A DNA stretch of 64,000 nucleotides from Chitinophagales bacterium (GTDB lineage Bacteria; Bacteroidota; Bacteroidia; Chitinophagales; CAIODY01). Where the stretch lies: assembly GCA_947449695.1 (NCBI GenBank), contig CANFST010000013.1:1-64000 (forward strand), given 5' to 3'. Under the pieces are notes generated by a model. It worked only from the letters and a program-made list of their open reading frames with translations, was not told where the DNA came from and did not search any database. This document shows positions 1 to 64,000 of the stretch, piece after piece. Position 1 is the first letter of the stretch. Each line of letters starts with the position of its first letter. The position numbers and the translations under genes were made by a program.

Positions 1-177
1 AATAAAATCTTCAAACTCTAAAAAATCACGAGGAGGATAACCACAAATTGCCAATTCGCTGAACAGCACAATTTCTGCGCCTTGTGATTTTGCCTGATGA
101 ATAGCATCCACAATTTTTTTTGTGTTGCTTTCAAAATTGCCGATGTGGAAGTTAAGTTGTGCTAATGAGATATTCAT
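1..177 (-). CDS. nadE: Glutamine-dependent NAD+ synthetase, N-terminal part (cut by window edge)
   Basis: Reading the minus strand from the ATG at 175-177 gives 59 codons running off the window. The protein begins MNISLAQLNFHIGNFESNTK and contains ELAICGYPPRDFLE, the typical start of the nitrilase-type glutaminase domain of glutamine-hydrolysing NAD+ synthetases; the Glu of ELAICGYPP sits where the family has its catalytic-triad glutamate. The full enzyme would amidate nicotinic acid adenine dinucleotide with ammonia channelled from glutamine. The C-terminal synthetase domain is outside the window, so another nitrilase-superfamily amidohydrolase cannot be strictly excluded, but the GYPPRDFL stretch is very NadE-like. 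Confidence 0.8.
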   Translation of the reverse strand, partial: MNISLAQLNFHIGNFESNTKKIVDAIHQAKSQGAEIVLFSELAICGYPPRDFLEFEDFI

Positions 178-179
178 AA

Positions 180-215
180 ATAAAAAAGCTGCGCAAAGTT
201 AACTGCACAGCTTTT
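180..215 (-). terminator. Rho-independent terminator of the barrel gene at 236-850
   Basis: Arms 184-194 and 205-215 pair as an 11-base stem with one G-U type mismatch. On the minus strand the stem is followed by a T-rich run (TTTTTTATTTAT). It lies 20 bases after the stop of the upstream minus-strand gene and just before nadE. Confidence 0.7.
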
Positions 216-235
216 GTTTTTTGTTGAAATTATTT

Positions 236-850
236 TTACAAATAAACTTGAAAACCAATGTTGAAGCGCATACGACTTTGTTTACTTGAAGTCGAAGCTG
301 AAATGCCACTAATAGTTGCATCGGTTTTGGAAGATAAATATTCATATAATAGTACACCTTCAATGCCTATTTTTTCTGTAAGAAAAAAAGCAGCACCTGG
401 TCCAATTGTTAATACTGTTCCTTTAAAGTGAGTAGGTGTAGGAATGTTGCCTGTATTTGAGACAGAACCAACCCCGTAACCTAATTCGCCAAATGGTGCA
501 AGTGGCCCAATTTTTTTGTAATAGCGTAAAAATGGCCCAACATTAAAATTTGATTGAAAATTATTGCCACCACCTTGGTATTGATTTTTTACTTCGCTAT
601 TAATTTTCAAGCCCATTGCAAAATTTCTAAATAGAAAAACCCCAATGTTGGGAGAAAAAGTAAAATCAAGATTGGTTGGGGATGTATTTTGGGTAGTAGG
701 CAAACCATTCGAATAAGTGGTAGTTTCTTTACCATCATCCCAAGTTAAATTTAAAAGCCCACCAGCTAAAATTCTTCCTCTATCTGTTTGTTGTGCCATT
801 GAACTTAATGAAAAAGCAATAATGGAAACGAGTAAAATAATTTTTTTCAT
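236..850 (-). CDS. Exported outer-membrane beta-barrel protein
   Basis: 204 residues. A clear signal peptide (MKKIILLVSIIAFSLSSMAQ) is followed by alternating amphipathic strands: TFSPNIGVFLFRNFAMGLKI, FNVGPFLRYYKKIGPLAPFG, a glycine-rich turn region and an end in MRFNIGFQVYL, whose last residues are aromatic/hydrophobic as in outer-membrane barrels. This is the small porin-like barrel family common in Bacteroidota. The predicted place is the outer membrane; no substrate or enzymatic function can be read. It has its own promoter-like element upstream (876-883) and a terminator downstream, so it is probably monocistronic. Confidence 0.75.
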   Translation of the reverse strand: MKKIILLVSIIAFSLSSMAQQTDRGRILAGGLLNLTWDDGKETTTYSNGLPTTQNTSPTNLDFTFSPNIGVFLFRNFAMGLKINSEVKNQYQGGGNNFQSNFNVGPFLRYYKKIGPLAPFGELGYGVGSVSNTGNIPTPTHFKGTVLTIGPGAAFFLTEKIGIEGVLLYEYLSSKTDATISGISASTSSKQSRMRFNIGFQVYL

Positions 851-875
851 AATGACAATTGATTTTGTTTGTGAA

Positions 876-883
876 CAAATATA
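876..883 (-). promoter_or_regulatory. Bacteroidota -7 element for the barrel gene
   Basis: Minus-strand TATATTTG fits the TAnnTTTG consensus, 25 bases before the ATG at 850. A TTTG lies further upstream (900-903) but only 16 bases away, so the -33 part is weak. Confidence 0.5.
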
Positions 884-940
884 AACCTTTATTGAATTTC
901 AAAAAAATTGTTTTCACCTTTACTATCTCAAAAATAATTG

Positions 941-1963
941 ATGATGAACAAAAATATTTTTCGATTCTCTTTTTTTGCGTTGCTTTTTTTTATTGGCTGC
1001 AATTGCAATAATCAACAAAGTAAAATTGATAGCAAAGTTGCTGAAATACCTGTAAAATTAACTGTTGTAAGGCTTGATAAAGAAATTTTTACGTCGAATG
1101 ATTTTGTCAATTTAGAAAAAAAATATCCTTCCTTTTTCAAATTATACACCGAAAGAATTTTGCAAGGCGGCGATAAATCACATTTAGAAGAACCACAAAA
1201 ATTGCTCACTGATTTTACACAAAACAAGTCTATCAAAGGATTGTATGATACGGTTGAAAAAAACTTTAAGGATTTTTCGGTTTACGAAAATGAATTAAAC
1301 AAAGCGTTTCAATATCATCAATATTATTTTCCGAAATCAGTTTTACCGAAGGTTTACACTTTTATCAGTGAATTTGGTTATGGTTGCATTACAGCTGATA
1401 GTATGTTGGGAATTGGGCTCGATATGTTTTTGGGCGAACATTATCCCTATTACTCTTCATTGCAATTTCCTGAATTTATCATCAAAAGATGTGTGCCCAA
1501 AAACATTATTCCATCAGCTATGAAAGCCTATGGACAATCATTAATTGCAGAAGACAACAACAAGCATCGATTGATTGACAAAATGGTGGAATCGGGCAAG
1601 TTGATGTATTATGTAGATAAAGTATTGCCACACTACGCTGATTCAATAAAGATGGGCTATTCAGGCATTCAAATGTTGTGGTGCGATTACAATGAATTTA
1701 AAATTTGGGAGTTTTTTATTAAACATAATTTGCTTTATACGAGCGATATGTTTGAAGTGGCGCATTACATTGGCGATGCGCCTGTTACACCAGGCATGCC
1801 ACCCGGAGCACCAGGAAATATAGGCGCTTGGGTGGGTTGGCAGATAGTAAAAAAATATATGAATGAATTTCCGAAAACTTCTTTAGAGCAATTGATGAAA
1901 GAAACTGACGGGCAAAAAATTTTGGAAGCTAGTCATTACAAACCAGTGAAAAAAACTCAATAA
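941..1963 (+). CDS. gldB: Gliding motility lipoprotein GldB
   Basis: 340 residues from the ATG at 941; a TTG at 938 is in frame but two ATGs follow at once. The N-terminus has a lipoprotein signal with lipobox FFIGC. Family-type blocks follow: VRLDKEIF, YPSFFKLYTERI, FPEFIIKRCVPKNIIPSAM, LMYYVDKVLPHYADSIKMGY and the C-terminal PGAPGNIGAWVGWQIVKKYM. The block LGIGLDMFLGEHYPYY near residue 160 is especially characteristic. GldB is an essential lipoprotein of Bacteroidetes gliding motility; its molecular role is unsettled. Homologues also occur in non-gliding Bacteroidota, so presence alone does not prove motility. The 3' end overlaps the convergent rluA-type gene by 7 bases. Confidence 0.88.
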   Translation: MMNKNIFRFSFFALLFFIGCNCNNQQSKIDSKVAEIPVKLTVVRLDKEIFTSNDFVNLEKKYPSFFKLYTERILQGGDKSHLEEPQKLLTDFTQNKSIKGLYDTVEKNFKDFSVYENELNKAFQYHQYYFPKSVLPKVYTFISEFGYGCITADSMLGIGLDMFLGEHYPYYSSLQFPEFIIKRCVPKNIIPSAMKAYGQSLIAEDNNKHRLIDKMVESGKLMYYVDKVLPHYADSIKMGYSGIQMLWCDYNEFKIWEFFIKHNLLYTSDMFEVAHYIGDAPVTPGMPPGAPGNIGAWVGWQIVKKYMNEFPKTSLEQLMKETDGQKILEASHYKPVKKTQ

Positions 1964-2679
1964 TTTTTTTCTAACTGCTTAATCACCGCTGCAAAATCTT
2001 TTGGTAGCGGCGCATCAACTATAATTGTCTTTTCATCTACCACATGCTTAAATTCTAATCGCGATGAATGTAGTGTAAGTCTTGCCATTAGAGGCTTTTC
2101 AGCTTCTTCATTTTTGCTTAGTTTATATTTTTTCTTTACTGTCGACAATAAAAATGGTTCGGGCGAACCATACATATCATCAATTAAAAGTGGATGACCG
2201 ATGGCTAAAAAATGCACACGAATTTGATGCGTTCTTCCAGTTTGCGGATAAGCTTCAACCCACGAATAATCGTGTCCGAAATTTTTAATTGTTTTATAAT
2301 TAGTGAGTGATGCCTTGCCATATTTTTCGCTGGCTTCCATGCGCCCATCTTCACGTGGGTCGGGCGTTATTTTGTAATCAATTTTTCCTTCTGCTTCGGT
2401 TTCTCCCAACACCAACAGCTGATAAGTTTTTTGCAAAGTATGTTGCTCAAATTGTGTGTTTAAATGTTTGTGCGCCGCTTCGGTTTTTGCAAAACATAAA
2501 ACGCCGCTGGTGTATTTATCAATGCGATGAACGGTGAAAATTGGGTTGTATTTTTTGCGTAATTCGCCCAACACATTCGGTATGGAATCATTGTATCTAT
2601 CAGGAATGGTGAGCATTCCAGCCTGTTTGTTTACAACAACATAATAATCGTCTTCAAAAATAATTTCTAAATTTTTCAT
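1957..2679 (-). CDS. RluA-family RNA pseudouridine synthase
   Basis: 240 residues from the ATG at 2679 (a TTG directly upstream is in frame). The catalytic signature HRIDKYTSGVLCFAKT is present with the nucleophilic Asp at about residue 54; the later GRTHQIRVHF (family GRTHQIRVH) and HPLLIDDMYG blocks complete the pseudouridine synthase fold. No N-terminal S4 RNA-binding domain is present, so this is the short RluA/RluC-like form. It isomerises uridine in rRNA or tRNA; the exact target cannot be deduced. It follows metF on the same strand after a repeat-bearing gap of about 130 bases. Confidence 0.9.
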   Translation of the reverse strand: MKNLEIIFEDDYYVVVNKQAGMLTIPDRYNDSIPNVLGELRKKYNPIFTVHRIDKYTSGVLCFAKTEAAHKHLNTQFEQHTLQKTYQLLVLGETEAEGKIDYKITPDPREDGRMEASEKYGKASLTNYKTIKNFGHDYSWVEAYPQTGRTHQIRVHFLAIGHPLLIDDMYGSPEPFLLSTVKKKYKLSKNEEAEKPLMARLTLHSSRLEFKHVVDEKTIIVDAPLPKDFAAVIKQLEKNY

Positions 2680-2699
2680 CAATTTTTTTTAAAAATGCA

Positions 2700-2802
2700 G
2701 AACACGGATGACACGAATTGAAATGATTTTCACAGATGAAAAATCATTTTTCTAAAAAGATAAAATCCGTTTTTATCCGTTGCATCTGTGTTATCCGTGT
2801 TC
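2700..2802. repeat. Intergenic imperfect inverted repeat
   Basis: Arms GAACACGGATGACAC (2700-2714) and GTGTTATCCGTGTTC (2788-2802) are complementary over 15 bases with one mismatch. Between them are a second hairpin (AAATGATTTT at 2721-2730 against the AAAATCATTT that follows) and diverged half copies (AATCCGT, TATCCGT). The layout resembles the ACACGGATNACAC-type dispersed intergenic repeats known from several Bacteroidota genomes; that comparison is from memory. Only one copy is seen in this window. It may act as a terminator for metF. Confidence 0.55.
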
Positions 2803-2807
2803 CAGTC

Positions 2808-3764
2808 TCAAAACACTTTTTCGGCAATTGCTTTAATTGCTTTTACATTGCTCATGGTGTAATAATGCAACACTGGTGCGCCTTTGGTAGCCAATTCTTT
2901 TGATTGTTGAATGCACCATTCGATACCAACTTTCATCACATCATCATCTGTTTTTACTTTATGAATTTCATTCACCAACTCTTCAGGCAAATTAATATTG
3001 AATGTTTGAGGCAGCATGGTCAACTGTTTTCGAGTCGTTAAAGGTTTTAAACCTGGAATAATCGGCACATCAATTCCGATGCTTCTACAATTATTTACAA
3101 ACTCAAAATATTTGTTGTTATCAAAAAACATTTGTGTTACAATAAACTGTGCGCCTGCATCCACTTTGTCTTTTAATCGTTTTAAATCAGCATTCATGTT
3201 TGGTGCTTCGGCATGTTTTTCAGGATAACCAGCAACGCCCAAACAGAAATTTGTATGCACAGGATTTTTCAAATCTTCTTCTAAATATTTGCCGTGATTC
3301 ATGTTCACAGCCTGTTTCAATAAATCAATGGCATGATGATGTCCGCCATTTTCGGGTGTAAATGATTTTTCGCCATGCGGTGCATCACCCCGTAAACACA
3401 AAATATTTTCAATGCCCAAAAAATCCAAATCAATCAAAGCGTCTTCGGTTTCTTCAATCGTGAAACCGCCACAAATCAAGTGCGGAACGGCATCCACTTT
3501 ATATTTGTTCATGATGGCGGCGCAAATACCAACTGTTCCTGGGCGTTTTCTGACAGCAATTTTATCAAATCTACCATCTACCATTTTTTTAAATTGCGTT
3601 TCGCTTCGATGATAGGTAACATTGATGAATGGCGGCTTGAACTCCATCAACGGGTCAAGCACATCGCAAATGGATTGAAAACTTTTTCCTTTCAATGGTG
3701 GTAAAATTTCAAACGAAACCAATGGTTTGTTTTTGGATTGCGCTATGTATTCAGATACTTTCAT
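2808..3764 (-). CDS. metF: Methylenetetrahydrofolate reductase
   Basis: 318 residues, the normal length for a bacterial single-domain MTHFR. It reduces 5,10-methylenetetrahydrofolate to 5-methyltetrahydrofolate with an FAD cofactor, feeding methionine synthesis. Visible family marks are SFEILPP (Glu at about residue 19, the substrate-protonating/folate-binding acid of the family), the LCLRGDAPHG flavin/folate loop (Asp about 127), GVAGYPEKH, QMFFDN and the C-terminal PVLHYYTMSN. No methionine synthase gene lies in this window. A -7-like TAACTTCG (3783-3790, minus strand) precedes the ATG. Confidence 0.95.
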   Translation of the reverse strand: MKVSEYIAQSKNKPLVSFEILPPLKGKSFQSICDVLDPLMEFKPPFINVTYHRSETQFKKMVDGRFDKIAVRKRPGTVGICAAIMNKYKVDAVPHLICGGFTIEETEDALIDLDFLGIENILCLRGDAPHGEKSFTPENGGHHHAIDLLKQAVNMNHGKYLEEDLKNPVHTNFCLGVAGYPEKHAEAPNMNADLKRLKDKVDAGAQFIVTQMFFDNNKYFEFVNNCRSIGIDVPIIPGLKPLTTRKQLTMLPQTFNINLPEELVNEIHKVKTDDDVMKVGIEWCIQQSKELATKGAPVLHYYTMSNVKAIKAIAEKVF

Positions 3765-3851
3765 CTTGTAAAAATTGGAGGACGAAGTTAATGTTTAGAG
3801 GTGAGATTTTTGAAAAGAGAAAATAGTACTAAAAAAGTTTTTGAAAATAAA

Positions 3852-3883
3852 TTTGGTTTATAACATAAACTAGTTTATGTTTG
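3852..3883 (+). promoter_or_regulatory. Promoter with overlapping 20-base palindromic operator
   Basis: TTTG (3852-3855), a 20-base spacer and TATGTTTG (3876-3883) match the Bacteroidota consensus exactly. The perfect 20-base palindrome AACATAAACTAGTTTATGTT (3862-3881) occupies the spacer and most of the -7 element, so a dimeric repressor bound there would block RNA polymerase. The likely protein is the winged-helix regulator encoded at 4491-4781 in the same operon (inference). The start codon is at 3905, giving a very short leader. Confidence 0.75.
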
Positions 3884-3904
3884 CAATGTCAAAATTAAAT
3901 TATC

Positions 3905-4498
3905 ATGCAAAACGAAAAGCAATTAACGAACGAACAGAGCTTACAAATCATTCAACAAATGATTGGAGTAGCGCAAAAAAATGTTTCTCAAAATGGTTTC
4001 CACTTTTTGTTGTGGGGCTTTTTAAATGTAGGTGCTGCATTAACACAGTACCTTTTTATAAAGATGAATTGCGGCGAACTGCTAATTAATTCACCATGGA
4101 TTGCAATGGCTATTATTGGAGGAATAGCTGCAACGATTTACGAGCGGAGAAAAGATAAAATTGAAAGACACGAAACATTTACTAATCATTTTTATGGCTG
4201 GGTTTGGGTTTCATTTGGCATCAGTATGTTTGTTGGAATTTTTTATGCCAACGTTTATCAAGTGAATATGATTCCGATTATTTTAACCTTGGCAGCTTTT
4301 GCAACAATGGTTTCAGGTGCAATTTTACAATTTACTCCATTAAAAATTGGTGCTATAGTTTTTTGGGCATCAGCATTAACTACTTGCTTTTTTTCACCAA
4401 CTAACGGTTTGTTGGTTTTTTCATTAGCTATTGCATTAGGATATATTTTACCCGGCATCTTACTTTGGAAAAAATTTAATCAACAAGAACGTGTTTAA
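3905..4498 (+). CDS. Multi-pass membrane protein of a regulator-linked family
   Basis: 197 residues. A soluble N-terminal stretch (about residues 1-30) is followed by hydrophobic segments near 33-53, 60-80, 100-118, 125-143, 146-160 and 165-187. The N-terminal part NEQSLQIIQQMIGVAQKNV and the FLLWGFLNVGAA segment recall a family in Bacteroidota usually encoded beside a small winged-helix regulator; that recollection is family knowledge, not a search. No catalytic motif is visible. The 3' end overlaps the regulator gene by 8 bases, which argues for co-translation and a shared role, perhaps sensing or modulating the regulator at the inner membrane (inference). Confidence 0.7.
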   Translation: MQNEKQLTNEQSLQIIQQMIGVAQKNVSQNGFHFLLWGFLNVGAALTQYLFIKMNCGELLINSPWIAMAIIGGIAATIYERRKDKIERHETFTNHFYGWVWVSFGISMFVGIFYANVYQVNMIPIILTLAAFATMVSGAILQFTPLKIGAIVFWASALTTCFFSPTNGLLVFSLAIALGYILPGILLWKKFNQQERV

Positions 4499-4781
4499 GC
4501 CCCTCGACCCTTTATTGCATAGCGAATTGCGCTTGGCTGTGATGTCATTGTTGGTTGGTGTAAAAGAAGCCGAATTTTCTTTCATCAAAGAAAAAACCAA
4601 TGCCAGCGCAGGAAATTTGAGTGTGCAGATTACAAAGCTGAATGATGCAGGGTACATCACTGTGAAAAAAACATTCAAAGATAATTATCCTTTGACGACT
4701 TGTAAGATAACACCCAAGGGCGTTTCAGCGTTTGACAACTATGTAAAAACTATTAGCGCTTATTTGAACCAGAAAAAATGA
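4491..4781 (+). CDS. Small winged-helix transcriptional regulator
   Basis: 96 residues starting at GTG 4491, inside the end of the upstream gene. The protein is a lone winged-helix domain of the HTH_34/MarR-like type: LLHSELRLAVMSLLVG (helix 1), FSFIKEKTNASAGNLSVQI (helix 2 and recognition helix), then LNDAGYITVKKTF and a TTCKITPKGVSAFDNY wing. These proteins act as dimeric DNA-binding repressors. The perfect palindrome on the operon promoter (3862-3881) is the obvious candidate site, so autoregulation is likely. No ligand-binding domain is fused. Confidence 0.85.
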   Translation: MFKPLDPLLHSELRLAVMSLLVGVKEAEFSFIKEKTNASAGNLSVQITKLNDAGYITVKKTFKDNYPLTTCKITPKGVSAFDNYVKTISAYLNQKK

Positions 4782-4818
4782 TACATCAAATTAATTTCAA
4801 AAATAAAAACAAATAATT

Positions 4819-5007
4819 ATGGAAGACCAAGCAAAAAACGAAAGTAAAATAAACTCTGTAGGCAGCTACCTTTTTGTGGGCTGCATGTTTATCGGAATGG
4901 CAATAGGGGAAATGATGGATAAAGCTGGGGAGGGAACAATGTTAGGCATGGGTTTCGGTTTTATTGCTTATGCAATTGCTGTTGCCATCAAAAAGAAAAC
5001 CGTGTAA
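4819..5007 (+). CDS. Small two-helix membrane protein
   Basis: 62 residues with a polar N-terminus and two hydrophobic stretches (SYLFVGCMFIGMAIGEMM and GMGFGFIAYAIAVAI) separated by a short Gly/Glu-containing turn, ending KKKTV. This is a predicted inner-membrane hairpin. It lies 37 bases downstream of the regulator gene on the same strand and probably belongs to the same operon. Its function is not recognised. Confidence 0.65.
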   Translation: MEDQAKNESKINSVGSYLFVGCMFIGMAIGEMMDKAGEGTMLGMGFGFIAYAIAVAIKKKTV

Positions 5008-5065
5008 TTAACCGCTTAAAATATTTCATTGACCGAAAACAATTTTTACAAAGTAAATTGAACCC

Positions 5066-5073
5066 TATTTTTG
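5066..5073 (+). promoter_or_regulatory. -7 element upstream of the TonB receptor
   Basis: TATTTTTG matches TAnnTTTG, 63 bases before the ATG at 5137. No convincing TTTG lies at the right distance upstream. Confidence 0.4.
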
Positions 5074-5136
5074 CTGTTCAATTTTATTTGAATTTCCAAA
5101 CAACCAATAACTCAATAACGATTAACTTTTAAGTTG

Positions 5137-7389
5137 ATGAAAAAACTTTTACTCATTTTCTTTGCTTTATTTTTTTCAATCTTATCTTTTGCTCAAACAA
5201 AAATTTCGGGCAAGGTTACAGATGGAAAAAATCCAATGGTTGGTGTCAGTATCTCTGTGAAAGATAGCTATGATGGTGTTTCCAGCAACAACGATGGAAG
5301 TTTTAGTTTTGAGACTTCTGAAAAAGGAGAGAAAATTTTAGTCGCAACTTTTATTGGTTATAATTCATTCGAGCAAAAAATTGTTTGCAATGGTTCGCCT
5401 ATTGTTCTCAACATTTCATTGAAAGAAAAATTCAACGAACTGAAAGCTGTAACCATCAGCGCTGGTAGCTTTGACGCCAGCGATAAAAAACGTGCAACTA
5501 TTTTTACACCATTGGATATTGTTACTACTGCAGGTTCGGCAGGTGATGTAACAGGCGCTTTGAAAACTTTGCCAGGTGCTCAACAAATCGGAAATCAAGA
5601 AGGATTATTTGTTCGTGGCGGCGAAGGCAGAGAGACGCAAACCTTTATTGACGGCATGTTGGTGCGTAATCCTTACAACACTTCAGTGCCTGATATTGCT
5701 CAACGCGGCAAATTCAATCCGTTTTTATTTAAAGGCACATCCTTCAGCAGTGGCGGCTACAGTGCATTGTACGGACAAGGATTGTCTTCGGCTTTAGTTT
5801 TAGACACAAAAGATTTGGCGGAACAATCAGAAACCAATTTGAGTTTATCGAGCGTAGGTATTGGTGGTGGCGTAAATCATTTGTGGGAAAAGCAAAAAAT
5901 GAGTGCAGGTGTAAGTGTGGGTTATTTTAATTTACAACCTTATTATGCGTTAGTTCCGCAAAATATTCATTTCAGCAAAATGCCCGAAAATGGTAACGTT
6001 GAGGTGAATTTCAGAAAGCGAATGAATAAAAATGGTTTCTTAAAATTTTATGCTTACACCAATAATAATGCATTGGGTTTGCAGCGCCCCGACATCAATG
6101 ATGTTGACCATTTGAAAACTGCTTTTGATTTAAACAGCAAATCGTTGTACACTAATTTAACTTACAGCGGTATGTTGAATGCAAACTGGAACATCAATGC
6201 CGGTGCGTCTTTTAGCGGAAGTTGGGATAAAATAAATTTGGGTGAATTAAGAAATGATTCGGTGTTGGATTACAGAAGTATCGGCATCAATTCATCCAAT
6301 ACTTTATCGCAAGGCAGAGTTGTTTTTACACGATACACAGGCGTTCTTTCTGCATTTCGTATTGGTGCTGAATATCAGTATGGATGGGAACAATCGAAGT
6401 TTACTTCTTTCGGAATCAATCCATTTTCTACCTATCAATTTGCTGATAATTTCACTTCTACTTTTGCCGAAATGGAATATTATTTCAACGCAAAAATTGT
6501 GATGAAACCAGGCGTAAGAGCCGAATACAGCTCGATTTTGGGCAAAGAGAATGTTGCACCGCGATTGTCGGTTGCGTATCGTTTGGGTAAAAATTCGCAG
6601 TTGAGTTTTGCTTATGGAGATTTTTATGAAAAACCTGACAGACGATATTTGTTCTACACACACGATTTGAATTTTGAAAAAGCAACGCATTTGGTGTTGA
6701 ATTACCAACGCATTCACAACGATAAAACTTTTAGAGTGGAGGCGTTTTACAAAGATTACAAATCGTTGATTTTAACGCCATTGAGCAGTTTGAGTTTGGT
6801 GCAAAATCCGAGCAATTTGTATTCCAATAATTTTGACCCGACAAATATTTCAAACGGGGGACATGGCTATGCCAAAGGTGTTGAGCTATTTCTTCGTGAT
6901 AAAAAAACAATCAAAAATTGTGATTACTGGATTAGCTATTCTTATTTGGATACAAAAAGAATTTACAGTTATTATCCATCAGAAGTGCAACCAGATTTTG
7001 CAGCGAATCATACTTTGAATGTAGTTTTCAAACAATTTTTTCCGAAACTGATGTTAGGTTATGGTGTTACTTATTCTTGGGCAAGCGGTCGTCCTTATTT
7101 CAACCCCAATCAGCCTTCCGATAAGTTTATGAGCGACAGAACGCCTGATTATAATGTGGTGGGAATGAACGCTAATTATTTAACACACATTGGCAAAGCC
7201 TTTACGGTATTGGTTTTGGGCGTATCGAATGTGTTGGGGCAAAATCAAATTTATGGTTACAGATATTCAAGCGATGGCACACATCGTGAACCAATAGGGC
7301 TTACAGCTAGTCGATTTGTTTTTGTCGGATGCTTTATGAATTGGGGCGTTGACAGAAGGCAACAACAAGTGGATGATAATTTGAAATAG
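5137..7389 (+). CDS. TonB-dependent outer-membrane receptor with carboxypeptidase-regulatory N-domain
   Basis: 750 residues from the ATG at 5137 (a TTG at 5134 is in frame). The order is signal peptide (1-20, ending LSFAQ), a CarboxypepD_reg-like beta-sandwich (about 22-105, ISGKVTDGKNPMVGVSISV), a TonB plug (about 115-225, with GDVTGALKTLPGAQQIGNQE and LFVRGGEGRETQTFIDGM), then a long beta-barrel to the end. It would import a large or scarce ligand through the outer membrane using TonB energy. The substrate is not readable: no SusD-like partner is adjacent and there is no obvious siderophore or cobalamin gene nearby. The next genes are a PNGase F-like protein and a TPR-like exported protein. 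Confidence 0.88.
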   Translation: MKKLLLIFFALFFSILSFAQTKISGKVTDGKNPMVGVSISVKDSYDGVSSNNDGSFSFETSEKGEKILVATFIGYNSFEQKIVCNGSPIVLNISLKEKFNELKAVTISAGSFDASDKKRATIFTPLDIVTTAGSAGDVTGALKTLPGAQQIGNQEGLFVRGGEGRETQTFIDGMLVRNPYNTSVPDIAQRGKFNPFLFKGTSFSSGGYSALYGQGLSSALVLDTKDLAEQSETNLSLSSVGIGGGVNHLWEKQKMSAGVSVGYFNLQPYYALVPQNIHFSKMPENGNVEVNFRKRMNKNGFLKFYAYTNNNALGLQRPDINDVDHLKTAFDLNSKSLYTNLTYSGMLNANWNINAGASFSGSWDKINLGELRNDSVLDYRSIGINSSNTLSQGRVVFTRYTGVLSAFRIGAEYQYGWEQSKFTSFGINPFSTYQFADNFTSTFAEMEYYFNAKIVMKPGVRAEYSSILGKENVAPRLSVAYRLGKNSQLSFAYGDFYEKPDRRYLFYTHDLNFEKATHLVLNYQRIHNDKTFRVEAFYKDYKSLILTPLSSLSLVQNPSNLYSNNFDPTNISNGGHGYAKGVELFLRDKKTIKNCDYWISYSYLDTKRIYSYYPSEVQPDFAANHTLNVVFKQFFPKLMLGYGVTYSWASGRPYFNPNQPSDKFMSDRTPDYNVVGMNANYLTHIGKAFTVLVLGVSNVLGQNQIYGYRYSSDGTHREPIGLTASRFVFVGCFMNWGVDRRQQQVDDNLK

Positions 7390-7440
7390 TTTTTAAGAAA
7401 GAAATTCTACCTTTCCGTAAGTTAATTTCTCTATCATTTT

Positions 7441-9111
7441 ATGTCATTAAAATCTTTTCTGAAAATTTTATTTTCTATTGCGATGATTATTTCATTACAA
7501 AAATCTTTTGCAACAGGAACTTCTTCCGCAAAAATTATTTACGAACAATTTGAAAATGATAAGTTGCAAAAAGACAAAATCATCACAGTGATTTGTAATT
7601 CAAATGCAGCTTCGATTTCAAATTCATCGGTTACTAACGAAAATTATTTTGTAGATTATGTGGCTCGAAACACAGTAAAGACAGGCATTTTCAATCAAAA
7701 AAATTATTCTGTTTTCACTTCGTTTGATTCATTACCGAAGCCAACTACTACAAATGATACAGCAACAATTCTTGGATTTTTGTGTAAGAAAATCACGTAC
7801 AATATTTTTTCAAACAGCGTTGAAGTGTGGTTCACAACAAAATCTCAAGTTAAAGGAACACCTTCTATGAATATTGTTCCCGATGGATTGGTGTTGAAAT
7901 ATGTGATGAACGGAAGTAGAAAAATTATTGCAAAATCTATATCTATCATCGAAACTAATAAGGAAATTTCTTCTTCAAAAAATTCAGTGAAAGTCAGCGA
8001 TGCTGAATATGCTGCAATTCAGATTCAATCAAGGTTCACGGCTATTTCAGTTTTTCAAAAAGAACAAATTAATTTTGATGATAAATGGAAAAATGAAAAA
8101 GCAACACAGTCAAATATCACTTATCATTTTGCAAAAGGAAATGTGATTTTGAAAAAAATAAAATTGCCTGAACACAGTTCGAAAGGAAGTTTTTTTGTGA
8201 AACTTACCGATTGGTCAAATGGTGATGCATACGACAGAGTTGGCTCTGTGTTTACGTTTTCAGCTAATAAACAAAAATCAATGTTAGATGCTTTTGAAAA
8301 TGGATTACAAGCAATTCCTTTTTTTAAAGATAAAAATGGCGAACATTATCAAGGTACAATTGCAACCAATGATTATGCGCCAAGCATTGAATTGATGCGA
8401 TTTTTCACTTCTTTTGGCGTAAATTATTTCAACAAAAAAAGAATTATTAAAGGTTATGATTGGGCTGATTCGGTGGTTTACAAACAAGATGTTACTTCAT
8501 TAATTTCTTCGGAGCAAAACGAAATTTGGCTCGGTGTTTATATTGGCAATTATGATAAAGGTGGTCATAAAGTTAGCCTGGAGCTTGACTTTTACCCCGA
8601 AGAAGACCAGCCTGAAACTAAAAAATTTATTGCGCCACTTTTTAGTACAGTGAATATTTTAGAAGCTGCAGGTCAAAATTATGGCAAACTTTTTTTGAAC
8701 GATTCATTGAAAATGAATTTCGAAATTAATGACTCTATCAATGATTTGACAATGCTATACACTACAACTGGTCATGGTGGTTGGGGTGGTGGTGATGAAT
8801 TTAATCCGAAGTTGAATCAAATTTTTGTGGATGGAAAATTAGTTTTTGCTGCAACTCCTTGGCGAACTGATTGTGGTACTTATCGCTTGCTGAATCCAGC
8901 TTCTGGCAATTTCCCTGACGGACTATCATCATCAGATTTTAGTCGCTCAAATTGGTGCCCAGGAACTTTGACAACCCCATATTTAATTCCACTAAAAAAA
9001 TTATCGCTTGGTAAACACACTTTGCAAGTAGCAATTGACGAAGGAAAAAATGAAGGCGGTAGTTTTAGCCATTGGTGTGTTTCGGGTGTGTTGGTAGGCA
9101 CGAAAAAATAA
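7441..9111 (+). CDS. PNGase F-like glycan amidase with GLPGLI-like N-terminal region
   Basis: 556 residues with a signal peptide (to about residue 24). Residues 25-175 resemble the GLPGLI family (AKIIYEQ start, ATILGFLCKKITYN, VEVWFTTKSQ, PDGLVLKYV). Residues 225-556 look like the two eight-stranded domains of peptide-N-glycosidase F: LTDWSNGDAYDRVGSVFTF (Asp265 where PNGase F has catalytic Asp60 in WDRYANVYV), GHGGWGGGDEFNPK (Glu453 where PNGase F has Glu206) and SNWCPGTLTTPYLIPL, matching its GWCPGMAVPTRID. The Glu118 position appears replaced by a Tyr/Ile region (hand alignment from memory). It would release N-glycans from glycoproteins in the periplasm or outside. The GLPGLI-like part is the less certain half. 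Confidence 0.75.
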   Translation: MSLKSFLKILFSIAMIISLQKSFATGTSSAKIIYEQFENDKLQKDKIITVICNSNAASISNSSVTNENYFVDYVARNTVKTGIFNQKNYSVFTSFDSLPKPTTTNDTATILGFLCKKITYNIFSNSVEVWFTTKSQVKGTPSMNIVPDGLVLKYVMNGSRKIIAKSISIIETNKEISSSKNSVKVSDAEYAAIQIQSRFTAISVFQKEQINFDDKWKNEKATQSNITYHFAKGNVILKKIKLPEHSSKGSFFVKLTDWSNGDAYDRVGSVFTFSANKQKSMLDAFENGLQAIPFFKDKNGEHYQGTIATNDYAPSIELMRFFTSFGVNYFNKKRIIKGYDWADSVVYKQDVTSLISSEQNEIWLGVYIGNYDKGGHKVSLELDFYPEEDQPETKKFIAPLFSTVNILEAAGQNYGKLFLNDSLKMNFEINDSINDLTMLYTTTGHGGWGGGDEFNPKLNQIFVDGKLVFAATPWRTDCGTYRLLNPASGNFPDGLSSSDFSRSNWCPGTLTTPYLIPLKKLSLGKHTLQVAIDEGKNEGGSFSHWCVSGVLVGTKK

Positions 9112-9132
9112 AACGAGATAAAATATTAATTG

Positions 9133-9140
9133 TAATTTTG
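9133..9140 (+). promoter_or_regulatory. -7 element upstream of the TPR-like gene
   Basis: TAATTTTG fits TAnnTTTG and ends 18 bases before the ATG at 9159. No good -33 element is seen. Confidence 0.4.
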
Positions 9141-9158
9141 CTAATCAATTTATAAAAA

Positions 9159-9806
9159 ATGAAAAAAATAATCTTCGCCGTAACATTACTGTTCATCAGT
9201 ATTACAGCATTTTCGCAATCAGAAAAATATATGCAAGTGATGCAACAAAATATTGCATTACTCGATTCGGCAAAATCAAAAGATGATTACCAAAAGCTGG
9301 CAAATAAATTTGAAATGATTGCTAGTAAAGAACAAAATCAATGGTTGCCATTTTATTATGCGGCCTTTTGCAATCAAATGATGTGTTACAATGGTTTGAA
9401 AGGTGATGAAATTGATGCAACCTGCGACAAAGCTGATGTTCAGCTGACCAAAGCAGATTCTTTGCAACCAAAAAATGCAGAAATTATGGTTTTAAAAGCT
9501 CGTGTTACAGGCGCAAGAATAATGGTAAGCCCAATGACCAGAGGTGCAAAGTATGGTAGAAAATCGGGTGAGATTTTACAACAGGCAATGGCGATTGATT
9601 CCTTAAATCCACGAGCTTATCTAACTGCTGGTCAGGCATTGTTTTACACACCAAAAATGTTTGGTGGCGGCAAAGAAAAAGCAAAACCTGTTTTACAAAA
9701 ATCGGCTGATTGCTATAATAAATTTCAACCAACAACACCGCTTCATCCTAATTGGGGCAAAGGTTTTTGTGGTTATTTGTTGATGCAATGTGAGGAAAAA
9801 AAATAA
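9159..9806 (+). CDS. Exported TPR-like protein
   Basis: 215 residues with a signal peptide (MKKIIFAVTLLFISITAFSQ) and no lipobox. The rest is alpha-helical with TPR-like periodicity: a helix pair around FYYAAFCNQMMCYNGL, ADVQLTKADSLQPKNAEIMVLKA split over two helices, and MAIDSLNPRAYLTAGQALFY. The D-SLNPRAYL / DSLQPKNAEIMVL pattern is the usual TPR turn. It is predicted to be periplasmic and to mediate protein contacts; no enzymatic motif is seen. Small proteins of this kind are often found near TonB receptors in Bacteroidota, which fits the gene two places upstream, but no partner can be named. Confidence 0.65.
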   Translation: MKKIIFAVTLLFISITAFSQSEKYMQVMQQNIALLDSAKSKDDYQKLANKFEMIASKEQNQWLPFYYAAFCNQMMCYNGLKGDEIDATCDKADVQLTKADSLQPKNAEIMVLKARVTGARIMVSPMTRGAKYGRKSGEILQQAMAIDSLNPRAYLTAGQALFYTPKMFGGGKEKAKPVLQKSADCYNKFQPTTPLHPNWGKGFCGYLLMQCEEKK

Positions 9807-9816
9807 AAAATTATTC

Positions 9817-9896
9817 AAGTTCGCCAAACTTATTTTCATTAGCGGAACTGTTTTACGAAAGCAACAAAAATTTTAATAGTAAAGTTTGGCGAACTT
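9817..9896. repeat. 80-base element with perfect 15-base terminal inverted repeats
   Basis: AAGTTCGCCAAACTT (9817-9831) and AAGTTTGGCGAACTT (9882-9896) are exact reverse complements enclosing 50 bases. Each arm is itself a near palindrome (AAGTT, 5 bases, AACTT). A T-run follows the right arm. It starts 11 bases after the stop codon at 9806 and ends 14 bases before the -7-like element of the superoxide dismutase gene. It could be a long-loop terminator or a miniature dispersed element. Confidence 0.55.
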
Positions 9897-9910
9897 TTTT
9901 GATGCTGAAC

Positions 9911-9918
9911 TATCTTCG
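9911..9918 (+). promoter_or_regulatory. -7-like element of the superoxide dismutase gene
   Basis: TATCTTCG, a common variant of TAnnTTTG in this window (also before gmk and pheT). A TTTG at 9885-9888, inside the right arm of the inverted repeat, is 22 bases upstream. Confidence 0.4.
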
Positions 9919-9970
9919 CAAAAAACTGTTTCTTCATTCAATATTTTCAAACAAAAAAAATTAAACAAAC

Positions 9971-10576
9971 ATGTATACATTACCAGCTTTACCTTATGCC
10001 AATGATGCTTTAGAGCCTTACTTCGACAAGATGACGATGGAAATTCATCACGACAAACATCACAATGCCTATGTAACCAATTTGAATAACGCTATCAAAG
10101 GCACCGATGCCGAAAATTTGTCGTTGGAAGATTTAGTAAAAAACATTTCAAAATATCCAATGCCTGTTCGTAACAATGGCGGCGGACATTGGAATCATAG
10201 TTTCTTCTGGCAAATCCTTTCGCCAAGCGGTGGCGCAGCTTCTACAAAATTAGCAGATGCGATTAATGCCGAATTTGGCTCGATGGAAATTTTCAAAGAA
10301 AAATTTGCAGCTGCAGGCGTAAGTCGCTTTGGTAGTGGCTGGGCTTGGTTGTGTGTAGATGCTAATAAAAAATTGTGTGTGTGTTCAACACCTAATCAAG
10401 ATAATCCGTTGATGGATGTTGCTGATTGCAAAGGAACACCCATATTAGGTTTGGATGTTTGGGAACATGCTTATTATTTGCATTATCAAAATAGAAGACC
10501 TGATTTTATTGCTGCATTCTGGAATGTGGTAAACTGGGCTGAAGTGAGCCGCAGATATGATGAAGCAATGAAATAA
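9971..10576 (+). CDS. sodA: Superoxide dismutase, Mn/Fe family
   Basis: 201 residues, normal for the family, and without a signal peptide (cytoplasmic). It dismutates superoxide to oxygen and hydrogen peroxide. The N-terminus ([19 protein letters not shown]) and the metal-ligand stretches are intact: [13 protein letters not shown] (first His ligand at residue 26), [11 protein letters not shown] (second His), and [18 protein letters not shown] (Asp and third His). [13 protein letters not shown] is closer to the manganese than to the classical iron type, but members can be cambialistic, so metal choice is unproven. A hairpin terminator follows. Confidence 0.95.
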
Positions 10577-10622
10577 GTTGCACAAAATATTACACAACAA
10601 ATTTTGTTGTGGTATAAAATTG

Positions 10623-10659
10623 AAAAGGATGTTTCAGAAATGGGCACATCCTTTTTTAT
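10623..10659 (+). terminator. Terminator after the superoxide dismutase gene
   Basis: AAAAGGATGT (10623-10632) pairs perfectly with ACATCCTTTT (10646-10655) around a 13-base loop, followed by TTATTTTT. A second palindrome (CACAACAAA...TTTGTTGTG) lies just before it. Confidence 0.75.
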
Positions 10660-10797
10660 TTTTGTGAAACGAAATGTCAACAAATGTTGTCTTTTATTTT
10701 ACAGTTGTATTACTATATTGGATTGGAGAGTCTATTTTATCTATAATAGCTGTCTTCGAAAAAAACATTATCTTGCATTGTTTAAAATTGAAAAATT

Positions 10798-13700
10798 ATG
10801 AAAATGAAAATTACACTTTTGTTTATTGCAATAGCATTGATGTTTTGCTTGCAACAAACAATTTTATTGTCTAATTCTGCCGCTCCTCCCACAGGCTATA
10901 CTGGAGCATCTGGCACAACATGCACCAGTTGCCATATAGTAGGTGTAACTGCAGCAAGTATAAGCTATACTATTACTTATGCAGGCAATAACAATGCGGT
11001 GAATAATTATCACATAAACAATACCTATAATATTACTGTGACTGTTTCAGGTAGCAGCAACCCTAACCCTAAGTATGGTTTTGCTATGAGAGCCCAAGAT
11101 GGTAGTGGAACCTCAAGAGGTACCTGGACAATAGGTTCAAATACAGGTATTACTGGTAGTGAAATTCATCATATCAATGCAAGTGGAATGACGAGCTCTT
11201 GGACTTTTCAGTGGACTGCTCCACCAACAAATTATGGCAATATTACTTTTTATGTAGCTGGAAACTATGGTGATGGTGATGGCACTTCTAATGGTGATGC
11301 CATTGCAACTACCTCATTTGTTTTAAAACCTACTCCAATAATTTCACCTGTTGCAAATGTTACACCAGCAACTAATGATACATTTTGTATAAATATACCT
11401 GTTACGTTAACCAATAGTTCTACTGGAGCTATAAAAGCGTACTCGATGTATTTTGGCGCATTGCCTACTATTGCTGCTTATGGTACTCCGCCAGCATCAT
11501 TCAGTCATACTTATACAGCCACGGGTACTTATTTAGTAACTTATATTGTTTCAACCGATTCCCCTATGACAGGGCAGAACGGTACGATTGATACTTTTAC
11601 AAAAACAATTACCATAATTAATTATCCTGACCCTACTACAGTAGCCTCAGTAAATCCAGCTTGTTCAGGATTAACAGATACACTAAAATTAACTCATAAA
11701 TTATGGGGTGCAACTTATACACCCAATTTTGGTACTGCAACAGCAGTGGGATCACCTCCAAATGGTGGGCCATATCCAATTATATTACCAGCTACTTATG
11801 GGCAGTATCATTTTTCTATGTCGGCAACAGGTTATGGTTGTACTTCGCCGCCTTACTATGATTCAGTGCTGATTTCATCTTGTACACCTCCACAAGCGCA
11901 ATTTAATTTGGTGGATAGTTCCAATAATTTAATTTCGAATATTTGTTATAATACTGGGTATTATTTTCAGGATGTTTCGCAACAGGGCAGCAGCTCTATT
12001 ATTACATGGCAATGGAATTTTAATGCTGGTGGCAATACACCTCCGCCAGTTCCATTTTCAGCCACCGGCGTTGGTCCGCATCATATTGTTTTTCCTGCAG
12101 GAGGTGTTTATACGATTTCATTAAAAGTAACAGATGCGCAAGGTCAAACAAACACCCATTCTTCTTTTGTAACAGTAAATCAAAATTGTGGTCCGTATTT
12201 ATTTATTGCTGGCATGAATCCTTATTTGCCTCAAGACACTTGTACGGGCGATTCAATTTTATTTTCAGATATTTCAAATCAGGCAACTTATGCTTGGCGT
12301 TGGAATTGGGGCGATGGTTCGCCAATTGATACAGTTCCTAGTATGTGGCATCATTGGGCTAATTATGGTAACTATACCATCACTTTTGCTGCAAAAGATG
12401 TTTATGGAACCTGGGATACAGTTTACAATAGTATTGTAATTGGTTCGGCACCACCAGCGGCGGCAGGCAGAGATACTTTGATTTGCACTGGAAACTGTGT
12501 CAGTATTGGTTCACCGGCTGTGAATGGAGCAGTATATCATTGGACATCTTCACCTCCGGGTTTTGTTTCGACTAATGCCCACCCAAGTGTTTGCCCAACT
12601 GTAACAACTACTTATTATTTAATGGCAGCCAATGCTGCTGGCAATTGTGCAAAATTTGATACTGTAAAAATAACTGTAGATAGCCCACCTAATGTGGTTT
12701 TAACAGCATCTTCGCCAATTGAATGTGTAAATAATGACGATACCATTACAGCCACACCTTCTAACTTAGGATTTTATAGCTTTACATTTCCAAATGGTGG
12801 CGGTATTATTTCAGGAACAGGTGGTGGACCTTATGTGGTAAGCTGGTCAACAGCTTCAACTAATGTAATTACTTGTAATGTACATGATGCTAATGGTTGT
12901 ATTTCTACAGTAACACCTGTTACAGTTATAACGCAATCATGCAATCCGCCTACGGCAAAATTTGTATTTACACCTAATCCAGCTTGTTTGTTTAATCAAG
13001 TATCTATGACTGATTCATCAACTGGTAATCCTACCAACTGGTTTTGGCAATTTGGAAATGGTGCTACGCCTGTAAATACTTCTCAGCAAAATCCTTTTGT
13101 AACGTATAATACAACTGGACAGCATATTATTTCATTAACAGTAAGTAATGCTGGTGGTAGCAGTGTTTATACCGATACTATTATGGTGTACAATGCCCCC
13201 ACTGCGGTCTTTAATTTTATTACACCAGTATGCGTAGGGTACAATACCATTGTTTCTTATCTTGGTAATGCAACACCTTCTGCGGCATATAATTGGGGCT
13301 TCAGCGGTGCAAATGTTGTTTCAGGAACTGGTCAGGGACCTTATTATATCAACTGGAACTCTCCAGGAAATAAAATTCTTTCGTTGCAAGTGACTGAGAA
13401 TGGTTGTTCAGCTACCTCAGGACCAGGTAATCAGGTAAATGTATTACCATTGCCTCAGGTTCATTTTACTTATAATGTTCTGACTGGTACAGCTTATACT
13501 ACTTTCACACCAACCACTACTGGTGCAACTTCTTATCATTGGGCATTTGGCGATGGTTCAACCAGCATTATTCAATATCCACCAACACATAATTATTTAC
13601 ACAACGGTACTTATACTGTTACGCTTACAGTTGATAATGGCTACTGTGCAGTTTCAGATACCCAAATTGTTGTCATTGATGGATTAACAGGTATTGACGA

Positions 13701-13959
13701 TTTAACCGCTTCGCCTAATGGATTAATAGTTTATCATAATGATGTGGCAGCAAAACTATTGGTTGAATGGACAGCTAACAAAGAATTATCAAAACAGATT
13801 CAGGTAATCAATATTAAAGGCGATGTGGTGTATCAAAATACTTTTACTACTGATAATACTTTAAACATAAGCACTTCTCAAATGGTGCCAGGCATGTATT
13901 TATTAAGAGTAGCTTATGCTGATGGCAGTTCGGAAATGCGAAAATGGATAAAAAATTAA
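10798..13959 (+). CDS. T9SS-exported PKD-repeat protein with CxxCH N-terminal domain
   Basis: 1053 residues. Signal peptide to about residue 28, then PPTGYTGASGTTCTSCH (Cys42, Cys45, His46) opening a Reeler/choice-of-anchor-V-like domain to about residue 180 with WTFQWTAPPTNYGNITFYVA. Several PKD-type domains follow, marked by WQWNFNAGG, WRWNWGDGSP, FWQFGNG and YHWAFGDGST together with NYTIT/GTYTVTLTV strand ends. The last 80 residues (about 970-1053) are a type A sorting domain: QIQVINIKGDVVYQ, LNISTSQMVPGMYLLRV, WIKN. It should cross the outer membrane through the T9SS and be anchored or released. The role may be adhesion, inferred only. CxxCH could bind heme or be a disulfide. Confidence 0.85.
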   Translation: MKMKITLLFIAIALMFCLQQTILLSNSAAPPTGYTGASGTTCTSCHIVGVTAASISYTITYAGNNNAVNNYHINNTYNITVTVSGSSNPNPKYGFAMRAQDGSGTSRGTWTIGSNTGITGSEIHHINASGMTSSWTFQWTAPPTNYGNITFYVAGNYGDGDGTSNGDAIATTSFVLKPTPIISPVANVTPATNDTFCINIPVTLTNSSTGAIKAYSMYFGALPTIAAYGTPPASFSHTYTATGTYLVTYIVSTDSPMTGQNGTIDTFTKTITIINYPDPTTVASVNPACSGLTDTLKLTHKLWGATYTPNFGTATAVGSPPNGGPYPIILPATYGQYHFSMSATGYGCTSPPYYDSVLISSCTPPQAQFNLVDSSNNLISNICYNTGYYFQDVSQQGSSSIITWQWNFNAGGNTPPPVPFSATGVGPHHIVFPAGGVYTISLKVTDAQGQTNTHSSFVTVNQNCGPYLFIAGMNPYLPQDTCTGDSILFSDISNQATYAWRWNWGDGSPIDTVPSMWHHWANYGNYTITFAAKDVYGTWDTVYNSIVIGSAPPAAAGRDTLICTGNCVSIGSPAVNGAVYHWTSSPPGFVSTNAHPSVCPTVTTTYYLMAANAAGNCAKFDTVKITVDSPPNVVLTASSPIECVNNDDTITATPSNLGFYSFTFPNGGGIISGTGGGPYVVSWSTASTNVITCNVHDANGCISTVTPVTVITQSCNPPTAKFVFTPNPACLFNQVSMTDSSTGNPTNWFWQFGNGATPVNTSQQNPFVTYNTTGQHIISLTVSNAGGSSVYTDTIMVYNAPTAVFNFITPVCVGYNTIVSYLGNATPSAAYNWGFSGANVVSGTGQGPYYINWNSPGNKILSLQVTENGCSATSGPGNQVNVLPLPQVHFTYNVLTGTAYTTFTPTTTGATSYHWAFGDGSTSIIQYPPTHNYLHNGTYTVTLTVDNGYCAVSDTQIVVIDGLTGIDDLTASPNGLIVYHNDVAAKLLVEWTANKELSKQIQVINIKGDVVYQNTFTTDNTLNISTSQMVPGMYLLRVAYADGSSEMRKWIKN

Positions 13960-14654
13960 CTCATTAATCCGTTATCAGTAAAGCTATAATAGCCTGTGTT
14001 GGCAACAATCAGATGGTCGAAAATAATGATTCCAAGCATATCGCCAGCTTGTTTTAATTTTTTTGTAATGTCTAAATCGGCTTGACTGGGTTTTAAATTA
14101 CCGCTTGGGTGATTGTGGCAAAGCACCAAACTAACTGCATTATTTTCTAATGCTTTTTTGAAAATTATTTTTGAATCAACCACAGTGCCCGATACACCGC
14201 CATTGCTGATGCATTCCATTTTTAATAGTCGGTTGGCTTGATTTAGATATAGTAAATAAAACAATTCAACAGTTTCGTCAGCCAATAAAGGCTGAATAAC
14301 AGCAGCTGCGGCCTGACTGCTATTAATAACAGGTTTGTCTTCCATCAATTCGGCTTTTCGCCTTCTGCCTAATTCCAATGCTGCTGCAATGCTGATAGCT
14401 TTCGCTTCACCAATACCTTTGGTTTTTTTTAAATCATCCACACTCAATCGGGCTAAATCATTCAAATTGTTATTCACCTTTTTCAAAATTAATTTACCCA
14501 ATTCAACAGCTGAAAATTCTTTGGTACCTGTCGAAATCAGAATGGCTAATAATTCGGCATCACTTAATGCTTGCTTACCTTTCAACAACATTTTTTCTCT
14601 TGGTCGGTCTTCTTCGGCCCATTGTGTGATGGGTATTTTGGTTTCTTCGGGCAT
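13956..14654 (-). CDS. radC: RadC-family JAB/MPN protein
   Basis: 232 residues, usual length. The N-terminus (residues 1-100) has a UPF0758-type helical part with a helix-hairpin-helix (TKGIGEAKA, 78-86). The C-terminal JAB domain carries the metalloprotease-like motif HNHPSG followed by Asp (His180, His182, Asp193), with CISNGGVSGTVVD before it. Despite the old name there is no firm evidence for a DNA-repair role in the family; the biochemical function is unknown. It is convergent with the PKD-protein gene and overlaps its end by 4 bases. Confidence 0.92.
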   Translation of the reverse strand: MPEETKIPITQWAEEDRPREKMLLKGKQALSDAELLAILISTGTKEFSAVELGKLILKKVNNNLNDLARLSVDDLKKTKGIGEAKAISIAAALELGRRRKAELMEDKPVINSSQAAAAVIQPLLADETVELFYLLYLNQANRLLKMECISNGGVSGTVVDSKIIFKKALENNAVSLVLCHNHPSGNLKPSQADLDITKKLKQAGDMLGIIIFDHLIVANTGYYSFTDNGLMS

Positions 14655-15394
14655 TTTAAATGGATGAATTTAAGGTGTAATTATTTTTTCTTTTTCAAAG
14701 CTGGATTATCGGCTACCAATCTGATAGTCCAAAAATCATCCGATAAATTTTCGTTCTATAGGTAATCATGAGGTATCGTGAAATAACCTTTTAATCTCCA
14801 ACCATTACCCAGCTATTTAGAACAATAAATCTTTTTGTAAAACAAATTTAATTTATTCACTTTTTTATTTCAAATAGTAAGTTATAAACAACTGTGAATT
14901 ATTTAAAAATTCGGCGCTTGATTTTATTTTTTTATCGCAATGGCGAACAAAAAAAATATTTTTTTAAAAAAAAAAATTTTCAGGCAAAAAGACATTAAAA
15001 AACAAAAAAATAATGATCGGTAAAAAAAATATTCGTCCCTATTTTTATATTTAAAATTCGTCTCATTTTTTATATTAATATAAAATTAATATGTTTAAAG
15101 TCCGCTACCAAAGCTAATTTGAAAGCTTAACATACAGTTACAGAATGGATACATTAAAGAGGGTAAAACTTGACTAAAAATTTACAAAAAATATTTTTTT
15201 GGAAAATTGAAAATACTTTATACTTTCACAGCCCGAAAAAGATTTTAAAATTATTTAACATGACATGCAACGAAAACAAAATTATAGTTGTCCTATTATG
15301 TGAAAGTAGGTGTTATCACTTATTTTCGTAAGTAGTTTTAACAGTTTTATTAAACAATCTAAAAAAGTTAACAATAAAAATTCAAATCTCTACC
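14655..15394. other. 740-base AT-rich intergenic region before the giant gene
   Basis: No convincing gene. A possible decayed coding remnant lies at 14681-14812. About 14930-15060 holds long A and T runs. A 10-base perfect inverted repeat (TACTTTCACA 15221-15230, TGTGAAAGTA 15299-15308) lies in the probable leader of the giant gene. No clear TTTG/TAnnTTTG promoter pair could be fixed by eye, although the start of the giant gene's transcript must be in this region or further upstream. Confidence 0.6.
14681..14812 (-). pseudogene. Possible decayed C-terminal gene remnant
   Basis: Minus-strand reading gives LGNGWRLKGYFTIPHDYL, an in-frame TAG (14756-14758), then NENLSDDFWTIRLVADNPAL plus KKKK and a stop. 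Both halves read like ordinary protein on either side of the stop, but there is no start codon and the family is not recognised. It sits upstream of radC on the same strand. Chance similarity to coding sequence is quite possible. Confidence 0.25.
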
Positions 15395-18300
15395 ATGACA
15401 AACAATTACAAAAACACATTAAGGAAAGTCATTCTGCCCTTCTTAATGTTAGCCCTTTTTGCCATCACAGGCATAACGGGTGCAAGGGCACAGTGTACGG
15501 GTGCAAGTGCAAGTACGGTTTCTGCTTCCCCGGCAGGGCCTTTTTGTATTTCGGGGGGTACCACACTCTCAACGAGTGCTACCAACGCCTCTGATGTAAC
15601 TTATCAATGGCAAAGTTCGGCAACTGGCGTTTCGGCGTCGTTTGCTAATACTTCGGCTGCTGATACTTTAGCAACTTTCACTACGGGTACTATTACTACA
15701 ACTACTTACTATCGATTGATAGTAACTTGTGCTGCTGCTACGGTAAGCGACACATCAAATGTAGTTGCATTAATTATTTATCCTATCCCTTCGGTTTTTG
15801 CTAATAACAACGGTCCGCTTTGCGCAGGCAGTAATGCTACGTTAACAGCTACTGCTGGTTTCTCTACTTATTCATGGTCAGGTCCGGGTACAATTAATAA
15901 TGGTACTACTGCAACTGCTACAGCAGTTTTACCAACTAACGGTTCTTCATACACAGTTACTATTACAGATGCAAATGGTTGTACTAATTCAGCAAGCACT
16001 ACTGTAACAGTTAATGCTAACCCTACTGTAACAGCAAGTAATAATGGTCCGGTTTGTGCTGGTTCAAATGCTTCTCTTTCAGCTACTACAGGTTTCACTA
16101 CTTATTCATGGTCAGGTCCGGGTACAATTAATAACGGTTCTACAGCTTCTGCTACCGCAGTTGCTCCAGCTAATAATTCAACTTATACGGTTACAGTTAC
16201 AGATGCTAATGGTTGTACTGCTACAGATAATACTACAATTGCTACTAATGCACTTCCTTCTGTTTCAGCAAGTAACAGCGGTCCAATTTGTTTAGGTACT
16301 AATGCAACATTAAATGCAACAACAGGTTTAACTTCGTATTCATGGTCAGGTCCTGGTACTATTAATAATGGTACTACAGCTTCTGCTACCGCAGTTACTC
16401 CAACAAATAATTCTTCATATACAGTTACAGTTACAGATACTAATGGTTGTTCTAATACTGCTTCTACAACAGTTACTGCAACTCAGCCTACCGTTTCTGC
16501 TTCTAACAGCGGTCCGGTTTGCGCTGGTAATAATGCAACATTAAACGCAACAACAGGTTTAACTTCGTATTCATGGTCAGGTCCTGGTGCTATTAATAAT
16601 GATACTACTGCTTCTGCTACTGCAGTTGCTCCTACCACTGGTTCTTCATACACAGTTACAGTAACCGATGCTAATGGTTGTACTAACACCGCTAGCACAA
16701 CAGTTACTGCTAATGCATTACCAACAGCAAGTGCTGCTGCAAGTTGTGCATCAATCATGACTGGACAATCTTCAACATTAACTGCTACTGCAACAGCAGG
16801 TAGCGGTACTATCAGCACTTACCAATGGAAAAAAGGTGCTACCAATGTAGGTACAAACAGTGCTACTTATGTTGCAACAAGTGCTGGTTCATACACTGTT
16901 ACAGTAACTAACAGCAATGGTTGTTCGGTTACTTCATCGGCTGTAGTTATTACAGCAGTGACAGGTACACCATTAAGTGGTACTTATAATATCCCAAGCA
17001 CAGCATGTAATGGTTTCCCAACTATTGCTGCAGCGGTTAACGCTTTGGATTCATTAGGTATCAGTGCTTCAGTTGTTTTCAACATTGGTGCTGGTATAGC
17101 TTATACAGAAACATTAACTGGTCCTATCAATTTAGGTTCAACTGTTTTGAATGCTTCTACATCGGCTACAAAAACTATCACTTTCCAAAAAGCATCTACT
17201 GCAACTGCTAACCCAGTTATCAACTCTTATGTTGGTACTAGTCAACCAACTGCAATCAGTAGTTTTGGTGATGGTATGTTCAATATCAATGGTACTGACT
17301 ATGTTACTATTAATGGTGTTGACTTAAAAGATATTAGTGCTTTAGGTACTCCAGCAGCTTCTAATAACTATTTGACAACAATGGAATGGGGTTATGGCTT
17401 GTTTAAATTAAATTCAAGTGGTGCTTTAGATGGTTGTCAATATGATGTGATTAAAAATTGTACTATCACTTTATCAATGGGTACTTCGGTTATCAGAAAT
17501 CGTCGTAATCCTTGGTCAATTGGTATCACAATGGATAATAGACAATATAACGGTACTATGACTGGTACTATTTATGCATTGCAAGGTTTAACACCTTCAA
17601 GTGCTGCCGATTGTAACAGCTATAATACTTTCTCAGGTAACACTTTGTATAACGTAGGTAATGGTATCTTCATGAGAGGCTATTATGTAACCTCTACACC
17701 AGGTAGCACAGCTTTATATGATGTAAACAACGTGGTGGGTGGTAATACTGCTATCACTGGTAATAAAATATTAAGCTTTGGTGGTTCAGGTTTTGGTAGC
17801 ACTACAGCTTTAGGTATCACTCATTTATACCAAGTGAATTGTACTATTAAAAACAACACTATTGATAATAAAAATGGTGGTTTGAATGGTGGTACTGCTG
17901 CTAAAGGTTATGTGATGGGTATTTTCTCTTATAACACAGCTACAAGTGCATGGCTAGATTATAACTATACTATTGCTAATAATACTATCACTATCGATGA
18001 TTCGGTTACAACTACTTTAACCAGCTCAACTACCACCTATCCTTCAAATGCTGGTATTTATGCTTACTACTTAACAGGTAGCAGAAACATCAGCAATAAT
18101 GCTATCAAATTCAATATTACTAATATTGCTACTGCCGCTGTTACTACATCAGCTTTCAGTGGTGTTTTATGTTATTATGGCGTTACTCCGCCATCTAATA
18201 TTCCTTCATACACTTTTACTTTTCAAAATAACACAGTTAATAATTGTATTATGGGTAGTGGTGTTTTTGCAGGTTTTTATATTTATGGTCAAGGTTTATG

Positions 18301-21300
18301 CGGAACTGTTGATATCAGCGGTAACCAAATTACAGGTTTAACACGTAATTTAGGTACAACTACCACTGCTACTTCCACTACTACTTATTTGTTCTATAAC
18401 TACTATAACCCGAATTACGGAACTTCTGGTACTACTACTAATACATATAACAACGTATTATCAAATATCAACTTTGGTAGCTATGCTTATGGTACTGTTT
18501 ATGGTTATTATTGTGGTGGTGCTTATAATCACAATTTTTATAACAATACTATATCTAACGTAAGCGTTGGGGCTACAGGAAGTGCAAGTACTATCTATTG
18601 TAATTATTTGTATTATGGTACTAACAATAATTATTATGGCAATATTGTTTCTAACATCACATCAGGAGGTACTATTTATGGTATGTATAATTATGCTTAC
18701 AATGGTGGTACTATCGGTTTAGGTACAGATAACATTTATAACAATAGTATTACTGGCTTAAGTGGTGCAACAGGTGGTACAACTACCAGCACTATTTATG
18801 GTATGTTAAACTATACTTATTATGGAGCTACAGCTAATATTTACAACAACACTATCAATAACTTATCGGCTATATCAACTTCAGCAGGAACAGTATATGG
18901 TATGTATGATTATAACTATTACAATACAACAGATAACATTTATAGTAATACAATTACAAATTTAACTTCAAACTATTCTGCAGGCACTATTTATGGTATG
19001 TATGAATATCAAATTTCGGCTACAAAAAATATCTATAAAAATAACATTAGTGGTATCACCAATACAGCAACGGCTGCAGGTAGTGCTATTAACTATGGTT
19101 TGTATATTTATGGTTATAATGCGAATGCAAATGGTGCAGCTGTTTTCAATATTTACAACAACATTTTCCGTTTATCAGCTCCACCACACTCTAACAACAT
19201 TTATGGTGCAGTTGGTTTAACTTTAAATAACTATTCAGCATCAAGCAGCTACAATTATGCTGCTAACTTGAGCTATAACGATTTCTATATGGATGGTAGC
19301 AGCGATCAAGCTGCATTCGGTTCGGCTGCTGTTTATCAAAACTCAACTTCAGTTCCTTTAACTGCTAATGCAACTTTGAAAAACAACTTGTTTATCAATG
19401 CTTGTACTAACACAAATGCTACACCTACCAACAAATGCGTAGGTATTCGTAATGCAAGTAGCACTATGGGTTATGGTTGGTTAAACAATGCAAGCACTAA
19501 CAACATTTGGTATGCTGGTCCTACTTCTCCTTATTCTGGATTATTGTGGGATGGTACTACCATGAATGCTTCATTGAGTGCAATGAAAGGCGTTTTGGCT
19601 CCTAGTGAAGCTGGTAGTTATACTGAAAACCCACCATTCTTAAGCACAGTGGTTGGTAATAGCAATTTCATGAAAATTGACCCAACTATAGGTACGCAAA
19701 TTGAAAGCGGTGCAGTGCAAGTTTCAGGTATTACTAATGACTATGCTGGTACTACTCGTTATGGTAACACAGGTTATGCTGGTACTTCAACAGTTGCGCC
19801 TGATTGTGGTGTTTATGAAGGCAATTATGTTGCTTTAGATTTAAGCGCTCCGAATATTGTTTATACAGCTTTATCTTCTGCTTGTGGTACTGGTGACAGA
19901 ACATTTACTGCTAACTTGGTAGATGTTACTGGTGTTGATAACTCAACTTATTTACCAACTGCATATTACAAAAAACGTTATAATGGTACTTGGCAAACAG
20001 CTACTGGCTCATTAACTGCTGGTACTGTTAAAAATGGTACCTGGAGTTTCACTTTATCTTCTGTAGCAATGGGCGGTTTGTCAATTGGTGACTCAGTATT
20101 ATACTTTGTAGTAGCGCAAGACGTTGCTACACCTACTGCTAATGTGGGTTCTAACACTGGTGGTGTTGTAGCTACTAATACTGCAGTTATTACTACTTAC
20201 CCTACTTATGCTTCTGCTGCTAAATACCCTGTAGTGCCTGCTATGAATGGTAACTACTATGTAGGTGCCGGTATGGTTGCTGCACATCCAACTAATGGTT
20301 TCAATACTTTAACTGCAGCAGCAGCAGCTTACAATTCTTATTGTATAACTGGTCCTGTTACTTTCTTATTAACTGACTCTACTTATAAAACTACAACAGA
20401 AACTTTCCCGGTTGTATTTAATGTAAATTCAACTAATGTTGCTGGTTATTCAGTTACAGTTCGTCCTGACGCAGGGAACAATGTTAGATTTATTGGAACA
20501 AGTACTACAACTGCTTTCATTGAATTAAATGGAACTTCTAAATTTGTAATTGATGGTTCAAACACTGTGGGTGGTACTACTCAAAACATGACTTTCTGGA
20601 ATACTAACAACGCAGCAAATACTGGTGTTTGGTTAGCCAGCACAGGTGGTGCAGGTACAGGTTGTACTTATGATACAGTTCGTAACTGTAAATTCCAAGG
20701 TGGTGCTGTTCAAGGTAGTTCTACAAACATCTTTGGTGTTACAGGTTCTTCAAATGCTGGTCAAACATCTGGTGGTTCTGATAATGATAATGATGCGATT
20801 ATTAATTGCTCATTCAAATCAATGTTTAATGCTATCAACTGGTTAGGTGCTGCTACAGCAACTGCCTCAGATAACTTATATGTTGGTTATAACACAGTTG
20901 GTTTGGGTTCAGCTTATCCTACAGGCACACAAACAACTGCATCTGCTCCTGCAGGTGTATGTACCAACTATGGTATGTATTTCAGCTATTGTAATAATAT
21001 GAATATTGAGAAAAATGATATTGGTGGTGTTTATTCATATTCTTCGCCTTATTATCCATCAGGTGTTGCTATCGGAAGTGGAATTACAGGTGGTTATATT
21101 TCTAAAAACAAAATACATGGTATTGCTATGCCATCTACAGGTGGTTGGGGTGCTTATGGTATCTACATTCCATCAGGTACTTCTCCAGCCAACTTAACTA
21201 TTTCAAGTAACTTTATTTATGATGTATTAACTGAAAATTATACCAACTATCCTACTATTTATAATGCCTATGGTATATTCTTATATGGTAATACAACTAA

Positions 21301-24300
21301 CTTGAATATTTTGTACAACACTATTAATATGTTTGGTACAATTACAACTGGTACAGGAACTGGCTTTAATACTTGTATTGGTGCATACTCAGGAAATGTT
21401 AATACAGCTATTACAATAAAAGGAAACATCTTATCAAATACTACCAATTCTGCTACTACAAATAGTTGGTTAGCTTGTGATTATGGTTTCTATAATTTTG
21501 CAAGTAATATCCCTAATACTGGTGCTACCTACTTTGATTATAACGATATTTATAATGCATCATCTACAACTACTGGTCAATTAGGAACTGGTTATTATTT
21601 GTATAACTATAATTCGGGTTCAGGTCCTGTTGCTTATACTACTTTGTCTGCTGTTCAGCAATTAATGGGTGGTGATCAAAATTCATTCTCTGTATTGCCT
21701 CCATTTGTTTCTAATTCAGATTTACATTTAAATACAGGTACTACACCATCTCAGTTTGAATCAGGTGGGTATTTACCTGCTGCTGTAACTAAGGATATTG
21801 ACAATGACAATCGCCCAGGTCCAACTGGTTCGGTAAATGGCGGTGGTACAAAACCTGATATTGGTGCTGATGAATTTGATGGTGTGCCATTGATTCCATG
21901 TACTACAGTTACTGCTGGTACAACAACTGGTACTAACCCAATTTGTAAAAACAGTTCATTCTTATTAAACTTATCAGGTGCTACAAGCAATCAGGTTTAT
22001 TCAGGTTTAACTTACAGATGGAAACAATCAACTAATGGTGGTGCAACCTGGACTAATGCAACTGCTGCAGGTGTTTCAGGAACTGCTCCAACTATGATTT
22101 CAGCTGGTATTTCTACTCCAACAATTTACCATTGCGTATTAACTTGTACATTAAGTGGTGCAAAAGATTCATCAACTAACTTAAGCTTGGCTTTAGATAC
22201 TTTCTTGAATTGCTATTGTATTCCTGTATCTACTTATGGTAGCTATATTGCTCAATATGGTTATTATGGTGATATCACTAATGTTCAGTTTGGTAGTATC
22301 AATAACCCAACTCAAAGTTTTGGTCCGGCTGCTGCTCCGTTCTATACAGCTTATCCAAGTACAATCAATTCTGTTGTAGTAGGTGGTCAGTCTTATGGTT
22401 TAAGTGTAAAAGTTGATAATTATGGTTACTCACGTGCTGATGCATGGATTGACTATAACCGTAGCGGAACTTTTGATGCTGGTGAATGGACTTCTTTAGG
22501 TTCGAATTCTACTAGTTCTTACCCTACTTATCATACTGCAACTGTTGTTGTTCCTGCTGTTGTTTCTGATGGTTGGTCAAAAATGCGTATTCGTTCTGAT
22601 TATTATGGTTATACACCAGGTGCTACTGATGCTTGTACTTCAGGTAATCCTTATTACTATGGTGAAACACAAGATTATTATGTGTATTTGGTTGGTTTAC
22701 CAGCTAATCCTGGTAACCCTACTGAAGGTGCTACCCCAGTATCATGTACTGCAGGTACAACCTTAACACCTACAGGTACACCAAGCAATAGCAGAATTAA
22801 ATGGTATTGGGAATCTTCAGCTTCTGATACTACTCATACTTATGGTAACGTAGTAAACGGTGCAAAAACTATTTATAGTAATGGTACTTATTATGTACGT
22901 GCTTACGATACAATTTATAAAATCTGGTCAACAGGTGCTGGTTCTAAAGTAGTATCTGATTTCCCTGCTGGTCCTGCTTCGCCTGCTAATACTGTTATAA
23001 CTTCATCAGGTAATCCTGGTTGTTATACAGGTTCTACATTATCATCGGCTTTAGCTCCTTCAGCTGGTATCACTTATTTCTGGCAAACATTGCCTACTAA
23101 CACTGCTAATACTGATACTGCTGCTACTAATGTTTACAGCAAAAGCAAATTTGTTTCTGCTCCGGGTAACTATTATGTAAAAGCACAAGATTCAGTAGGT
23201 TGTTGGTCAACTGGTGCGGCAAGCATTACACAAGTATTGTTGCCTGCATTGGCTGCTTCTACATTCAGCACTTCTCAAATAACTGGTTGTGGTGGAAGTG
23301 GTACAGTTACAGTGGCTACACCTTCTTATGCGCCTTTATTACCTTGGTATAGCAATAATTTTAATGGTACATTTACTAATGGTCCGGCTGCTGCCTTGTT
23401 TGGTACAGCTTCAATATCGGGTGGATATTGTATCTTGAATCCAGCTGCTGCTTCACAAACTGGTGGTGGTATTCAAGTATTTAACCCAAGTGGTTTGAAT
23501 GCTAATGCCTTCACTATCGATTACGATTTCCAAACTATTTATGGTAATGGTAATGCAGATGGTTTCAGCTATAGCTTTGGTGATGACGTAGTTCAAATAC
23601 CTAATGCTGGTAGTACTTTCACTGGTAGCATTTCAGGTACAACATTAACAGTTACTGTAGCTCCTGCTACTCCGATTACTATTGGTCAGTTTATTACTGG
23701 TACTGGTGTTGGTAGCAATACTTATGTTACTGCTATGGGTACAGGTACAGGTGGTACTGGTACTTACATAGTGAATAACTCACAAACAGTTGCAAGCACA
23801 ACGTTAACTTCAACAGGTACTAACCCTGAAAATGGTAGTGGTACTAAATTGAAATTATCATTCGATGCTTATGCTAATGGTACTAACGTGCAAGGTATTT
23901 ACTTAATGTATAATTGTACTACACAAAACCAAACACCTACTTCACCTGGTGTAATAGGATTTGTGGCTAATACTTCATGGTTCTCAACTGCTACTACTAA
24001 TAGCCATGTTCAAATTGTTATCACTCCAACTGGTTATATCACAGTTAAATTAAATGGTACTGCAATATTTAACAATATTCAATTACCTGCTTCTTATTTA
24101 GCTGCTACCAAAACTAACTGGAGCCATGTATTCTGCGCAAGAACTGGTTCGGTTTACGAACAACATGCAATTGATAATTTTGTGGTACAATACAACAGCT
24201 TAAACTACTATCAATATAGTAGCAATGGCGGTGCAACTTGGCAAACTAACAACGTGTTTGGTTTACCTACTGGTACTTATCCTATATCAGTTACTTATGC

Positions 24301-27300
24301 GGCTAACCCATCATGTTCTGCAACTGCTGTTGGTAGCCCGGCTGTAATTAACAATTTCCATGTTACACCTGGTACAGTTACTACAAATATTCCTGTATTC
24401 TGCGTAGCTGGTATCCCAACATTTACTGTTACAGGTAACCAAGGTGGTATCCAATGGCAACAATCGTTAAATTCAAATGGTCCTTGGACTAACGTAGGTT
24501 CTGTTAATTCAGCTACTTATACACCATTGAGTAATTTAACAGCTAATACTTATGTTCGTGTATATAGTAATTGTCCTACTACAGGTATTCAACCAAATAT
24601 AGATTCATCATCTAATTATATGCAATCTGTATTAACGCCTACAGTTACTTCAGTTACTCCAGCTATACATTGCGGTTTTGGTACTGGTACTTTGTCGGCT
24701 ACTGTTAATGCAGGTTCTACTGCTAACTGGTATGCAACTTCTACAGCAACTACTGCCCAAACTGGTGGTTCAGCTACTTTAAGTTATACACCTCCAGCAA
24801 GCAGCACTACTACTAACTATTATGTAAGAGCTGCTGGTGCTACACCAGTTACTGCAAACTTGAGTTTGACTTCACCATTCTCTTATTATTCTACTTACCG
24901 ATATGGTTTAACATTTAATGCTAACCGTGCATTTACATTAACTACAGTTAAAGTATTTGCATATGCTGCTACAGCAGGTACAGCAGGTACAGTGTCAGTA
25001 GCCTTGGTAAATAGTACAGGTACGATTTTACAATCTGCTACTGTGAATGTGTTAGGTTATCCTCAAACAACTGCTAATTTAATTGGCTCGGTAGTAACCT
25101 TAAACTTCTATGTACCAGTTGGAACTAACTATGGTTTACAATGTACTGGTTATACTGGTATTAGCGGTTTATTGTACGAATATGGTCCGGGTGGTACTGG
25201 TGCTAACTTTGCATATCCATTTACAGATGTTACTAATTCTTGTAGTATCATTGGTGGTAACTTAGTAGCTGGTGCAGGTGTTCCAACTACAACATATCTT
25301 TACTATTATGCATCGTTCTACGATTGGAATATCAGCTGGCAGTGCGAATCTAACCCAGCTACTAAAGATTCGTTGAAAATTACTGCAGCTCCTGCTGTAA
25401 CTATTACAAATGGTAATCCTAACGCTTGTTTGGGTCAATCATCTACATTAGTGGCAAGCAGTGTGCTTAACCCAACTGGTTATACTTATTCATGGACAGC
25501 TGCTCCTTTAACAGGTAGTGGTTTCACTAACCCAACTGCAGGTGCTACAGTTACTGCTACACCAACAGTTTCGGCTACTTATCCTTCTACTGCACCTTAT
25601 GTTTATACAGTGGTAGCTACCGATAATACAACTGGGCCTTATGCTGGTTGTGCTTATCAGGCATCTACTACTATAAATACTAAACCTTTGCCGCCTATGG
25701 GTCCTACAACGGCTTCACCGGCTACATTGTGTGCAAGTACAACAGGTTATCCATCTTCTACTACGTTGGCTTCTAAAATCACAGCACCTGCGGCTGCTAC
25801 ACTTGGTACAGGTTCTACATTTACTGCAACCACCACCACTTATCCATCACCATATGGTTTGTACTATACGGGTGCTAAAGAGCAGTATCTGGTTTTAGCT
25901 TCTGAATTAACAGCTGGTGGATTTACCGCTGGTAGTAAAATAAGTTCATTAGCATTTAATGTTTATCAGGTGAATAGTCCAAATGGTACTTGTGGTACTA
26001 ATACAGGTTTTTATAGAAACTTTACTATTGCTATTGCAGGTACTACAGTGACAGCATTGACTGGCTATAATTTAACAGCTTCAAGCTTTACAACTTGTTA
26101 TACATTAGCTAATCCTTCTGCTGGTTTTCAACCAACAACTGGTTGGAATACTTATAATTTCCAAAATTCTTATACATGGAATGGTACAGACAATATTATT
26201 ATTGACGTGTCTTTCGTAAATAATGCTAATTGTCCTACTACTGCAACTTGTTATACTTTGTGTGATCAGATTTATTACCATACAACTACATTTAATTCAG
26301 TTGCGTCAGCGCATGCGGATGGTAGCTGTACGGTTAATACTTTCTCAACTACTCTTACACCAACTATCTATGCTACACGTCCTGATATGCAGATTAATGG
26401 TAGTTTCCAAACTACAACAGGTGTAAACTGGGCTTGGTCGCCAATTACGGCAACTACTGCAAGCACAACTGCTTCACCAGCACCTACACCAGGTGTAGCT
26501 TCAACTATCAAGAAGTATTATGTAACAGCTACAAATTCAACTACAGGTTGTATTGGTAAAGATTCTGTAACAGTTACAGTTAATCAACCACCATCAATTG
26601 CAGTTCAACCAGTATCTACTTCGGGTACAGCTTGTGCTTATACATCAACTAGCACATTTACTGTAACAGGTGTTGGTGCAGGTACATTGGGTTACCAATG
26701 GCAAGATAGTACTGCTACAGGTTGGGTAAATATTACCAATGGCACATTGGCTAATGGTACAGTTTATTCAGGTACAACTACATCTACATTATCAGTAAGT
26801 GGTTATCCATATTCAATGAACGGTCATAAATACCATGTGGTTGTAAGTGCATTAACAGGTGGTTGTAATCCATCAGTTGCATCTAATACGGTTAAATTGA
26901 ACTTCCGTCAACCTGCATCAGCAGTATTAAGCGGCAGCCAATCAATGATATTGGGTAATAATGCTACTTTAAGTGTTGCCTTAACTGGTACAGCACCATG
27001 GAGTATCACTGTATTAGATAGTACTACCAATGTATCTACAACTTATACTGGTATTGCTTCATCACCATATACATTCCAGGTATCTCCTTCTACAATTAAT
27101 ACTTACAAATTAGCATCATTAACAGATGGTAATGGTTGTACGACGAACTCAACTTCTGATATTTCAGGAAGAGCTATTGTAGATGTATATGCTATCAATG
27201 ACGATTGTTCTACTGCAATTCCGTTAAACTTAACAGTTGGTTGTAATTACACTAACGGAACATCGTTCAATGGTCATGCTTCAGGTCAGGCATCATGTAC

Positions 27301-29389
27301 TGGTAGTGCTTTAACAGCTAATCCTGATGATGATGTATGGTATGAAGTGTTTATCCCTGCTGGTTTACCATCAATTACTGTTCAAGTTATTAGCAATGGT
27401 AATTTTGATGCAGCATTTGAAATCTTAAAAGGTACATGTGCAGGTATGACATCATTAGCTTGTAGAAACCAAAGCAGTATAGCAGTTGGTGCAGGTTCAT
27501 TAGAAACTTATGTGTTGAACACCAATGCAATTGCTCCTGCTACTTTATACATTCGTGTATATGATGCAAGAACAGGTTGGGGTGCTTCAACAGGTGGTAA
27601 TGGCTTATTCCAAATTTGTACTTATGGTTTGATTGTACCATCTAATGGTACACCATGTAATGCAATTAGCTTGTCTAACAATTCAGGTTCAATTGCTAAT
27701 CATCCAAATCAAGTTACTTCTTTTGATAAAGCTCCGAATTTTGGCTTAATCAACGATGACCCTAATGGAACAGGAACAGGTTTCTGTTATACACCTACTT
27801 CAACACCAGCTTCTGGTGTGGCAGGTACTTACAAACCATTGGCAGCTAACTTGGTTTATTACCAAGGTACAACATCGTTCGGTTCATCATACACTGGCGA
27901 ACCAATGCCTCCAGGAATAACTAATACAGGTAATACTCAAAAAATTGTATGGTTCCAATTTAAAGCACCAACAGTATATGATGCAGCAGTTGATTTGAAT
28001 GTGAATTTTGCTTCAACAGCGTCATATAATGCTGGAACACAATTGTCAAATTGGGTAATTGCATTGTACACAATTTCAGGTTATCCTTGTAGCGGACCTA
28101 CATTTACTCCAGTGTATTATAATGGTACAACTTCACCAATTTATACTACAAATGGTAAAGTAAATATTTCGGGTGCTGACTTTGCTTATAATAATTTAGC
28201 TGGTCAAACAGTTTATGCTGAATTGTTCTTAACAACAGGTTCTCCGTCATACAATGCTGCAGGTGGCTCTTATTTGTTGGCAATTCATGCTTCAACACCA
28301 AATATCAATTTGCAATCACCTACAACAGCTACATTGTCAGCTAACTACACGAATACTTTGTTAGGTGTATCACAATACAAATTGTTCTGGCGTCATCGTC
28401 CAAATCCAGCAACTAACTGGTGTCAAACCGTAGAACAAGGCGGTGGTGGATATTCTTACACTTATCCAACTACTTCTCCTTATGTTATTACTGGATTAAC
28501 ATCAGGCGATACTTATGATTCTTGGATGCAGTATATCGGTGTAGGCGGTGATTATTTCGCAAGTAAAACAGTTAGCTTGGGTACAACTATTGGTTGTTCT
28601 GCTCAGCAACCTGCTCCATATATCAAACATGTTGTAGGTCATTGCTCAAGGGATACATTCAGAGTTGGTGGTATTTTGGGTGCTGCAGGTGTTACTGTGC
28701 CTCATCCAACACTTTATCCATACCGGATTTATTGGTTACCTACAGGTTCTAATGGATACTATGTTTACTCTTCTAGTAATATTAACAATTTAATTACCAA
28801 TTTGGCTGTTAATGGTCACTCTTATGACTTCTTCTATGGCGTTATTTGTACAGGTGGCGCAACAGTTAAATCAGCTGTAAAACGTGATACTACTTGTTAT
28901 GGTGCTCAAACACCAATAACCTTGGGTAATGGTAACGATGAACATATTACCTATGAAGTGGATGGTGTGTACTATGTAGATGTTGATATTCGTGAAGTAA
29001 TTTCTGCTTACGAAGCTGCACATCCTACAACTGATGATGGTCAAACACATTTCTATCCATTACATCGTGTGGATATGCCAAATGCAATTAGTTCAACTAG
29101 TACTGAGGCTTCTGCAGAAGATGTATTGACAGGTGGATTCAGCTTGATTCCAAATCCAACATCAAACAGAGTAAAAGTAGAATACAATTTACCAGATGAA
29201 AACTTAGCTGTTGCAACTATCAAATTGATGGATATGACAGGTAGAGTAATCAGAGAAATCAAATTAGACAATCCAGTTAAAGAGGGTTGGGTAAGTTTAG
29301 ATTTGAATGATTTGAACTCAGGTGTTTATTTAGTAAATGTTCAAACTGAAGGTTATACCGAAACTAAAAAATTGGTGGTGAATAAATAA
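15395..29389 (+). CDS. Giant multidomain T9SS-exported surface protein
   Basis: 4664 residues, signal peptide to about residue 32 (GARAQ). Approximate order: Ig-like (33-130), four near-identical Ig-like repeats (134-444), a further Ig-like domain (445-525), beta-helix region 1 (530-1480) with NIYNNTI rungs, a linking domain (1490-1610), beta-helix region 2 (1628-2162), Ig-like (2165-2270), GEVED (2272-2432, WIDYNRSGTFDAGEW), lectin-like jelly roll (2650-2940) with a 70-residue insert (2740-2809), more Ig-like modules, PPC-like (3932-4075, NDDCSTAIPL), FN3-like (4305-4388) and a type A sorting domain (4577-4664, IKLMDMTGRVIREI, LNSGVYLVNV). It is rich in Thr, Ser, Asn and Gly with GGT/ACT/GCT-dominated codons. 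Probably a surface adhesin or matrix protein; no catalytic motif is seen. It is followed at once by a strong terminator. Confidence 0.85.
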   Translation: MTNNYKNTLRKVILPFLMLALFAITGITGARAQCTGASASTVSASPAGPFCISGGTTLSTSATNASDVTYQWQSSATGVSASFANTSAADTLATFTTGTITTTTYYRLIVTCAAATVSDTSNVVALIIYPIPSVFANNNGPLCAGSNATLTATAGFSTYSWSGPGTINNGTTATATAVLPTNGSSYTVTITDANGCTNSASTTVTVNANPTVTASNNGPVCAGSNASLSATTGFTTYSWSGPGTINNGSTASATAVAPANNSTYTVTVTDANGCTATDNTTIATNALPSVSASNSGPICLGTNATLNATTGLTSYSWSGPGTINNGTTASATAVTPTNNSSYTVTVTDTNGCSNTASTTVTATQPTVSASNSGPVCAGNNATLNATTGLTSYSWSGPGAINNDTTASATAVAPTTGSSYTVTVTDANGCTNTASTTVTANALPTASAAASCASIMTGQSSTLTATATAGSGTISTYQWKKGATNVGTNSATYVATSAGSYTVTVTNSNGCSVTSSAVVITAVTGTPLSGTYNIPSTACNGFPTIAAAVNALDSLGISASVVFNIGAGIAYTETLTGPINLGSTVLNASTSATKTITFQKASTATANPVINSYVGTSQPTAISSFGDGMFNINGTDYVTINGVDLKDISALGTPAASNNYLTTMEWGYGLFKLNSSGALDGCQYDVIKNCTITLSMGTSVIRNRRNPWSIGITMDNRQYNGTMTGTIYALQGLTPSSAADCNSYNTFSGNTLYNVGNGIFMRGYYVTSTPGSTALYDVNNVVGGNTAITGNKILSFGGSGFGSTTALGITHLYQVNCTIKNNTIDNKNGGLNGGTAAKGYVMGIFSYNTATSAWLDYNYTIANNTITIDDSVTTTLTSSTTTYPSNAGIYAYYLTGSRNISNNAIKFNITNIATAAVTTSAFSGVLCYYGVTPPSNIPSYTFTFQNNTVNNCIMGSGVFAGFYIYGQGLCGTVDISGNQITGLTRNLGTTTTATSTTTYLFYNYYNPNYGTSGTTTNTYNNVLSNINFGSYAYGTVYGYYCGGAYNHNFYNNTISNVSVGATGSASTIYCNYLYYGTNNNYYGNIVSNITSGGTIYGMYNYAYNGGTIGLGTDNIYNNSITGLSGATGGTTTSTIYGMLNYTYYGATANIYNNTINNLSAISTSAGTVYGMYDYNYYNTTDNIYSNTITNLTSNYSAGTIYGMYEYQISATKNIYKNNISGITNTATAAGSAINYGLYIYGYNANANGAAVFNIYNNIFRLSAPPHSNNIYGAVGLTLNNYSASSSYNYAANLSYNDFYMDGSSDQAAFGSAAVYQNSTSVPLTANATLKNNLFINACTNTNATPTNKCVGIRNASSTMGYGWLNNASTNNIWYAGPTSPYSGLLWDGTTMNASLSAMKGVLAPSEAGSYTENPPFLSTVVGNSNFMKIDPTIGTQIESGAVQVSGITNDYAGTTRYGNTGYAGTSTVAPDCGVYEGNYVALDLSAPNIVYTALSSACGTGDRTFTANLVDVTGVDNSTYLPTAYYKKRYNGTWQTATGSLTAGTVKNGTWSFTLSSVAMGGLSIGDSVLYFVVAQDVATPTANVGSNTGGVVATNTAVITTYPTYASAAKYPVVPAMNGNYYVGAGMVAAHPTNGFNTLTAAAAAYNSYCITGPVTFLLTDSTYKTTTETFPVVFNVNSTNVAGYSVTVRPDAGNNVRFIGTSTTTAFIELNGTSKFVIDGSNTVGGTTQNMTFWNTNNAANTGVWLASTGGAGTGCTYDTVRNCKFQGGAVQGSSTNIFGVTGSSNAGQTSGGSDNDNDAIINCSFKSMFNAINWLGAATATASDNLYVGYNTVGLGSAYPTGTQTTASAPAGVCTNYGMYFSYCNNMNIEKNDIGGVYSYSSPYYPSGVAIGSGITGGYISKNKIHGIAMPSTGGWGAYGIYIPSGTSPANLTISSNFIYDVLTENYTNYPTIYNAYGIFLYGNTTNLNILYNTINMFGTITTGTGTGFNTCIGAYSGNVNTAITIKGNILSNTTNSATTNSWLACDYGFYNFASNIPNTGATYFDYNDIYNASSTTTGQLGTGYYLYNYNSGSGPVAYTTLSAVQQLMGGDQNSFSVLPPFVSNSDLHLNTGTTPSQFESGGYLPAAVTKDIDNDNRPGPTGSVNGGGTKPDIGADEFDGVPLIPCTTVTAGTTTGTNPICKNSSFLLNLSGATSNQVYSGLTYRWKQSTNGGATWTNATAAGVSGTAPTMISAGISTPTIYHCVLTCTLSGAKDSSTNLSLALDTFLNCYCIPVSTYGSYIAQYGYYGDITNVQFGSINNPTQSFGPAAAPFYTAYPSTINSVVVGGQSYGLSVKVDNYGYSRADAWIDYNRSGTFDAGEWTSLGSNSTSSYPTYHTATVVVPAVVSDGWSKMRIRSDYYGYTPGATDACTSGNPYYYGETQDYYVYLVGLPANPGNPTEGATPVSCTAGTTLTPTGTPSNSRIKWYWESSASDTTHTYGNVVNGAKTIYSNGTYYVRAYDTIYKIWSTGAGSKVVSDFPAGPASPANTVITSSGNPGCYTGSTLSSALAPSAGITYFWQTLPTNTANTDTAATNVYSKSKFVSAPGNYYVKAQDSVGCWSTGAASITQVLLPALAASTFSTSQITGCGGSGTVTVATPSYAPLLPWYSNNFNGTFTNGPAAALFGTASISGGYCILNPAAASQTGGGIQVFNPSGLNANAFTIDYDFQTIYGNGNADGFSYSFGDDVVQIPNAGSTFTGSISGTTLTVTVAPATPITIGQFITGTGVGSNTYVTAMGTGTGGTGTYIVNNSQTVASTTLTSTGTNPENGSGTKLKLSFDAYANGTNVQGIYLMYNCTTQNQTPTSPGVIGFVANTSWFSTATTNSHVQIVITPTGYITVKLNGTAIFNNIQLPASYLAATKTNWSHVFCARTGSVYEQHAIDNFVVQYNSLNYYQYSSNGGATWQTNNVFGLPTGTYPISVTYAANPSCSATAVGSPAVINNFHVTPGTVTTNIPVFCVAGIPTFTVTGNQGGIQWQQSLNSNGPWTNVGSVNSATYTPLSNLTANTYVRVYSNCPTTGIQPNIDSSSNYMQSVLTPTVTSVTPAIHCGFGTGTLSATVNAGSTANWYATSTATTAQTGGSATLSYTPPASSTTTNYYVRAAGATPVTANLSLTSPFSYYSTYRYGLTFNANRAFTLTTVKVFAYAATAGTAGTVSVALVNSTGTILQSATVNVLGYPQTTANLIGSVVTLNFYVPVGTNYGLQCTGYTGISGLLYEYGPGGTGANFAYPFTDVTNSCSIIGGNLVAGAGVPTTTYLYYYASFYDWNISWQCESNPATKDSLKITAAPAVTITNGNPNACLGQSSTLVASSVLNPTGYTYSWTAAPLTGSGFTNPTAGATVTATPTVSATYPSTAPYVYTVVATDNTTGPYAGCAYQASTTINTKPLPPMGPTTASPATLCASTTGYPSSTTLASKITAPAAATLGTGSTFTATTTTYPSPYGLYYTGAKEQYLVLASELTAGGFTAGSKISSLAFNVYQVNSPNGTCGTNTGFYRNFTIAIAGTTVTALTGYNLTASSFTTCYTLANPSAGFQPTTGWNTYNFQNSYTWNGTDNIIIDVSFVNNANCPTTATCYTLCDQIYYHTTTFNSVASAHADGSCTVNTFSTTLTPTIYATRPDMQINGSFQTTTGVNWAWSPITATTASTTASPAPTPGVASTIKKYYVTATNSTTGCIGKDSVTVTVNQPPSIAVQPVSTSGTACAYTSTSTFTVTGVGAGTLGYQWQDSTATGWVNITNGTLANGTVYSGTTTSTLSVSGYPYSMNGHKYHVVVSALTGGCNPSVASNTVKLNFRQPASAVLSGSQSMILGNNATLSVALTGTAPWSITVLDSTTNVSTTYTGIASSPYTFQVSPSTINTYKLASLTDGNGCTTNSTSDISGRAIVDVYAINDDCSTAIPLNLTVGCNYTNGTSFNGHASGQASCTGSALTANPDDDVWYEVFIPAGLPSITVQVISNGNFDAAFEILKGTCAGMTSLACRNQSSIAVGAGSLETYVLNTNAIAPATLYIRVYDARTGWGASTGGNGLFQICTYGLIVPSNGTPCNAISLSNNSGSIANHPNQVTSFDKAPNFGLINDDPNGTGTGFCYTPTSTPASGVAGTYKPLAANLVYYQGTTSFGSSYTGEPMPPGITNTGNTQKIVWFQFKAPTVYDAAVDLNVNFASTASYNAGTQLSNWVIALYTISGYPCSGPTFTPVYYNGTTSPIYTTNGKVNISGADFAYNNLAGQTVYAELFLTTGSPSYNAAGGSYLLAIHASTPNINLQSPTTATLSANYTNTLLGVSQYKLFWRHRPNPATNWCQTVEQGGGGYSYTYPTTSPYVITGLTSGDTYDSWMQYIGVGGDYFASKTVSLGTTIGCSAQQPAPYIKHVVGHCSRDTFRVGGILGAAGVTVPHPTLYPYRIYWLPTGSNGYYVYSSSNINNLITNLAVNGHSYDFFYGVICTGGATVKSAVKRDTTCYGAQTPITLGNGNDEHITYEVDGVYYVDVDIREVISAYEAAHPTTDDGQTHFYPLHRVDMPNAISSTSTEASAEDVLTGGFSLIPNPTSNRVKVEYNLPDENLAVATIKLMDMTGRVIREIKLDNPVKEGWVSLDLNDLNSGVYLVNVQTEGYTETKKLVVNK
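15794..16726 (+). repeat. Four tandem Ig-like repeats coded by near-identical DNA
   Basis: Units start at 15794, 16028, 16262 and 16493, with lengths 234, 234, 231 and 234 bases (78, 78, 77, 78 residues). Each carries the cores TYSWSGPGTINN (or SYSWSGPG) and YTVTVTDANGC. Units 3 and 4 differ by only a few bases over the central 90 or so, implying recent duplication or gene conversion. Confidence 0.85.
18660..19060 (+). repeat. Beta-helix rung repeats (IYGMYNY / NIYNNTI)
   Basis: The phrase TIYGMYNY or a close variant recurs with starts near 18668, 18789, 18892 and 18981, each followed by NIYNNTI-type asparagine-ladder sequence. Spacings of about 120, 103 and 89 bases show rungs of unequal length, typical of right-handed beta-helix proteins. 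Confidence 0.6.
23612..23821 (+). other. 70-residue inserted module inside the lectin-like domain
   Basis: Codes residues 2740-2809, with GSISGTTLTVTV, GQFITGTGVGSNTYVTAMG and GTGTGGTGTYIVNNSQTVAS. It separates GFSYSFGDDVVQIPNAG from NPENGSGTKLKLSFDAYANG, two pieces that are normally close together in L-type lectin-like domains. Modules with the ISGTTLTVT / GTGTGGTGTYTV pattern are familiar from phage fibre and environmental proteins (from memory). No frameshift is caused. Confidence 0.6.
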
Positions 29390-29412
29390 TCACGAAATTA
29401 AATAGTAATGCT

Positions 29413-29455
29413 ATAAAACAGCCCTTGAAATTTTCAAGGGCTGTTTTATTTTTAA
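29413..29455 (+). terminator. Strong terminator after the giant gene
   Basis: An 18-base perfect stem (29413-29430 with 29432-29449, core AACAGCCCTTGAAA / TTTCAAGGGCTGTT) is followed by a T-rich tail. It lies 24 bases after the stop codon. Confidence 0.9.
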
Positions 29456-29473
29456 CAACTTATATTAATAGCC

Positions 29474-29950
29474 ATGAAAAAACCCAAAGGTCTTTTATTA
29501 CTGACATTTCTTGTCGGTTTATTTGCTTGCCATACACAATTTAAACCTATTGAATATCGCAAGTTGACTGATATTAAATTTGAAACCTTCACTTTTAGCA
29601 AAATTGTTTTGAAAACAAATTTGCAATTGTATAATCCAAATTCAGTTGGTGTTGATGTAATTGATTCAGATATGGATATTTATATCAATGATAAATTAAT
29701 TGGCAAATCGAAACAAATACAACCAACAAGAGTGAATAGAATTTCTGAATTTGCTCTGCCGATTGAAGTAGAAGTGGAACCTGCACAATTAGATTTGAGT
29801 TACCTAAAAGATTTATGGGAAAAATCGCAAAAGGGAAAAGTAAAAGTATCGGTAAAAGGTGTTTGTAAATTACGCAAAATGGCTGTGCCTATTAAATTGC
29901 CAATTGATTATACCGATAATGTTGATTTGAATTTGCCAAGCTTGTTTTAA
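29474..29950 (+). CDS. LEA14-like (WHy domain) lipoprotein
   Basis: 158 residues. The N-terminus (MKKPKGLLLLTFLVGLFACH) has a lipobox-like LFAC, so a lipid-anchored protein is likely. The body matches the LEA type 2/WHy fold: FSKIVLKTNLQLYNPNSVGVD with the diagnostic NPN, then DSDMDIYINDKLIGKS, and KGKVKVSVKGVCKLRKMAVP near the end. Family members are immunoglobulin-like stress or envelope proteins of unclear function. It starts about 20 bases beyond the giant gene's terminator and is convergent with the permease gene, with only 2 bases between their stops. Confidence 0.75.
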   Translation: MKKPKGLLLLTFLVGLFACHTQFKPIEYRKLTDIKFETFTFSKIVLKTNLQLYNPNSVGVDVIDSDMDIYINDKLIGKSKQIQPTRVNRISEFALPIEVEVEPAQLDLSYLKDLWEKSQKGKVKVSVKGVCKLRKMAVPIKLPIDYTDNVDLNLPSLF

Positions 29951-29952
29951 AA

Positions 29953-31035
29953 TTATTTCTGCGCAATTCGCAATAAATAAATGGCAATGCCTGTAAATAA
30001 AATATTGGGTAACCACACACCCAGATAAGGATTCAACCCAGCTTGGTTAGAGAATGTTGTGCTCATTTGCATCAATAGAATATAAGATGCGCTTAGCATT
30101 AATCCAATGGCAATATGAACACCAACGCCACCACGGGTTTTTCGGCTTGCCACCGCAAAAGCAATCAAAGTCATGATGATTAAAGAGTAAGCGGCTGCAG
30201 TTCGGCGCAAGCGTTCTACATAATATTGTTCTAAATTATCATCGCCTCGTAATTCTTGCTTTTCTATAAAAGCACTTAAAGCCGGTGTTGTTAAAATTTC
30301 TTTAGTTTCGGCTTGTCGTTTTTCAAAATCTGTGGGTGTAACCACAAAAGATTGGTTAAGCTTATTATCCTTTATAAAAGTTTCATTCAACCCATTAAAA
30401 GTTCGGGTAGTTACATTGTATAAGTTCCAGTTTTTCTTTTGATAATTCCACTCAATTTTATCGGCTACCAATTTCAAAATCATTTTATTATTGTTGTCGT
30501 ATTTTTCATAACTGAATTTATAGCCTTCGTTATCAATGGTGTTAAAATTTTCTAAGTATAAAAATTCGTTTTTTGAAATGCGGATATGTGTGCCCTGTGC
30601 CGCTTCTTTTCTACCACCGCGGAAATAAGTATTTTCAAAAGCCAACTTTTTTCCATTGCTCCACGGCACTAAATAGTGATTACCAAAATACAGCAACGCG
30701 GCTAACAACAATGATGTGAAAACATAAGGACGAAGCACTCGGTAAAAACTAATGCTATTACCCAGCATGGCGATAATCTCTGATTCGCCAGCCATTTTTG
30801 AAGTAAAAAACATGGCTGACAAAAACACAAATAGCGGAAACAATTGTGCACCTATCCACGGAAGAAAAGGCAAATAATAATTGGTAATGATTAACGATAA
30901 CGGTGCCGAACTTTCCATAAAATCATCAATGCGTTCAACCAAATCAATCACTATCGCTATTACTAAAAACAGAATAAGCGAAAAGAAAAAAGTGGTTAAG
31001 AATTTCTTGACGATATAGGAGTCGAGTTTTTTCAA
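29953..31035 (-). CDS. LptF/LptG-family lipopolysaccharide export permease
   Basis: 360 residues, the typical YjgP/YjgQ length. The N-terminus MKKLDSYIVKKFLTTFFFSL and SAMFFTSKMAGESEIIAMLGNSISFYRVLRPY are hallmark blocks; hydrophobic segments near 13-35, 53-75, 95-115 and three near 280-355 give the six-helix plan with a periplasmic domain between. It would form the membrane part of the Lpt ABC exporter that lifts lipid A-containing LPS from the inner membrane. F or G cannot be chosen by eye. The start is TTG (31033-31035), fixed by the conserved N-terminus. lptC lies 13.8 kb away in this window. Confidence 0.88.
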   Translation of the reverse strand: MKKLDSYIVKKFLTTFFFSLILFLVIAIVIDLVERIDDFMESSAPLSLIITNYYLPFLPWIGAQLFPLFVFLSAMFFTSKMAGESEIIAMLGNSISFYRVLRPYVFTSLLLAALLYFGNHYLVPWSNGKKLAFENTYFRGGRKEAAQGTHIRISKNEFLYLENFNTIDNEGYKFSYEKYDNNNKMILKLVADKIEWNYQKKNWNLYNVTTRTFNGLNETFIKDNKLNQSFVVTPTDFEKRQAETKEILTTPALSAFIEKQELRGDDNLEQYYVERLRRTAAAYSLIIMTLIAFAVASRKTRGGVGVHIAIGLMLSASYILLMQMSTTFSNQAGLNPYLGVWLPNILFTGIAIYLLRIAQK

Positions 31036-31053
31036 ACAAAATATTTAATAGCA

Positions 31054-31061
31054 CAAATGTA
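31054..31061 (-). promoter_or_regulatory. -7 element for the Lpt permease gene
   Basis: Minus-strand TACATTTG matches TAnnTTTG, 18 bases before the TTG start. A weak TTG lies about 17 bases upstream. It is divergent from gltX. Confidence 0.5.
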
Positions 31062-31126
31062 ACATCAATCTGCATTTTCAATTTGATTTTAGATTTTGAA
31101 AATTAAAATTTGGAATTTCGTTGCGT

Positions 31127-31134
31127 TATCTTTG
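31127..31134 (+). promoter_or_regulatory. -7 element giving a nearly leaderless gltX transcript
   Basis: TATCTTTG lies with only seven bases between its end and the ATG at 31142. In Bacteroidota transcription starts roughly five to eight bases after this element, so the mRNA would begin at or next to the start codon. It also shows that the in-frame TTG at 31121 cannot be the start if this promoter is used. Confidence 0.6.
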
Positions 31135-31141
31135 CAACATC

Positions 31142-32668
31142 ATGAGTAAAAGAGTAAGAGTTCGTTTTGCGCCAAGTCCTACTGGAGGCTTGCATATCGG
31201 CGGTGTTCGTACTGCATTGTTCAACTATCTGTTTGCAAAAAAACATAGTGGTGATTTTTTATTAAGAATTGAAGACACAGACCAAACCCGTTTTGTAGAA
31301 GGCGCTGAAGAATATATCATCGAGACACTGAAATGGTGCGGCATTGAGCCGAATGAAGGCGTAGGTTATGGCGGTGAATATGGACCGTATCGTCAGAGCG
31401 AACGTAAACCCATGTATCGCCAGTATGCTGAAAGATTGGTAGAAGCAGGTCATGCCTATTATGCATTCGATACACCACAAGAGTTGGAAGAAATGAGAGA
31501 GCGAATGAAAGCCGCTGGTAATCCTGCGCCGCAATACAACTGGGCAACACGTGAATACATGAAAAATTCATTGACGTTGCCAAGTGATGTAGTAAAGCAG
31601 AAACTAGAAGCTGGAGAACCGCATGTAATTCGGATCAAAATGCCTCGAAATGAAGAAGTGAAATTTGAAGATTTGATTCGTGGCTGGGTAAGTTTTCAAA
31701 CCAATCAGGTAGATGATAAAGTGTTGTTGAAAGCTGATGGAATGCCAACTTATCATTTGGCAGTTGTTGTTGATGATTTCACCATGAAAATCAGCCATGC
31801 CTTTCGTGGAGAAGAATGGTTGCCAAGTGCGCCAGTACATGTATTGTTGTATAAATATTTAGGATGGGAAGACCAAATGCCTTTGTGGGCACATCTTCCG
31901 TTGATTTTAAAACCTGATGGCAATGGCAAATTAAGTAAGAGAGATGGTGACCGATTAGGTTTCCCTGTGTTTAGTTTAGATTGGACAACCAAAGATGGTG
32001 AACGCCAAAGTGGTTTCCGTGAACGTGGTTTTTTACCTGAAGCATTAATCAATTTCCTTGTTTTATTAGGTTGGAATCCGGGCATTGCTCAGGAAATTTT
32101 CACTTTGGATGAAATGGTTGAACGCTTTGATATTGCTCGTGTTCATCAGGCAGGGGCAAAATTTGATTTTGAAAAATGCAAATGGTTCAATCATCAATAT
32201 GTTCAAAAAATCAGCAACAGTCAATTGGCTGATGTAACCGAAAAAATACTGGCTGAAAAGAACATTAAAGCTGAAAGAGCTTTTGTAGAGCATATTTGCG
32301 GCTTGGTGAAAGAGCGTTGCACCTTCATGAATGATGTTTGGGATAATGCGTTTTTCTTTTTCCAACGTCCTGAAAAATATGATGTAGATGCCGTGAAACC
32401 TAAATGGACGGAAGAGAAAAGACAATTTTTTGATTTGTTGATTTCAAGATTTGAAGATTTGAATACATGGGAAAATTCAGAAATTGAAAAAGTATTCAAG
32501 GATTTAGCCGCCGAAAAAAATATAAAAGTGGGTGAGTTGCAAATGCCTTTCCGTATCATGCTTTGCGGTGGAAAATTTGGTCCACCAGTTTTTGAAATTG
32601 CACATACCATTGGCAAAAATGAAACTGTGGAAAGAATTAAATTAGCATTGACCAACTTCAATTTTTAA
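31142..32668 (+). CDS. gltX: Glutamate-tRNA ligase
   Basis: 508 residues from ATG 31142. It charges tRNA(Glu) with glutamate using ATP. The class I signatures are intact: [13 protein letters not shown] (HIGH motif at about 18-21) and KLSKRDGD (KMSKS motif at 263-267); [13 protein letters not shown] and [19 protein letters not shown] are also typical. The C-terminal half is the alpha-helical anticodon-binding part of a bacterial GluRS. A longer version from TTG 31121 would swallow the -7 promoter element. The B12-binding subunit gene follows after 10 bases and is likely co-transcribed. Confidence 0.96.
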
Positions 32669-32678
32669 ATTTAAAATT

Positions 32679-33086
32679 ATGAATCGCCCTATAAGAGTTT
32701 TAGTAGCCAAAGTGGGATTAGACGGACACGACCGTGGTGCAAAAGTGATTGCCTCGGCTCTTCGTGATGCAGGTATGGAAGTGATTTATACTGGCTTACG
32801 TCAAACACCCGAAATGGTTGTAAACGCTGCCTTGCAAGAAGATGTGGATGCTATTGGTGTAAGCATTTTAAGTGGTGCACACAATACCGTTTTTCCAAAA
32901 TTAATAGCGTTGATGAAAGAACGTGAAATGCAAGATGTGTTGCTAACTGGTGGTGGAATTATTCCTGATGAAGATGCAAAAAAATTAAACGAAATGGGTG
33001 TTGGAAAATTATTTCCACCCGGCACCAATACCAGCGACATTGCAGATTACATCAAAATTTGGGTGAAGGGAAAAAGGAATTTTTAG
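32679..33086 (+). CDS. Stand-alone cobalamin-binding subunit (methylmalonyl-CoA mutase C-terminal type)
   Basis: 135 residues forming just the B12-binding domain: [20 protein letters not shown] with the DxHxxG motif (Asp15, His17, Gly20), [10 protein letters not shown], and LLTGGGIIP. His17 would be the lower ligand of cobalamin. The closest known partners are acyl-CoA mutases with separate subunits (methylmalonyl-CoA or related carbon-skeleton mutases), where this small subunit pairs with a TIM-barrel subunit. No such large subunit is in the window, so the partner must be encoded elsewhere. It is placed between gltX and an Ig-like lipoprotein gene. Confidence 0.88.
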
Positions 33087-33094
33087 TTTTTATT

Positions 33095-34816
33095 TTGAAA
33101 AAAAATCACCACAATATTTTCAAGAAAATTGAATTTGCAATTTGCAATTTAATATTTGCAATTTTGATTACTGGTTGTGCCAACGTAGTTGCTCCAACAG
33201 GCGGAACAAAAGATTCATCGCCTCCTAAACTCATTTTTTCAACTCCGAAAAAAGGTGCTACAAATTTTCACGAGAATTCTTTCCGTGTAAATTTTGATGA
33301 GTTTATTAAATTAAAGGACAAAGAAGTTTTAGTATCGCCGCCATTGAAAACTGCTCCCAAAGTAAAATTGGGGGGCAAATCAATTTCGGTAAACTGGAAA
33401 GACACTTTAAAAGAAAACACCACTTACACATTTGTGTTTGGCGATAATATTCAAGATATAACAGAAGGCAATACGCTTAACAATTTTCAATTTGTGTTTA
33501 GCACGGGCGATGTAATTGACACTTTAACTTATTCAGGAAAAGTGTTAGAGGCTTCAACAGGAAACGCCTTAGAGAATGTATCCGTTATGTTGTACAAAGA
33601 AAGCTTCGATTCGATTCCATCAAAACAAAAACCATATTATCTGGCGAAAACAAATAAAGAAGGTGCTTTTCAGTTTAATTATTTGAAAGAGGGAAGGTAT
33701 AAAATTTTTGCATTGAAAGATGAGAACTATGATTTGCTCTACAATTTGCCAAATGAAAAAATTGGCTACTCCGATACTTTAATTTCAGTAGGAAAATTTT
33801 TCAAACCTGTTACTTTACAATTGTTTGAAAATTTTCAAAACAAAAAACAACAAATAAAATCGGTAAAACGATCAGATGCTATAAGTTATTTAATTCAGTT
33901 TGATAAAAATATTCAATCGCTGAAATGCACAACTGACAATAATTACAACGATTTTATTTCATTTGTAAAAAATGATTCGTTGCAGATTTATTTCAGAAAA
34001 AAAATAACGACCGATTCGTTGCCTTTGTATATTGTTACTGAAAATTTAGATACGGTTCTGAAAATTGAAACCATCACCGATTCAACAAACTGGAAACGAA
34101 CACGATTAAATGCAAAGGCTAATTTTCAACTAACTGCTTCGTCAAAGACTGATGAAACAAGGGGAAAACAAAATTCGATGTTTAGTTCTGTTTCCAATTC
34201 TGCAACAAAAAGTAGTTCAAAATTCAGCGATGAACTGAATTTTAACCAGCCCATGTTTTTGAATTTTAATCACCCAATTGAAAAAGAAAATTTTAAAACT
34301 GCGTTTCAATTAATTGAAGATACCGGTAAATATAAAACTGCAATCAAGCCGCAACTATTGAATGATAGTGCATTTCAGCAAAAAATAAAAATCAATTACA
34401 ATTTTAAAGAAGACCATTTGTATGAATTGATTGGAAGAAAAAATCAACTCACAGATGTTGCAAATATTTTGAGCGATTCGTTTCACATTTCTTTCATTTA
34501 CAAAGCTCAACGGCATTTTGGAAATATTTTATTGGATATAAAAGTTGATTCGTTGCCTCACCATTGGTTAGTGCAACTATTAAATAACAGTGGCGTTGAA
34601 GTGGCTCGTGAAAAATTTGCAAACAAAAAAATCAGTTGGAATAATTTACCACAAGGGCAATACAATATCCGGATTTTGAATGATGAAAACGGAAATGGAA
34701 AGTGGGATACCGGAAATTATTTTTTACATCAACAACCCGAGTCGTATCTTCGTTATACAAATGATGTATTAGTAAAACCCAACTGGGATACCGAACTAGA
34801 GTGGAAAATTAAATAA
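33095..34816 (+). CDS. Large lipoprotein with N-terminal bacterial Ig-like domain
   Basis: About 573 residues with TTG 33095 as best start, 8 bases after the previous stop; no ATG precedes the signal. LKKNHHNIFKKIEFAICNL leads into a lipobox ending LITGC. The mature part opens with VVAPTGGTKDSSPPKL and an Ig-like (Big_5-type) domain, NFDEFIKLKDKEVLVSPPL, then TYTFVFGDNIQDITEGN. A carnitine/CarboxypepD-like sandwich follows (YSGKVLEASTGNALENVSVM). The end resembles NGNGKWDTGNY, a calcium-binding-like loop seen in extracellular proteins. The family is common in Bacteroidota; function unknown. Its signal-peptide DNA holds an octamer repeat (33131-33166). Confidence 0.75.
   Translation: MKKNHHNIFKKIEFAICNLIFAILITGCANVVAPTGGTKDSSPPKLIFSTPKKGATNFHENSFRVNFDEFIKLKDKEVLVSPPLKTAPKVKLGGKSISVNWKDTLKENTTYTFVFGDNIQDITEGNTLNNFQFVFSTGDVIDTLTYSGKVLEASTGNALENVSVMLYKESFDSIPSKQKPYYLAKTNKEGAFQFNYLKEGRYKIFALKDENYDLLYNLPNEKIGYSDTLISVGKFFKPVTLQLFENFQNKKQQIKSVKRSDAISYLIQFDKNIQSLKCTTDNNYNDFISFVKNDSLQIYFRKKITTDSLPLYIVTENLDTVLKIETITDSTNWKRTRLNAKANFQLTASSKTDETRGKQNSMFSSVSNSATKSSSKFSDELNFNQPMFLNFNHPIEKENFKTAFQLIEDTGKYKTAIKPQLLNDSAFQQKIKINYNFKEDHLYELIGRKNQLTDVANILSDSFHISFIYKAQRHFGNILLDIKVDSLPHHWLVQLLNNSGVEVAREKFANKKISWNNLPQGQYNIRILNDENGNGKWDTGNYFLHQQPESYLRYTNDVLVKPNWDTELEWKIK
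33131..33166 (+). repeat. AATTTGCA octamer repeat in a signal-peptide coding stretch
   Basis: Tandem and near-tandem copies of AATTTGCA code the hydrophobic core EFAICNLIFAIL. A similar array codes the TolC-family signal peptide at 59820-59851. Confidence 0.6.
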
Positions 34817-34851
34817 GTTCATCAAGTTTAAAAGTTTATAAAGAGTAAATC

Positions 34852-35268
34852 ATGTCAAACGAAAAAATTACAACAAACAAAGCACCTAAGCCAGTTGGCT
34901 TGTATCCTCATGCACGAAGAGTAGGCAATCTTTTGTTTTTAAGCGGCATTGGTCCAAGAACTGTGAATGATGAAATTCCTGGTCTGCAATTAGATAAAAA
35001 CGGAAATTTTATCACGTTCGATTTTGAAGCACAATGCCGAAATGTATTTGACAATGTAAAAATTGTATTGGAAGAAAGCGGCAGCAGCTGGGATAAATTA
35101 GTAGATGTAACTGTTTTTTTGGTGAACATGAAACGCGATTTTCATACTTATAATAAAGTTTATGCAGAGTATTTTAAAGATGCTCAACCATGCAGAACTA
35201 CGCTTGAAATCAATAGTTTGCCAACACCCATCGCAATTGAGATAAAATGTATTGCCACGATTGATTAA
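34852..35268 (+). CDS. RidA-family enamine/imine deaminase
   Basis: 138 residues, normal for the Rid (YjgF/YER057c/UK114) family. The key arginine (Arg115 in PCRTTLEI) that binds the substrate carboxylate is present, followed by LPTPIAIEIKCIA; the block LLFLSGIGPRTVN is typical near residue 30. RidA hydrolyses reactive 2-aminoacrylate-type enamines formed by PLP enzymes; some relatives are aminomuconate deaminases, and the PRTVNDEIPGL region could hint at that subgroup. It forms a trimer in the cytoplasm. It lies 35 bases after the lipoprotein gene and probably shares its transcript. Confidence 0.9.
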   Translation: MSNEKITTNKAPKPVGLYPHARRVGNLLFLSGIGPRTVNDEIPGLQLDKNGNFITFDFEAQCRNVFDNVKIVLEESGSSWDKLVDVTVFLVNMKRDFHTYNKVYAEYFKDAQPCRTTLEINSLPTPIAIEIKCIATID

Positions 35269-35301
35269 TTCATAGTTAACTTACACATATCAAAAAAGAT
35301 T

Positions 35302-35309
35302 TAAATTTG
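35302..35309 (+). promoter_or_regulatory. Possible -7 element before the lipoprotein gene
   Basis: TAAATTTG fits TAnnTTTG, 53 bases before ATG 35363. No matching -33 TTTG is seen, so it may be chance in AT-rich DNA. Confidence 0.3.
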
Positions 35310-35362
35310 TGTATGACTTAATACAAGTTTTGTGGCGCTAGTTTCAATATCAATCTTTAATA

Positions 35363-35908
35363 ATGAAAAACTTTGGATTAATAACTGTTATTTTTATTAG
35401 TGTTTTATTATTGGCTGCTTGCAAAAAAAGCAAAGTAGATAGAGCATCAACAAATTACTTTACTGAAGGCGGCTCTTACCAAATTGTGCCTGATACAATA
35501 ATTGCCAATATGCAAAATAACACTTGGGTTCTTCATGCGTATAAAAAAGTGTTAGCCAATCAATATCATGATGGTGGTAGTAGCGAAGATTTATTTATTA
35601 CTTTTCCTGGCAAGTATAGAATATTGCCAACTGGCAATTATCAAATAGTTTCATCCTTATCATCTTTATCTGCAGGTAAAGTATATGTAAATTTTTCTTA
35701 TTCGCAAGATTTGACTGGCAGTGCATTTCAGGCTTCATCACATGGAAATGCAATTGACGGTCAGGTACAAGTTTCGCAAATTGATGAAGGGCAAATACGT
35801 ATCGTATTTAATGGTTTAAATGCAACTAATTCATGGTGGCAAAGTGCCGAGTTGCAGGTATCTAGCGGATATGACACTATAAAACTTTCAGCCGATTTAA
35901 CTTATTGA
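35363..35908 (+). CDS. Hypothetical lipoprotein
   Basis: 181 residues. MKNFGLITVIFISVLLLAACKKSK is a lipoprotein signal with lipobox LAAC at about residue 20. The rest is predicted mainly beta-strand, with GGSYQIVPDTI, GKYRILPTGNYQIV and GKVYVNFSYSQDLTGSAF. It is not recognised as any family. It is followed after 16 bases by an outer-membrane barrel gene, so the two are probably made together and may act together at the envelope. Confidence 0.6.
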   Translation: MKNFGLITVIFISVLLLAACKKSKVDRASTNYFTEGGSYQIVPDTIIANMQNNTWVLHAYKKVLANQYHDGGSSEDLFITFPGKYRILPTGNYQIVSSLSSLSAGKVYVNFSYSQDLTGSAFQASSHGNAIDGQVQVSQIDEGQIRIVFNGLNATNSWWQSAELQVSSGYDTIKLSADLTY

Positions 35909-35924
35909 CCTCAAAAAACTAAAC

Positions 35925-36644
35925 GTGAAATTGATTCCTACTTTGCTGCTAATTGCAATATCCATCAATGGTTTCGGGCAGAGTTATAAAATTAATATTG
36001 GGTTAGAAGCAAGCCCAAGTATAACTGGATTAAGAGGCAATGAAACTTTAGCACAATATAACAAAGCAACCATTGGTTTTTCTACAGGTGCTTTTTTGGA
36101 GTATTGCTTTCCCGAAATACTATCCATTCATGCAGGTTTTGGATTGGAAAGAAAAGGAGCTGCGGCTGAAAAAAATGTTACCGATTTGAATGGAAATATT
36201 ATTGCTAATGTGCCATCTCGTTCAAATTTTGATTATTGGATTTTTCCTGTTTTACTAAAAGCTACTTTTGGAAAGAATCTAAAATACTTTTTTGATGCTG
36301 GTCCTTATTTTGGTTATCTGATTCAGCAAAATGATATTTATAAACTTGCCGGCAATCCTTCAACAACTGTAAATGTTACCAATCTTGATAAGCGTTTCGA
36401 TTCAGGATTAACAGCAGGCTTTGGCATTGCAATACCGTTTAAACAAAAATATGCTTGTTCGATTGAACTAAGAGATAACTTAGGATTTAGCAATATTAAT
36501 GGTGTTCAACCTTATGACAGCTGGACTATAAGAACTAATTCTACAAATTTATTGATAGGTATTTCGTATAAATTTATAAAGAGAATTATAAAGTCAGTGG
36601 ATTCCACAAATCTTTCGACTCCTATTTCTAGTCCAGTCAAATAG
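35925..36644 (+). CDS. Outer-membrane beta-barrel protein (PorT-like/OMP_b-brl_2 type)
   Basis: 239 residues from GTG 35925; no ATG is available before the signal peptide KLIPTLLLIAISINGFGQ. The mature part has the pattern of an eight- to ten-strand barrel: YKINIGLEASPSITGLRG, IGFSTGAFLEYCFPEILSIH, DYWIFPVLLKATFG and KYFFDAGPYFGYLIQ. NFDYWIFPVLLKATFG is characteristic of the outer membrane beta-barrel domain found in PorT-like proteins, but this broad family is not enough to call it PorT. It is in an operon with the upstream lipoprotein. Confidence 0.75.
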   Translation: MKLIPTLLLIAISINGFGQSYKINIGLEASPSITGLRGNETLAQYNKATIGFSTGAFLEYCFPEILSIHAGFGLERKGAAAEKNVTDLNGNIIANVPSRSNFDYWIFPVLLKATFGKNLKYFFDAGPYFGYLIQQNDIYKLAGNPSTTVNVTNLDKRFDSGLTAGFGIAIPFKQKYACSIELRDNLGFSNINGVQPYDSWTIRTNSTNLLIGISYKFIKRIIKSVDSTNLSTPISSPVK

Positions 36645-36817
36645 TTAGTAATAATAAAAAATCAAATTTTTTCATTCTCCCAATCTTTCAATCTTATCAT
36701 GTACTAAACCGCCAACAATAGCGTTTTAAATAGTTGAAAACTTCTACACAAATACGAGTAAGAACGTAGGGGTATTTGGGCTTAATTCATTTATTTTACT
36801 ACATAATTTCATGACAG

Positions 36818-37969
36818 ATGAAAAAAATTGTTTGGGTTGTTTTATTGTTTTTAGGTATTCAAACGCTTGCCCATGCACAGGTAAGAAAGTATAGCAACGA
36901 ATTTTTATCAATTGGTGTTGGTGCTCGTTCGATGGCAATGGGTGGCGCTCAGGTGGCTTCATCGGGCGATGTAAATTCAATTTATTGGAATCCTGCTGGC
37001 TTATGCGAAATTGATAATAATCCGCAAGTGGCAGCTATGCACAGTGAATATTTTGGCGGCATTGCCAAATATGATTTTGGTGGCATTGCTATCCCATTAT
37101 CAAAAGGCAATCGAAATTCAGATAATAAAAGCATGCTGGGCTTAGGTTTAATCAGGTTTGCAGTAGATGATATTCCCAACACTTTGCATTTGTTAGATGC
37201 TAATGGCAATATCAATTATGATAATGTATCAAGCTTTTCGGCGGCTGATTATGGCTTCTTTACATCTTATTCTAAAGAGCTAATCAATGAAGACCGAGGC
37301 GATAAAATTGTAAGAGTTGGCGGTAGTGCAAAAATCATTCATCGAATAGTTGGTTCGTTTGCATCATCGTGGGGTTTTGGTTTAGATTTTGGCATACAAG
37401 CAAAATTAGGAGCCTGGCGATTGGGTGGTGTATTGCAAGATGCTACCACTACTTTCAATACATGGGGTTTTCATTTTACAGATGCTGATCAGGCTGTATT
37501 GGCGCAAACTGGGAATGTAATTCCAACCCGTTCGAGTGAATTAACTGCACCAAAAATAAGATTAGGTGCAGCTTATAATTTTCAATTTGGTGATGATTTT
37601 TCTGTATTACCCGAAGCAGGCTTTGATATTACTACCGATGGACAACGCAATGTTTTAATCAGCGCTAAACCTTTTAGCATTGATCCTAAGTTGGGCGTTG
37701 AAGGCGGCTACAGAGATATTGTTTTTTTACGATTAGGCTTGTGTAATATTCAACATCAAACCGATGATGTTGGTAAAAGAATTACGACAATGCAACCCAA
37801 TTTTGGGGTGGGTTTAAAGCTCAATAATTTTTACATTGATTATGCTTTAACAAGCCCAGGTAGCGCAGGAAATGTATTGTATTCACATGTGTTTTCGTTG
37901 AAATTGGATATTGGTAAAAAGCAAACTAATTATAAAAATCATCGGCGCCGAAACCGTTATCGCTATTAG
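36818..37969 (+). CDS. PorV-family T9SS outer-membrane protein (PorV2-like)
   Basis: 383 residues. Signal peptide to AHAQ (about residue 21), then VRKYSNEFLSIGVGARSMAM and GGAQVASSGDVNSIYWNPAG, the conserved FadL-like start of the PorV/PorQ/UPF0164 family. The remaining sequence is a 14-strand-type barrel. PorV shuttles folded T9SS cargo from the translocon to the PorU sortase. The KYSNEFLSIGVGARSMAMGGAQV form and its location directly upstream of a very long PorU are closer to what is annotated as PorV2 than to classical PorV (family recollection). The basic tail HRRRNRYRY is unusual. Confidence 0.82.
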   Translation: MKKIVWVVLLFLGIQTLAHAQVRKYSNEFLSIGVGARSMAMGGAQVASSGDVNSIYWNPAGLCEIDNNPQVAAMHSEYFGGIAKYDFGGIAIPLSKGNRNSDNKSMLGLGLIRFAVDDIPNTLHLLDANGNINYDNVSSFSAADYGFFTSYSKELINEDRGDKIVRVGGSAKIIHRIVGSFASSWGFGLDFGIQAKLGAWRLGGVLQDATTTFNTWGFHFTDADQAVLAQTGNVIPTRSSELTAPKIRLGAAYNFQFGDDFSVLPEAGFDITTDGQRNVLISAKPFSIDPKLGVEGGYRDIVFLRLGLCNIQHQTDDVGKRITTMQPNFGVGLKLNNFYIDYALTSPGSAGNVLYSHVFSLKLDIGKKQTNYKNHRRRNRYRY

Positions 37970-38013
37970 TTTTTCAAGTTTAAAAACAAATAGTTATTTA
38001 TAAAATAAAACAG

Positions 38014-41000
38014 TTGAATTTGAAAAAAAATATTACACCATTATTGCTGTTTTTGTTTTTTGCCATAGGTGCAAAAAGCCAAACATTATTTGGCAACGAA
38101 TGGATATTTGATTACAACAAAACCTTTTACAAAATCAAAGTAGCAAAAACTGGTCTGTGTCGAATTCCTTATACCACTTTGCAAAGTGCAGGTTTAGCCA
38201 ATGCACAGGGCAATGATTTTGTTTTATTTAAAAATGGACAGGAAGTGCCATTGTTTATTACTTCAGCCAATGGTTTATCGCCTACTGATTTCATTGAATT
38301 TTATGGTGAGAAAAATGATGGGGCAATTGATGATTTATTGTTTCGCAATCCGCAATACGAACATCTTAATCCTTACTATAGTTTTTATACTGACACATCT
38401 ACTTATTTTTTAACTATACAACCAAGTGTTAATCATTTGCGTATTGTGGCAGCTTCAAATGTTGTCAGTACACAAACGCCCGAACCCTATTTTTTGCATA
38501 CCTCTTTATATGAAGATCACAGCAGCTTTGCATCGGGTTTAAATTATAATTTAGGCAGTGGTCACGTGGTGAATCCATCTTCCTATGATGCTGGCGAAGG
38601 TTGGTTTGGTTTGTTTTTTAATGGTAATTACTCACAAAATATGTATACCCCTTTGCCATATACAGGCGCAGGTGCGCCAGGGTTTTCAGCAGAGATAATT
38701 ACTACATCGCCTTATCCAGGTTCAAATAATATTGGCGCAAATATAAATAGTTCTTATTTATTTAGTGGTGCCTATAGTTCATCTAACAATGGATATCTGC
38801 TGGCTTCGGGTGGAGTGATAAATTATTTTGATGTGGCAGTAAATAAATTTTCTGCCAATAATATTTCTATTTATAATTTGAATAACGGACAAACTCCAGT
38901 AAACTTTACTATCAATTCAGGTGGCGGTTATCAAGGGGTGAGCGCTATTAAATTTATTTATCCTAAGCAATTCGATTTTGATAATCAGAACCAAGAATAT
39001 TTTCAAATTAATAATAATGCAACTGGATTTAGTAATAAACGCTTAATCGTCAGCAACTTTAATGCTCAAAGCAGCGATGCGATTTTATACGATTTTGATC
39101 AACAGGTAAGATTAGTTGATATAAACAATGGAGGTACTCAATCGGTGTTTAATTTTTTATTACCATCGTCAACCTCGGCTACTCGAAATTTATTTTTGAG
39201 TAATGAAAATAACGCTCAAATCATTACCACACTTACCCCTAGAAAGTTTATTAATTTTAGCTTATTGGCCAATCAAGGCAATTATATTATTGTCACTAAC
39301 AATCAATATAGGAATGATGGCTCAGGTCACGATTATGTAAAGGATTATGCAGCTTATCGAAAAAGTATTGCTGGCGGTGGCTACGATACTTTGATTGCTG
39401 ATATAGATGTATTGTATGATGAATTTGCTTATGGTGTAAAAGGTCATCCCCTGGCAATAAGAAATTTGGCTCATTTTGCTGATTTTTATTTTACTAGACC
39501 CAAACCATTTCATATGTTTTTAATTGGTAAAGGTCAGGAGTATATTTCGATAAGAAATAATCCAACACGAGCTTTATTGAATACTATCCCTACTTTTGGT
39601 ACACCAGGTTCAGACAATTTACTAACTGCATATAATAACGATTGGTATCCGCATATTGCTGTTGGCAGATTGTCGTGTTTTAATGCTGGTGAAATAAGAA
39701 CTTACTTAGATAAGGTAAAAGAATATGAATCAGCCCAAACCGAAAATTGTGCAACTGGTGATGCCACTTTGGCTAACAAAGATTGGCAAAAACAAGTATT
39801 GCATTTAACGGGGGGCTCTGACCAATATCAACAAGATTTATTTGATGGCTATTTAAATACAGGATACAATAATCCGCTTACACCCATGAAGCAAATTATT
39901 GAAGATACTTTGTTTGGTGGTCATGTAACTATATTTAAAAAAACCAGTGCAGCTCCTGTTCAATTATCTGCATCTTATAAATTAGATTCGTTGATTAATA
40001 CTGGTGTTTCAGTTATTAATTTCTTTGGTCATTCAGCATTTTCAACTTTAGAATTTGCCATTGATAACCCATCGTCGTATCAAAATTTTGGTAAGTATCC
40101 TTTATTTATTTCTAATGGTTGTTTCTCAGGCAATTTATTCGAAGACCCATCTCAAAATAATAATCAACGTGGTTTGAGCGAACGTTTTGTTGTGCCCGAT
40201 GCCAGCGACCCACAAAATATTGGGGCTATAGCTTATATCTCTACTTCTGATTTAGGCATTAGCACGGGTTTAAATTATTACACCAACTATTTATATAAAA
40301 ATTTTGCTCAGGTACATTATGGCAATACACTTGGAGAGTGCATCAGAATTGGCATAGATACTTTAATGAGTAATATTAATTATAGTGCAATTGATATGGT
40401 AGCAACTTGCGAACAAATGCTTTTGAATGGTGATCCTGCTATTCGTATCAATCCACATTCAAAGCCTGATTATGTAATTGAACCATCACAAATTTCATTA
40501 AATCCGGCTACTATTAATTTTGAATCTGGTAATACTTTTCATGTTCTGTTTTCGATTGAAAATATTGGTAAACAAAAAAAGGATTCAATTAATGTTATGG
40601 TATTGCGCTATTTCCCAAAAGCTGATTTAACGCTCGGCTCTACACCTACTTTAATAAAATCAATTCGTATTCCTGCGCCTGCTTATCGTTCGGATTTTGA
40701 TATAGTAGCTACATTAAATTCCGATAAAGCATTAGGGGCAAATCGTATTCAAGTGATAGTGGATGTGAACAATGAAGTGAATGAAGTATGTGAAAATAAT
40801 AATCAGGCTGATATTGATTTTAATATTTCATCATTAGATATACTGCCTGTATATCCTTCGCAGTTTAGCATTATTGGGGCTTTAGATACTATTGGTTTTA
40901 CTTTAAAAGCAAGTACAATCGATCCGTTGGCACCCAACAGAAAATATTTTATTCAATTTGACACCACTGAAAAATTTAATAGTTCACAATTTCAATCAAT

Positions 41001-43278
41001 CACTATTAATCAAATTGGTGGAGTATTAAGTTGGAAACCTAATCTTCATTGGGCTAATAACACAGTGTATTACTGGCGCACAGCAGTAGATACCTTATAT
41101 GGCAATCACCAATTAACATGGCACAATAGTTCTTTCACTTATATCTATAATAGTTCATCAGGTTGGGACCAATCGCATTATTACGAATTTAAAAAGGATA
41201 ATTTTTTAACCTTGCAAATAGATTCAGTTACACGGAAATTCAAATTTGCCAACAATATTCGCAGTGTTAAAATTGTAGATTATAGTGATGGCACACCATA
41301 TCAGGTAGCGCCTTTTTTAGATTATCAAAAACTAAACAACGGTGGTACCTGTCAGCCATATGCAGCTTATAATAATTCTGGCGCTCCTGGACCATTTGGT
41401 GGGTTTAATATTGTTTTGTTCGACTCAATTTTTGGTCAGCCCATTCAAAATGGTTATGGTATTAATCCGCAAGTAGGTGATTATACTTGTGGCGGCACTC
41501 AAATTCCGATTTTCCAATATTTTACCAAAGGCTATTTAACTTCAACTACTTGGCCATATAATGTGCCAGCCATGTCACAAGCACCTAATGATTCAGTTCA
41601 ACGAACCTACTTGAATAATTTCCTAAACAATTTTATTCCAAATGGATGTTATGCTTTGTTGTATAGTATCAACCAATGGTCGCCGCAAACTATGGGCGCT
41701 GCATTGCACAATACTATTCATAATTTATTTCATACTTCAATGATTGATACGATGACCAGCAGCAGAACTTATGTGTTGTTTGGAAAAAAAGGTGCTCATG
41801 GTTTTACTACTAACGAAGTACAAGCAAAAACTATCGGTGGTCTAATAGATACTACTTTTTATTTTAGTGGAAATTGGTATCAGGGCAGCTTAACATCTTT
41901 ACCAATTGGTCCGGTAGCATCTTGGACAAGTATGCATTGGAGCTACAATCCGCAAGAAGCTAATTCGGCTGATTCTACCTCTATTCAATTAATTGGTATT
42001 GATAATTCAGGCAATGAAAGTATATTGTATGAAAACCACACTAATCAAATGTTTGATTACAACATTGGTTCGGTGAGTGCAAATACTTATCCGTATTTAA
42101 AAATGCGGATGACTACAAAAGATACCCTGAATCGAACACCAGCCCAATTGAATTATTGGCGTATTAATTATCAACCTTTACCCGAAGTAGCGTTAGATAA
42201 AAATTCGTTTTATGCTTTTCATGCTGACACAATTTACCAGGGTGAAAAAATTACTTTGAAATATGCTATCCGAAATGTAAGCCAAGTAAAAATCGACTCG
42301 TTTTTTGTAAAATATTCGATGGTAAAAAGTAATAATATAAAAGATTCATCTTATGTAAAAGTTCATGCCATCAATCCTTGGGATACTGTTTTGTTTAGCA
42401 TTGCGTTACCATCAAATTTATATCCGGGTAAAAATTCGTTATTGATTGATGCCAATGCTTTTAACACTAATGTATCTGACCCACACAAACATAAAAATGA
42501 GTCGTTCCATTTTAACAATACCGCTAAGATGACTGTAGTTACTTTTTCTGATAATATTAATCCGGTATTGGATGTAACTTTTGATGGAATGCATATTATG
42601 AATGGTGATATAGTAAGTGCTAAACCTCATATTATAATTAAATTGAAAGATGAAAATAAATACCTTTCGTTAGATACTTTAGGCTTGTTTAAGCTCTCGA
42701 TGAAATACCCTAATTTAAGCGGTTATACAACACTTTCTCCTTATACAACACCAATTAAATTTACCCCTGCTACCAATGCAGCAACCAATAATACAGCAAC
42801 AGTTGAAATAGACCCTGAATTAACAAAAGATGGAACATACAATTTAAGAGTGCAGGCACATGATAGAAGCAACAATACTTCAGGAAGTATAGATTATAAT
42901 ATCAGCTTTACTATCATCAACAAACCAATGATAAGCAATGTGTTGAATTACCCCAATCCATTTACATCTTTAACGCACTTCGTGTTTACACTAACTGGCA
43001 GCGAAATACCATCTTATTTTAAAATCCAGATTTTTACTATAACAGGCAAAGTGGTCAAAGAGATCAATATTGCTCAATTGGGCGAAGGTATGCACATTGG
43101 TAAAAACATCACACAATATGCCTGGGATGGCACCGATGAGTATGGAAAACCTTTGGCAAACGGATTATATTTGTATCGAGTTGTAACTAACCTCAATGGT
43201 GGTAAAATTGACCATTATACCACTACTGCCGACCAATTTTTTAAAAGTGGATTTGGCAAAATGTATTTAATGAGATAA
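38014..43278 (+). CDS. PorU-family T9SS sortase, long (PorU2-like) form
   Basis: 1754 residues against about 1150 for classical PorU. TTG start at 38014 (no ATG before the signal KKNITPLLLFLFFAIGAKSQ). The gingipain-like C25 peptidase domain is about residues 410-790; the catalytic pair is His673 in INFFGHSAF and Cys703 in FISNGCFSGN. Later parts are Ig-like/CARDB-like (VIEPSQISLNPATINFES on), and the end is an FlgD-like Ig domain: YAWDGTDEYGKPLANGLYLYRV. PorU cuts off T9SS sorting domains and links cargo to A-LPS. The PorV-like gene ends 44 bases upstream, so the two form an operon. It probably processes the two sorting-domain proteins of this window and others. Confidence 0.85.
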   Translation: MNLKKNITPLLLFLFFAIGAKSQTLFGNEWIFDYNKTFYKIKVAKTGLCRIPYTTLQSAGLANAQGNDFVLFKNGQEVPLFITSANGLSPTDFIEFYGEKNDGAIDDLLFRNPQYEHLNPYYSFYTDTSTYFLTIQPSVNHLRIVAASNVVSTQTPEPYFLHTSLYEDHSSFASGLNYNLGSGHVVNPSSYDAGEGWFGLFFNGNYSQNMYTPLPYTGAGAPGFSAEIITTSPYPGSNNIGANINSSYLFSGAYSSSNNGYLLASGGVINYFDVAVNKFSANNISIYNLNNGQTPVNFTINSGGGYQGVSAIKFIYPKQFDFDNQNQEYFQINNNATGFSNKRLIVSNFNAQSSDAILYDFDQQVRLVDINNGGTQSVFNFLLPSSTSATRNLFLSNENNAQIITTLTPRKFINFSLLANQGNYIIVTNNQYRNDGSGHDYVKDYAAYRKSIAGGGYDTLIADIDVLYDEFAYGVKGHPLAIRNLAHFADFYFTRPKPFHMFLIGKGQEYISIRNNPTRALLNTIPTFGTPGSDNLLTAYNNDWYPHIAVGRLSCFNAGEIRTYLDKVKEYESAQTENCATGDATLANKDWQKQVLHLTGGSDQYQQDLFDGYLNTGYNNPLTPMKQIIEDTLFGGHVTIFKKTSAAPVQLSASYKLDSLINTGVSVINFFGHSAFSTLEFAIDNPSSYQNFGKYPLFISNGCFSGNLFEDPSQNNNQRGLSERFVVPDASDPQNIGAIAYISTSDLGISTGLNYYTNYLYKNFAQVHYGNTLGECIRIGIDTLMSNINYSAIDMVATCEQMLLNGDPAIRINPHSKPDYVIEPSQISLNPATINFESGNTFHVLFSIENIGKQKKDSINVMVLRYFPKADLTLGSTPTLIKSIRIPAPAYRSDFDIVATLNSDKALGANRIQVIVDVNNEVNEVCENNNQADIDFNISSLDILPVYPSQFSIIGALDTIGFTLKASTIDPLAPNRKYFIQFDTTEKFNSSQFQSITINQIGGVLSWKPNLHWANNTVYYWRTAVDTLYGNHQLTWHNSSFTYIYNSSSGWDQSHYYEFKKDNFLTLQIDSVTRKFKFANNIRSVKIVDYSDGTPYQVAPFLDYQKLNNGGTCQPYAAYNNSGAPGPFGGFNIVLFDSIFGQPIQNGYGINPQVGDYTCGGTQIPIFQYFTKGYLTSTTWPYNVPAMSQAPNDSVQRTYLNNFLNNFIPNGCYALLYSINQWSPQTMGAALHNTIHNLFHTSMIDTMTSSRTYVLFGKKGAHGFTTNEVQAKTIGGLIDTTFYFSGNWYQGSLTSLPIGPVASWTSMHWSYNPQEANSADSTSIQLIGIDNSGNESILYENHTNQMFDYNIGSVSANTYPYLKMRMTTKDTLNRTPAQLNYWRINYQPLPEVALDKNSFYAFHADTIYQGEKITLKYAIRNVSQVKIDSFFVKYSMVKSNNIKDSSYVKVHAINPWDTVLFSIALPSNLYPGKNSLLIDANAFNTNVSDPHKHKNESFHFNNTAKMTVVTFSDNINPVLDVTFDGMHIMNGDIVSAKPHIIIKLKDENKYLSLDTLGLFKLSMKYPNLSGYTTLSPYTTPIKFTPATNAATNNTATVEIDPELTKDGTYNLRVQAHDRSNNTSGSIDYNISFTIINKPMISNVLNYPNPFTSLTHFVFTLTGSEIPSYFKIQIFTITGKVVKEINIAQLGEGMHIGKNITQYAWDGTDEYGKPLANGLYLYRVVTNLNGGKIDHYTTTADQFFKSGFGKMYLMR

Positions 43279-43289
43279 AATAATTTTAA

Positions 43290-44138
43290 ATGATTAAAAC
43301 AATCACTGTTTGCGGCGCTGGCACCATGGGCGCAGGCATAGCCCAAGTATCTGCACAAGCAGGTTTCAACACTTTTTTGTTCGATATCAATCAACAAATT
43401 GTAGACAATGCAAAAAGTGGCATCGAGAAAAATTTGAGTGTGGCTGTTGAGAAAGGAAAGATGGCTGCCGAAGAAAAATTGGCAACACTTTCAAGATTGA
43501 AATTTGAAAATGATTTGAATAATTGCAAATGCGAAATGGTGATTGAAGCCATTGTTGAGCGACTAGACATCAAGCAAAAATTGTTTTCGCAATTAGCAGA
43601 AATAAATGGTAGCGAAACAATTTTGTCAAGTAATACCTCCTCTTTGTCTATCACTCAAATAGCTGCTGGTGTTGCGTTTCCGGGTAGAGTGGTGGGTATG
43701 CACTTTTTCAATCCAGCGCATTTAATGAAATTGGTGGAAGTAATTAGCGGTGCTGCAACTGAAGAAAAAATTGCTATCGAAACAAAAGTTGTTGCTGAAA
43801 AAATGGGTAAAACTGTGGTGATGGCAAAAGATGCTCCGGGCTTTATTGTGAACAGAGTTGCCCGACATTTTTACGTGGAGAGCATGAAAATTGCAGAAGA
43901 AAATGTGGCCGAAATAGCAGCAATAGATAGCCTTTTAGAGAATGCTGGCTTTAAAATGGGTGCTTTCAAATTGATGGATTTAATCGGCAACGATATTAAT
44001 TATGCAGTTACCGAATCGTTGTTCAATGCATTTCATTACGAGCCAAAATTTCGCCCAAGCCGCATTCAGCAACAAAAAGTTTTGGCTGGACACTTAGGTA
44101 AAAAAACAGGAAAAGGGTTTTACGAATACTTCAAATAA
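43290..44138 (+). CDS. 3-hydroxyacyl-CoA (3-hydroxybutyryl-CoA) dehydrogenase
   Basis: 282 residues, the length of single-function short enzymes. It oxidises (S)-3-hydroxyacyl-CoA to 3-oxoacyl-CoA with NAD+ (or the reverse). The Rossmann glycine motif GAGTMGAGIAQ is at 9-19; SSNTSSLSITQIA carries the catalytic-site serine/asparagine, GMHFFNPAHLMKLVEV the catalytic histidine, and APGFIVNRVARHF opens the C-terminal dimer domain. It could be called hbd or paaH depending on pathway, and no beta-oxidation or phenylacetate neighbours decide this. The next gene begins directly after its stop codon. Confidence 0.92.
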   Translation: MIKTITVCGAGTMGAGIAQVSAQAGFNTFLFDINQQIVDNAKSGIEKNLSVAVEKGKMAAEEKLATLSRLKFENDLNNCKCEMVIEAIVERLDIKQKLFSQLAEINGSETILSSNTSSLSITQIAAGVAFPGRVVGMHFFNPAHLMKLVEVISGAATEEKIAIETKVVAEKMGKTVVMAKDAPGFIVNRVARHFYVESMKIAEENVAEIAAIDSLLENAGFKMGAFKLMDLIGNDINYAVTESLFNAFHYEPKFRPSRIQQQKVLAGHLGKKTGKGFYEYFK

Positions 44139-44792
44139 ATGACAAACATCATCACAAAATATTTTCCAAATCTTCCATCAGCGCAAGTTGAGCAGTTTTT
44201 GCAATTACAAAATTTGTATGCTGATTGGAACGAAAAAATAAATGTTATCAGCCGGAAGGACATGGAACATTTTATTGAGCGACATGTGTTGCACAGTCTG
44301 GCAATCGCCCATTATGTCGAATTTAAAAAAGGAAACAAAGTGCTGGATATTGGCACTGGTGGAGGTTTTCCGGGCATTCCTTTATCAATATTTTTTCCTG
44401 AAGTTGAATTTTTCTTAGTTGATTCCATTGGCAAAAAAATAAAAGTGGTGCAAGCTGTAGCCGATGAATTAGGATTGAAAAATGTAAAAACATTTCACAA
44501 ACGTGTTGAAGAAATTCCTTTCAAAGTTGATTATGCAGTTAGCCGTGCAGTGGCAGTTTTGCCAACACTTTTCATGTATTCGCAAAAGGTGGTTTCAAAG
44601 AATAAAATGGCTGAAAAAGCAATTTGGCGAAATGATAATTCAGAAATTAATTCATCATTAATTTGCCTGAAAGGTGGTGATTTGCATCAGGAAATGAGCG
44701 ATTTAGGAAAAAAATTGGTGATGAAAGATTTGTCGGAAATTTTTAAAGAAGAATTTTTTGAAACAAAAAAAATGCTAGCGGTACAGATTTAA
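44139..44792 (+). CDS. rsmG: 16S rRNA (guanine-527-N7)-methyltransferase
   Basis: 217 residues; the usual size. Uses S-adenosylmethionine to methylate G527 of 16S rRNA. Motif I is KVLDIGTGGGFPGIPLSIFF (about 67-86), and the family-specific start YADWNEKINVISRKDMEHF and HVLHSLAIA are present, as is VSRAVAVLPTLF. The ATG (44139) abuts the stop of the dehydrogenase gene without any gap, so translation is probably coupled. lptC follows after 8 bases, giving a three-gene cluster. Confidence 0.95.
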   Translation: MTNIITKYFPNLPSAQVEQFLQLQNLYADWNEKINVISRKDMEHFIERHVLHSLAIAHYVEFKKGNKVLDIGTGGGFPGIPLSIFFPEVEFFLVDSIGKKIKVVQAVADELGLKNVKTFHKRVEEIPFKVDYAVSRAVAVLPTLFMYSQKVVSKNKMAEKAIWRNDNSEINSSLICLKGGDLHQEMSDLGKKLVMKDLSEIFKEEFFETKKMLAVQI

Positions 44793-44800
44793 TAAACTAA

Positions 44801-45346
44801 ATGAGTAAAAAAATATTTCCGCTTTTACTGTTTTGGTCTACCATATTTTCGGCTTGCGAAAATGATTTGGCAACGATTAATAAAATTGCTTCGCTGAAAG
44901 AAGCGAATGTAGAAACCATTAAAAATGTAACTACTTATTACAGCGACAAAGGCATATTGAAAGCACAGCTACAATCGCCGCTGGTGCTGGAATACAACGT
45001 GAAAGAGCCTTACAAAGAGTTACCAAATGGTGTGTTGGTTTTATTTTATAACGAAGAAAAAAAAGAAGATGGCAGATTGAAAGCGAAATATGGAATCAGC
45101 TATGATGCACAAAATAAAATTGTGGTAAAACACGATGTGGAAGTGGTGAATGTAAAAGGCGAAAAACTGAATACAGATGAATTAACATGGGATACAAAAT
45201 CTCATATTTTATTCACTGATAAACCAGTAAAAATTACAACGGGCAAAGAAATTTTGTTTGGCGATGGTATGACCGCCAAAGAAGATTTTTCAGAATACAA
45301 AATCAAACACCTGACTGGAACTGTGAAAGTGAAGAATGACTTATAG
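44801..45346 (+). CDS. lptC: LPS export component LptC (lipoprotein form)
   Basis: 181 residues. Signal with lipobox FSAC at about residue 19, so the Bacteroidota protein is lipid-anchored rather than a bitopic membrane protein. The body is the LptC/LptA beta-jellyroll: NVTTYYSDKGILKAQLQSPL, the closing strands EKLNTDELTWDTKSHILFTD and PVKITTGKEILFGDGM. It takes LPS from the LptB2FG exporter and passes it to LptA. The 3' end overlaps the convergent gmk gene by 6 bases. One LptF/G permease gene lies at 29953-31035. Confidence 0.88.
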   Translation: MSKKIFPLLLFWSTIFSACENDLATINKIASLKEANVETIKNVTTYYSDKGILKAQLQSPLVLEYNVKEPYKELPNGVLVLFYNEEKKEDGRLKAKYGISYDAQNKIVVKHDVEVVNVKGEKLNTDELTWDTKSHILFTDKPVKITTGKEILFGDGMTAKEDFSEYKIKHLTGTVKVKNDL

Positions 45347-45910
45347 TTTCAAAAAATCCTTGACTAATTTTTCAGCTTCAACTAAAGTATGTTCTAAATT
45401 ATCATTTAAAATAATTTTATCAAACATTGGCGCATGGCTGATTTCATGTTCGGCTTTATCAATTCTTTCTTGCAAACTTTTTTCATCCTCTGTGTTTCGA
45501 TTGGCTAATCGCTGTGCCAAAGTTAAAATATCTGGGGGTTTAATAAATATAGCTAAAGTTTCAGTAGGATATTTTTCTTTAATATGCAAACCACCAACAA
45601 CATCCACATCAAAAATTACATGTTTATTGCCATCCCAAATTCGCTGCAATTCGCTTTTTAAAGTGCCATAATATTTACCTTCATACACCATTTCCCATTC
45701 TACAAAAGCATCAGCTGCAATTTTATTTTTAAAATCATTTTCTGAAATAAAATAATAATCCAAACCATTTTTTTCATTGACTCTCATGGGTCGGGTAGCA
45801 GCACTTATAGAAAAAGCTAATTGCGGCAAATGTTGCAGTAAATGCTTTACAATGGTGGTTTTGCCAGCTCCGCTTGGGGCTGCCACTACTATTAGTTTCC
45901 CTTTTTTCAT
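45341..45910 (-). CDS. gmk: Guanylate kinase
   Basis: 189 residues. Phosphorylates GMP to GDP with ATP. P-loop APSGAGKTTIVKHLL (11-25), the GMP-binding block SAATRPMRVNEKNGLDYYFI and the VIFDVDVVGGLHIKEKYP stretch (family VLLDIDVQG) are in place. The length is normal and the start is clear. A -7-like TATCTTCG sits 10 bases upstream of the ATG (45921-45928). Confidence 0.96.
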   Translation of the reverse strand: MKKGKLIVVAAPSGAGKTTIVKHLLQHLPQLAFSISAATRPMRVNEKNGLDYYFISENDFKNKIAADAFVEWEMVYEGKYYGTLKSELQRIWDGNKHVIFDVDVVGGLHIKEKYPTETLAIFIKPPDILTLAQRLANRNTEDEKSLQERIDKAEHEISHAPMFDKIILNDNLEHTLVEAEKLVKDFLKL

Positions 45911-45920
45911 AATTGATTGA

Positions 45921-45928
45921 CGAAGATA
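45921..45928 (-). promoter_or_regulatory. -7-like element of gmk
   Basis: Minus-strand TATCTTCG, 10 bases before ATG 45910, hence a very short leader. The same octamer precedes pheT and the superoxide dismutase gene. Confidence 0.45.
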
Positions 45929-46017
45929 AAAATAATATATCGAGAAATTGATTTGGCATCAGTAAACAATATTTTTCAATAATCAGTTTTACTTTGCAGG
46001 CTTTAAAACATTTAATA

Positions 46018-46476
46018 ATGCTGGTTCGATTAGCAAAATCTTCAGATGCCAATACCATAGCCATTTTCAATAAAGCTATGGCTTTAGAGACTGAAAATAA
46101 AAATTTACCCGATGAAACTATTTTATTGGGCGTAAAAAATTTGATGGCACAACCTCAGTTTGGTTTTTATGTAGTAGCTGAAATTGAAAATAAATTGTTA
46201 GGTTGTCTAATGATTACTTATGAATGGAGTGATTGGAGAAATGGAATTATTTGGTGGCTGCAAAGTGTTTATGTGAAAACTGATTTCAGAAAACAAAATG
46301 TGTTCAAAAATATGTTACAATACGTTGAATCAAAATCGCAAGAAAATAATGTTGCATCTATTCGTTTATATATGGAAAAAGGAAACCGCAATGCTCATAA
46401 AACTTATGAACGTTGCGGTTTTCAAGAAACAGATTATATAATGTTTGAAAAATTAATTTTTAGGAACAACAGCTAA
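46018..46476 (+). CDS. GNAT-family N-acetyltransferase
   Basis: 152 residues from ATG 46018 (earlier in-frame starts lie in what looks like the promoter region). The GNAT fold is visible: [20 protein letters not shown] start, [20 protein letters not shown] strands, [20 protein letters not shown] where [12 protein letters not shown] takes the place of the acetyl-CoA-binding V..R.qGiG loop (the last glycines are missing), and [20 protein letters not shown], the typical C-terminal N...A...Y..GF block. The acceptor is unknown. Its 3' end overlaps recA on the other strand by 24 bases. Confidence 0.82.
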
Positions 46477-47460
46477 TTTTTCTTTTACTTTTCTTTCAAT
46501 TTCAATTGCCATTTCTGGATTATCAATCAACAATTGTTTTACTGAATCCCTGCCTTGTCCTAATTTTGCGCCTTCGTAGCTAAACCAACTACCACTTTTT
46601 TGCACCACATTAGTCTCAACTCCTAAATCAACTATTTCGCCCACTTTGCTTACACCCTGACCATAAACAATATCAAATTCGCAAATGCGGAATGGCGGCG
46701 CAACTTTATTTTTTACCACTTTTACTTTAGCTCTGTTACCAACTATTTCATCACCATCTTTTATTTGTCCAATACGGCGAATATCTAATCGGATAGAAGC
46801 ATAAAATTTTAAGGCATTACCACCAGTAGTTGTTTCAGGGCTGCCGAACATTACACCAATTTTTTCACGAAGCTGATTAATGAAAATACAAGTACAACCA
46901 GTTTTGCTAATAGTTGCTGTTAGTTTACGCATCGCTTGGCTCATCAATCGAGCTTGCAAACCCATTTTGCTATCGCCCATTTCGCCTTCTAATTCTGCCT
47001 TTGGCACCAATGCAGCAACAGAATCAACCACCACAATATCAACAGCACCACTGCGAATTAAGCTATCTGCAATTTCCAAAGCTTGTTCCCCATCATCAGG
47101 TTGGCTGATTAATAAATTATCAACATCACAACCCAAGCGTTGAGCATACGTTTTATCAAAAGCATGTTCTGCATCAATGATAGCTGCAATGCCGCCTTTC
47201 TTTTGGCATTCAGCAATTGCATGAATTGCCAAGGTTGTTTTACCGCTACTTTCTGGCCCGTAAATTTCAACAATTCTTCCTTTCGGATAGCCACCAACGC
47301 CCAACGCAATATCCAAACCCAATGAGCCTGATGGAATAATCTCCATCGCATCAATTTGTGTATCGCCCAATTTCATGATAGTGCCTTTACCATACTTTTT
47401 GTCTAATGTGTCAAGCGTTAATTTCAACGCTTTTAATTTTTCTGAATTTTCTGAAGCCAT
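46453..47460 (-). CDS. recA: Recombinase RecA
   Basis: 335 residues, slightly short but complete. RecA forms ATP-dependent filaments on single-stranded DNA for homologous recombination and SOS induction. Walker A is GPESSGKTT (68-76); the Walker B-like [17 protein letters not shown], the L1 loop [12 protein letters not shown] and L2 region [16 protein letters not shown] are standard. There is no lexA or recX next to it. A -7 TACGTTTG (47510-47517) lies about 50 bases upstream. The acidic C-terminal tail common in many RecA proteins is missing; the protein ends [12 protein letters not shown]. Confidence 0.97.
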
Positions 47461-47509
47461 GATTATATCTATTTTATATTAGTTTTATGATTGTGTTTTT
47501 CAACTGTTG

Positions 47510-47517
47510 CAAACGTA
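47510..47517 (-). promoter_or_regulatory. -7 element of recA
   Basis: Minus-strand TACGTTTG matches TAnnTTTG, giving a leader of about 40 bases. No TTTG at the proper -33 spacing and no obvious SOS palindrome were seen. Confidence 0.45.
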
Positions 47518-47544
47518 AAGCAAATTTAGTGGAATTTTTTTGAT

Positions 47545-48297
47545 TTAAAATGTAAATCCTGCTCTTAAATGGACGGCAGCTTTGAAAACAGGTGTTTCAT
47601 AAGTGGGGCCGTTATTAAGATAAATAGTTTCTACTTGTGGCAATAACAAAATCCCAGTGGCAATATTAAAAGAAGAAACAATGCCATTGTTTCCAAATTT
47701 TATTCCAAAAGACGGTTCAAATATTGGCCCGCCCAAAGAAGCTTCTGAGCCTTTCTTGTCAGGAACTATTAAGCCTACATTAAGACGAAAAAAAGGAGTT
47801 ACTTTGTCTTTTGCAAAACAGGTTATCCAATCTAGAAAAATTGGATAACCCAAACCATAACCATAATTAGAAACACCCAAACCAATCCCAAAGCTGCTTT
47901 GGCGACTTAATTGAACTCCGTTGATATTGGAAATACCAAAATATACAAGATAATTACCTTCATCAATTCCTGCAATTCCTATTTCGGTAGTATTAAAATA
48001 CTTTACTCTAAACGGTTTGTTATTTATGGGTTTTATTTTTGAAGTAGATGTAGAATCTAAAGGCACTTCGCTACTTTTTACTTTTTCGATTTCATCCAAA
48101 TTTATCAACACTACATTTTGCTCGGCAGTTTTTATTTTGATGAATTTATCAGGAACAAATTCTACAATTGTGCCTTTGATAATTTTTCCAATAATTAAAT
48201 GTACCTCTACTTTTGCACTATCTAGTTGCTGTGCCTTCGTTTGCAATGCGAAAAAAATCAAAATAAAAAATGAAATGAAATATTTCATAAGCACCAT
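47545..48297 (-). CDS. Exported hypothetical protein, barrel-like
   Basis: 250 residues; two in-frame ATGs (48297, 48288) can serve, the second giving MKYFISFFILIFFALQTKAQ as a standard signal peptide. Residues 25-75 have a small beta-domain with AKVEVHLIIGKIIKGTIVEF, VPDKFIKIKTAEQNVVLINL, similar to short SH3-like domains that head many Bacteroidota outer-membrane proteins. The rest (about 95-250) has glycine-rich strands such as SSFGIGLGVSNYGYGLGYPI and ends in HLRAGFTF with a terminal Phe, as in outer-membrane barrels. The function is unknown. Confidence 0.65.
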   Translation of the reverse strand: MVLMKYFISFFILIFFALQTKAQQLDSAKVEVHLIIGKIIKGTIVEFVPDKFIKIKTAEQNVVLINLDEIEKVKSSEVPLDSTSTSKIKPINNKPFRVKYFNTTEIGIAGIDEGNYLVYFGISNINGVQLSRQSSFGIGLGVSNYGYGLGYPIFLDWITCFAKDKVTPFFRLNVGLIVPDKKGSEASLGGPIFEPSFGIKFGNNGIVSSFNIATGILLLPQVETIYLNNGPTYETPVFKAAVHLRAGFTF

Positions 48298-48341
48298 TGA
48301 AACTCAAATTTACAAAAAAATTAAATTGAGTTTATGAAAAT

Positions 48342-48380
48342 AAAAATCCCTTCAACAGACTGGCTATTGAAGGGATTTTT
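48342..48380 (-). terminator. Terminator after rpsT (bidirectional form)
   Basis: AAAAATCCCTTCAA (48342-48355) and TTGAAGGGATTTTT (48367-48380) pair perfectly over 14 bases around an 11-base loop. The A/T ends make it usable from either side; it lies 18 bases after the rpsT stop. Confidence 0.8.
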
Positions 48381-48398
48381 TATATTAATTCAGCTAAA

Positions 48399-48731
48399 TT
48401 ATTTCTTTTTTGCTGCTTTTTTAGGAGCTGCTTTTTTAGCGGCTGCCTTTTTTGCAGGTTTTTCAGCAGTTGCAGTTGCTTTTAAAGCATTTACTTTTTT
48501 AGTCAATTTCGATTTTAAATTAGCAGCTTTATTTTTGTGAATAATATTGCTTTTTGCCAATTTATCAATCATAGCAATTGTTTTTGGTAAGTTTTCAGAA
48601 GCTTCCTTAAAGTCAGCAGTAGCAGCCACTTTACGGATAGCATTACGAGTAGTTTTACCTTTTAAACGATTTCTTTCTCTGCGAACTTTTACTTTTCTAA
48701 CGTCTTTTTCAGTTGCCTTATGATTAGCCAT
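48399..48731 (-). CDS. rpsT: 30S ribosomal protein S20 with lysine/alanine-rich tail
   Basis: 110 residues compared with about 85-90 in most bacteria. The core (1-83) is typical: MANHKATEKDVRKVKVRRER, TTRNAIRKVA, AMIDKLAKSNIIHKNKAANL, KSKLTKKVNAL. S20 binds 16S rRNA early in 30S assembly. The extra part (about 84-110) is made of AEKPAKKAAAKKAAPKKAAK-type repeats, resembling histone-H1-like tails. It may strengthen RNA contacts, though this is inference. Monocistronic with its own terminator. Confidence 0.95.
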   Translation of the reverse strand: MANHKATEKDVRKVKVRRERNRLKGKTTRNAIRKVAATADFKEASENLPKTIAMIDKLAKSNIIHKNKAANLKSKLTKKVNALKATATAEKPAKKAAAKKAAPKKAAKKK

Positions 48732-48811
48732 TTTGAATTGAAATTAATTAATTTTTTGTTGAAATTTGAACCACGAAGGTAATAATTTTTTCCAATTCCA
48801 TAGCTTCTTTT

Positions 48812-48819
48812 TATATTTT
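48812..48819 (+). promoter_or_regulatory. Weak -7-like element close to holB
   Basis: TATATTTT departs from TAnnTTTG at the last base and ends 7 bases before ATG 48827, again implying an almost leaderless transcript. Confidence 0.3.
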
Positions 48820-48826
48820 TAGCCCG

Positions 48827-49951
48827 ATGCAATTCAACGAAATAGTAGGTCAATATTCGCTTAAACAAAACTTTATCCAAAGCATTCGGCTTCAGAAAAT
48901 GCCACATGCTTTGCTGTTAGTAGGTTCAGAAGGTTCAGGAGCATTGCCCTTTACTGTAGCAACCATTCAATATTTGCTATGTGAAAATCGATCAGAGTTT
49001 GATTCTTGTGGTATTTGCGGACCGTGCAAAAAAGTAAAAAAACTCATTCATCCTGATATTCATTTTAGCAAGCCAGTCATTAAACATCCTAAAGTAACTT
49101 ACAAAGCTGGCGAAACTGCCATTAGCTTAGATTGGATGAACGAATGGCGACAAACCATTTTAGAAAATCCTTACTTAAATTATAATGATTGGATGCAAGT
49201 GCAAGCTGGCGAAACTAATTCACAAGGCAACATCACAGCGAAAGAGTGTGGCGAAATATTGAAATTTTTATCGCTCAAAAGTTTTGAAAGCGGTTATAAA
49301 TTTGTGATTATTTGGATGGCTGAATATTTGGGCAATGAAGGAAATCGGTTGCTAAAACAAATTGAAGAACCCGAAGACAATACTTTTTTCTTTCTCATTG
49401 CAGAAAATTATGAGCAGGTTTTGGGCACCATTCAATCACGTTCGCAATTGATAAAATTACCACCTTTGAGCATTGAAGAAATCACCAATGCATTGGTTGA
49501 GCAAAAACAAACAACACTCGAAATTGCACAGTCAATCAGCGTTTTGGCTGATGGAAATTTTAATTCAGCCTTAAAATTATTGAAAGAAAAAGATGATTCG
49601 CTGGAAAAAACATTTTTAGATTGGATGCAAATCATCATCAGGAAACAAAAAAAAGAATGGGTAAGTTGGGCTGACCAATTAGCAAAATTGGGCAGAGAGA
49701 ATCAAAAGCAAATGATAAAATATGGTTTGATTTTATTGCGTCAAGCCATGTTGTTTCAAAACAATAATGGTTTTGAAATTTATAATGAACGGGAAAAAGC
49801 CTATTGTAGCTATCTTTCACAAAAATTAACAATAGATAAATTGCAACAGTTTTCGCAGTTGATGGATGACATGTATTTTCACGTTGAGCGAAATGCCAAC
49901 CCAAAAATTTTGTTTTTGCACAACAGTTTTGAAATCTCCGAGTTGTTTTAA
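48827..49951 (+). CDS. holB: DNA polymerase III delta-prime subunit
   Basis: 374 residues. The clamp-loader delta' part binds gamma/tau and delta to load the sliding clamp. FNEIVGQYSLKQNFIQSIRL and RLQKMPHALLLVGSEG are typical of the AAA+ N-terminus. The P-loop is degenerate (GSEGSGALPF, residues 33-42, no Lys-Ser/Thr), as expected for delta', which does not hydrolyse ATP. A Cys4 zinc module is formed by Cys52, 61, 64 and 67 (CENRSEFDSCGICGPC). EEPEDNTFFFLIAENYEQVL and TIQSRSQLIKL follow (SRC motif changed to SRS). The next gene starts 5 bases after its stop. Confidence 0.85.
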   Translation: MQFNEIVGQYSLKQNFIQSIRLQKMPHALLLVGSEGSGALPFTVATIQYLLCENRSEFDSCGICGPCKKVKKLIHPDIHFSKPVIKHPKVTYKAGETAISLDWMNEWRQTILENPYLNYNDWMQVQAGETNSQGNITAKECGEILKFLSLKSFESGYKFVIIWMAEYLGNEGNRLLKQIEEPEDNTFFFLIAENYEQVLGTIQSRSQLIKLPPLSIEEITNALVEQKQTTLEIAQSISVLADGNFNSALKLLKEKDDSLEKTFLDWMQIIIRKQKKEWVSWADQLAKLGRENQKQMIKYGLILLRQAMLFQNNNGFEIYNEREKAYCSYLSQKLTIDKLQQFSQLMDDMYFHVERNANPKILFLHNSFEISELF

Positions 49952-49956
49952 TCCGA

Positions 49957-51495
49957 ATGAAAAAAAACTTTCTTTATTACTTTTTATCAAAGCAAAATGC
50001 CATCATCATTTTTTGCTTTTTCATGGTTATTCAAGAAAATAAAGCCACAGATTTCAAAATTGATTTCAATGAAAACTGCAAGAGTGCTTACAATAAAATA
50101 GCTGCCTTAGAATTAAAAAACGCAGCAACTTTTATCGCTTTAGAAAAAACCGAACACCCCAACAACGCCGCCACAGCCTATTTGGAACATGCAAAAGACT
50201 TTATGCTTTTTTTTGTGGAAGAAAAAGATGCTGATTTCAAATGGCTTGATCAACAATTTGAAACACGGCTAAAACAAATTGAAAAAGTAGATGACAATTC
50301 ACCTTTTAAAAAATATTTGCTGGCTCAAATGAATTTAGAAATGTGTATTGCTAATGGAAAAGTGGGCAATTATTTCACTGCTTTTTTTGAAGTACGAAAA
50401 GCAAACAATTTACTAAAAGAAAATCAGAAAAAATTTCCTGAATTCATCCCCAACAAAAAGGGCTTAGGGCTTATTCATTGCTTGATTGGGACAATTCCAG
50501 ATAATTATAAATGGGGCGCAAATCTATTTGGATTTGAAGGTAATTTAGAGCTAGGCATGAATGAACTTTGGGAAGTAAGAAACTTTACGGATAAAACAGA
50601 TTTTTATTGCAAAACTGAAATCAATTTCATTTATGTATACGGCTTGTTGTATATGCAAAATGATAAAAATAAAGCATGGTTAATTGCCAAAAAATTATGG
50701 GATGAAAATCCTGAAAATAAACTCTGTTGCTTCTTGGCAGCTAATGTTGCACAAAATACTGCGAAGAACGAGGATGTAATTTCAATTTTGAATCAACAAC
50801 CTAACGACGGTGCTCATTTAGAATTTAATTACTTAAATTATATGATGGGTTTGGCGATGCTAAGAAAATTAGATCCATCATCAACATCTTATTTTTTAAA
50901 ATTTCTAAAAGCTAATAACAGAAGAAATTTTGTGAAAGACGGTTATCAAAAATTAGCTTGGAGTTATTTGCTGAACAATGATTTAGTAAATTATAAAATT
51001 GCCTTACAAAATTGTAAAACCATTGGTAATACTGTGGTTGATGCTGATAAGCAAGCCTTAAGAGAAGTGAATAATAATGAGCAACCTGTTTTGCTTTTAT
51101 TAAAAGCCCGATTGCTTTGTGATGGTGGTTACTACAAAGAAGCGATTGATTTGTTGACTGGTCACAAAATGGATGAATTCAAAAATAAAAAAGACCAAGT
51201 TGAATTTGTTTATCGTGTAGGAAGGATTTATCATGACTGGGGTTTTAACGAAAAGGCAATTCCTTATTATTTTACAGCCATTGAATTCGGAAAAGATTTG
51301 CCTCAACACTATGCCTGCAATGCTGCATTAAACATGGGTTTGATTTATGAGCAAAAAGGCGATAAAGCAAATGCTGAAAAATATTTTAAAATTTGCATTG
51401 CCATGAAAAACAGTGATTTTAAGCAGGGTTTAGAGCAAAAAGCAAAAACCGGATTAGAGCGATTAAAGAAAATGAAATATAAATTTATCAAATGA
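49957..51495 (+). CDS. TPR-rich exported or membrane-anchored protein
   Basis: 512 residues. A hydrophobic N-terminal segment (about 13-26, AIIIFCFFMVI) is either a signal peptide or an anchor. The rest is helical with TPR features: MNLEMCIANGKVGNYFTAFF, YQKLAWSYLLNNDLVNYKIA, KARLLCDGGYYKEAIDLLTG, VEFVYRVGRIYHDWGFNEKA and AALNMGLIYEQKGDKANAEK. It probably serves as a scaffold in the periplasm. The stop overlaps the next start by 4 bases (ATGA at 51492-51495), so it is translationally coupled with the PorE-like gene and likely works with it. Confidence 0.75.
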   Translation: MKKNFLYYFLSKQNAIIIFCFFMVIQENKATDFKIDFNENCKSAYNKIAALELKNAATFIALEKTEHPNNAATAYLEHAKDFMLFFVEEKDADFKWLDQQFETRLKQIEKVDDNSPFKKYLLAQMNLEMCIANGKVGNYFTAFFEVRKANNLLKENQKKFPEFIPNKKGLGLIHCLIGTIPDNYKWGANLFGFEGNLELGMNELWEVRNFTDKTDFYCKTEINFIYVYGLLYMQNDKNKAWLIAKKLWDENPENKLCCFLAANVAQNTAKNEDVISILNQQPNDGAHLEFNYLNYMMGLAMLRKLDPSSTSYFLKFLKANNRRNFVKDGYQKLAWSYLLNNDLVNYKIALQNCKTIGNTVVDADKQALREVNNNEQPVLLLLKARLLCDGGYYKEAIDLLTGHKMDEFKNKKDQVEFVYRVGRIYHDWGFNEKAIPYYFTAIEFGKDLPQHYACNAALNMGLIYEQKGDKANAEKYFKICIAMKNSDFKQGLEQKAKTGLERLKKMKYKFIK

Positions 51496-53384
51496 AAAAA
51501 ATATTTTTTTTAGGGTTAGTATCATGTTTTTTTACTTCATGTTTCGCTCAATACGACAAAACAAGAGTGAGCAAAAAGGCTCATAATGCTTTTGCCGAAG
51601 CCAATGTAGCTATGCAGATGGGTGATGCGGAATCTGCTACTAAAATGTTGAAAAAAGCAATAGAGATTGAACCTGATTATTGCGATGCTTTAATTTTACT
51701 AGGAGATATTTATCATCATAACCATGAGAATAATAAAGCAATTGAGTTATATCAGAAAGCCATATTAATTGATTCAGTTTATAGTTGCAAAAAATATAAA
51801 ACGCTTGGCGATATTTACTTAGAACAAGGCAATGAAGCAAATGCGGAAAAATATTTAGAAAAATATTTATCATTCCCCAAATTATCTCCACCCGATAAGG
51901 CAGCAGCAGAGCATGATTTAGCCGAAATGAAGTTTGTGAAAGAAGCAAAAGCGCATCCTGTTCCGTTTGAGCCACATAAAATGAGTAATGCAATTAACAG
52001 CGAATTTGATGAATATTATCCGAGCATGAGTACCGATGGAAACACATTAATTTTTACCCGTAGAATCGGTAGAGATGAGGACTTTTACATCAGCAAAAAA
52101 ATAAATGGTGAGTGGCAAAAAGCTCAACGCATGCCACCACCATTAAATTCTGATTATAACGAAGGCGCTTTGAGTGTTACCCCCGATAATGGTTTTGTGT
52201 TTTTTACCCGTGATTGCAATCAAACTGGCTTTGGTGGTTTTGATATTTATATCAGTAAAAAATCAGGCGACAAATATTTAACACCTAACAATTTGGGTGA
52301 AGTGATTAATTCAGGTTCAAAGGAATCACAACCTTCGTTTTCTTCAGATGGAAAAACATTATATTTTATGACTGTTCGAAAAGATGGTTTTGGTGGCTGC
52401 GATTTGTATTCATCAGTATTAACTGATAAAGGATGGACGACTCCAAAAAATTTAGGAACACATATTAATACTGCATCTAACGAACAATTTCCATTTATTC
52501 ATCCCGATAATCAGACTTTTTATTTTGTATCGAATGGTAAGCCAGGTATGGGCTTGGGTGATATATTTTACTCAAGAAGAAAACCCGATGGCTCATGGGG
52601 CGAAGCCATCAACATTGGCTATCCTATTAATACTGAAGATGACGAAAGAGGCATATTTGTAACCGCAGATGGTAAAAAAGCAATCATCTCTCGTGCTGAA
52701 AAGGGTAGTAAAAATTTTGATTTGTATGAGTTTGATTTGTACGAAGGTGCACAACCTAATCAGGTTACTTATTTGAAAGGAGTAATCACTGATGCTAAAA
52801 CTAAAAAACCTGTTGGTGCTATATTTCAACTAATTGATTTAAGCAACGGAAATGTAATTACAGAAAGCAACAGCGATGAAACTGATGGCTCGTTTTTAGT
52901 GTGTATACCTAAAGGAAAAGATTATGCTTTAAATGTTACAAATGACAATTATTTATTTTACTCTGATAATTTTTCGTTAAAAGAAAAGACAGATGCTGAG
53001 CCTTATTTGAAAGATGTTGCATTGATGCCAATTGAAGTGGGTAAAAGTGTGATACTGAAAAATATATTTTTTGCCAGTAACAAATTCGATTTACAAACAG
53101 AATCAAAAGCGGAGTTAGAAAAATTATTAGCGTTTTTATCCCAAAACAAAAATGTTAAAATTTCTATTGATGGACACACCGATAATTCAGGTAGCTCGAA
53201 ACACAATTTAGAGCTTTCAGAAAACAGAGCAAAAGCCGTTTACGATTATTTAGTAAGCAAAGGAATAGATGCAAATCGCTTATCTTATAAAGGTTTTGGC
53301 GAAACAAAACCTATTGCCGATAATACCACTGATGAAGGCAAACAACAAAACCGTAGAACTGAAATTACGATTACTGGTAAGTAA
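51492..53384 (+). CDS. PorE-like envelope protein: TPR, PD40 propeller, CRD, OmpA domain
   Basis: 630 residues. Signal peptide ending TSCFAQ (a lipoprotein cut at the Cys in FFTSC is possible). TPR region about 30-135 (AKMLKKAIEIEPDY-like repeats), PD40/WD40-like propeller about 155-430 with YPSMSTDGNTLIFTRR, QPSFSSDGKTLYFMT and FPFIHPDNQTFYFVSNG blades, CarboxypepD-like domain about 433-515 (YLKGVITDAKTKKPVGAIFQ), and OmpA C-terminal domain about 520-630 (FASNKFDL, ISIDGHTDNSGSSKHNLELS). This domain order is that of PorE, which ties the T9SS to peptidoglycan. Similar proteins also occur outside T9SS, so the identity is tentative. Confidence 0.8.
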   Translation: MKKIFFLGLVSCFFTSCFAQYDKTRVSKKAHNAFAEANVAMQMGDAESATKMLKKAIEIEPDYCDALILLGDIYHHNHENNKAIELYQKAILIDSVYSCKKYKTLGDIYLEQGNEANAEKYLEKYLSFPKLSPPDKAAAEHDLAEMKFVKEAKAHPVPFEPHKMSNAINSEFDEYYPSMSTDGNTLIFTRRIGRDEDFYISKKINGEWQKAQRMPPPLNSDYNEGALSVTPDNGFVFFTRDCNQTGFGGFDIYISKKSGDKYLTPNNLGEVINSGSKESQPSFSSDGKTLYFMTVRKDGFGGCDLYSSVLTDKGWTTPKNLGTHINTASNEQFPFIHPDNQTFYFVSNGKPGMGLGDIFYSRRKPDGSWGEAINIGYPINTEDDERGIFVTADGKKAIISRAEKGSKNFDLYEFDLYEGAQPNQVTYLKGVITDAKTKKPVGAIFQLIDLSNGNVITESNSDETDGSFLVCIPKGKDYALNVTNDNYLFYSDNFSLKEKTDAEPYLKDVALMPIEVGKSVILKNIFFASNKFDLQTESKAELEKLLAFLSQNKNVKISIDGHTDNSGSSKHNLELSENRAKAVYDYLVSKGIDANRLSYKGFGETKPIADNTTDEGKQQNRRTEITITGK

Positions 53385-53436
53385 AGTTTATTTTAATCTT
53401 TAATATTAATAGGTACTAGAAAGTATTATGAAACAA

Positions 53437-53475
53437 AAAAGTCCCGAAGCATCAACTGCTTAGGGACTTTTCTTT
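53437..53475. terminator. Bidirectional terminator between convergent genes
   Basis: Arms 53437-53451 and 53457-53471 (AAAAGTCCCGAAGCA against TGCTTAGGGACTTTT) pair with one mismatch around a 5-base loop, with T-rich tails on both strands. It separates the OmpA-type gene from the RND pump gene. Confidence 0.85.
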
Positions 53476-53483
53476 ATAAACTT

Positions 53484-56400
53484 CTATTCATCACCTTTTT
53501 CAATTTTTGCTCTCAATCTTCTGTGTTCTTGTTTCAATTTTAATTTGTAACGAATCACATACATCGAAGGTGAAACAACCAAGGTTAAGAAGGTTGCAAT
53601 CACTAATCCGTAAATGATTGTCCAAGCCAATGGCCCCCAGAACACAACGCTATCGCCACCCAACCAAATGTTTGGTTTGAAGTGAGTGAATAAGCCCGGG
53701 AAATCAATGTTTACACCAATTGCCAAAGGAATCAATCCTAAAATAGCAGCGCAAGCAGTTAATAAAACTGGTGTCATACGAGTTACACCACCTTCGATTA
53801 CACTCTCCAAAGTACGATGACCACGAGCTTTCAGCTCATCAATAAATTCAATTAAGATGATACCATTCTTCACCACAATACCTGCCAGTGCCATGATACC
53901 AACACCTGTCATTACGATTACCATTGGGTCGCCGCTTGCTGCATAACCCATGAATACGCCGATGAAACTGAATGCAATAGTGGTGAAAATGATTAATGGT
54001 TTTGATGTTGAATTGAATTGAATTACGATTACCAAGAACATCAATGCGATGGCTGCCATAAAGGCTTTGCCCAAAAATGCTCCAGTTTCTGCTTGGTCTT
54101 CTTGCTCACCAGTTTGTTTGATTTCATATCCTTCAGGCAATTTTGTCGTCTTGAATAATTCTTTCAAATCAGCATTTATTTCATTCGCATTAAATCCTTC
54201 TAACACATTACTGCCAAGGGTTACCACACGTTTTTGATTTTTACGATTAATGCCGCTGAAGTTGTTTGAAAACTCAACTGTTGCAACACTACTCAAAGGA
54301 ATTTGACGGAATTGTCCGTTTGTCATATCACGGAAAGCAATGATGATGTTCAATAAATCTTCTGGTTTGTCACGATATTTTTTATCCAATTTTACCATGA
54401 TTGGAATTTCATCATCCGCATCACGATACTTAGCGTAATCACGATTTCCATTCAATACCTGATACAATGCACCAGCAATTTGCCCAACACTCAAACCCTC
54501 ACGTTGTGCTTTATTTACATCTACTTTCACTTTCAATTCGGGTTTGTTCAACACCAAATCACTTTTCAATTCTTCAATTCCTTTGATGCCGCTATTGTTC
54601 ACCAAGTTTTTTACACGAGCGGAAATAGCAACCAACGAATCAAAATCATCACCCGAAACTTCGATGTTTACAGGCTTTCCAGTCGGTGGTCCGCCATGTT
54701 CTTTATCTACAATTACTTTTACACCTGGCAAACCTTTTACATTATTTCTAATCGCAGTTAAAATTTGAGCAGTTGGTGCACCATGTCTGTCTTCTGCTGA
54801 TTTGAATGCAATGGTGATTTTTGATTTGTGTGATTGCGGCGTTCTGTCTGGGTTTTGAGGGTCACCAGCACCGATTGCCACATTTGAAATTACACTTTCA
54901 ACCAACGGATTTTTTTCTCCAATCACATCGTAAACTTTTTTCTCTAAAATTTTTGTAACTGAATCAGTAGCTGCAACGTCAGTCCCGATAGGCATTTCAG
55001 CATATACATACACAAAGTTAGGGTCGCCATCAGGGAAGAATAAAACTTTTGGTTTACGCATTCCTAATAAAACAATACTCAACACTAAAAAGAAAATTGT
55101 ACCTGTTAAAACTTTTCCTGGATGGTGTACTGCCCATGTAACCAAGCGGCGATAAGCATTTCGTAAACGTGGTAAAAACTTTTCTTGGAAACTATGAATC
55201 ATTGGATTCAAAACATAATGCATCAATAGCAATAACAAGATGATGAAGAACATGAAATTTGCTAAGCCCAACATCGTGTAATTTTTATTCGCAAAAAATC
55301 CTAACAAGAATAAAACACCCACAATACCCAAGAAAATAAAGGCTTTGCGGTATTTGCCCACACTTTCTTGCTTGTATTCATGGTCACGTTTCATAAACGA
55401 AACTGCAAAAACCGGATTGATAACAAACGCTACTAATAACGATGCAAACAAGGTTATAATCAAGGTCATTGGTAAGAAATACATGAATCTACCAACGATG
55501 CCTGGCCAAAATAATAATGGGAAAAATGGTGCAACGTTTACCAATGTGCCTGTGAGCACCGGCCAGAAAACCTCACCAGCAGCTTCTTTCACGGCTTCCA
55601 TGATGGTCATGTCTTTGTGCTTGTTGAAAATTCGATGTGAATTTTCTATCACCACAATTGCATCATCCACCACAATTCCTAATGCTAATAAGAATGCAAA
55701 CAATACAATAACATTCAACGAAAATCCTAAACCCGGTAAAAATAAAAATGCTAACACCGAACTCAATGGCACTGAAAGCCCCACGTAGAAGGCATTTTCA
55801 ACACCCATGAAAAACATCAATACTAATGTTACAAACAAAAATCCAAGAATAACAGTGTTAATCAAGTCATTCAATTGCGCTTGCGTTTGCACACTCAAGT
55901 CAGCAGTGTAAGTAACCGTAAGGTCTTTAGGGAATTTATTTTTTTGAAAATCAGCAACTGATGCTTTGATTTTTTCAGCAGCGTTAATCAAATTTTCGCC
56001 GCTGCGTTTTATCACATTCAAAGTGATAACTGGCTTGTGGTCTAATCGAGCATAGCTTTCTCTGTCTTTATATCCATCTTCCACATCAGCAATATCACCC
56101 AAGCGAACCACATTGCCTTGTCCACCTTTGAAAGTCATGTTACGAATATCTTCCACAGTCTTAAACTCACCACTAATACGAAGTGTACGGCGTAATTCTT
56201 TTACATTAATATCACCACCACTCACACTCATGTTGTTGTATTTCAACTGATTTTCAATATCAGTCAAACTCACGTAAGCCGCTTGGCTCTTATATAAATC
56301 AACATTCACTTTCACTTCTCTATCCAATGCACCAATGATATCGCAACGAGTAATTTCTTTGTTCGTTTCAATTTTATCTTTTAAATCATCAGCAAATTTT

Positions 56401-56873
56401 TTCAGTTTGGTGGCATCATAATTCCCACTCAAATTAATATTCATACACGGAAACTCACTGAAATCAACCTCTTGCACCACTTGATTTTTTTGAGCATCAG
56501 CAGGAATATCTACTTTCGCTTTATCAACGGCATCTTTAATTCTTTGCTTCGCTTCTGCCACTTCAATACCAGTATTGAATTCAACCGTAATCAACGAAAT
56601 ACTTTCTTGTGATGATGAAGTAACTTTTTTTACACCACTCACCGATTTTATTTTTTTCTCCAACTGCTTCGTTACTGTATTTTCAATATCAGTTGGCGAA
56701 GCACCCGGATAAATTGTGCTCACAAACACAGTAGGAATAACGATATCAGGGAATCGCTCTTTCGGCAAACCGATATACGTCATCACACCTGCAATGCTCA
56801 ACAGAATCGTCATTACATAAACTGCCGTTCTGTTTTTAATACTCCAATTGGTTATAGGAAAACCACCTTTCAT
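53484..56873 (-). CDS. RND efflux pump, inner-membrane permease (AcrB/HAE-type)
   Basis: 1129 residues from ATG 56873. An open frame extends 26 codons upstream, but it overlaps the previous gene and reads MRLLPFQAKQ without the conserved start, whereas MKGGFPITNWSIKNRTAVYV is the family N-terminus. Twelve membrane helices and two large periplasmic loops fit the length. The TM4-type motif GIVVDDAIVVIENSHRIFN carries the paired Asp residues of the proton relay. Also seen are YPGASPTDIENTV and the late NGIILIEFIDELKARG. It would pump toxic compounds or other amphiphiles together with the MFP and TolC proteins of the same operon. Confidence 0.93.
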   Translation of the reverse strand: MKGGFPITNWSIKNRTAVYVMTILLSIAGVMTYIGLPKERFPDIVIPTVFVSTIYPGASPTDIENTVTKQLEKKIKSVSGVKKVTSSSQESISLITVEFNTGIEVAEAKQRIKDAVDKAKVDIPADAQKNQVVQEVDFSEFPCMNINLSGNYDATKLKKFADDLKDKIETNKEITRCDIIGALDREVKVNVDLYKSQAAYVSLTDIENQLKYNNMSVSGGDINVKELRRTLRISGEFKTVEDIRNMTFKGGQGNVVRLGDIADVEDGYKDRESYARLDHKPVITLNVIKRSGENLINAAEKIKASVADFQKNKFPKDLTVTYTADLSVQTQAQLNDLINTVILGFLFVTLVLMFFMGVENAFYVGLSVPLSSVLAFLFLPGLGFSLNVIVLFAFLLALGIVVDDAIVVIENSHRIFNKHKDMTIMEAVKEAAGEVFWPVLTGTLVNVAPFFPLLFWPGIVGRFMYFLPMTLIITLFASLLVAFVINPVFAVSFMKRDHEYKQESVGKYRKAFIFLGIVGVLFLLGFFANKNYTMLGLANFMFFIILLLLLMHYVLNPMIHSFQEKFLPRLRNAYRRLVTWAVHHPGKVLTGTIFFLVLSIVLLGMRKPKVLFFPDGDPNFVYVYAEMPIGTDVAATDSVTKILEKKVYDVIGEKNPLVESVISNVAIGAGDPQNPDRTPQSHKSKITIAFKSAEDRHGAPTAQILTAIRNNVKGLPGVKVIVDKEHGGPPTGKPVNIEVSGDDFDSLVAISARVKNLVNNSGIKGIEELKSDLVLNKPELKVKVDVNKAQREGLSVGQIAGALYQVLNGNRDYAKYRDADDEIPIMVKLDKKYRDKPEDLLNIIIAFRDMTNGQFRQIPLSSVATVEFSNNFSGINRKNQKRVVTLGSNVLEGFNANEINADLKELFKTTKLPEGYEIKQTGEQEDQAETGAFLGKAFMAAIALMFLVIVIQFNSTSKPLIIFTTIAFSFIGVFMGYAASGDPMVIVMTGVGIMALAGIVVKNGIILIEFIDELKARGHRTLESVIEGGVTRMTPVLLTACAAILGLIPLAIGVNIDFPGLFTHFKPNIWLGGDSVVFWGPLAWTIIYGLVIATFLTLVVSPSMYVIRYKLKLKQEHRRLRAKIEKGDE

Positions 56874-56901
56874 AATTGAAAAATTTATTGATTTAATGAA
56901 C

Positions 56902-57261
56902 TTAAGATTTAGTCGAACGAGCTGTTTTGCCTGAAACGGCAATAATCGCAAGCAGTTCGGCTGTTTCTTTTTTTATTTCTGTTAATCTGTCTTGTTTTAT
57001 TAATTCTAATGATTCTATCAACTCAATCCAAAATAAAGTTTCGTCCAATTCTTCTTCTACAATTCTTAATTTATTGATGAAATCTGCTTTCGATTTTGAA
57101 CGTGTTAACGCTCTATAATTAGCTGCAACCGATGTGGAAGAACGCATCACTTGTCTCCCAATTATTTTTCCGATTTCACTTTTCTTGATGATGGTTTCTG
57201 AAAGTTTGATTACTCTGATACAGAACACTTTTGTTCTGTCCTTCATTTCTTGTTGCGTCAT
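56902..57261 (-). CDS. Four-helix bundle protein of the 23S rRNA intervening-sequence type
   Basis: 119 residues. MTQQEMKDRTKVFCIRVIKL, QVMRSSTSVAANYRALTRSK and KADFINKLRIVEEELDETLFWIEL (read in two pieces) are the conserved helices of the S23/IVP four-helix bundle family (TIGR02436-like). These proteins were first found in intervening sequences of 23S rRNA genes and are widespread alone; they form homopentamers in known structures, with unknown function. Here the gene sits between the MFP and RND genes of an efflux operon, 71 bases from the former's end and 28 from the latter's start, all on one strand. It is probably an insertion or an acquired accessory. Confidence 0.88.
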   Translation of the reverse strand: MTQQEMKDRTKVFCIRVIKLSETIIKKSEIGKIIGRQVMRSSTSVAANYRALTRSKSKADFINKLRIVEEELDETLFWIELIESLELIKQDRLTEIKKETAELLAIIAVSGKTARSTKS

Positions 57262-57332
57262 GATGATGTATTGATTAAAAGATGCTTAGATTTCTTCGAA
57301 ATCTTATAATCTTGAAATTTAAAAATCTTCAA

Positions 57333-58448
57333 TTACAATTTAACCTCTTGCCCATCAATCAAATCTTGATAGCCCGATGTAATCATTTCATCACCTTCTT
57401 TCAATCCATCAGTGATGATAATATTGCCATTGTATGAATCACCTGTTTTTACAATAGCACGTTTTGCAATAATTTTATTTCCGCTGTGTTCAGCCACCAT
57501 AACGAATTTTCCGTCTTCGCTCGTTTGAATTAAATTTTGATTAATCACCACAGCCTTATTAATTGTAGCGTCATTAATTTTTAAATTCGTAACCATATTT
57601 GGTTTCAATTGCGAACAACCAGCCATCAAAACTTCTACATTAAATGTTCGAGTAATTGGGTCAACAACGCTACCAGCGTAGGTTAGAGAAGATGAAATTG
57701 GATTTGCATTGTCGTCAGGCAATTCAATCATCACTTTATTTCCACGATGAACTTTGTTGATGAATGCATCAGCCAATTTTGCTTTTACTTTCATTTTGCA
57801 GGTATTCACCACTCTGATTCCACTAAAACCCATCGCAGCCATTTCACCTACTTTCACTTTCACCTCATCAACCACACCATCGAAAGGTGCAACAATTTTG
57901 GTGTTCGAGATTTGTGATTGCAACGAAGCAATATTTTTTTCCAAACTTTCCTTTTGAGTTTTTGCTTGTAAGAATTGAAACTCTGTTCCAATTTTTTGAT
58001 TCCACAAATTTTGTTGACGCTCAAAAGCAGTTGTAGCCAAACTCAAATTTGCCTGCAAACCACTCAATTGATTTTGCAATGGCGAAGCATCAGCATCTGC
58101 CAACACCTGACCAGCCTTCACATTGTCGCCTGCTTTCACGTAAATATTGCTTACTGCAAAACCAGGTTGTTTTGGTCCAACCAACACGTTATCATCACTT
58201 TCAACAGTGCCTTGCACTTCGATGAAATGATTAAATGCAGAAGTTTCAACTTTAGTTAAAGAAACCAATTTCGATTGCGATGAATCAGTTTTTCCATCAC
58301 CCAATTGCGCTTCTAAAGTTTTAATTTTTTCGCCCAGCGATTTGTATTCTGTTTTCAGTTTTTCCAATTCAGCTTTTTTGTCGTTGCCTTGCTTAGCACC
58401 GCAAGCAGCCAACATTACAGCCATTCCGAGGATAATTATTCTTTTCAT
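57333..58448 (-). CDS. Membrane fusion (periplasmic adaptor) lipoprotein of the RND pump
   Basis: 371 residues. Lipoprotein signal MKRIIILGMAVMLAACG with lipobox LAAC at about 16. An alpha-helical coiled-coil (about 25-50, KKAELEKLKTEYKSLGEKIK) precedes the usual lipoyl/beta-barrel HlyD-type fold: VQGTVESDDNVLVGPKQPGF, AGDNVKAGQVLADADASPLQ, VAPFDGVVDEVKVKVGEMA and the closing TSGYQDLIDGQEVKL. It joins the RND permease to the TolC channel. Four-gene efflux layout and same-strand position support this. Confidence 0.9.
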   Translation of the reverse strand: MKRIIILGMAVMLAACGAKQGNDKKAELEKLKTEYKSLGEKIKTLEAQLGDGKTDSSQSKLVSLTKVETSAFNHFIEVQGTVESDDNVLVGPKQPGFAVSNIYVKAGDNVKAGQVLADADASPLQNQLSGLQANLSLATTAFERQQNLWNQKIGTEFQFLQAKTQKESLEKNIASLQSQISNTKIVAPFDGVVDEVKVKVGEMAAMGFSGIRVVNTCKMKVKAKLADAFINKVHRGNKVMIELPDDNANPISSSLTYAGSVVDPITRTFNVEVLMAGCSQLKPNMVTNLKINDATINKAVVINQNLIQTSEDGKFVMVAEHSGNKIIAKRAIVKTGDSYNGNIIITDGLKEGDEMITSGYQDLIDGQEVKL

Positions 58449-58554
58449 TTTTTATTGATTGATGTTTTATGATTTTAAAATTTGAAGATTAAAAGATTAA
58501 AAGATGTCGCAAAAAATGTTTGATGCTAAATCATTAAATCTTAAAATCAAAATA

Positions 58555-59898
58555 TCATTTAATTAAATTTCCTGTTGCTTTTTCAAAATTTACTTTAGCT
58601 ATGTAAGCATCATACAAAGCGCTGAAATAGTTGGTCTGAGCTTCTTTCAAAGATGTTTCTGCATTCAACACTTCTAAATTTGAACCCACACCTTGCTGAT
58701 ATTTTATTTTCGTTACACGAACAACTTCATCAGCTAAATCCATTGTTTTTTTATTTGACTCAATAGTAAGCAATGCATTTTTCATTGTAACTTTTGCATT
58801 ACTCAAATCCAATTGCAATGCATTTTTTAGGTTAGCAATGTCATTTTCATTTTTCACAATTTCCAATCTAGTATATGCTTTTCTGCTTTTGTTTTGCATT
58901 CCATCCCAAAAAGTTACATTCATTTGCAAACCCCACAAACCGCTATTATAGTAGTTTGCATTTGAATTGAACATGTCAAATTTTTCTCCGTAGTGATTAG
59001 TATTGTATTGAGCAAATGCTGCCAAATTTGGTAAACAACCCAATTGATAACGTTTTAAATTCAACTTGTTTAATTCCATCTGTTTGTTGAGCAATTGAAT
59101 TTCAACACGATTGTTATATCCATTTGGCGCATCCAAATTGGAAAGAGATTTAATATCGGAGATTGCCAAAGTATCAGTTAAATCAATAGTTTGATTCACA
59201 TCATAACCCATTTGAAATTTCAACAACGATTTACCCAACTCAGCCAATTCATTGATTTTTGTTTGCTCAGTTTTCAAATTAGTCAATGCAATTTCCAAAC
59301 GTTGCACATCAATATTTTCAACGAAACCTTGCTTGTTGTATTCTTTAGTTTCGTTAAAAGTTTTTTGCAATCTGTCAATATTCGCATCTAATAACGACAA
59401 TCTTTTTTTGGTAACCAACACATTGTAATAGGCCTTTGAAACTTGTTCTGCAATATCAATTTTGCTACGTTGTGTACTATAACTCAATAATTTTGAAACT
59501 TCCATTTGTGCTTTCAATCCTAAAAAATAAGAGGCATCAGCCAACAACCAACTACCTGAAAGCCCAGCCTGTGTTGCAAATACAGAACCTACTTGAATAA
59601 CCTGTGGTCCATTTGCTGTAGGAAATACGAATGTTTGCTTGGCAAAATTATCTACAATTTGCGCCGAACCTTTTATTTGTGGCAAACCAATTCCTCTAAA
59701 CTCTTTGATTTTGTATTGAGTGATTTGCTCATCCAATTTTGCATTTTTAATGGTTGAAGAATTCTTCATCGCATAATCAACTGCTTGCTGTAAGCTAAAT
59801 GTGGATTGGGCTTGAGCCGAAATTGCAAATTGTAAATTGCAAATTGTAATTAGGAAAACTATTAGTGGTTTTAAAAATTTTGAGTTCATCAATTTCAT
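58555..59898 (-). CDS. TolC-family outer-membrane efflux channel
   Basis: 447 residues. Signal peptide with hydrophobic core IVFLITICNLQFAIS ending in AQAQ. The repeated coiled-coil helices of OEP proteins follow: FSLQQAVDYAMKNSSTIKNA near residue 35, VSKAYYNVLVTKKRLSLLDA about 145-165 and VTKIKYQQGVGSNLEVLNAE, with EAQTNYFSALYDAYIAKVNF at the end. It trimerises into the outer-membrane exit duct of the RND pump. The ATG at 59898 is followed by another at 59889, either of which is possible. Its signal-peptide DNA is a tandem octamer array (59820-59851). Confidence 0.92.
   Translation of the reverse strand: MKLMNSKFLKPLIVFLITICNLQFAISAQAQSTFSLQQAVDYAMKNSSTIKNAKLDEQITQYKIKEFRGIGLPQIKGSAQIVDNFAKQTFVFPTANGPQVIQVGSVFATQAGLSGSWLLADASYFLGLKAQMEVSKLLSYSTQRSKIDIAEQVSKAYYNVLVTKKRLSLLDANIDRLQKTFNETKEYNKQGFVENIDVQRLEIALTNLKTEQTKINELAELGKSLLKFQMGYDVNQTIDLTDTLAISDIKSLSNLDAPNGYNNRVEIQLLNKQMELNKLNLKRYQLGCLPNLAAFAQYNTNHYGEKFDMFNSNANYYNSGLWGLQMNVTFWDGMQNKSRKAYTRLEIVKNENDIANLKNALQLDLSNAKVTMKNALLTIESNKKTMDLADEVVRVTKIKYQQGVGSNLEVLNAETSLKEAQTNYFSALYDAYIAKVNFEKATGNLIK
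59820..59851 (-). repeat. AATTTGCA/AATTTACA octamer array in the TolC signal-peptide region
   Basis: Minus-strand sequence repeats (AATTTGCA)(AATTTACA)(AATTTGCA) in phase with ICNLQFAI. A related array lies at 33131-33166 in another signal peptide. Confidence 0.6.
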
Positions 59899-59951
59899 TT
59901 TTTTGATTTCATTTTGTTCTATATTGGCTAATCGGCTAATTATTGAATTGC

Positions 59952-60569
59952 CTAATTCTCCTCTATCTTTTTATACTTGTTAATCAATTTATGTCCTTTC
60001 AAAGTGCATACCCCATGCAAAAACTGGTCGAGTAAATTCACTTGTATGTATTCAATGTTGAATTTTTTAATCGGGAAAAAGTCATTGCTACAGCCCATTT
60101 CCACTTCATGCATTCTTTTGTAAGCCGTTAATTCCAAATCAATATCATCACGATACAAACCTTCTTTAATACCCCATTTCAAATTATCAGTGAGAATCTT
60201 AACAAAAAAAGTCTGCTGATGTTCTTGAAAAATTTTCATCGCTTCAGGATAATATTTTTTCATGTCGTTAAATGCCGCAGGATTCATACCTCTTATGAAT
60301 TCACACATCCGTTCGCTGGTAGTCATGATTTCATGCACTGCATCTTTCGCCTCTTTTTTCACATCCATCATTGTTTTTTGAATGATGCTGATGTGAATTT
60401 TAATTGCCTCTTTCACAATTTCATCTTTATCAGAAAAATGCTGATACAAAGTTTTTTTACTCATCCCCAACTCACGGGCAATATCGTCCATCGTGATAGA
60501 ACGTATGCCCAGCTTGTGAAAGAGCTGATACGATGAGTACAAAATTTTATGTTTGGTGTCGTCTATCAT
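59952..60569 (-). CDS. TetR/AcrR-family regulator of the efflux operon
   Basis: 205 residues. The DNA-binding domain is at the N-terminus (about 8-55): HKILYSSYQLFHKLGIRSIT, MDDIARELGMSKKTLYQHFS and DKDEIVKEAI form the classical TetR helix-turn-helix. The C-terminal ligand-binding domain is diverged, as usual. It heads the minus-strand operon tetR, tolC, MFP, IVP, RND, with tolC starting 53 bases after its stop. An inverted repeat lying between the -33 and -7 elements of its promoter (60593-60620) makes self-repression, relieved by a drug-like ligand, the simplest reading. Confidence 0.93.
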   Translation of the reverse strand: MIDDTKHKILYSSYQLFHKLGIRSITMDDIARELGMSKKTLYQHFSDKDEIVKEAIKIHISIIQKTMMDVKKEAKDAVHEIMTTSERMCEFIRGMNPAAFNDMKKYYPEAMKIFQEHQQTFFVKILTDNLKWGIKEGLYRDDIDLELTAYKRMHEVEMGCSNDFFPIKKFNIEYIQVNLLDQFLHGVCTLKGHKLINKYKKIEEN

Positions 60570-60583
60570 TTTTAAATCGGCGA

Positions 60584-60620
60584 CAAAACTATGGAAACTA
60601 TTTTTATTTACAAAGTTTCC
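60584..60620 (-). promoter_or_regulatory. tetR promoter with inverted-repeat operator
   Basis: On the minus strand TTTG (60611-60614), 19 bases, then TAGTTTTG (60584-60591) is a full-consensus promoter. GGAAACT (60593-60599) and AGTTTCC (60614-60620), separated by 14 bases, form a perfect 7-base inverted repeat placed right on the promoter. The ATG is 15 bases from the -7 element. Confidence 0.7.
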
Positions 60621-60687
60621 GAAAAGTTTTTTTTGGTGAATGGTGAATTTTGGAAAGTATGCGGCAAATTAAATTGAACGTTTTTAT

Positions 60688-60695
60688 TAGTTTTG
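60688..60695 (+). promoter_or_regulatory. -7 element at the orphan lipoprotein gene
   Basis: TAGTTTTG ends 4 bases before ATG 60700, which would make the mRNA leaderless; alternatively the real start is further in. No -33 element at normal spacing. Confidence 0.35.
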
Positions 60696-60699
60696 AGTA

Positions 60700-61383
60700 A
60701 TGAAATTTCAAGCAATAAGTATAATTTTCATTATAGCGATAGTCAGTGTATCACTTTTGATTCAATCGTGCAAGTCTTCACTATTTGGTTATGTAACGGT
60801 CTCTGGTACCGTTCTGTATTCATGTTCAGGAAATCCAGTTTCAAACGAAATAGTCTCACTTGTTAAATATGGTTCAAGAGGAGGAACTGAAACTACTTCT
60901 ACAAACTCCTCTGGTTATTTTAATTTTAAAACACTGTCAACTGGTGATGGAGTCGATGGGTGGGGAATTCAAATAAAAAATGTTGGGATTGGTGGATGTT
61001 ACCCTGGTTGTTCTGATGTAAATTTATTCAAGTGCATTTTCCCTATCCAACCCTATCCAATTTTGCAATTAAATTTCGTTTTTGATTCTGTTTATAATTC
61101 GAATACAGTTTTTAGGTGGCAATTAGACACTTTAAGCTACGACCCTAAGACTTTTAAAAACGGTACAATATTCGGCCCTTATAATTCAATCCAAAAAGTT
61201 ACACTGATTGATTCATTGTCGTTTTTGCTTGATTACTACTCAGATAATCACACTACAATGATTCCTAATGAAGTTTCCCAAAGAAAATTAAAGTTCAATT
61301 TTAAAGGCAGGGTATTCTATTCGAACATTAGCTTTGGTTATTGTACAAACGATACACAGAAATTCACAATTAATATTCATTGA
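60700..61383 (+). CDS. Hypothetical lipoprotein with transthyretin-like fold
   Basis: 227 residues. Signal with lipobox LIQSC at about residue 24. VTVSGTVLYSCSGNPVSNEI and SSGYFNFKTLSTGDG look like a carboxypeptidase-regulatory (transthyretin-like) sandwich, residues 33-110. Cysteines occur in pairs (CYPGC, LFKC), possibly disulfides. The C-terminal half is beta-rich (RKLKFNFKGRVFYSNISFGY) and not recognised. It is divergent from tetR with 130 bases between starts and does not look part of the efflux operon; the tetR operator could nevertheless influence it. Confidence 0.6.
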   Translation: MKFQAISIIFIIAIVSVSLLIQSCKSSLFGYVTVSGTVLYSCSGNPVSNEIVSLVKYGSRGGTETTSTNSSGYFNFKTLSTGDGVDGWGIQIKNVGIGGCYPGCSDVNLFKCIFPIQPYPILQLNFVFDSVYNSNTVFRWQLDTLSYDPKTFKNGTIFGPYNSIQKVTLIDSLSFLLDYYSDNHTTMIPNEVSQRKLKFNFKGRVFYSNISFGYCTNDTQKFTINIH

Positions 61384-61391
61384 TATTTAAT

Positions 61392-63830
61392 TTAAGCTTT
61401 TCTTATTTCTGCCTGCAATTGTGTTTCCAATTGCTGTATCAGTTTGCTCATCATTTTTTCCAATTTATCATCGGTTAAAGTTTTGCCTTCGTCTTGCAAA
61501 GTCAGGCTGATGGCGTAACTCTTTTTGTCTTCACCAATTTTTTTATCACGATAAATATCAAACAAACTAATGCCTTTCAGCAAATCGCCCATTTGTTGTT
61601 TGGCAATATTTTCAATTTGTGCATATTCAATCTGCTCATTAATCAGCATCGCTAAATCACGTTTCACCGCAGGAAATTTTGACAATTCTTTGTATTGCAC
61701 TTTGCTTTGCTGCACTGCATTTTCAACTTTGTTCCAGTTGATTTTTGCATAAGCCACACCATTGCGAATATCAAATTGTTTCAAAATAGTTCGGCTCACC
61801 ATGCCAATTTCAGCCAGCACATTTTTTTGCGAACTGAATTTCAAACAATAATCGAAGCAACCTTCATTCACCGCTTCTTCCACTTTATCAATTTTAATTC
61901 CGAGTTTGCTCAACAGCTTTTGCGAAGCGGCTTTCAAAGCATAAATATCATTTTCAACCGCTGATTGATTCCAGCTTTTTTCAGTAAATTTTCCTGTCAT
62001 CCACATGCACAATTGCTGTTGCTCTGAATATTTTTCTGCTGATTTTTTACTGTAAATTTTTCCGAACTCAAACAATTTCAAATCTGCATTCTGACGATTC
62101 TGGTTGTGTGCAATCGCCTCCAATCCACCATACAACAAATCATTGCGCAACACATCCAGTTCAGTATTGATGCTGTTTAGCAGCGTTACCAAATTTTCTT
62201 TTTCAGCATAATATTTACTCTGCGTCAAAGTGTTGTTCATCATTTCTGAAAAACCGTTGGCTGCTAAAAATTCAGCGGCTTTATTTCTCAAAATATGCGC
62301 CTGAACACCTGAACGAATTGGAATAGCAGCTTGCAAAGTGTTTGGAATTGGCAGTTTGTCCAAGCCATACAAACGCAATATTTCTTCCACCAAATCAGCT
62401 TCAATGCTGATGTCGGTTTTGTGTGTTGGCACAGTAACAGTCCAAAAGCCTTGACTGGATTGCGTCATACCGAATCCTAAATTTTTCAAAATGGTTTCAA
62501 TCGTTTCGGCACTCAATTCAATTCCTAATTTATCGTTCACATTCTGATGAGACAACTGAATTTGCTTTTGTTCAATTTTTTCAAAGGTTTCATCAAAAAA
62601 CGGCGAAGCAATTTTTGCATCACATAGCTCAATCATTAGTTGTGTAGCACGTTTCAACACATTTAAAACATTGGCAGCATCAATTCCTTTTTCAAAATGC
62701 AAAGCTGCATCGGTTCTTAATTGATGATGAAAAGAAGTTTTACGAATCGCTTTGGCATTGAACCATGCGATTTCCAAAAATATTTTTGTAGTGCTTTCGC
62801 TCACTCCCGAATGCAATCCACCAAATACACCAGCGATGCACATTGGTTTTTCAGCATCACAAATCATCAAATCATCAGCTTGCAACTTTCTTTCTTTTTC
62901 ATCTAAGCAAACGAAGGCTGTTCCTGCGTTTTCAGTCTTCACCACAATTTTATTGCCGCTGATTTTATCGGCATCAAACGCATGCAAAGGCTGACCACTT
63001 TCATGCAAAACATAATTGGTAATGTCCACCACATTATTAATCGGGCGAACGCCAATAGCTTTTAATGAATTTTGCAACCACTCAGGAGATGGCTTTACTA
63101 TTATGTTTTCCAGTACAACGCCACAATATCTTGGACATTTTTCTTTGTCTACAATTTCAATTTTGAAATCAGCATTATTATTTGAATTGTTTGAAACTTC
63201 TTTCAACAATGGATTTTGCAAACCATCTTTCGGTAAATCATTTGGTTGATGAACTGCCAAATAAGCCATCACTTCACGAGCAACGCCTAAGTGTGAAAAC
63301 GCATCACTACGGTTGGGTGTTAAACCAATTTCAAAAATTGTATCGTTGTAAATTCCCAACACATCAGCCGCAGAGGAGCCAACGGCAATAGTTTCAGGCA
63401 AAATCAAAATTCCTGCATGGCTTGTTCCTAAACCTAATTCATCTTCAGCGCAAATCATACCTTCACTTTCTTCGCCACGAATTTTTGCTTTTTTCATGGT
63501 CAACGGTTCGCCGCTTGTTGGGTAAATAGTTGTGCCGATGGTTGCTACCAAAACTTTTTGTCCAGCAGCGACATTTGGCGCACCGCAAACAATTTTCAAA
63601 GGTGTTTCAGCACCGATATTTACCGTGGTCAAACTTAATTTATCAGCATTCGGATGTCGGTCGCAAGTTAAAACCTGACCTACCACAACGCCTTTCAAGC
63701 CGCCTTTCAGCGATTCGTAAGCAATCACATCTTCCACTTCCAAACCAATAGCCGTAAGAATAGCTGACACTTCAGCTACAGGCAAACTAATATTTAAATA
63801 CTGACGAATCCAGTTGTAAGAAATTTTCAT
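61392..63830 (-). CDS. pheT: Phenylalanine-tRNA ligase beta subunit
   Basis: 812 residues, normal for PheT. It forms the (alpha-beta)2 enzyme with PheS, which is not in the window. MKISYNWIRQYLNISLPVAE starts the protein; the tRNA-binding (EMAP-like) domain spans about 40-150 (VVVGQVLTCDRHPNADKLSL); the B3/B4 editing domain follows (YCGVVLENIIVKPSPEWLQ, RPINNVVDITNYVLHESGQ); B5 (KTDISIEADLVEEILRLYGL, where the acidic metal ligands are) and the C-terminal anticodon-binding FDX domain (ELSKFPAVKRDLAMLINEQI) complete it. The plus-strand gene at 60700-61383 ends 8 bases away. Confidence 0.97.
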   Translation of the reverse strand: MKISYNWIRQYLNISLPVAEVSAILTAIGLEVEDVIAYESLKGGLKGVVVGQVLTCDRHPNADKLSLTTVNIGAETPLKIVCGAPNVAAGQKVLVATIGTTIYPTSGEPLTMKKAKIRGEESEGMICAEDELGLGTSHAGILILPETIAVGSSAADVLGIYNDTIFEIGLTPNRSDAFSHLGVAREVMAYLAVHQPNDLPKDGLQNPLLKEVSNNSNNNADFKIEIVDKEKCPRYCGVVLENIIVKPSPEWLQNSLKAIGVRPINNVVDITNYVLHESGQPLHAFDADKISGNKIVVKTENAGTAFVCLDEKERKLQADDLMICDAEKPMCIAGVFGGLHSGVSESTTKIFLEIAWFNAKAIRKTSFHHQLRTDAALHFEKGIDAANVLNVLKRATQLMIELCDAKIASPFFDETFEKIEQKQIQLSHQNVNDKLGIELSAETIETILKNLGFGMTQSSQGFWTVTVPTHKTDISIEADLVEEILRLYGLDKLPIPNTLQAAIPIRSGVQAHILRNKAAEFLAANGFSEMMNNTLTQSKYYAEKENLVTLLNSINTELDVLRNDLLYGGLEAIAHNQNRQNADLKLFEFGKIYSKKSAEKYSEQQQLCMWMTGKFTEKSWNQSAVENDIYALKAASQKLLSKLGIKIDKVEEAVNEGCFDYCLKFSSQKNVLAEIGMVSRTILKQFDIRNGVAYAKINWNKVENAVQQSKVQYKELSKFPAVKRDLAMLINEQIEYAQIENIAKQQMGDLLKGISLFDIYRDKKIGEDKKSYAISLTLQDEGKTLTDDKLEKMMSKLIQQLETQLQAEIRKA

Positions 63831-63856
63831 GGTACTAATTTTTCAAAATTGAAGTG

Positions 63857-63864
63857 CGAAGATA
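63857..63864 (-). promoter_or_regulatory. -7-like element of pheT
   Basis: Minus-strand TATCTTCG, 26 bases before ATG 63830. It is the same octamer as before gmk. Confidence 0.4.
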
Positions 63865-63971
63865 ATTAAGCAATTTTTTGAAATGGAAAAGAATTGACAT
63901 CACGATTTTTAATTTAAACACATGTGCATAAGTTTTTAATGCATAATAGAATAATACATAAGAAACCGATG

Positions 63972-63979
63972 TATATTTG
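63972..63979 (+). promoter_or_regulatory. Promoter -7 element pointing out of the window
   Basis: TATATTTG matches TAnnTTTG perfectly. No good -33 TTTG lies 19-21 bases upstream. It probably serves a plus-strand gene beyond position 64000. Confidence 0.45.
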
Positions 63980-64000
63980 CATCGTCAAAAAAATATTTCC

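Follow-up and report, generated by a model that had tools for sequence, protein, structure and literature searches.

The window, a stretch of 64,000 nucleotides from a Chitinophagales bacterium, carries two unrelated genes whose N-terminal signals each contain a short tandem repeat. The first gene (33095..34816, plus strand) encodes a lipoprotein of 573 residues with a Big_5 Ig-like domain (Pfam PF13205, E=4.8e-19) and a DUF2141 domain (PF09912, E=7e-11), and of 60 genomes in an order sample, 58 have a homologue. Its signal peptide (33095..33175, plus strand) begins at a putative TTG start codon at 33095, and the hydrophobic core FAICNLIFAIL precedes the lipobox LITG and the cysteine codon at 33176-33178. 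This core is encoded by an imperfect array of five heptamers (33132..33166, plus strand; AATTTGC AATTTGC AATTTAA TATTTGC AATTTTG), which is translated in frame as EFAICNLIFAIL; the in-frame reading from the array of the 573-residue protein gives KIEFAICNLIFAILITGC. Tandem Repeats Finder assigns to positions 33132-33164 a period of 7 with 4.7 copies, about 2.7 of the units being perfect and the remainder imperfect.

The second gene (58555..59898, minus strand) encodes a TolC-family outer-membrane efflux protein of 447 residues (Pfam PF02321, E=4.4e-41). It forms an efflux cluster with the Pfam-assigned genes of an AcrB-type transporter (53484-56951) and a HlyD/CusB-type adaptor (57333-58448), which together span 53484..58448 on the same minus strand; a TetR-family regulator gene (59952..60569, minus strand; PF00440, E=9.2e-13) adjoins the cluster. 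The signal peptide (59809..59898, minus strand) reads MKLMNSKFLKPLIVFLITICNLQFAISAQA and is followed by glutamine at the predicted cleavage site, with the core ITICNLQFAIS preceding AQA/Q. Judged from the translation, a signal that ends before glutamine fits the Q-rule for signal peptidase I in Bacteroidetes, as given in the available text of PMC5837995. The array in this gene (59820..59849, minus strand) alternates AATTTGC and AATTTAC, codes in frame for ITICNLQFAI, and is read within the TolC-family protein as FLITICNLQFAISAQAQ. Elsewhere in the window, an open reading frame of 4664 residues (15395-29389) contains a 234-base tandem repeat at 15805-16716.

The first-pass annotation had described both arrays as octamers. 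The existence of the arrays, their in-frame position in the hydrophobic cores of two N-terminal signals and the unrelatedness of the genes are all borne out, but the unit is the heptamer AATTTGC. Tandem Repeats Finder gives period 7 at both loci (7/14 for 59820-59849), and an octamer-spaced pattern has no match in the window, which rules out the octamer reading. Compared with other segments of its own gene, the lipoprotein array has a period-7 score of 12 (P=0.0019), and the TolC array a score of 14 against the rest of its gene (P=0.0027); the period-6 and period-8 scores of both are low.

A unit of seven bases has a simple consequence for coding. Since 7 equals 1 modulo 3, a heptamer array free of stop codons gives one and the same cyclic heptapeptide in all three frames, so that strand and stop codons matter and frame does not. 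AATTTGC is stop-free on both strands, whereas each of ten other units tested has a stop on at least one. One strand encodes the hydrophobic NLQFAIC (mean hydropathy 1.2), and the other the polar ANCKLQI (0.24). The earlier claim that one unit codes two unrelated signal-peptide cores turned out to be an underestimate: a third exported protein, TPR-like, has an AATTTGC-type core (G000:C15:17321-17353, MSRIKKFFLVIIICSLQFAVCNFSFAQ). Of six coding arrays of this type inspected in the genome, the three read from the hydrophobic strand all lie in signal peptides (lipoprotein, TolC and TPR-like), and the three read from the polar strand all lie elsewhere, in an AroC loop and two C-terminal domains. 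For this tiny sample of six arrays, the association of orientation with signal-peptide position gives a Fisher P of 0.05.

Within the 64 kb window no period-7 run passes the strict threshold (13), so the significance of the arrays rests on the genome and not on the window. The genome-wide count proposed by the first-pass annotation was made on 3.14 Mb in 99 contigs and revealed a non-random class. The 19-base pattern AATTTGCAATTTGCAATTT, with at most two mismatches, matches 16 positions at 10 loci, and its reversed control matches none; AATTNNNAATTNNNAATT has 50 matches genome-wide vs. 5 in the reversed control. In a sample of 1,018,451 bases, 13 strict period-7 runs were found vs. 0.33 expected from order-3 Markov controls. 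Against the same controls there is an excess at period 14 (9 vs. 0.33) and period 21 (12 vs. 0.67), and period 15 is raised as well (7 vs. 0.33). Period 18 yields 4 vs. 1, and periods 4-6 and 8-13, like periods 16, 17, 19, 20, 22 and 23, only 0-3 arrays each. A looser threshold gives 26 period-7 arrays in this sample vs. 2 expected. The congener G001 has 4 period-7 arrays in 238 kb vs. 0 in controls. The unit differs among arrays (AATTTGC, AATTATG, AAATTTC and others), and a mixed family of AATTATG, AATTAGG and AATTAAG is found at many unlinked loci. The coding DNA of the genus is peppered with heptamer arrays.

The arrays of this class are concentrated near gene starts, as had been suspected: 11 of the 26 lie between -75 and +90 of a gene start as called by a crude custom caller, an interval that makes up 12% of the sample (P=1e-4). 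The enrichment lies on both sides of the starts and persists when two-letter arrays are left out (9 of 24, P=0.0012); period-8 and period-9 arrays show a weak excess of the same kind (3 of 4 and 3 of 7, respectively). Many arrays nevertheless lie deep within genes or at C-termini. In-frame arrays occur inside the conserved genes AroC, MnmE, IspG and KdtA, identified by PDB matches, and in a Ddl-like fusion, a LuxC-like reductase, an MFS permease and C-terminal domains, named from sequence. Alignment of AroC, MnmE, IspG and KdtA to PDB chains shows no clean extra segment at the array, so plain insertion is not shown for these four. An amidohydrolase has about 6 residues more in the genus than in the sister genus, and the sister-genus signal peptides of the lipoprotein and TolC genes have no array, yet are not clearly shorter by the array length. 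Two observations stand on their own. A gene of 894 residues (L105:6464-9145, G000:C1) looks by its sequence like two fused D-alanine-D-alanine ligase units; heptamer arrays lie inside the first of the two and close to where they join. The longest heptamer array of the sample, about 8 perfect units of ATCGTCC (L118:3155-3212, G000:C15), either immediately precedes a gene whose product is apparently exported or lies at its N-terminus, and it is the best candidate for real slippage.

The two arrays of the window had been regarded as a possible mutable on/off or export-strength element. The comparison of species does not support this idea, and an on/off switch is rejected as the leading explanation. 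The lipoprotein of the window shares 88% identity with its counterpart in G001 and 74% with that in G002, and its array has the same unit number and spacing in these three species (G000, G001 and G002), all differences being substitutions; the comparison is one between species. The two congeners are uncultured and, to judge by isolate names and homologues, probably freshwater Bacteroidota. The array segment is conserved about as well as its flanks in one of the three pairs and better in the other two (0.75, 0.83 and 0.92 vs. 0.78, 0.57 and 0.68, respectively). The third signal peptide likewise has an array of equal length in G000 and G001.

At other sites it is the unit itself that differs between congeners. 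In the TolC signal, AATTTGC in G000 is replaced at the same place by an AATTGCT-type array in G001 (period 7, P=0.0026), both arrays having a significant period 7; in the TolC genes of three sister-genus genomes no array was detected (period-7 P of 0.09-0.43). In a loop of MnmE, AAATTTC in G000 corresponds to CAATATT-type units in G001 and G002, with 1 of 13 residues shared in the array vs. 71-74% in the flanking segments. IspG site 2 has GAATTAC in G000 and G002 and an AATTTGC-like array in G001. These three coding sites are the clear replacements. Suggestive but weaker cases are IspG site 1, where the period-8 score is the stronger one in G002, KdtA (period-7 P=0.17), DLST site 2 and the third signal peptide in G002 (P=0.19). 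The lipoprotein, LuxC-like and MFS arrays are counter-examples in which the unit was inherited unchanged, and the array is absent at Ddl site 1 in G001 and at both DLST sites in G000.

For 15 sites in 12 genes, chosen for an array in one genome and with inherited arrays counted, period 7 reaches P<=0.05 in 18 of 24 congener orthologues vs. 3 of 28 sister-genus orthologues. Conservation is lower in the array segments than in their flanks, with a median of 0.46 vs. 0.71 over 33 non-independent pairs. In the TolC gene of G001 (L127:9661-9759), a single signal peptide contains two different heptamer arrays: one of AATTATG/AATTAAG units that starts with the initiator ATG and lies in the n-region, the other of AATTGCT units and situated in the core. 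In addition, a hairpin-like in-frame element adjoins the heptamer sites in IspG (L241) and KdtA (L216) of G001. It has the sequence CTCTCC...GGAGAGGG followed by TGGGGTGAGG, or a close variant, and codes for SPLERVGVR-like peptides; going by these two sites, it is apparently a second kind of gene-inserted repeat.

In the search beyond the genus, the array pattern has a match in 28 of 298 genomes of the order sample (at most two mismatches) and in 4 of 395 genomes of the phylum sample (at most one mismatch). Among the order and phylum loci inspected, namely those returned and 20 further places, a part of all matches, none has an AATTTGC array as a signal core. Strict period-7 arrays in 200 kb each of G005, G143, G049 and G007 number 0, 1, 0 and 1, too few to establish a difference.

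Taken together, these data probably mean that both arrays belong to a population of short, imperfect heptamer arrays which is spread over the genome and marks the genus, and that they were co-opted as signal-peptide cores. The arrays look like raw sequence material used by evolution and not like an on/off switch. A heptamer array that arose in coding DNA, by insertion or by expansion, would be tolerated only where the encoded peptide is harmless or useful. Arrays in the hydrophobic orientation near the 5' end of genes for exported proteins would be kept as the core of a signal peptide, and AATTTGC arrays in the opposite orientation would end up in loops and C-terminal domains. Once established, the unit number would be fixed and the array would decay by point mutation, and occasionally an array with a different heptamer would overwrite it. 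A bolder version is tentative and on balance doubtful: the arrays may be frame-indifferent coding cassettes, repeatedly written and overwritten at fixed permissive codon positions, with units swapped wholesale between sister species while length and frame are kept. Such cassettes would supply signal-peptide cores, enzyme loops and linkers.

The simplest alternative is that chance and codon bias make a signal core look repetitive, because such a core draws on the A+T-rich codons of Phe, Ile, Leu, Asn, Ala and Cys. Hydrophobic cores are indeed compositionally narrow, and the scan also picked up two-letter T-runs in two N-termini. This explanation is nevertheless very unlikely in view of the 16 real matches against none in the reversed control, of an excess that falls on period 7 and its multiples and not on 6, 8 or 9, and of order-3 Markov controls that yield almost no such arrays. 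The two signals of the window, moreover, stand out from the rest of their own genes at P=0.002-0.003, with low period-6 and period-8 scores. A role of the 5'-proximal arrays in translation or at the mRNA level, for instance as a site for an RNA-binding protein, with the coding of a signal as a mere by-product, would agree with the 11 of 26 arrays near gene starts, and was proposed for the heptamer TAACTGA, most repeats of which lie just upstream of starts in Beggiatoaceae according to the available text of PMC4679880. However, the unit sequence varies from array to array and is exchanged between orthologues, so that there is no common binding site, and the many arrays deep within genes or at C-termini are equally out of keeping with such a role, which we consider improbable.

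Two further explanations concern the way in which arrays change. Known slippage switches have a perfect stretch far longer than that of the present arrays, which comprise just 2-3 perfect units interrupted by substitutions that would suppress slippage. A gain or loss of a unit could in principle shift the mature protein out of frame, like the CTCTT repeats in the opa leaders of Neisseria, a precedent described in the available part of PMC3960869. The arrays do sit between the start codon and the mature protein, and, as the unit is not a multiple of three, a change by one unit would lead to loss of the product: a stop is reached in the +1 and +2 frames after 6 and 19 codons, respectively, in the lipoprotein and after 17 and 7 codons in TolC. 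The possibility is nonetheless a highly improbable one, given that the lipoprotein array has an equal unit number in three species and that of the third gene in two, and that neither a lipoprotein conserved throughout most of the order sample nor an efflux porin is a typical phase-variable antigen.

More weight, but still less than an even balance, falls to preformed mobile cassettes that, through template switching or conversion between arrays, are copied from one site to another and come to lie more than once at the same permissive places; we regard this as rather unlikely. It would account for the congeners that differ in heptamer at the same codons of TolC, MnmE and IspG site 2, each with a significant period 7 and with flanks that are 49-74% identical, and for the recurrence of the mixed AATTATG/AATTAGG/AATTAAG family at unlinked loci. 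On the other hand, the clear replacements number only three, neither a donor array nor a mechanism has come to light, and independent births at permissive sites give the same pattern. The earlier suggestion that the AATTTGC unit itself was spread by copying is unproven, the three signal peptides having no evident likeness, by eye, outside the array. As for heptamer arrays in general, their dispersal is plausible.

The co-option of heptamer arrays as signal-peptide cores would show a simple route to a new functional peptide. When the unit of a repeat is no multiple of three, all frames of the repeat give the same peptide. Such a repeat can enter a gene at no cost to the frame within the repeat itself, and it would be retained if its peptide suits the place, as in the core of a signal peptide. 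If unit replacement holds on more genomes, it would point to a copying process in coding DNA that is as yet unknown. The arrays also warn that loops of well-known enzymes can be derived from repeats. A literature search, whose coverage leaves out most subscription papers, found neither heptamer arrays that serve as signal-peptide cores nor a replacement of units at coding sites.

A long perfect array is a defining trait of opa-type phase-variable leader repeats, and the present arrays have about 2.7 perfect units in the lipoprotein gene and alternating units in TolC. Both kinds are tandem, lie in the coding sequence of a leader peptide and have a unit not divisible by three (PMC3960869, available part). 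According to the same text, the number of opa repeats is variable and phase switching occurs at about 1e-3 per generation; the present arrays, by contrast, are short and decayed and keep a constant number of units from species to species. The P6b stem of the Nostoc trnL intron, in which one of two repeat classes (I and II) repeatedly replaces the other, is alike in the replacement of classes at the same site and in steps of seven bases, as far as the available text of PMC4476775 goes; it is, however, a structured RNA stem-loop, whereas the present arrays are protein-coding DNA.

The TAACTGA direct repeats, which occur in Beggiatoaceae, cyanobacteria and some Bacteroidetes (PMC4679880, available text), are likewise heptamers close to start codons. 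Some of them lie in open reading frames in the stop-free orientation, code for a cyclic heptapeptide and are suspected of mobility, like the present arrays. They differ in having one fixed unit, TAACTGA, which is not among the units seen here (AATTTGC, AATTATG, AAATTTC and others), and in being mostly intergenic, with the copies in reading frames mostly in regions that are small or peripheral; the text available describes for them no signal-peptide role and no unit replacement.

An excess of heptamers in bacteria was noted in 2007, with GGGAATC in Xanthomonas and similar repeats in Nostoc (PMC4692102, available part). With these heptameric simple sequence repeats the present arrays share units of seven bases in tandem, imperfect copies, scatter over the genome, over-representation relative to other long unit sizes and a position that is often near gene ends. 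In the part of PMC4692102 available, the described repeats are G-rich, mainly non-coding and able to form G-quadruplexes, whereas those of the present genus are A+T-rich, have many different units and are often coding, also within signal peptides. Heptameric repeats as a class are therefore already known, and the arrays reported here are best filed as a variant of them with a use in signal peptides.
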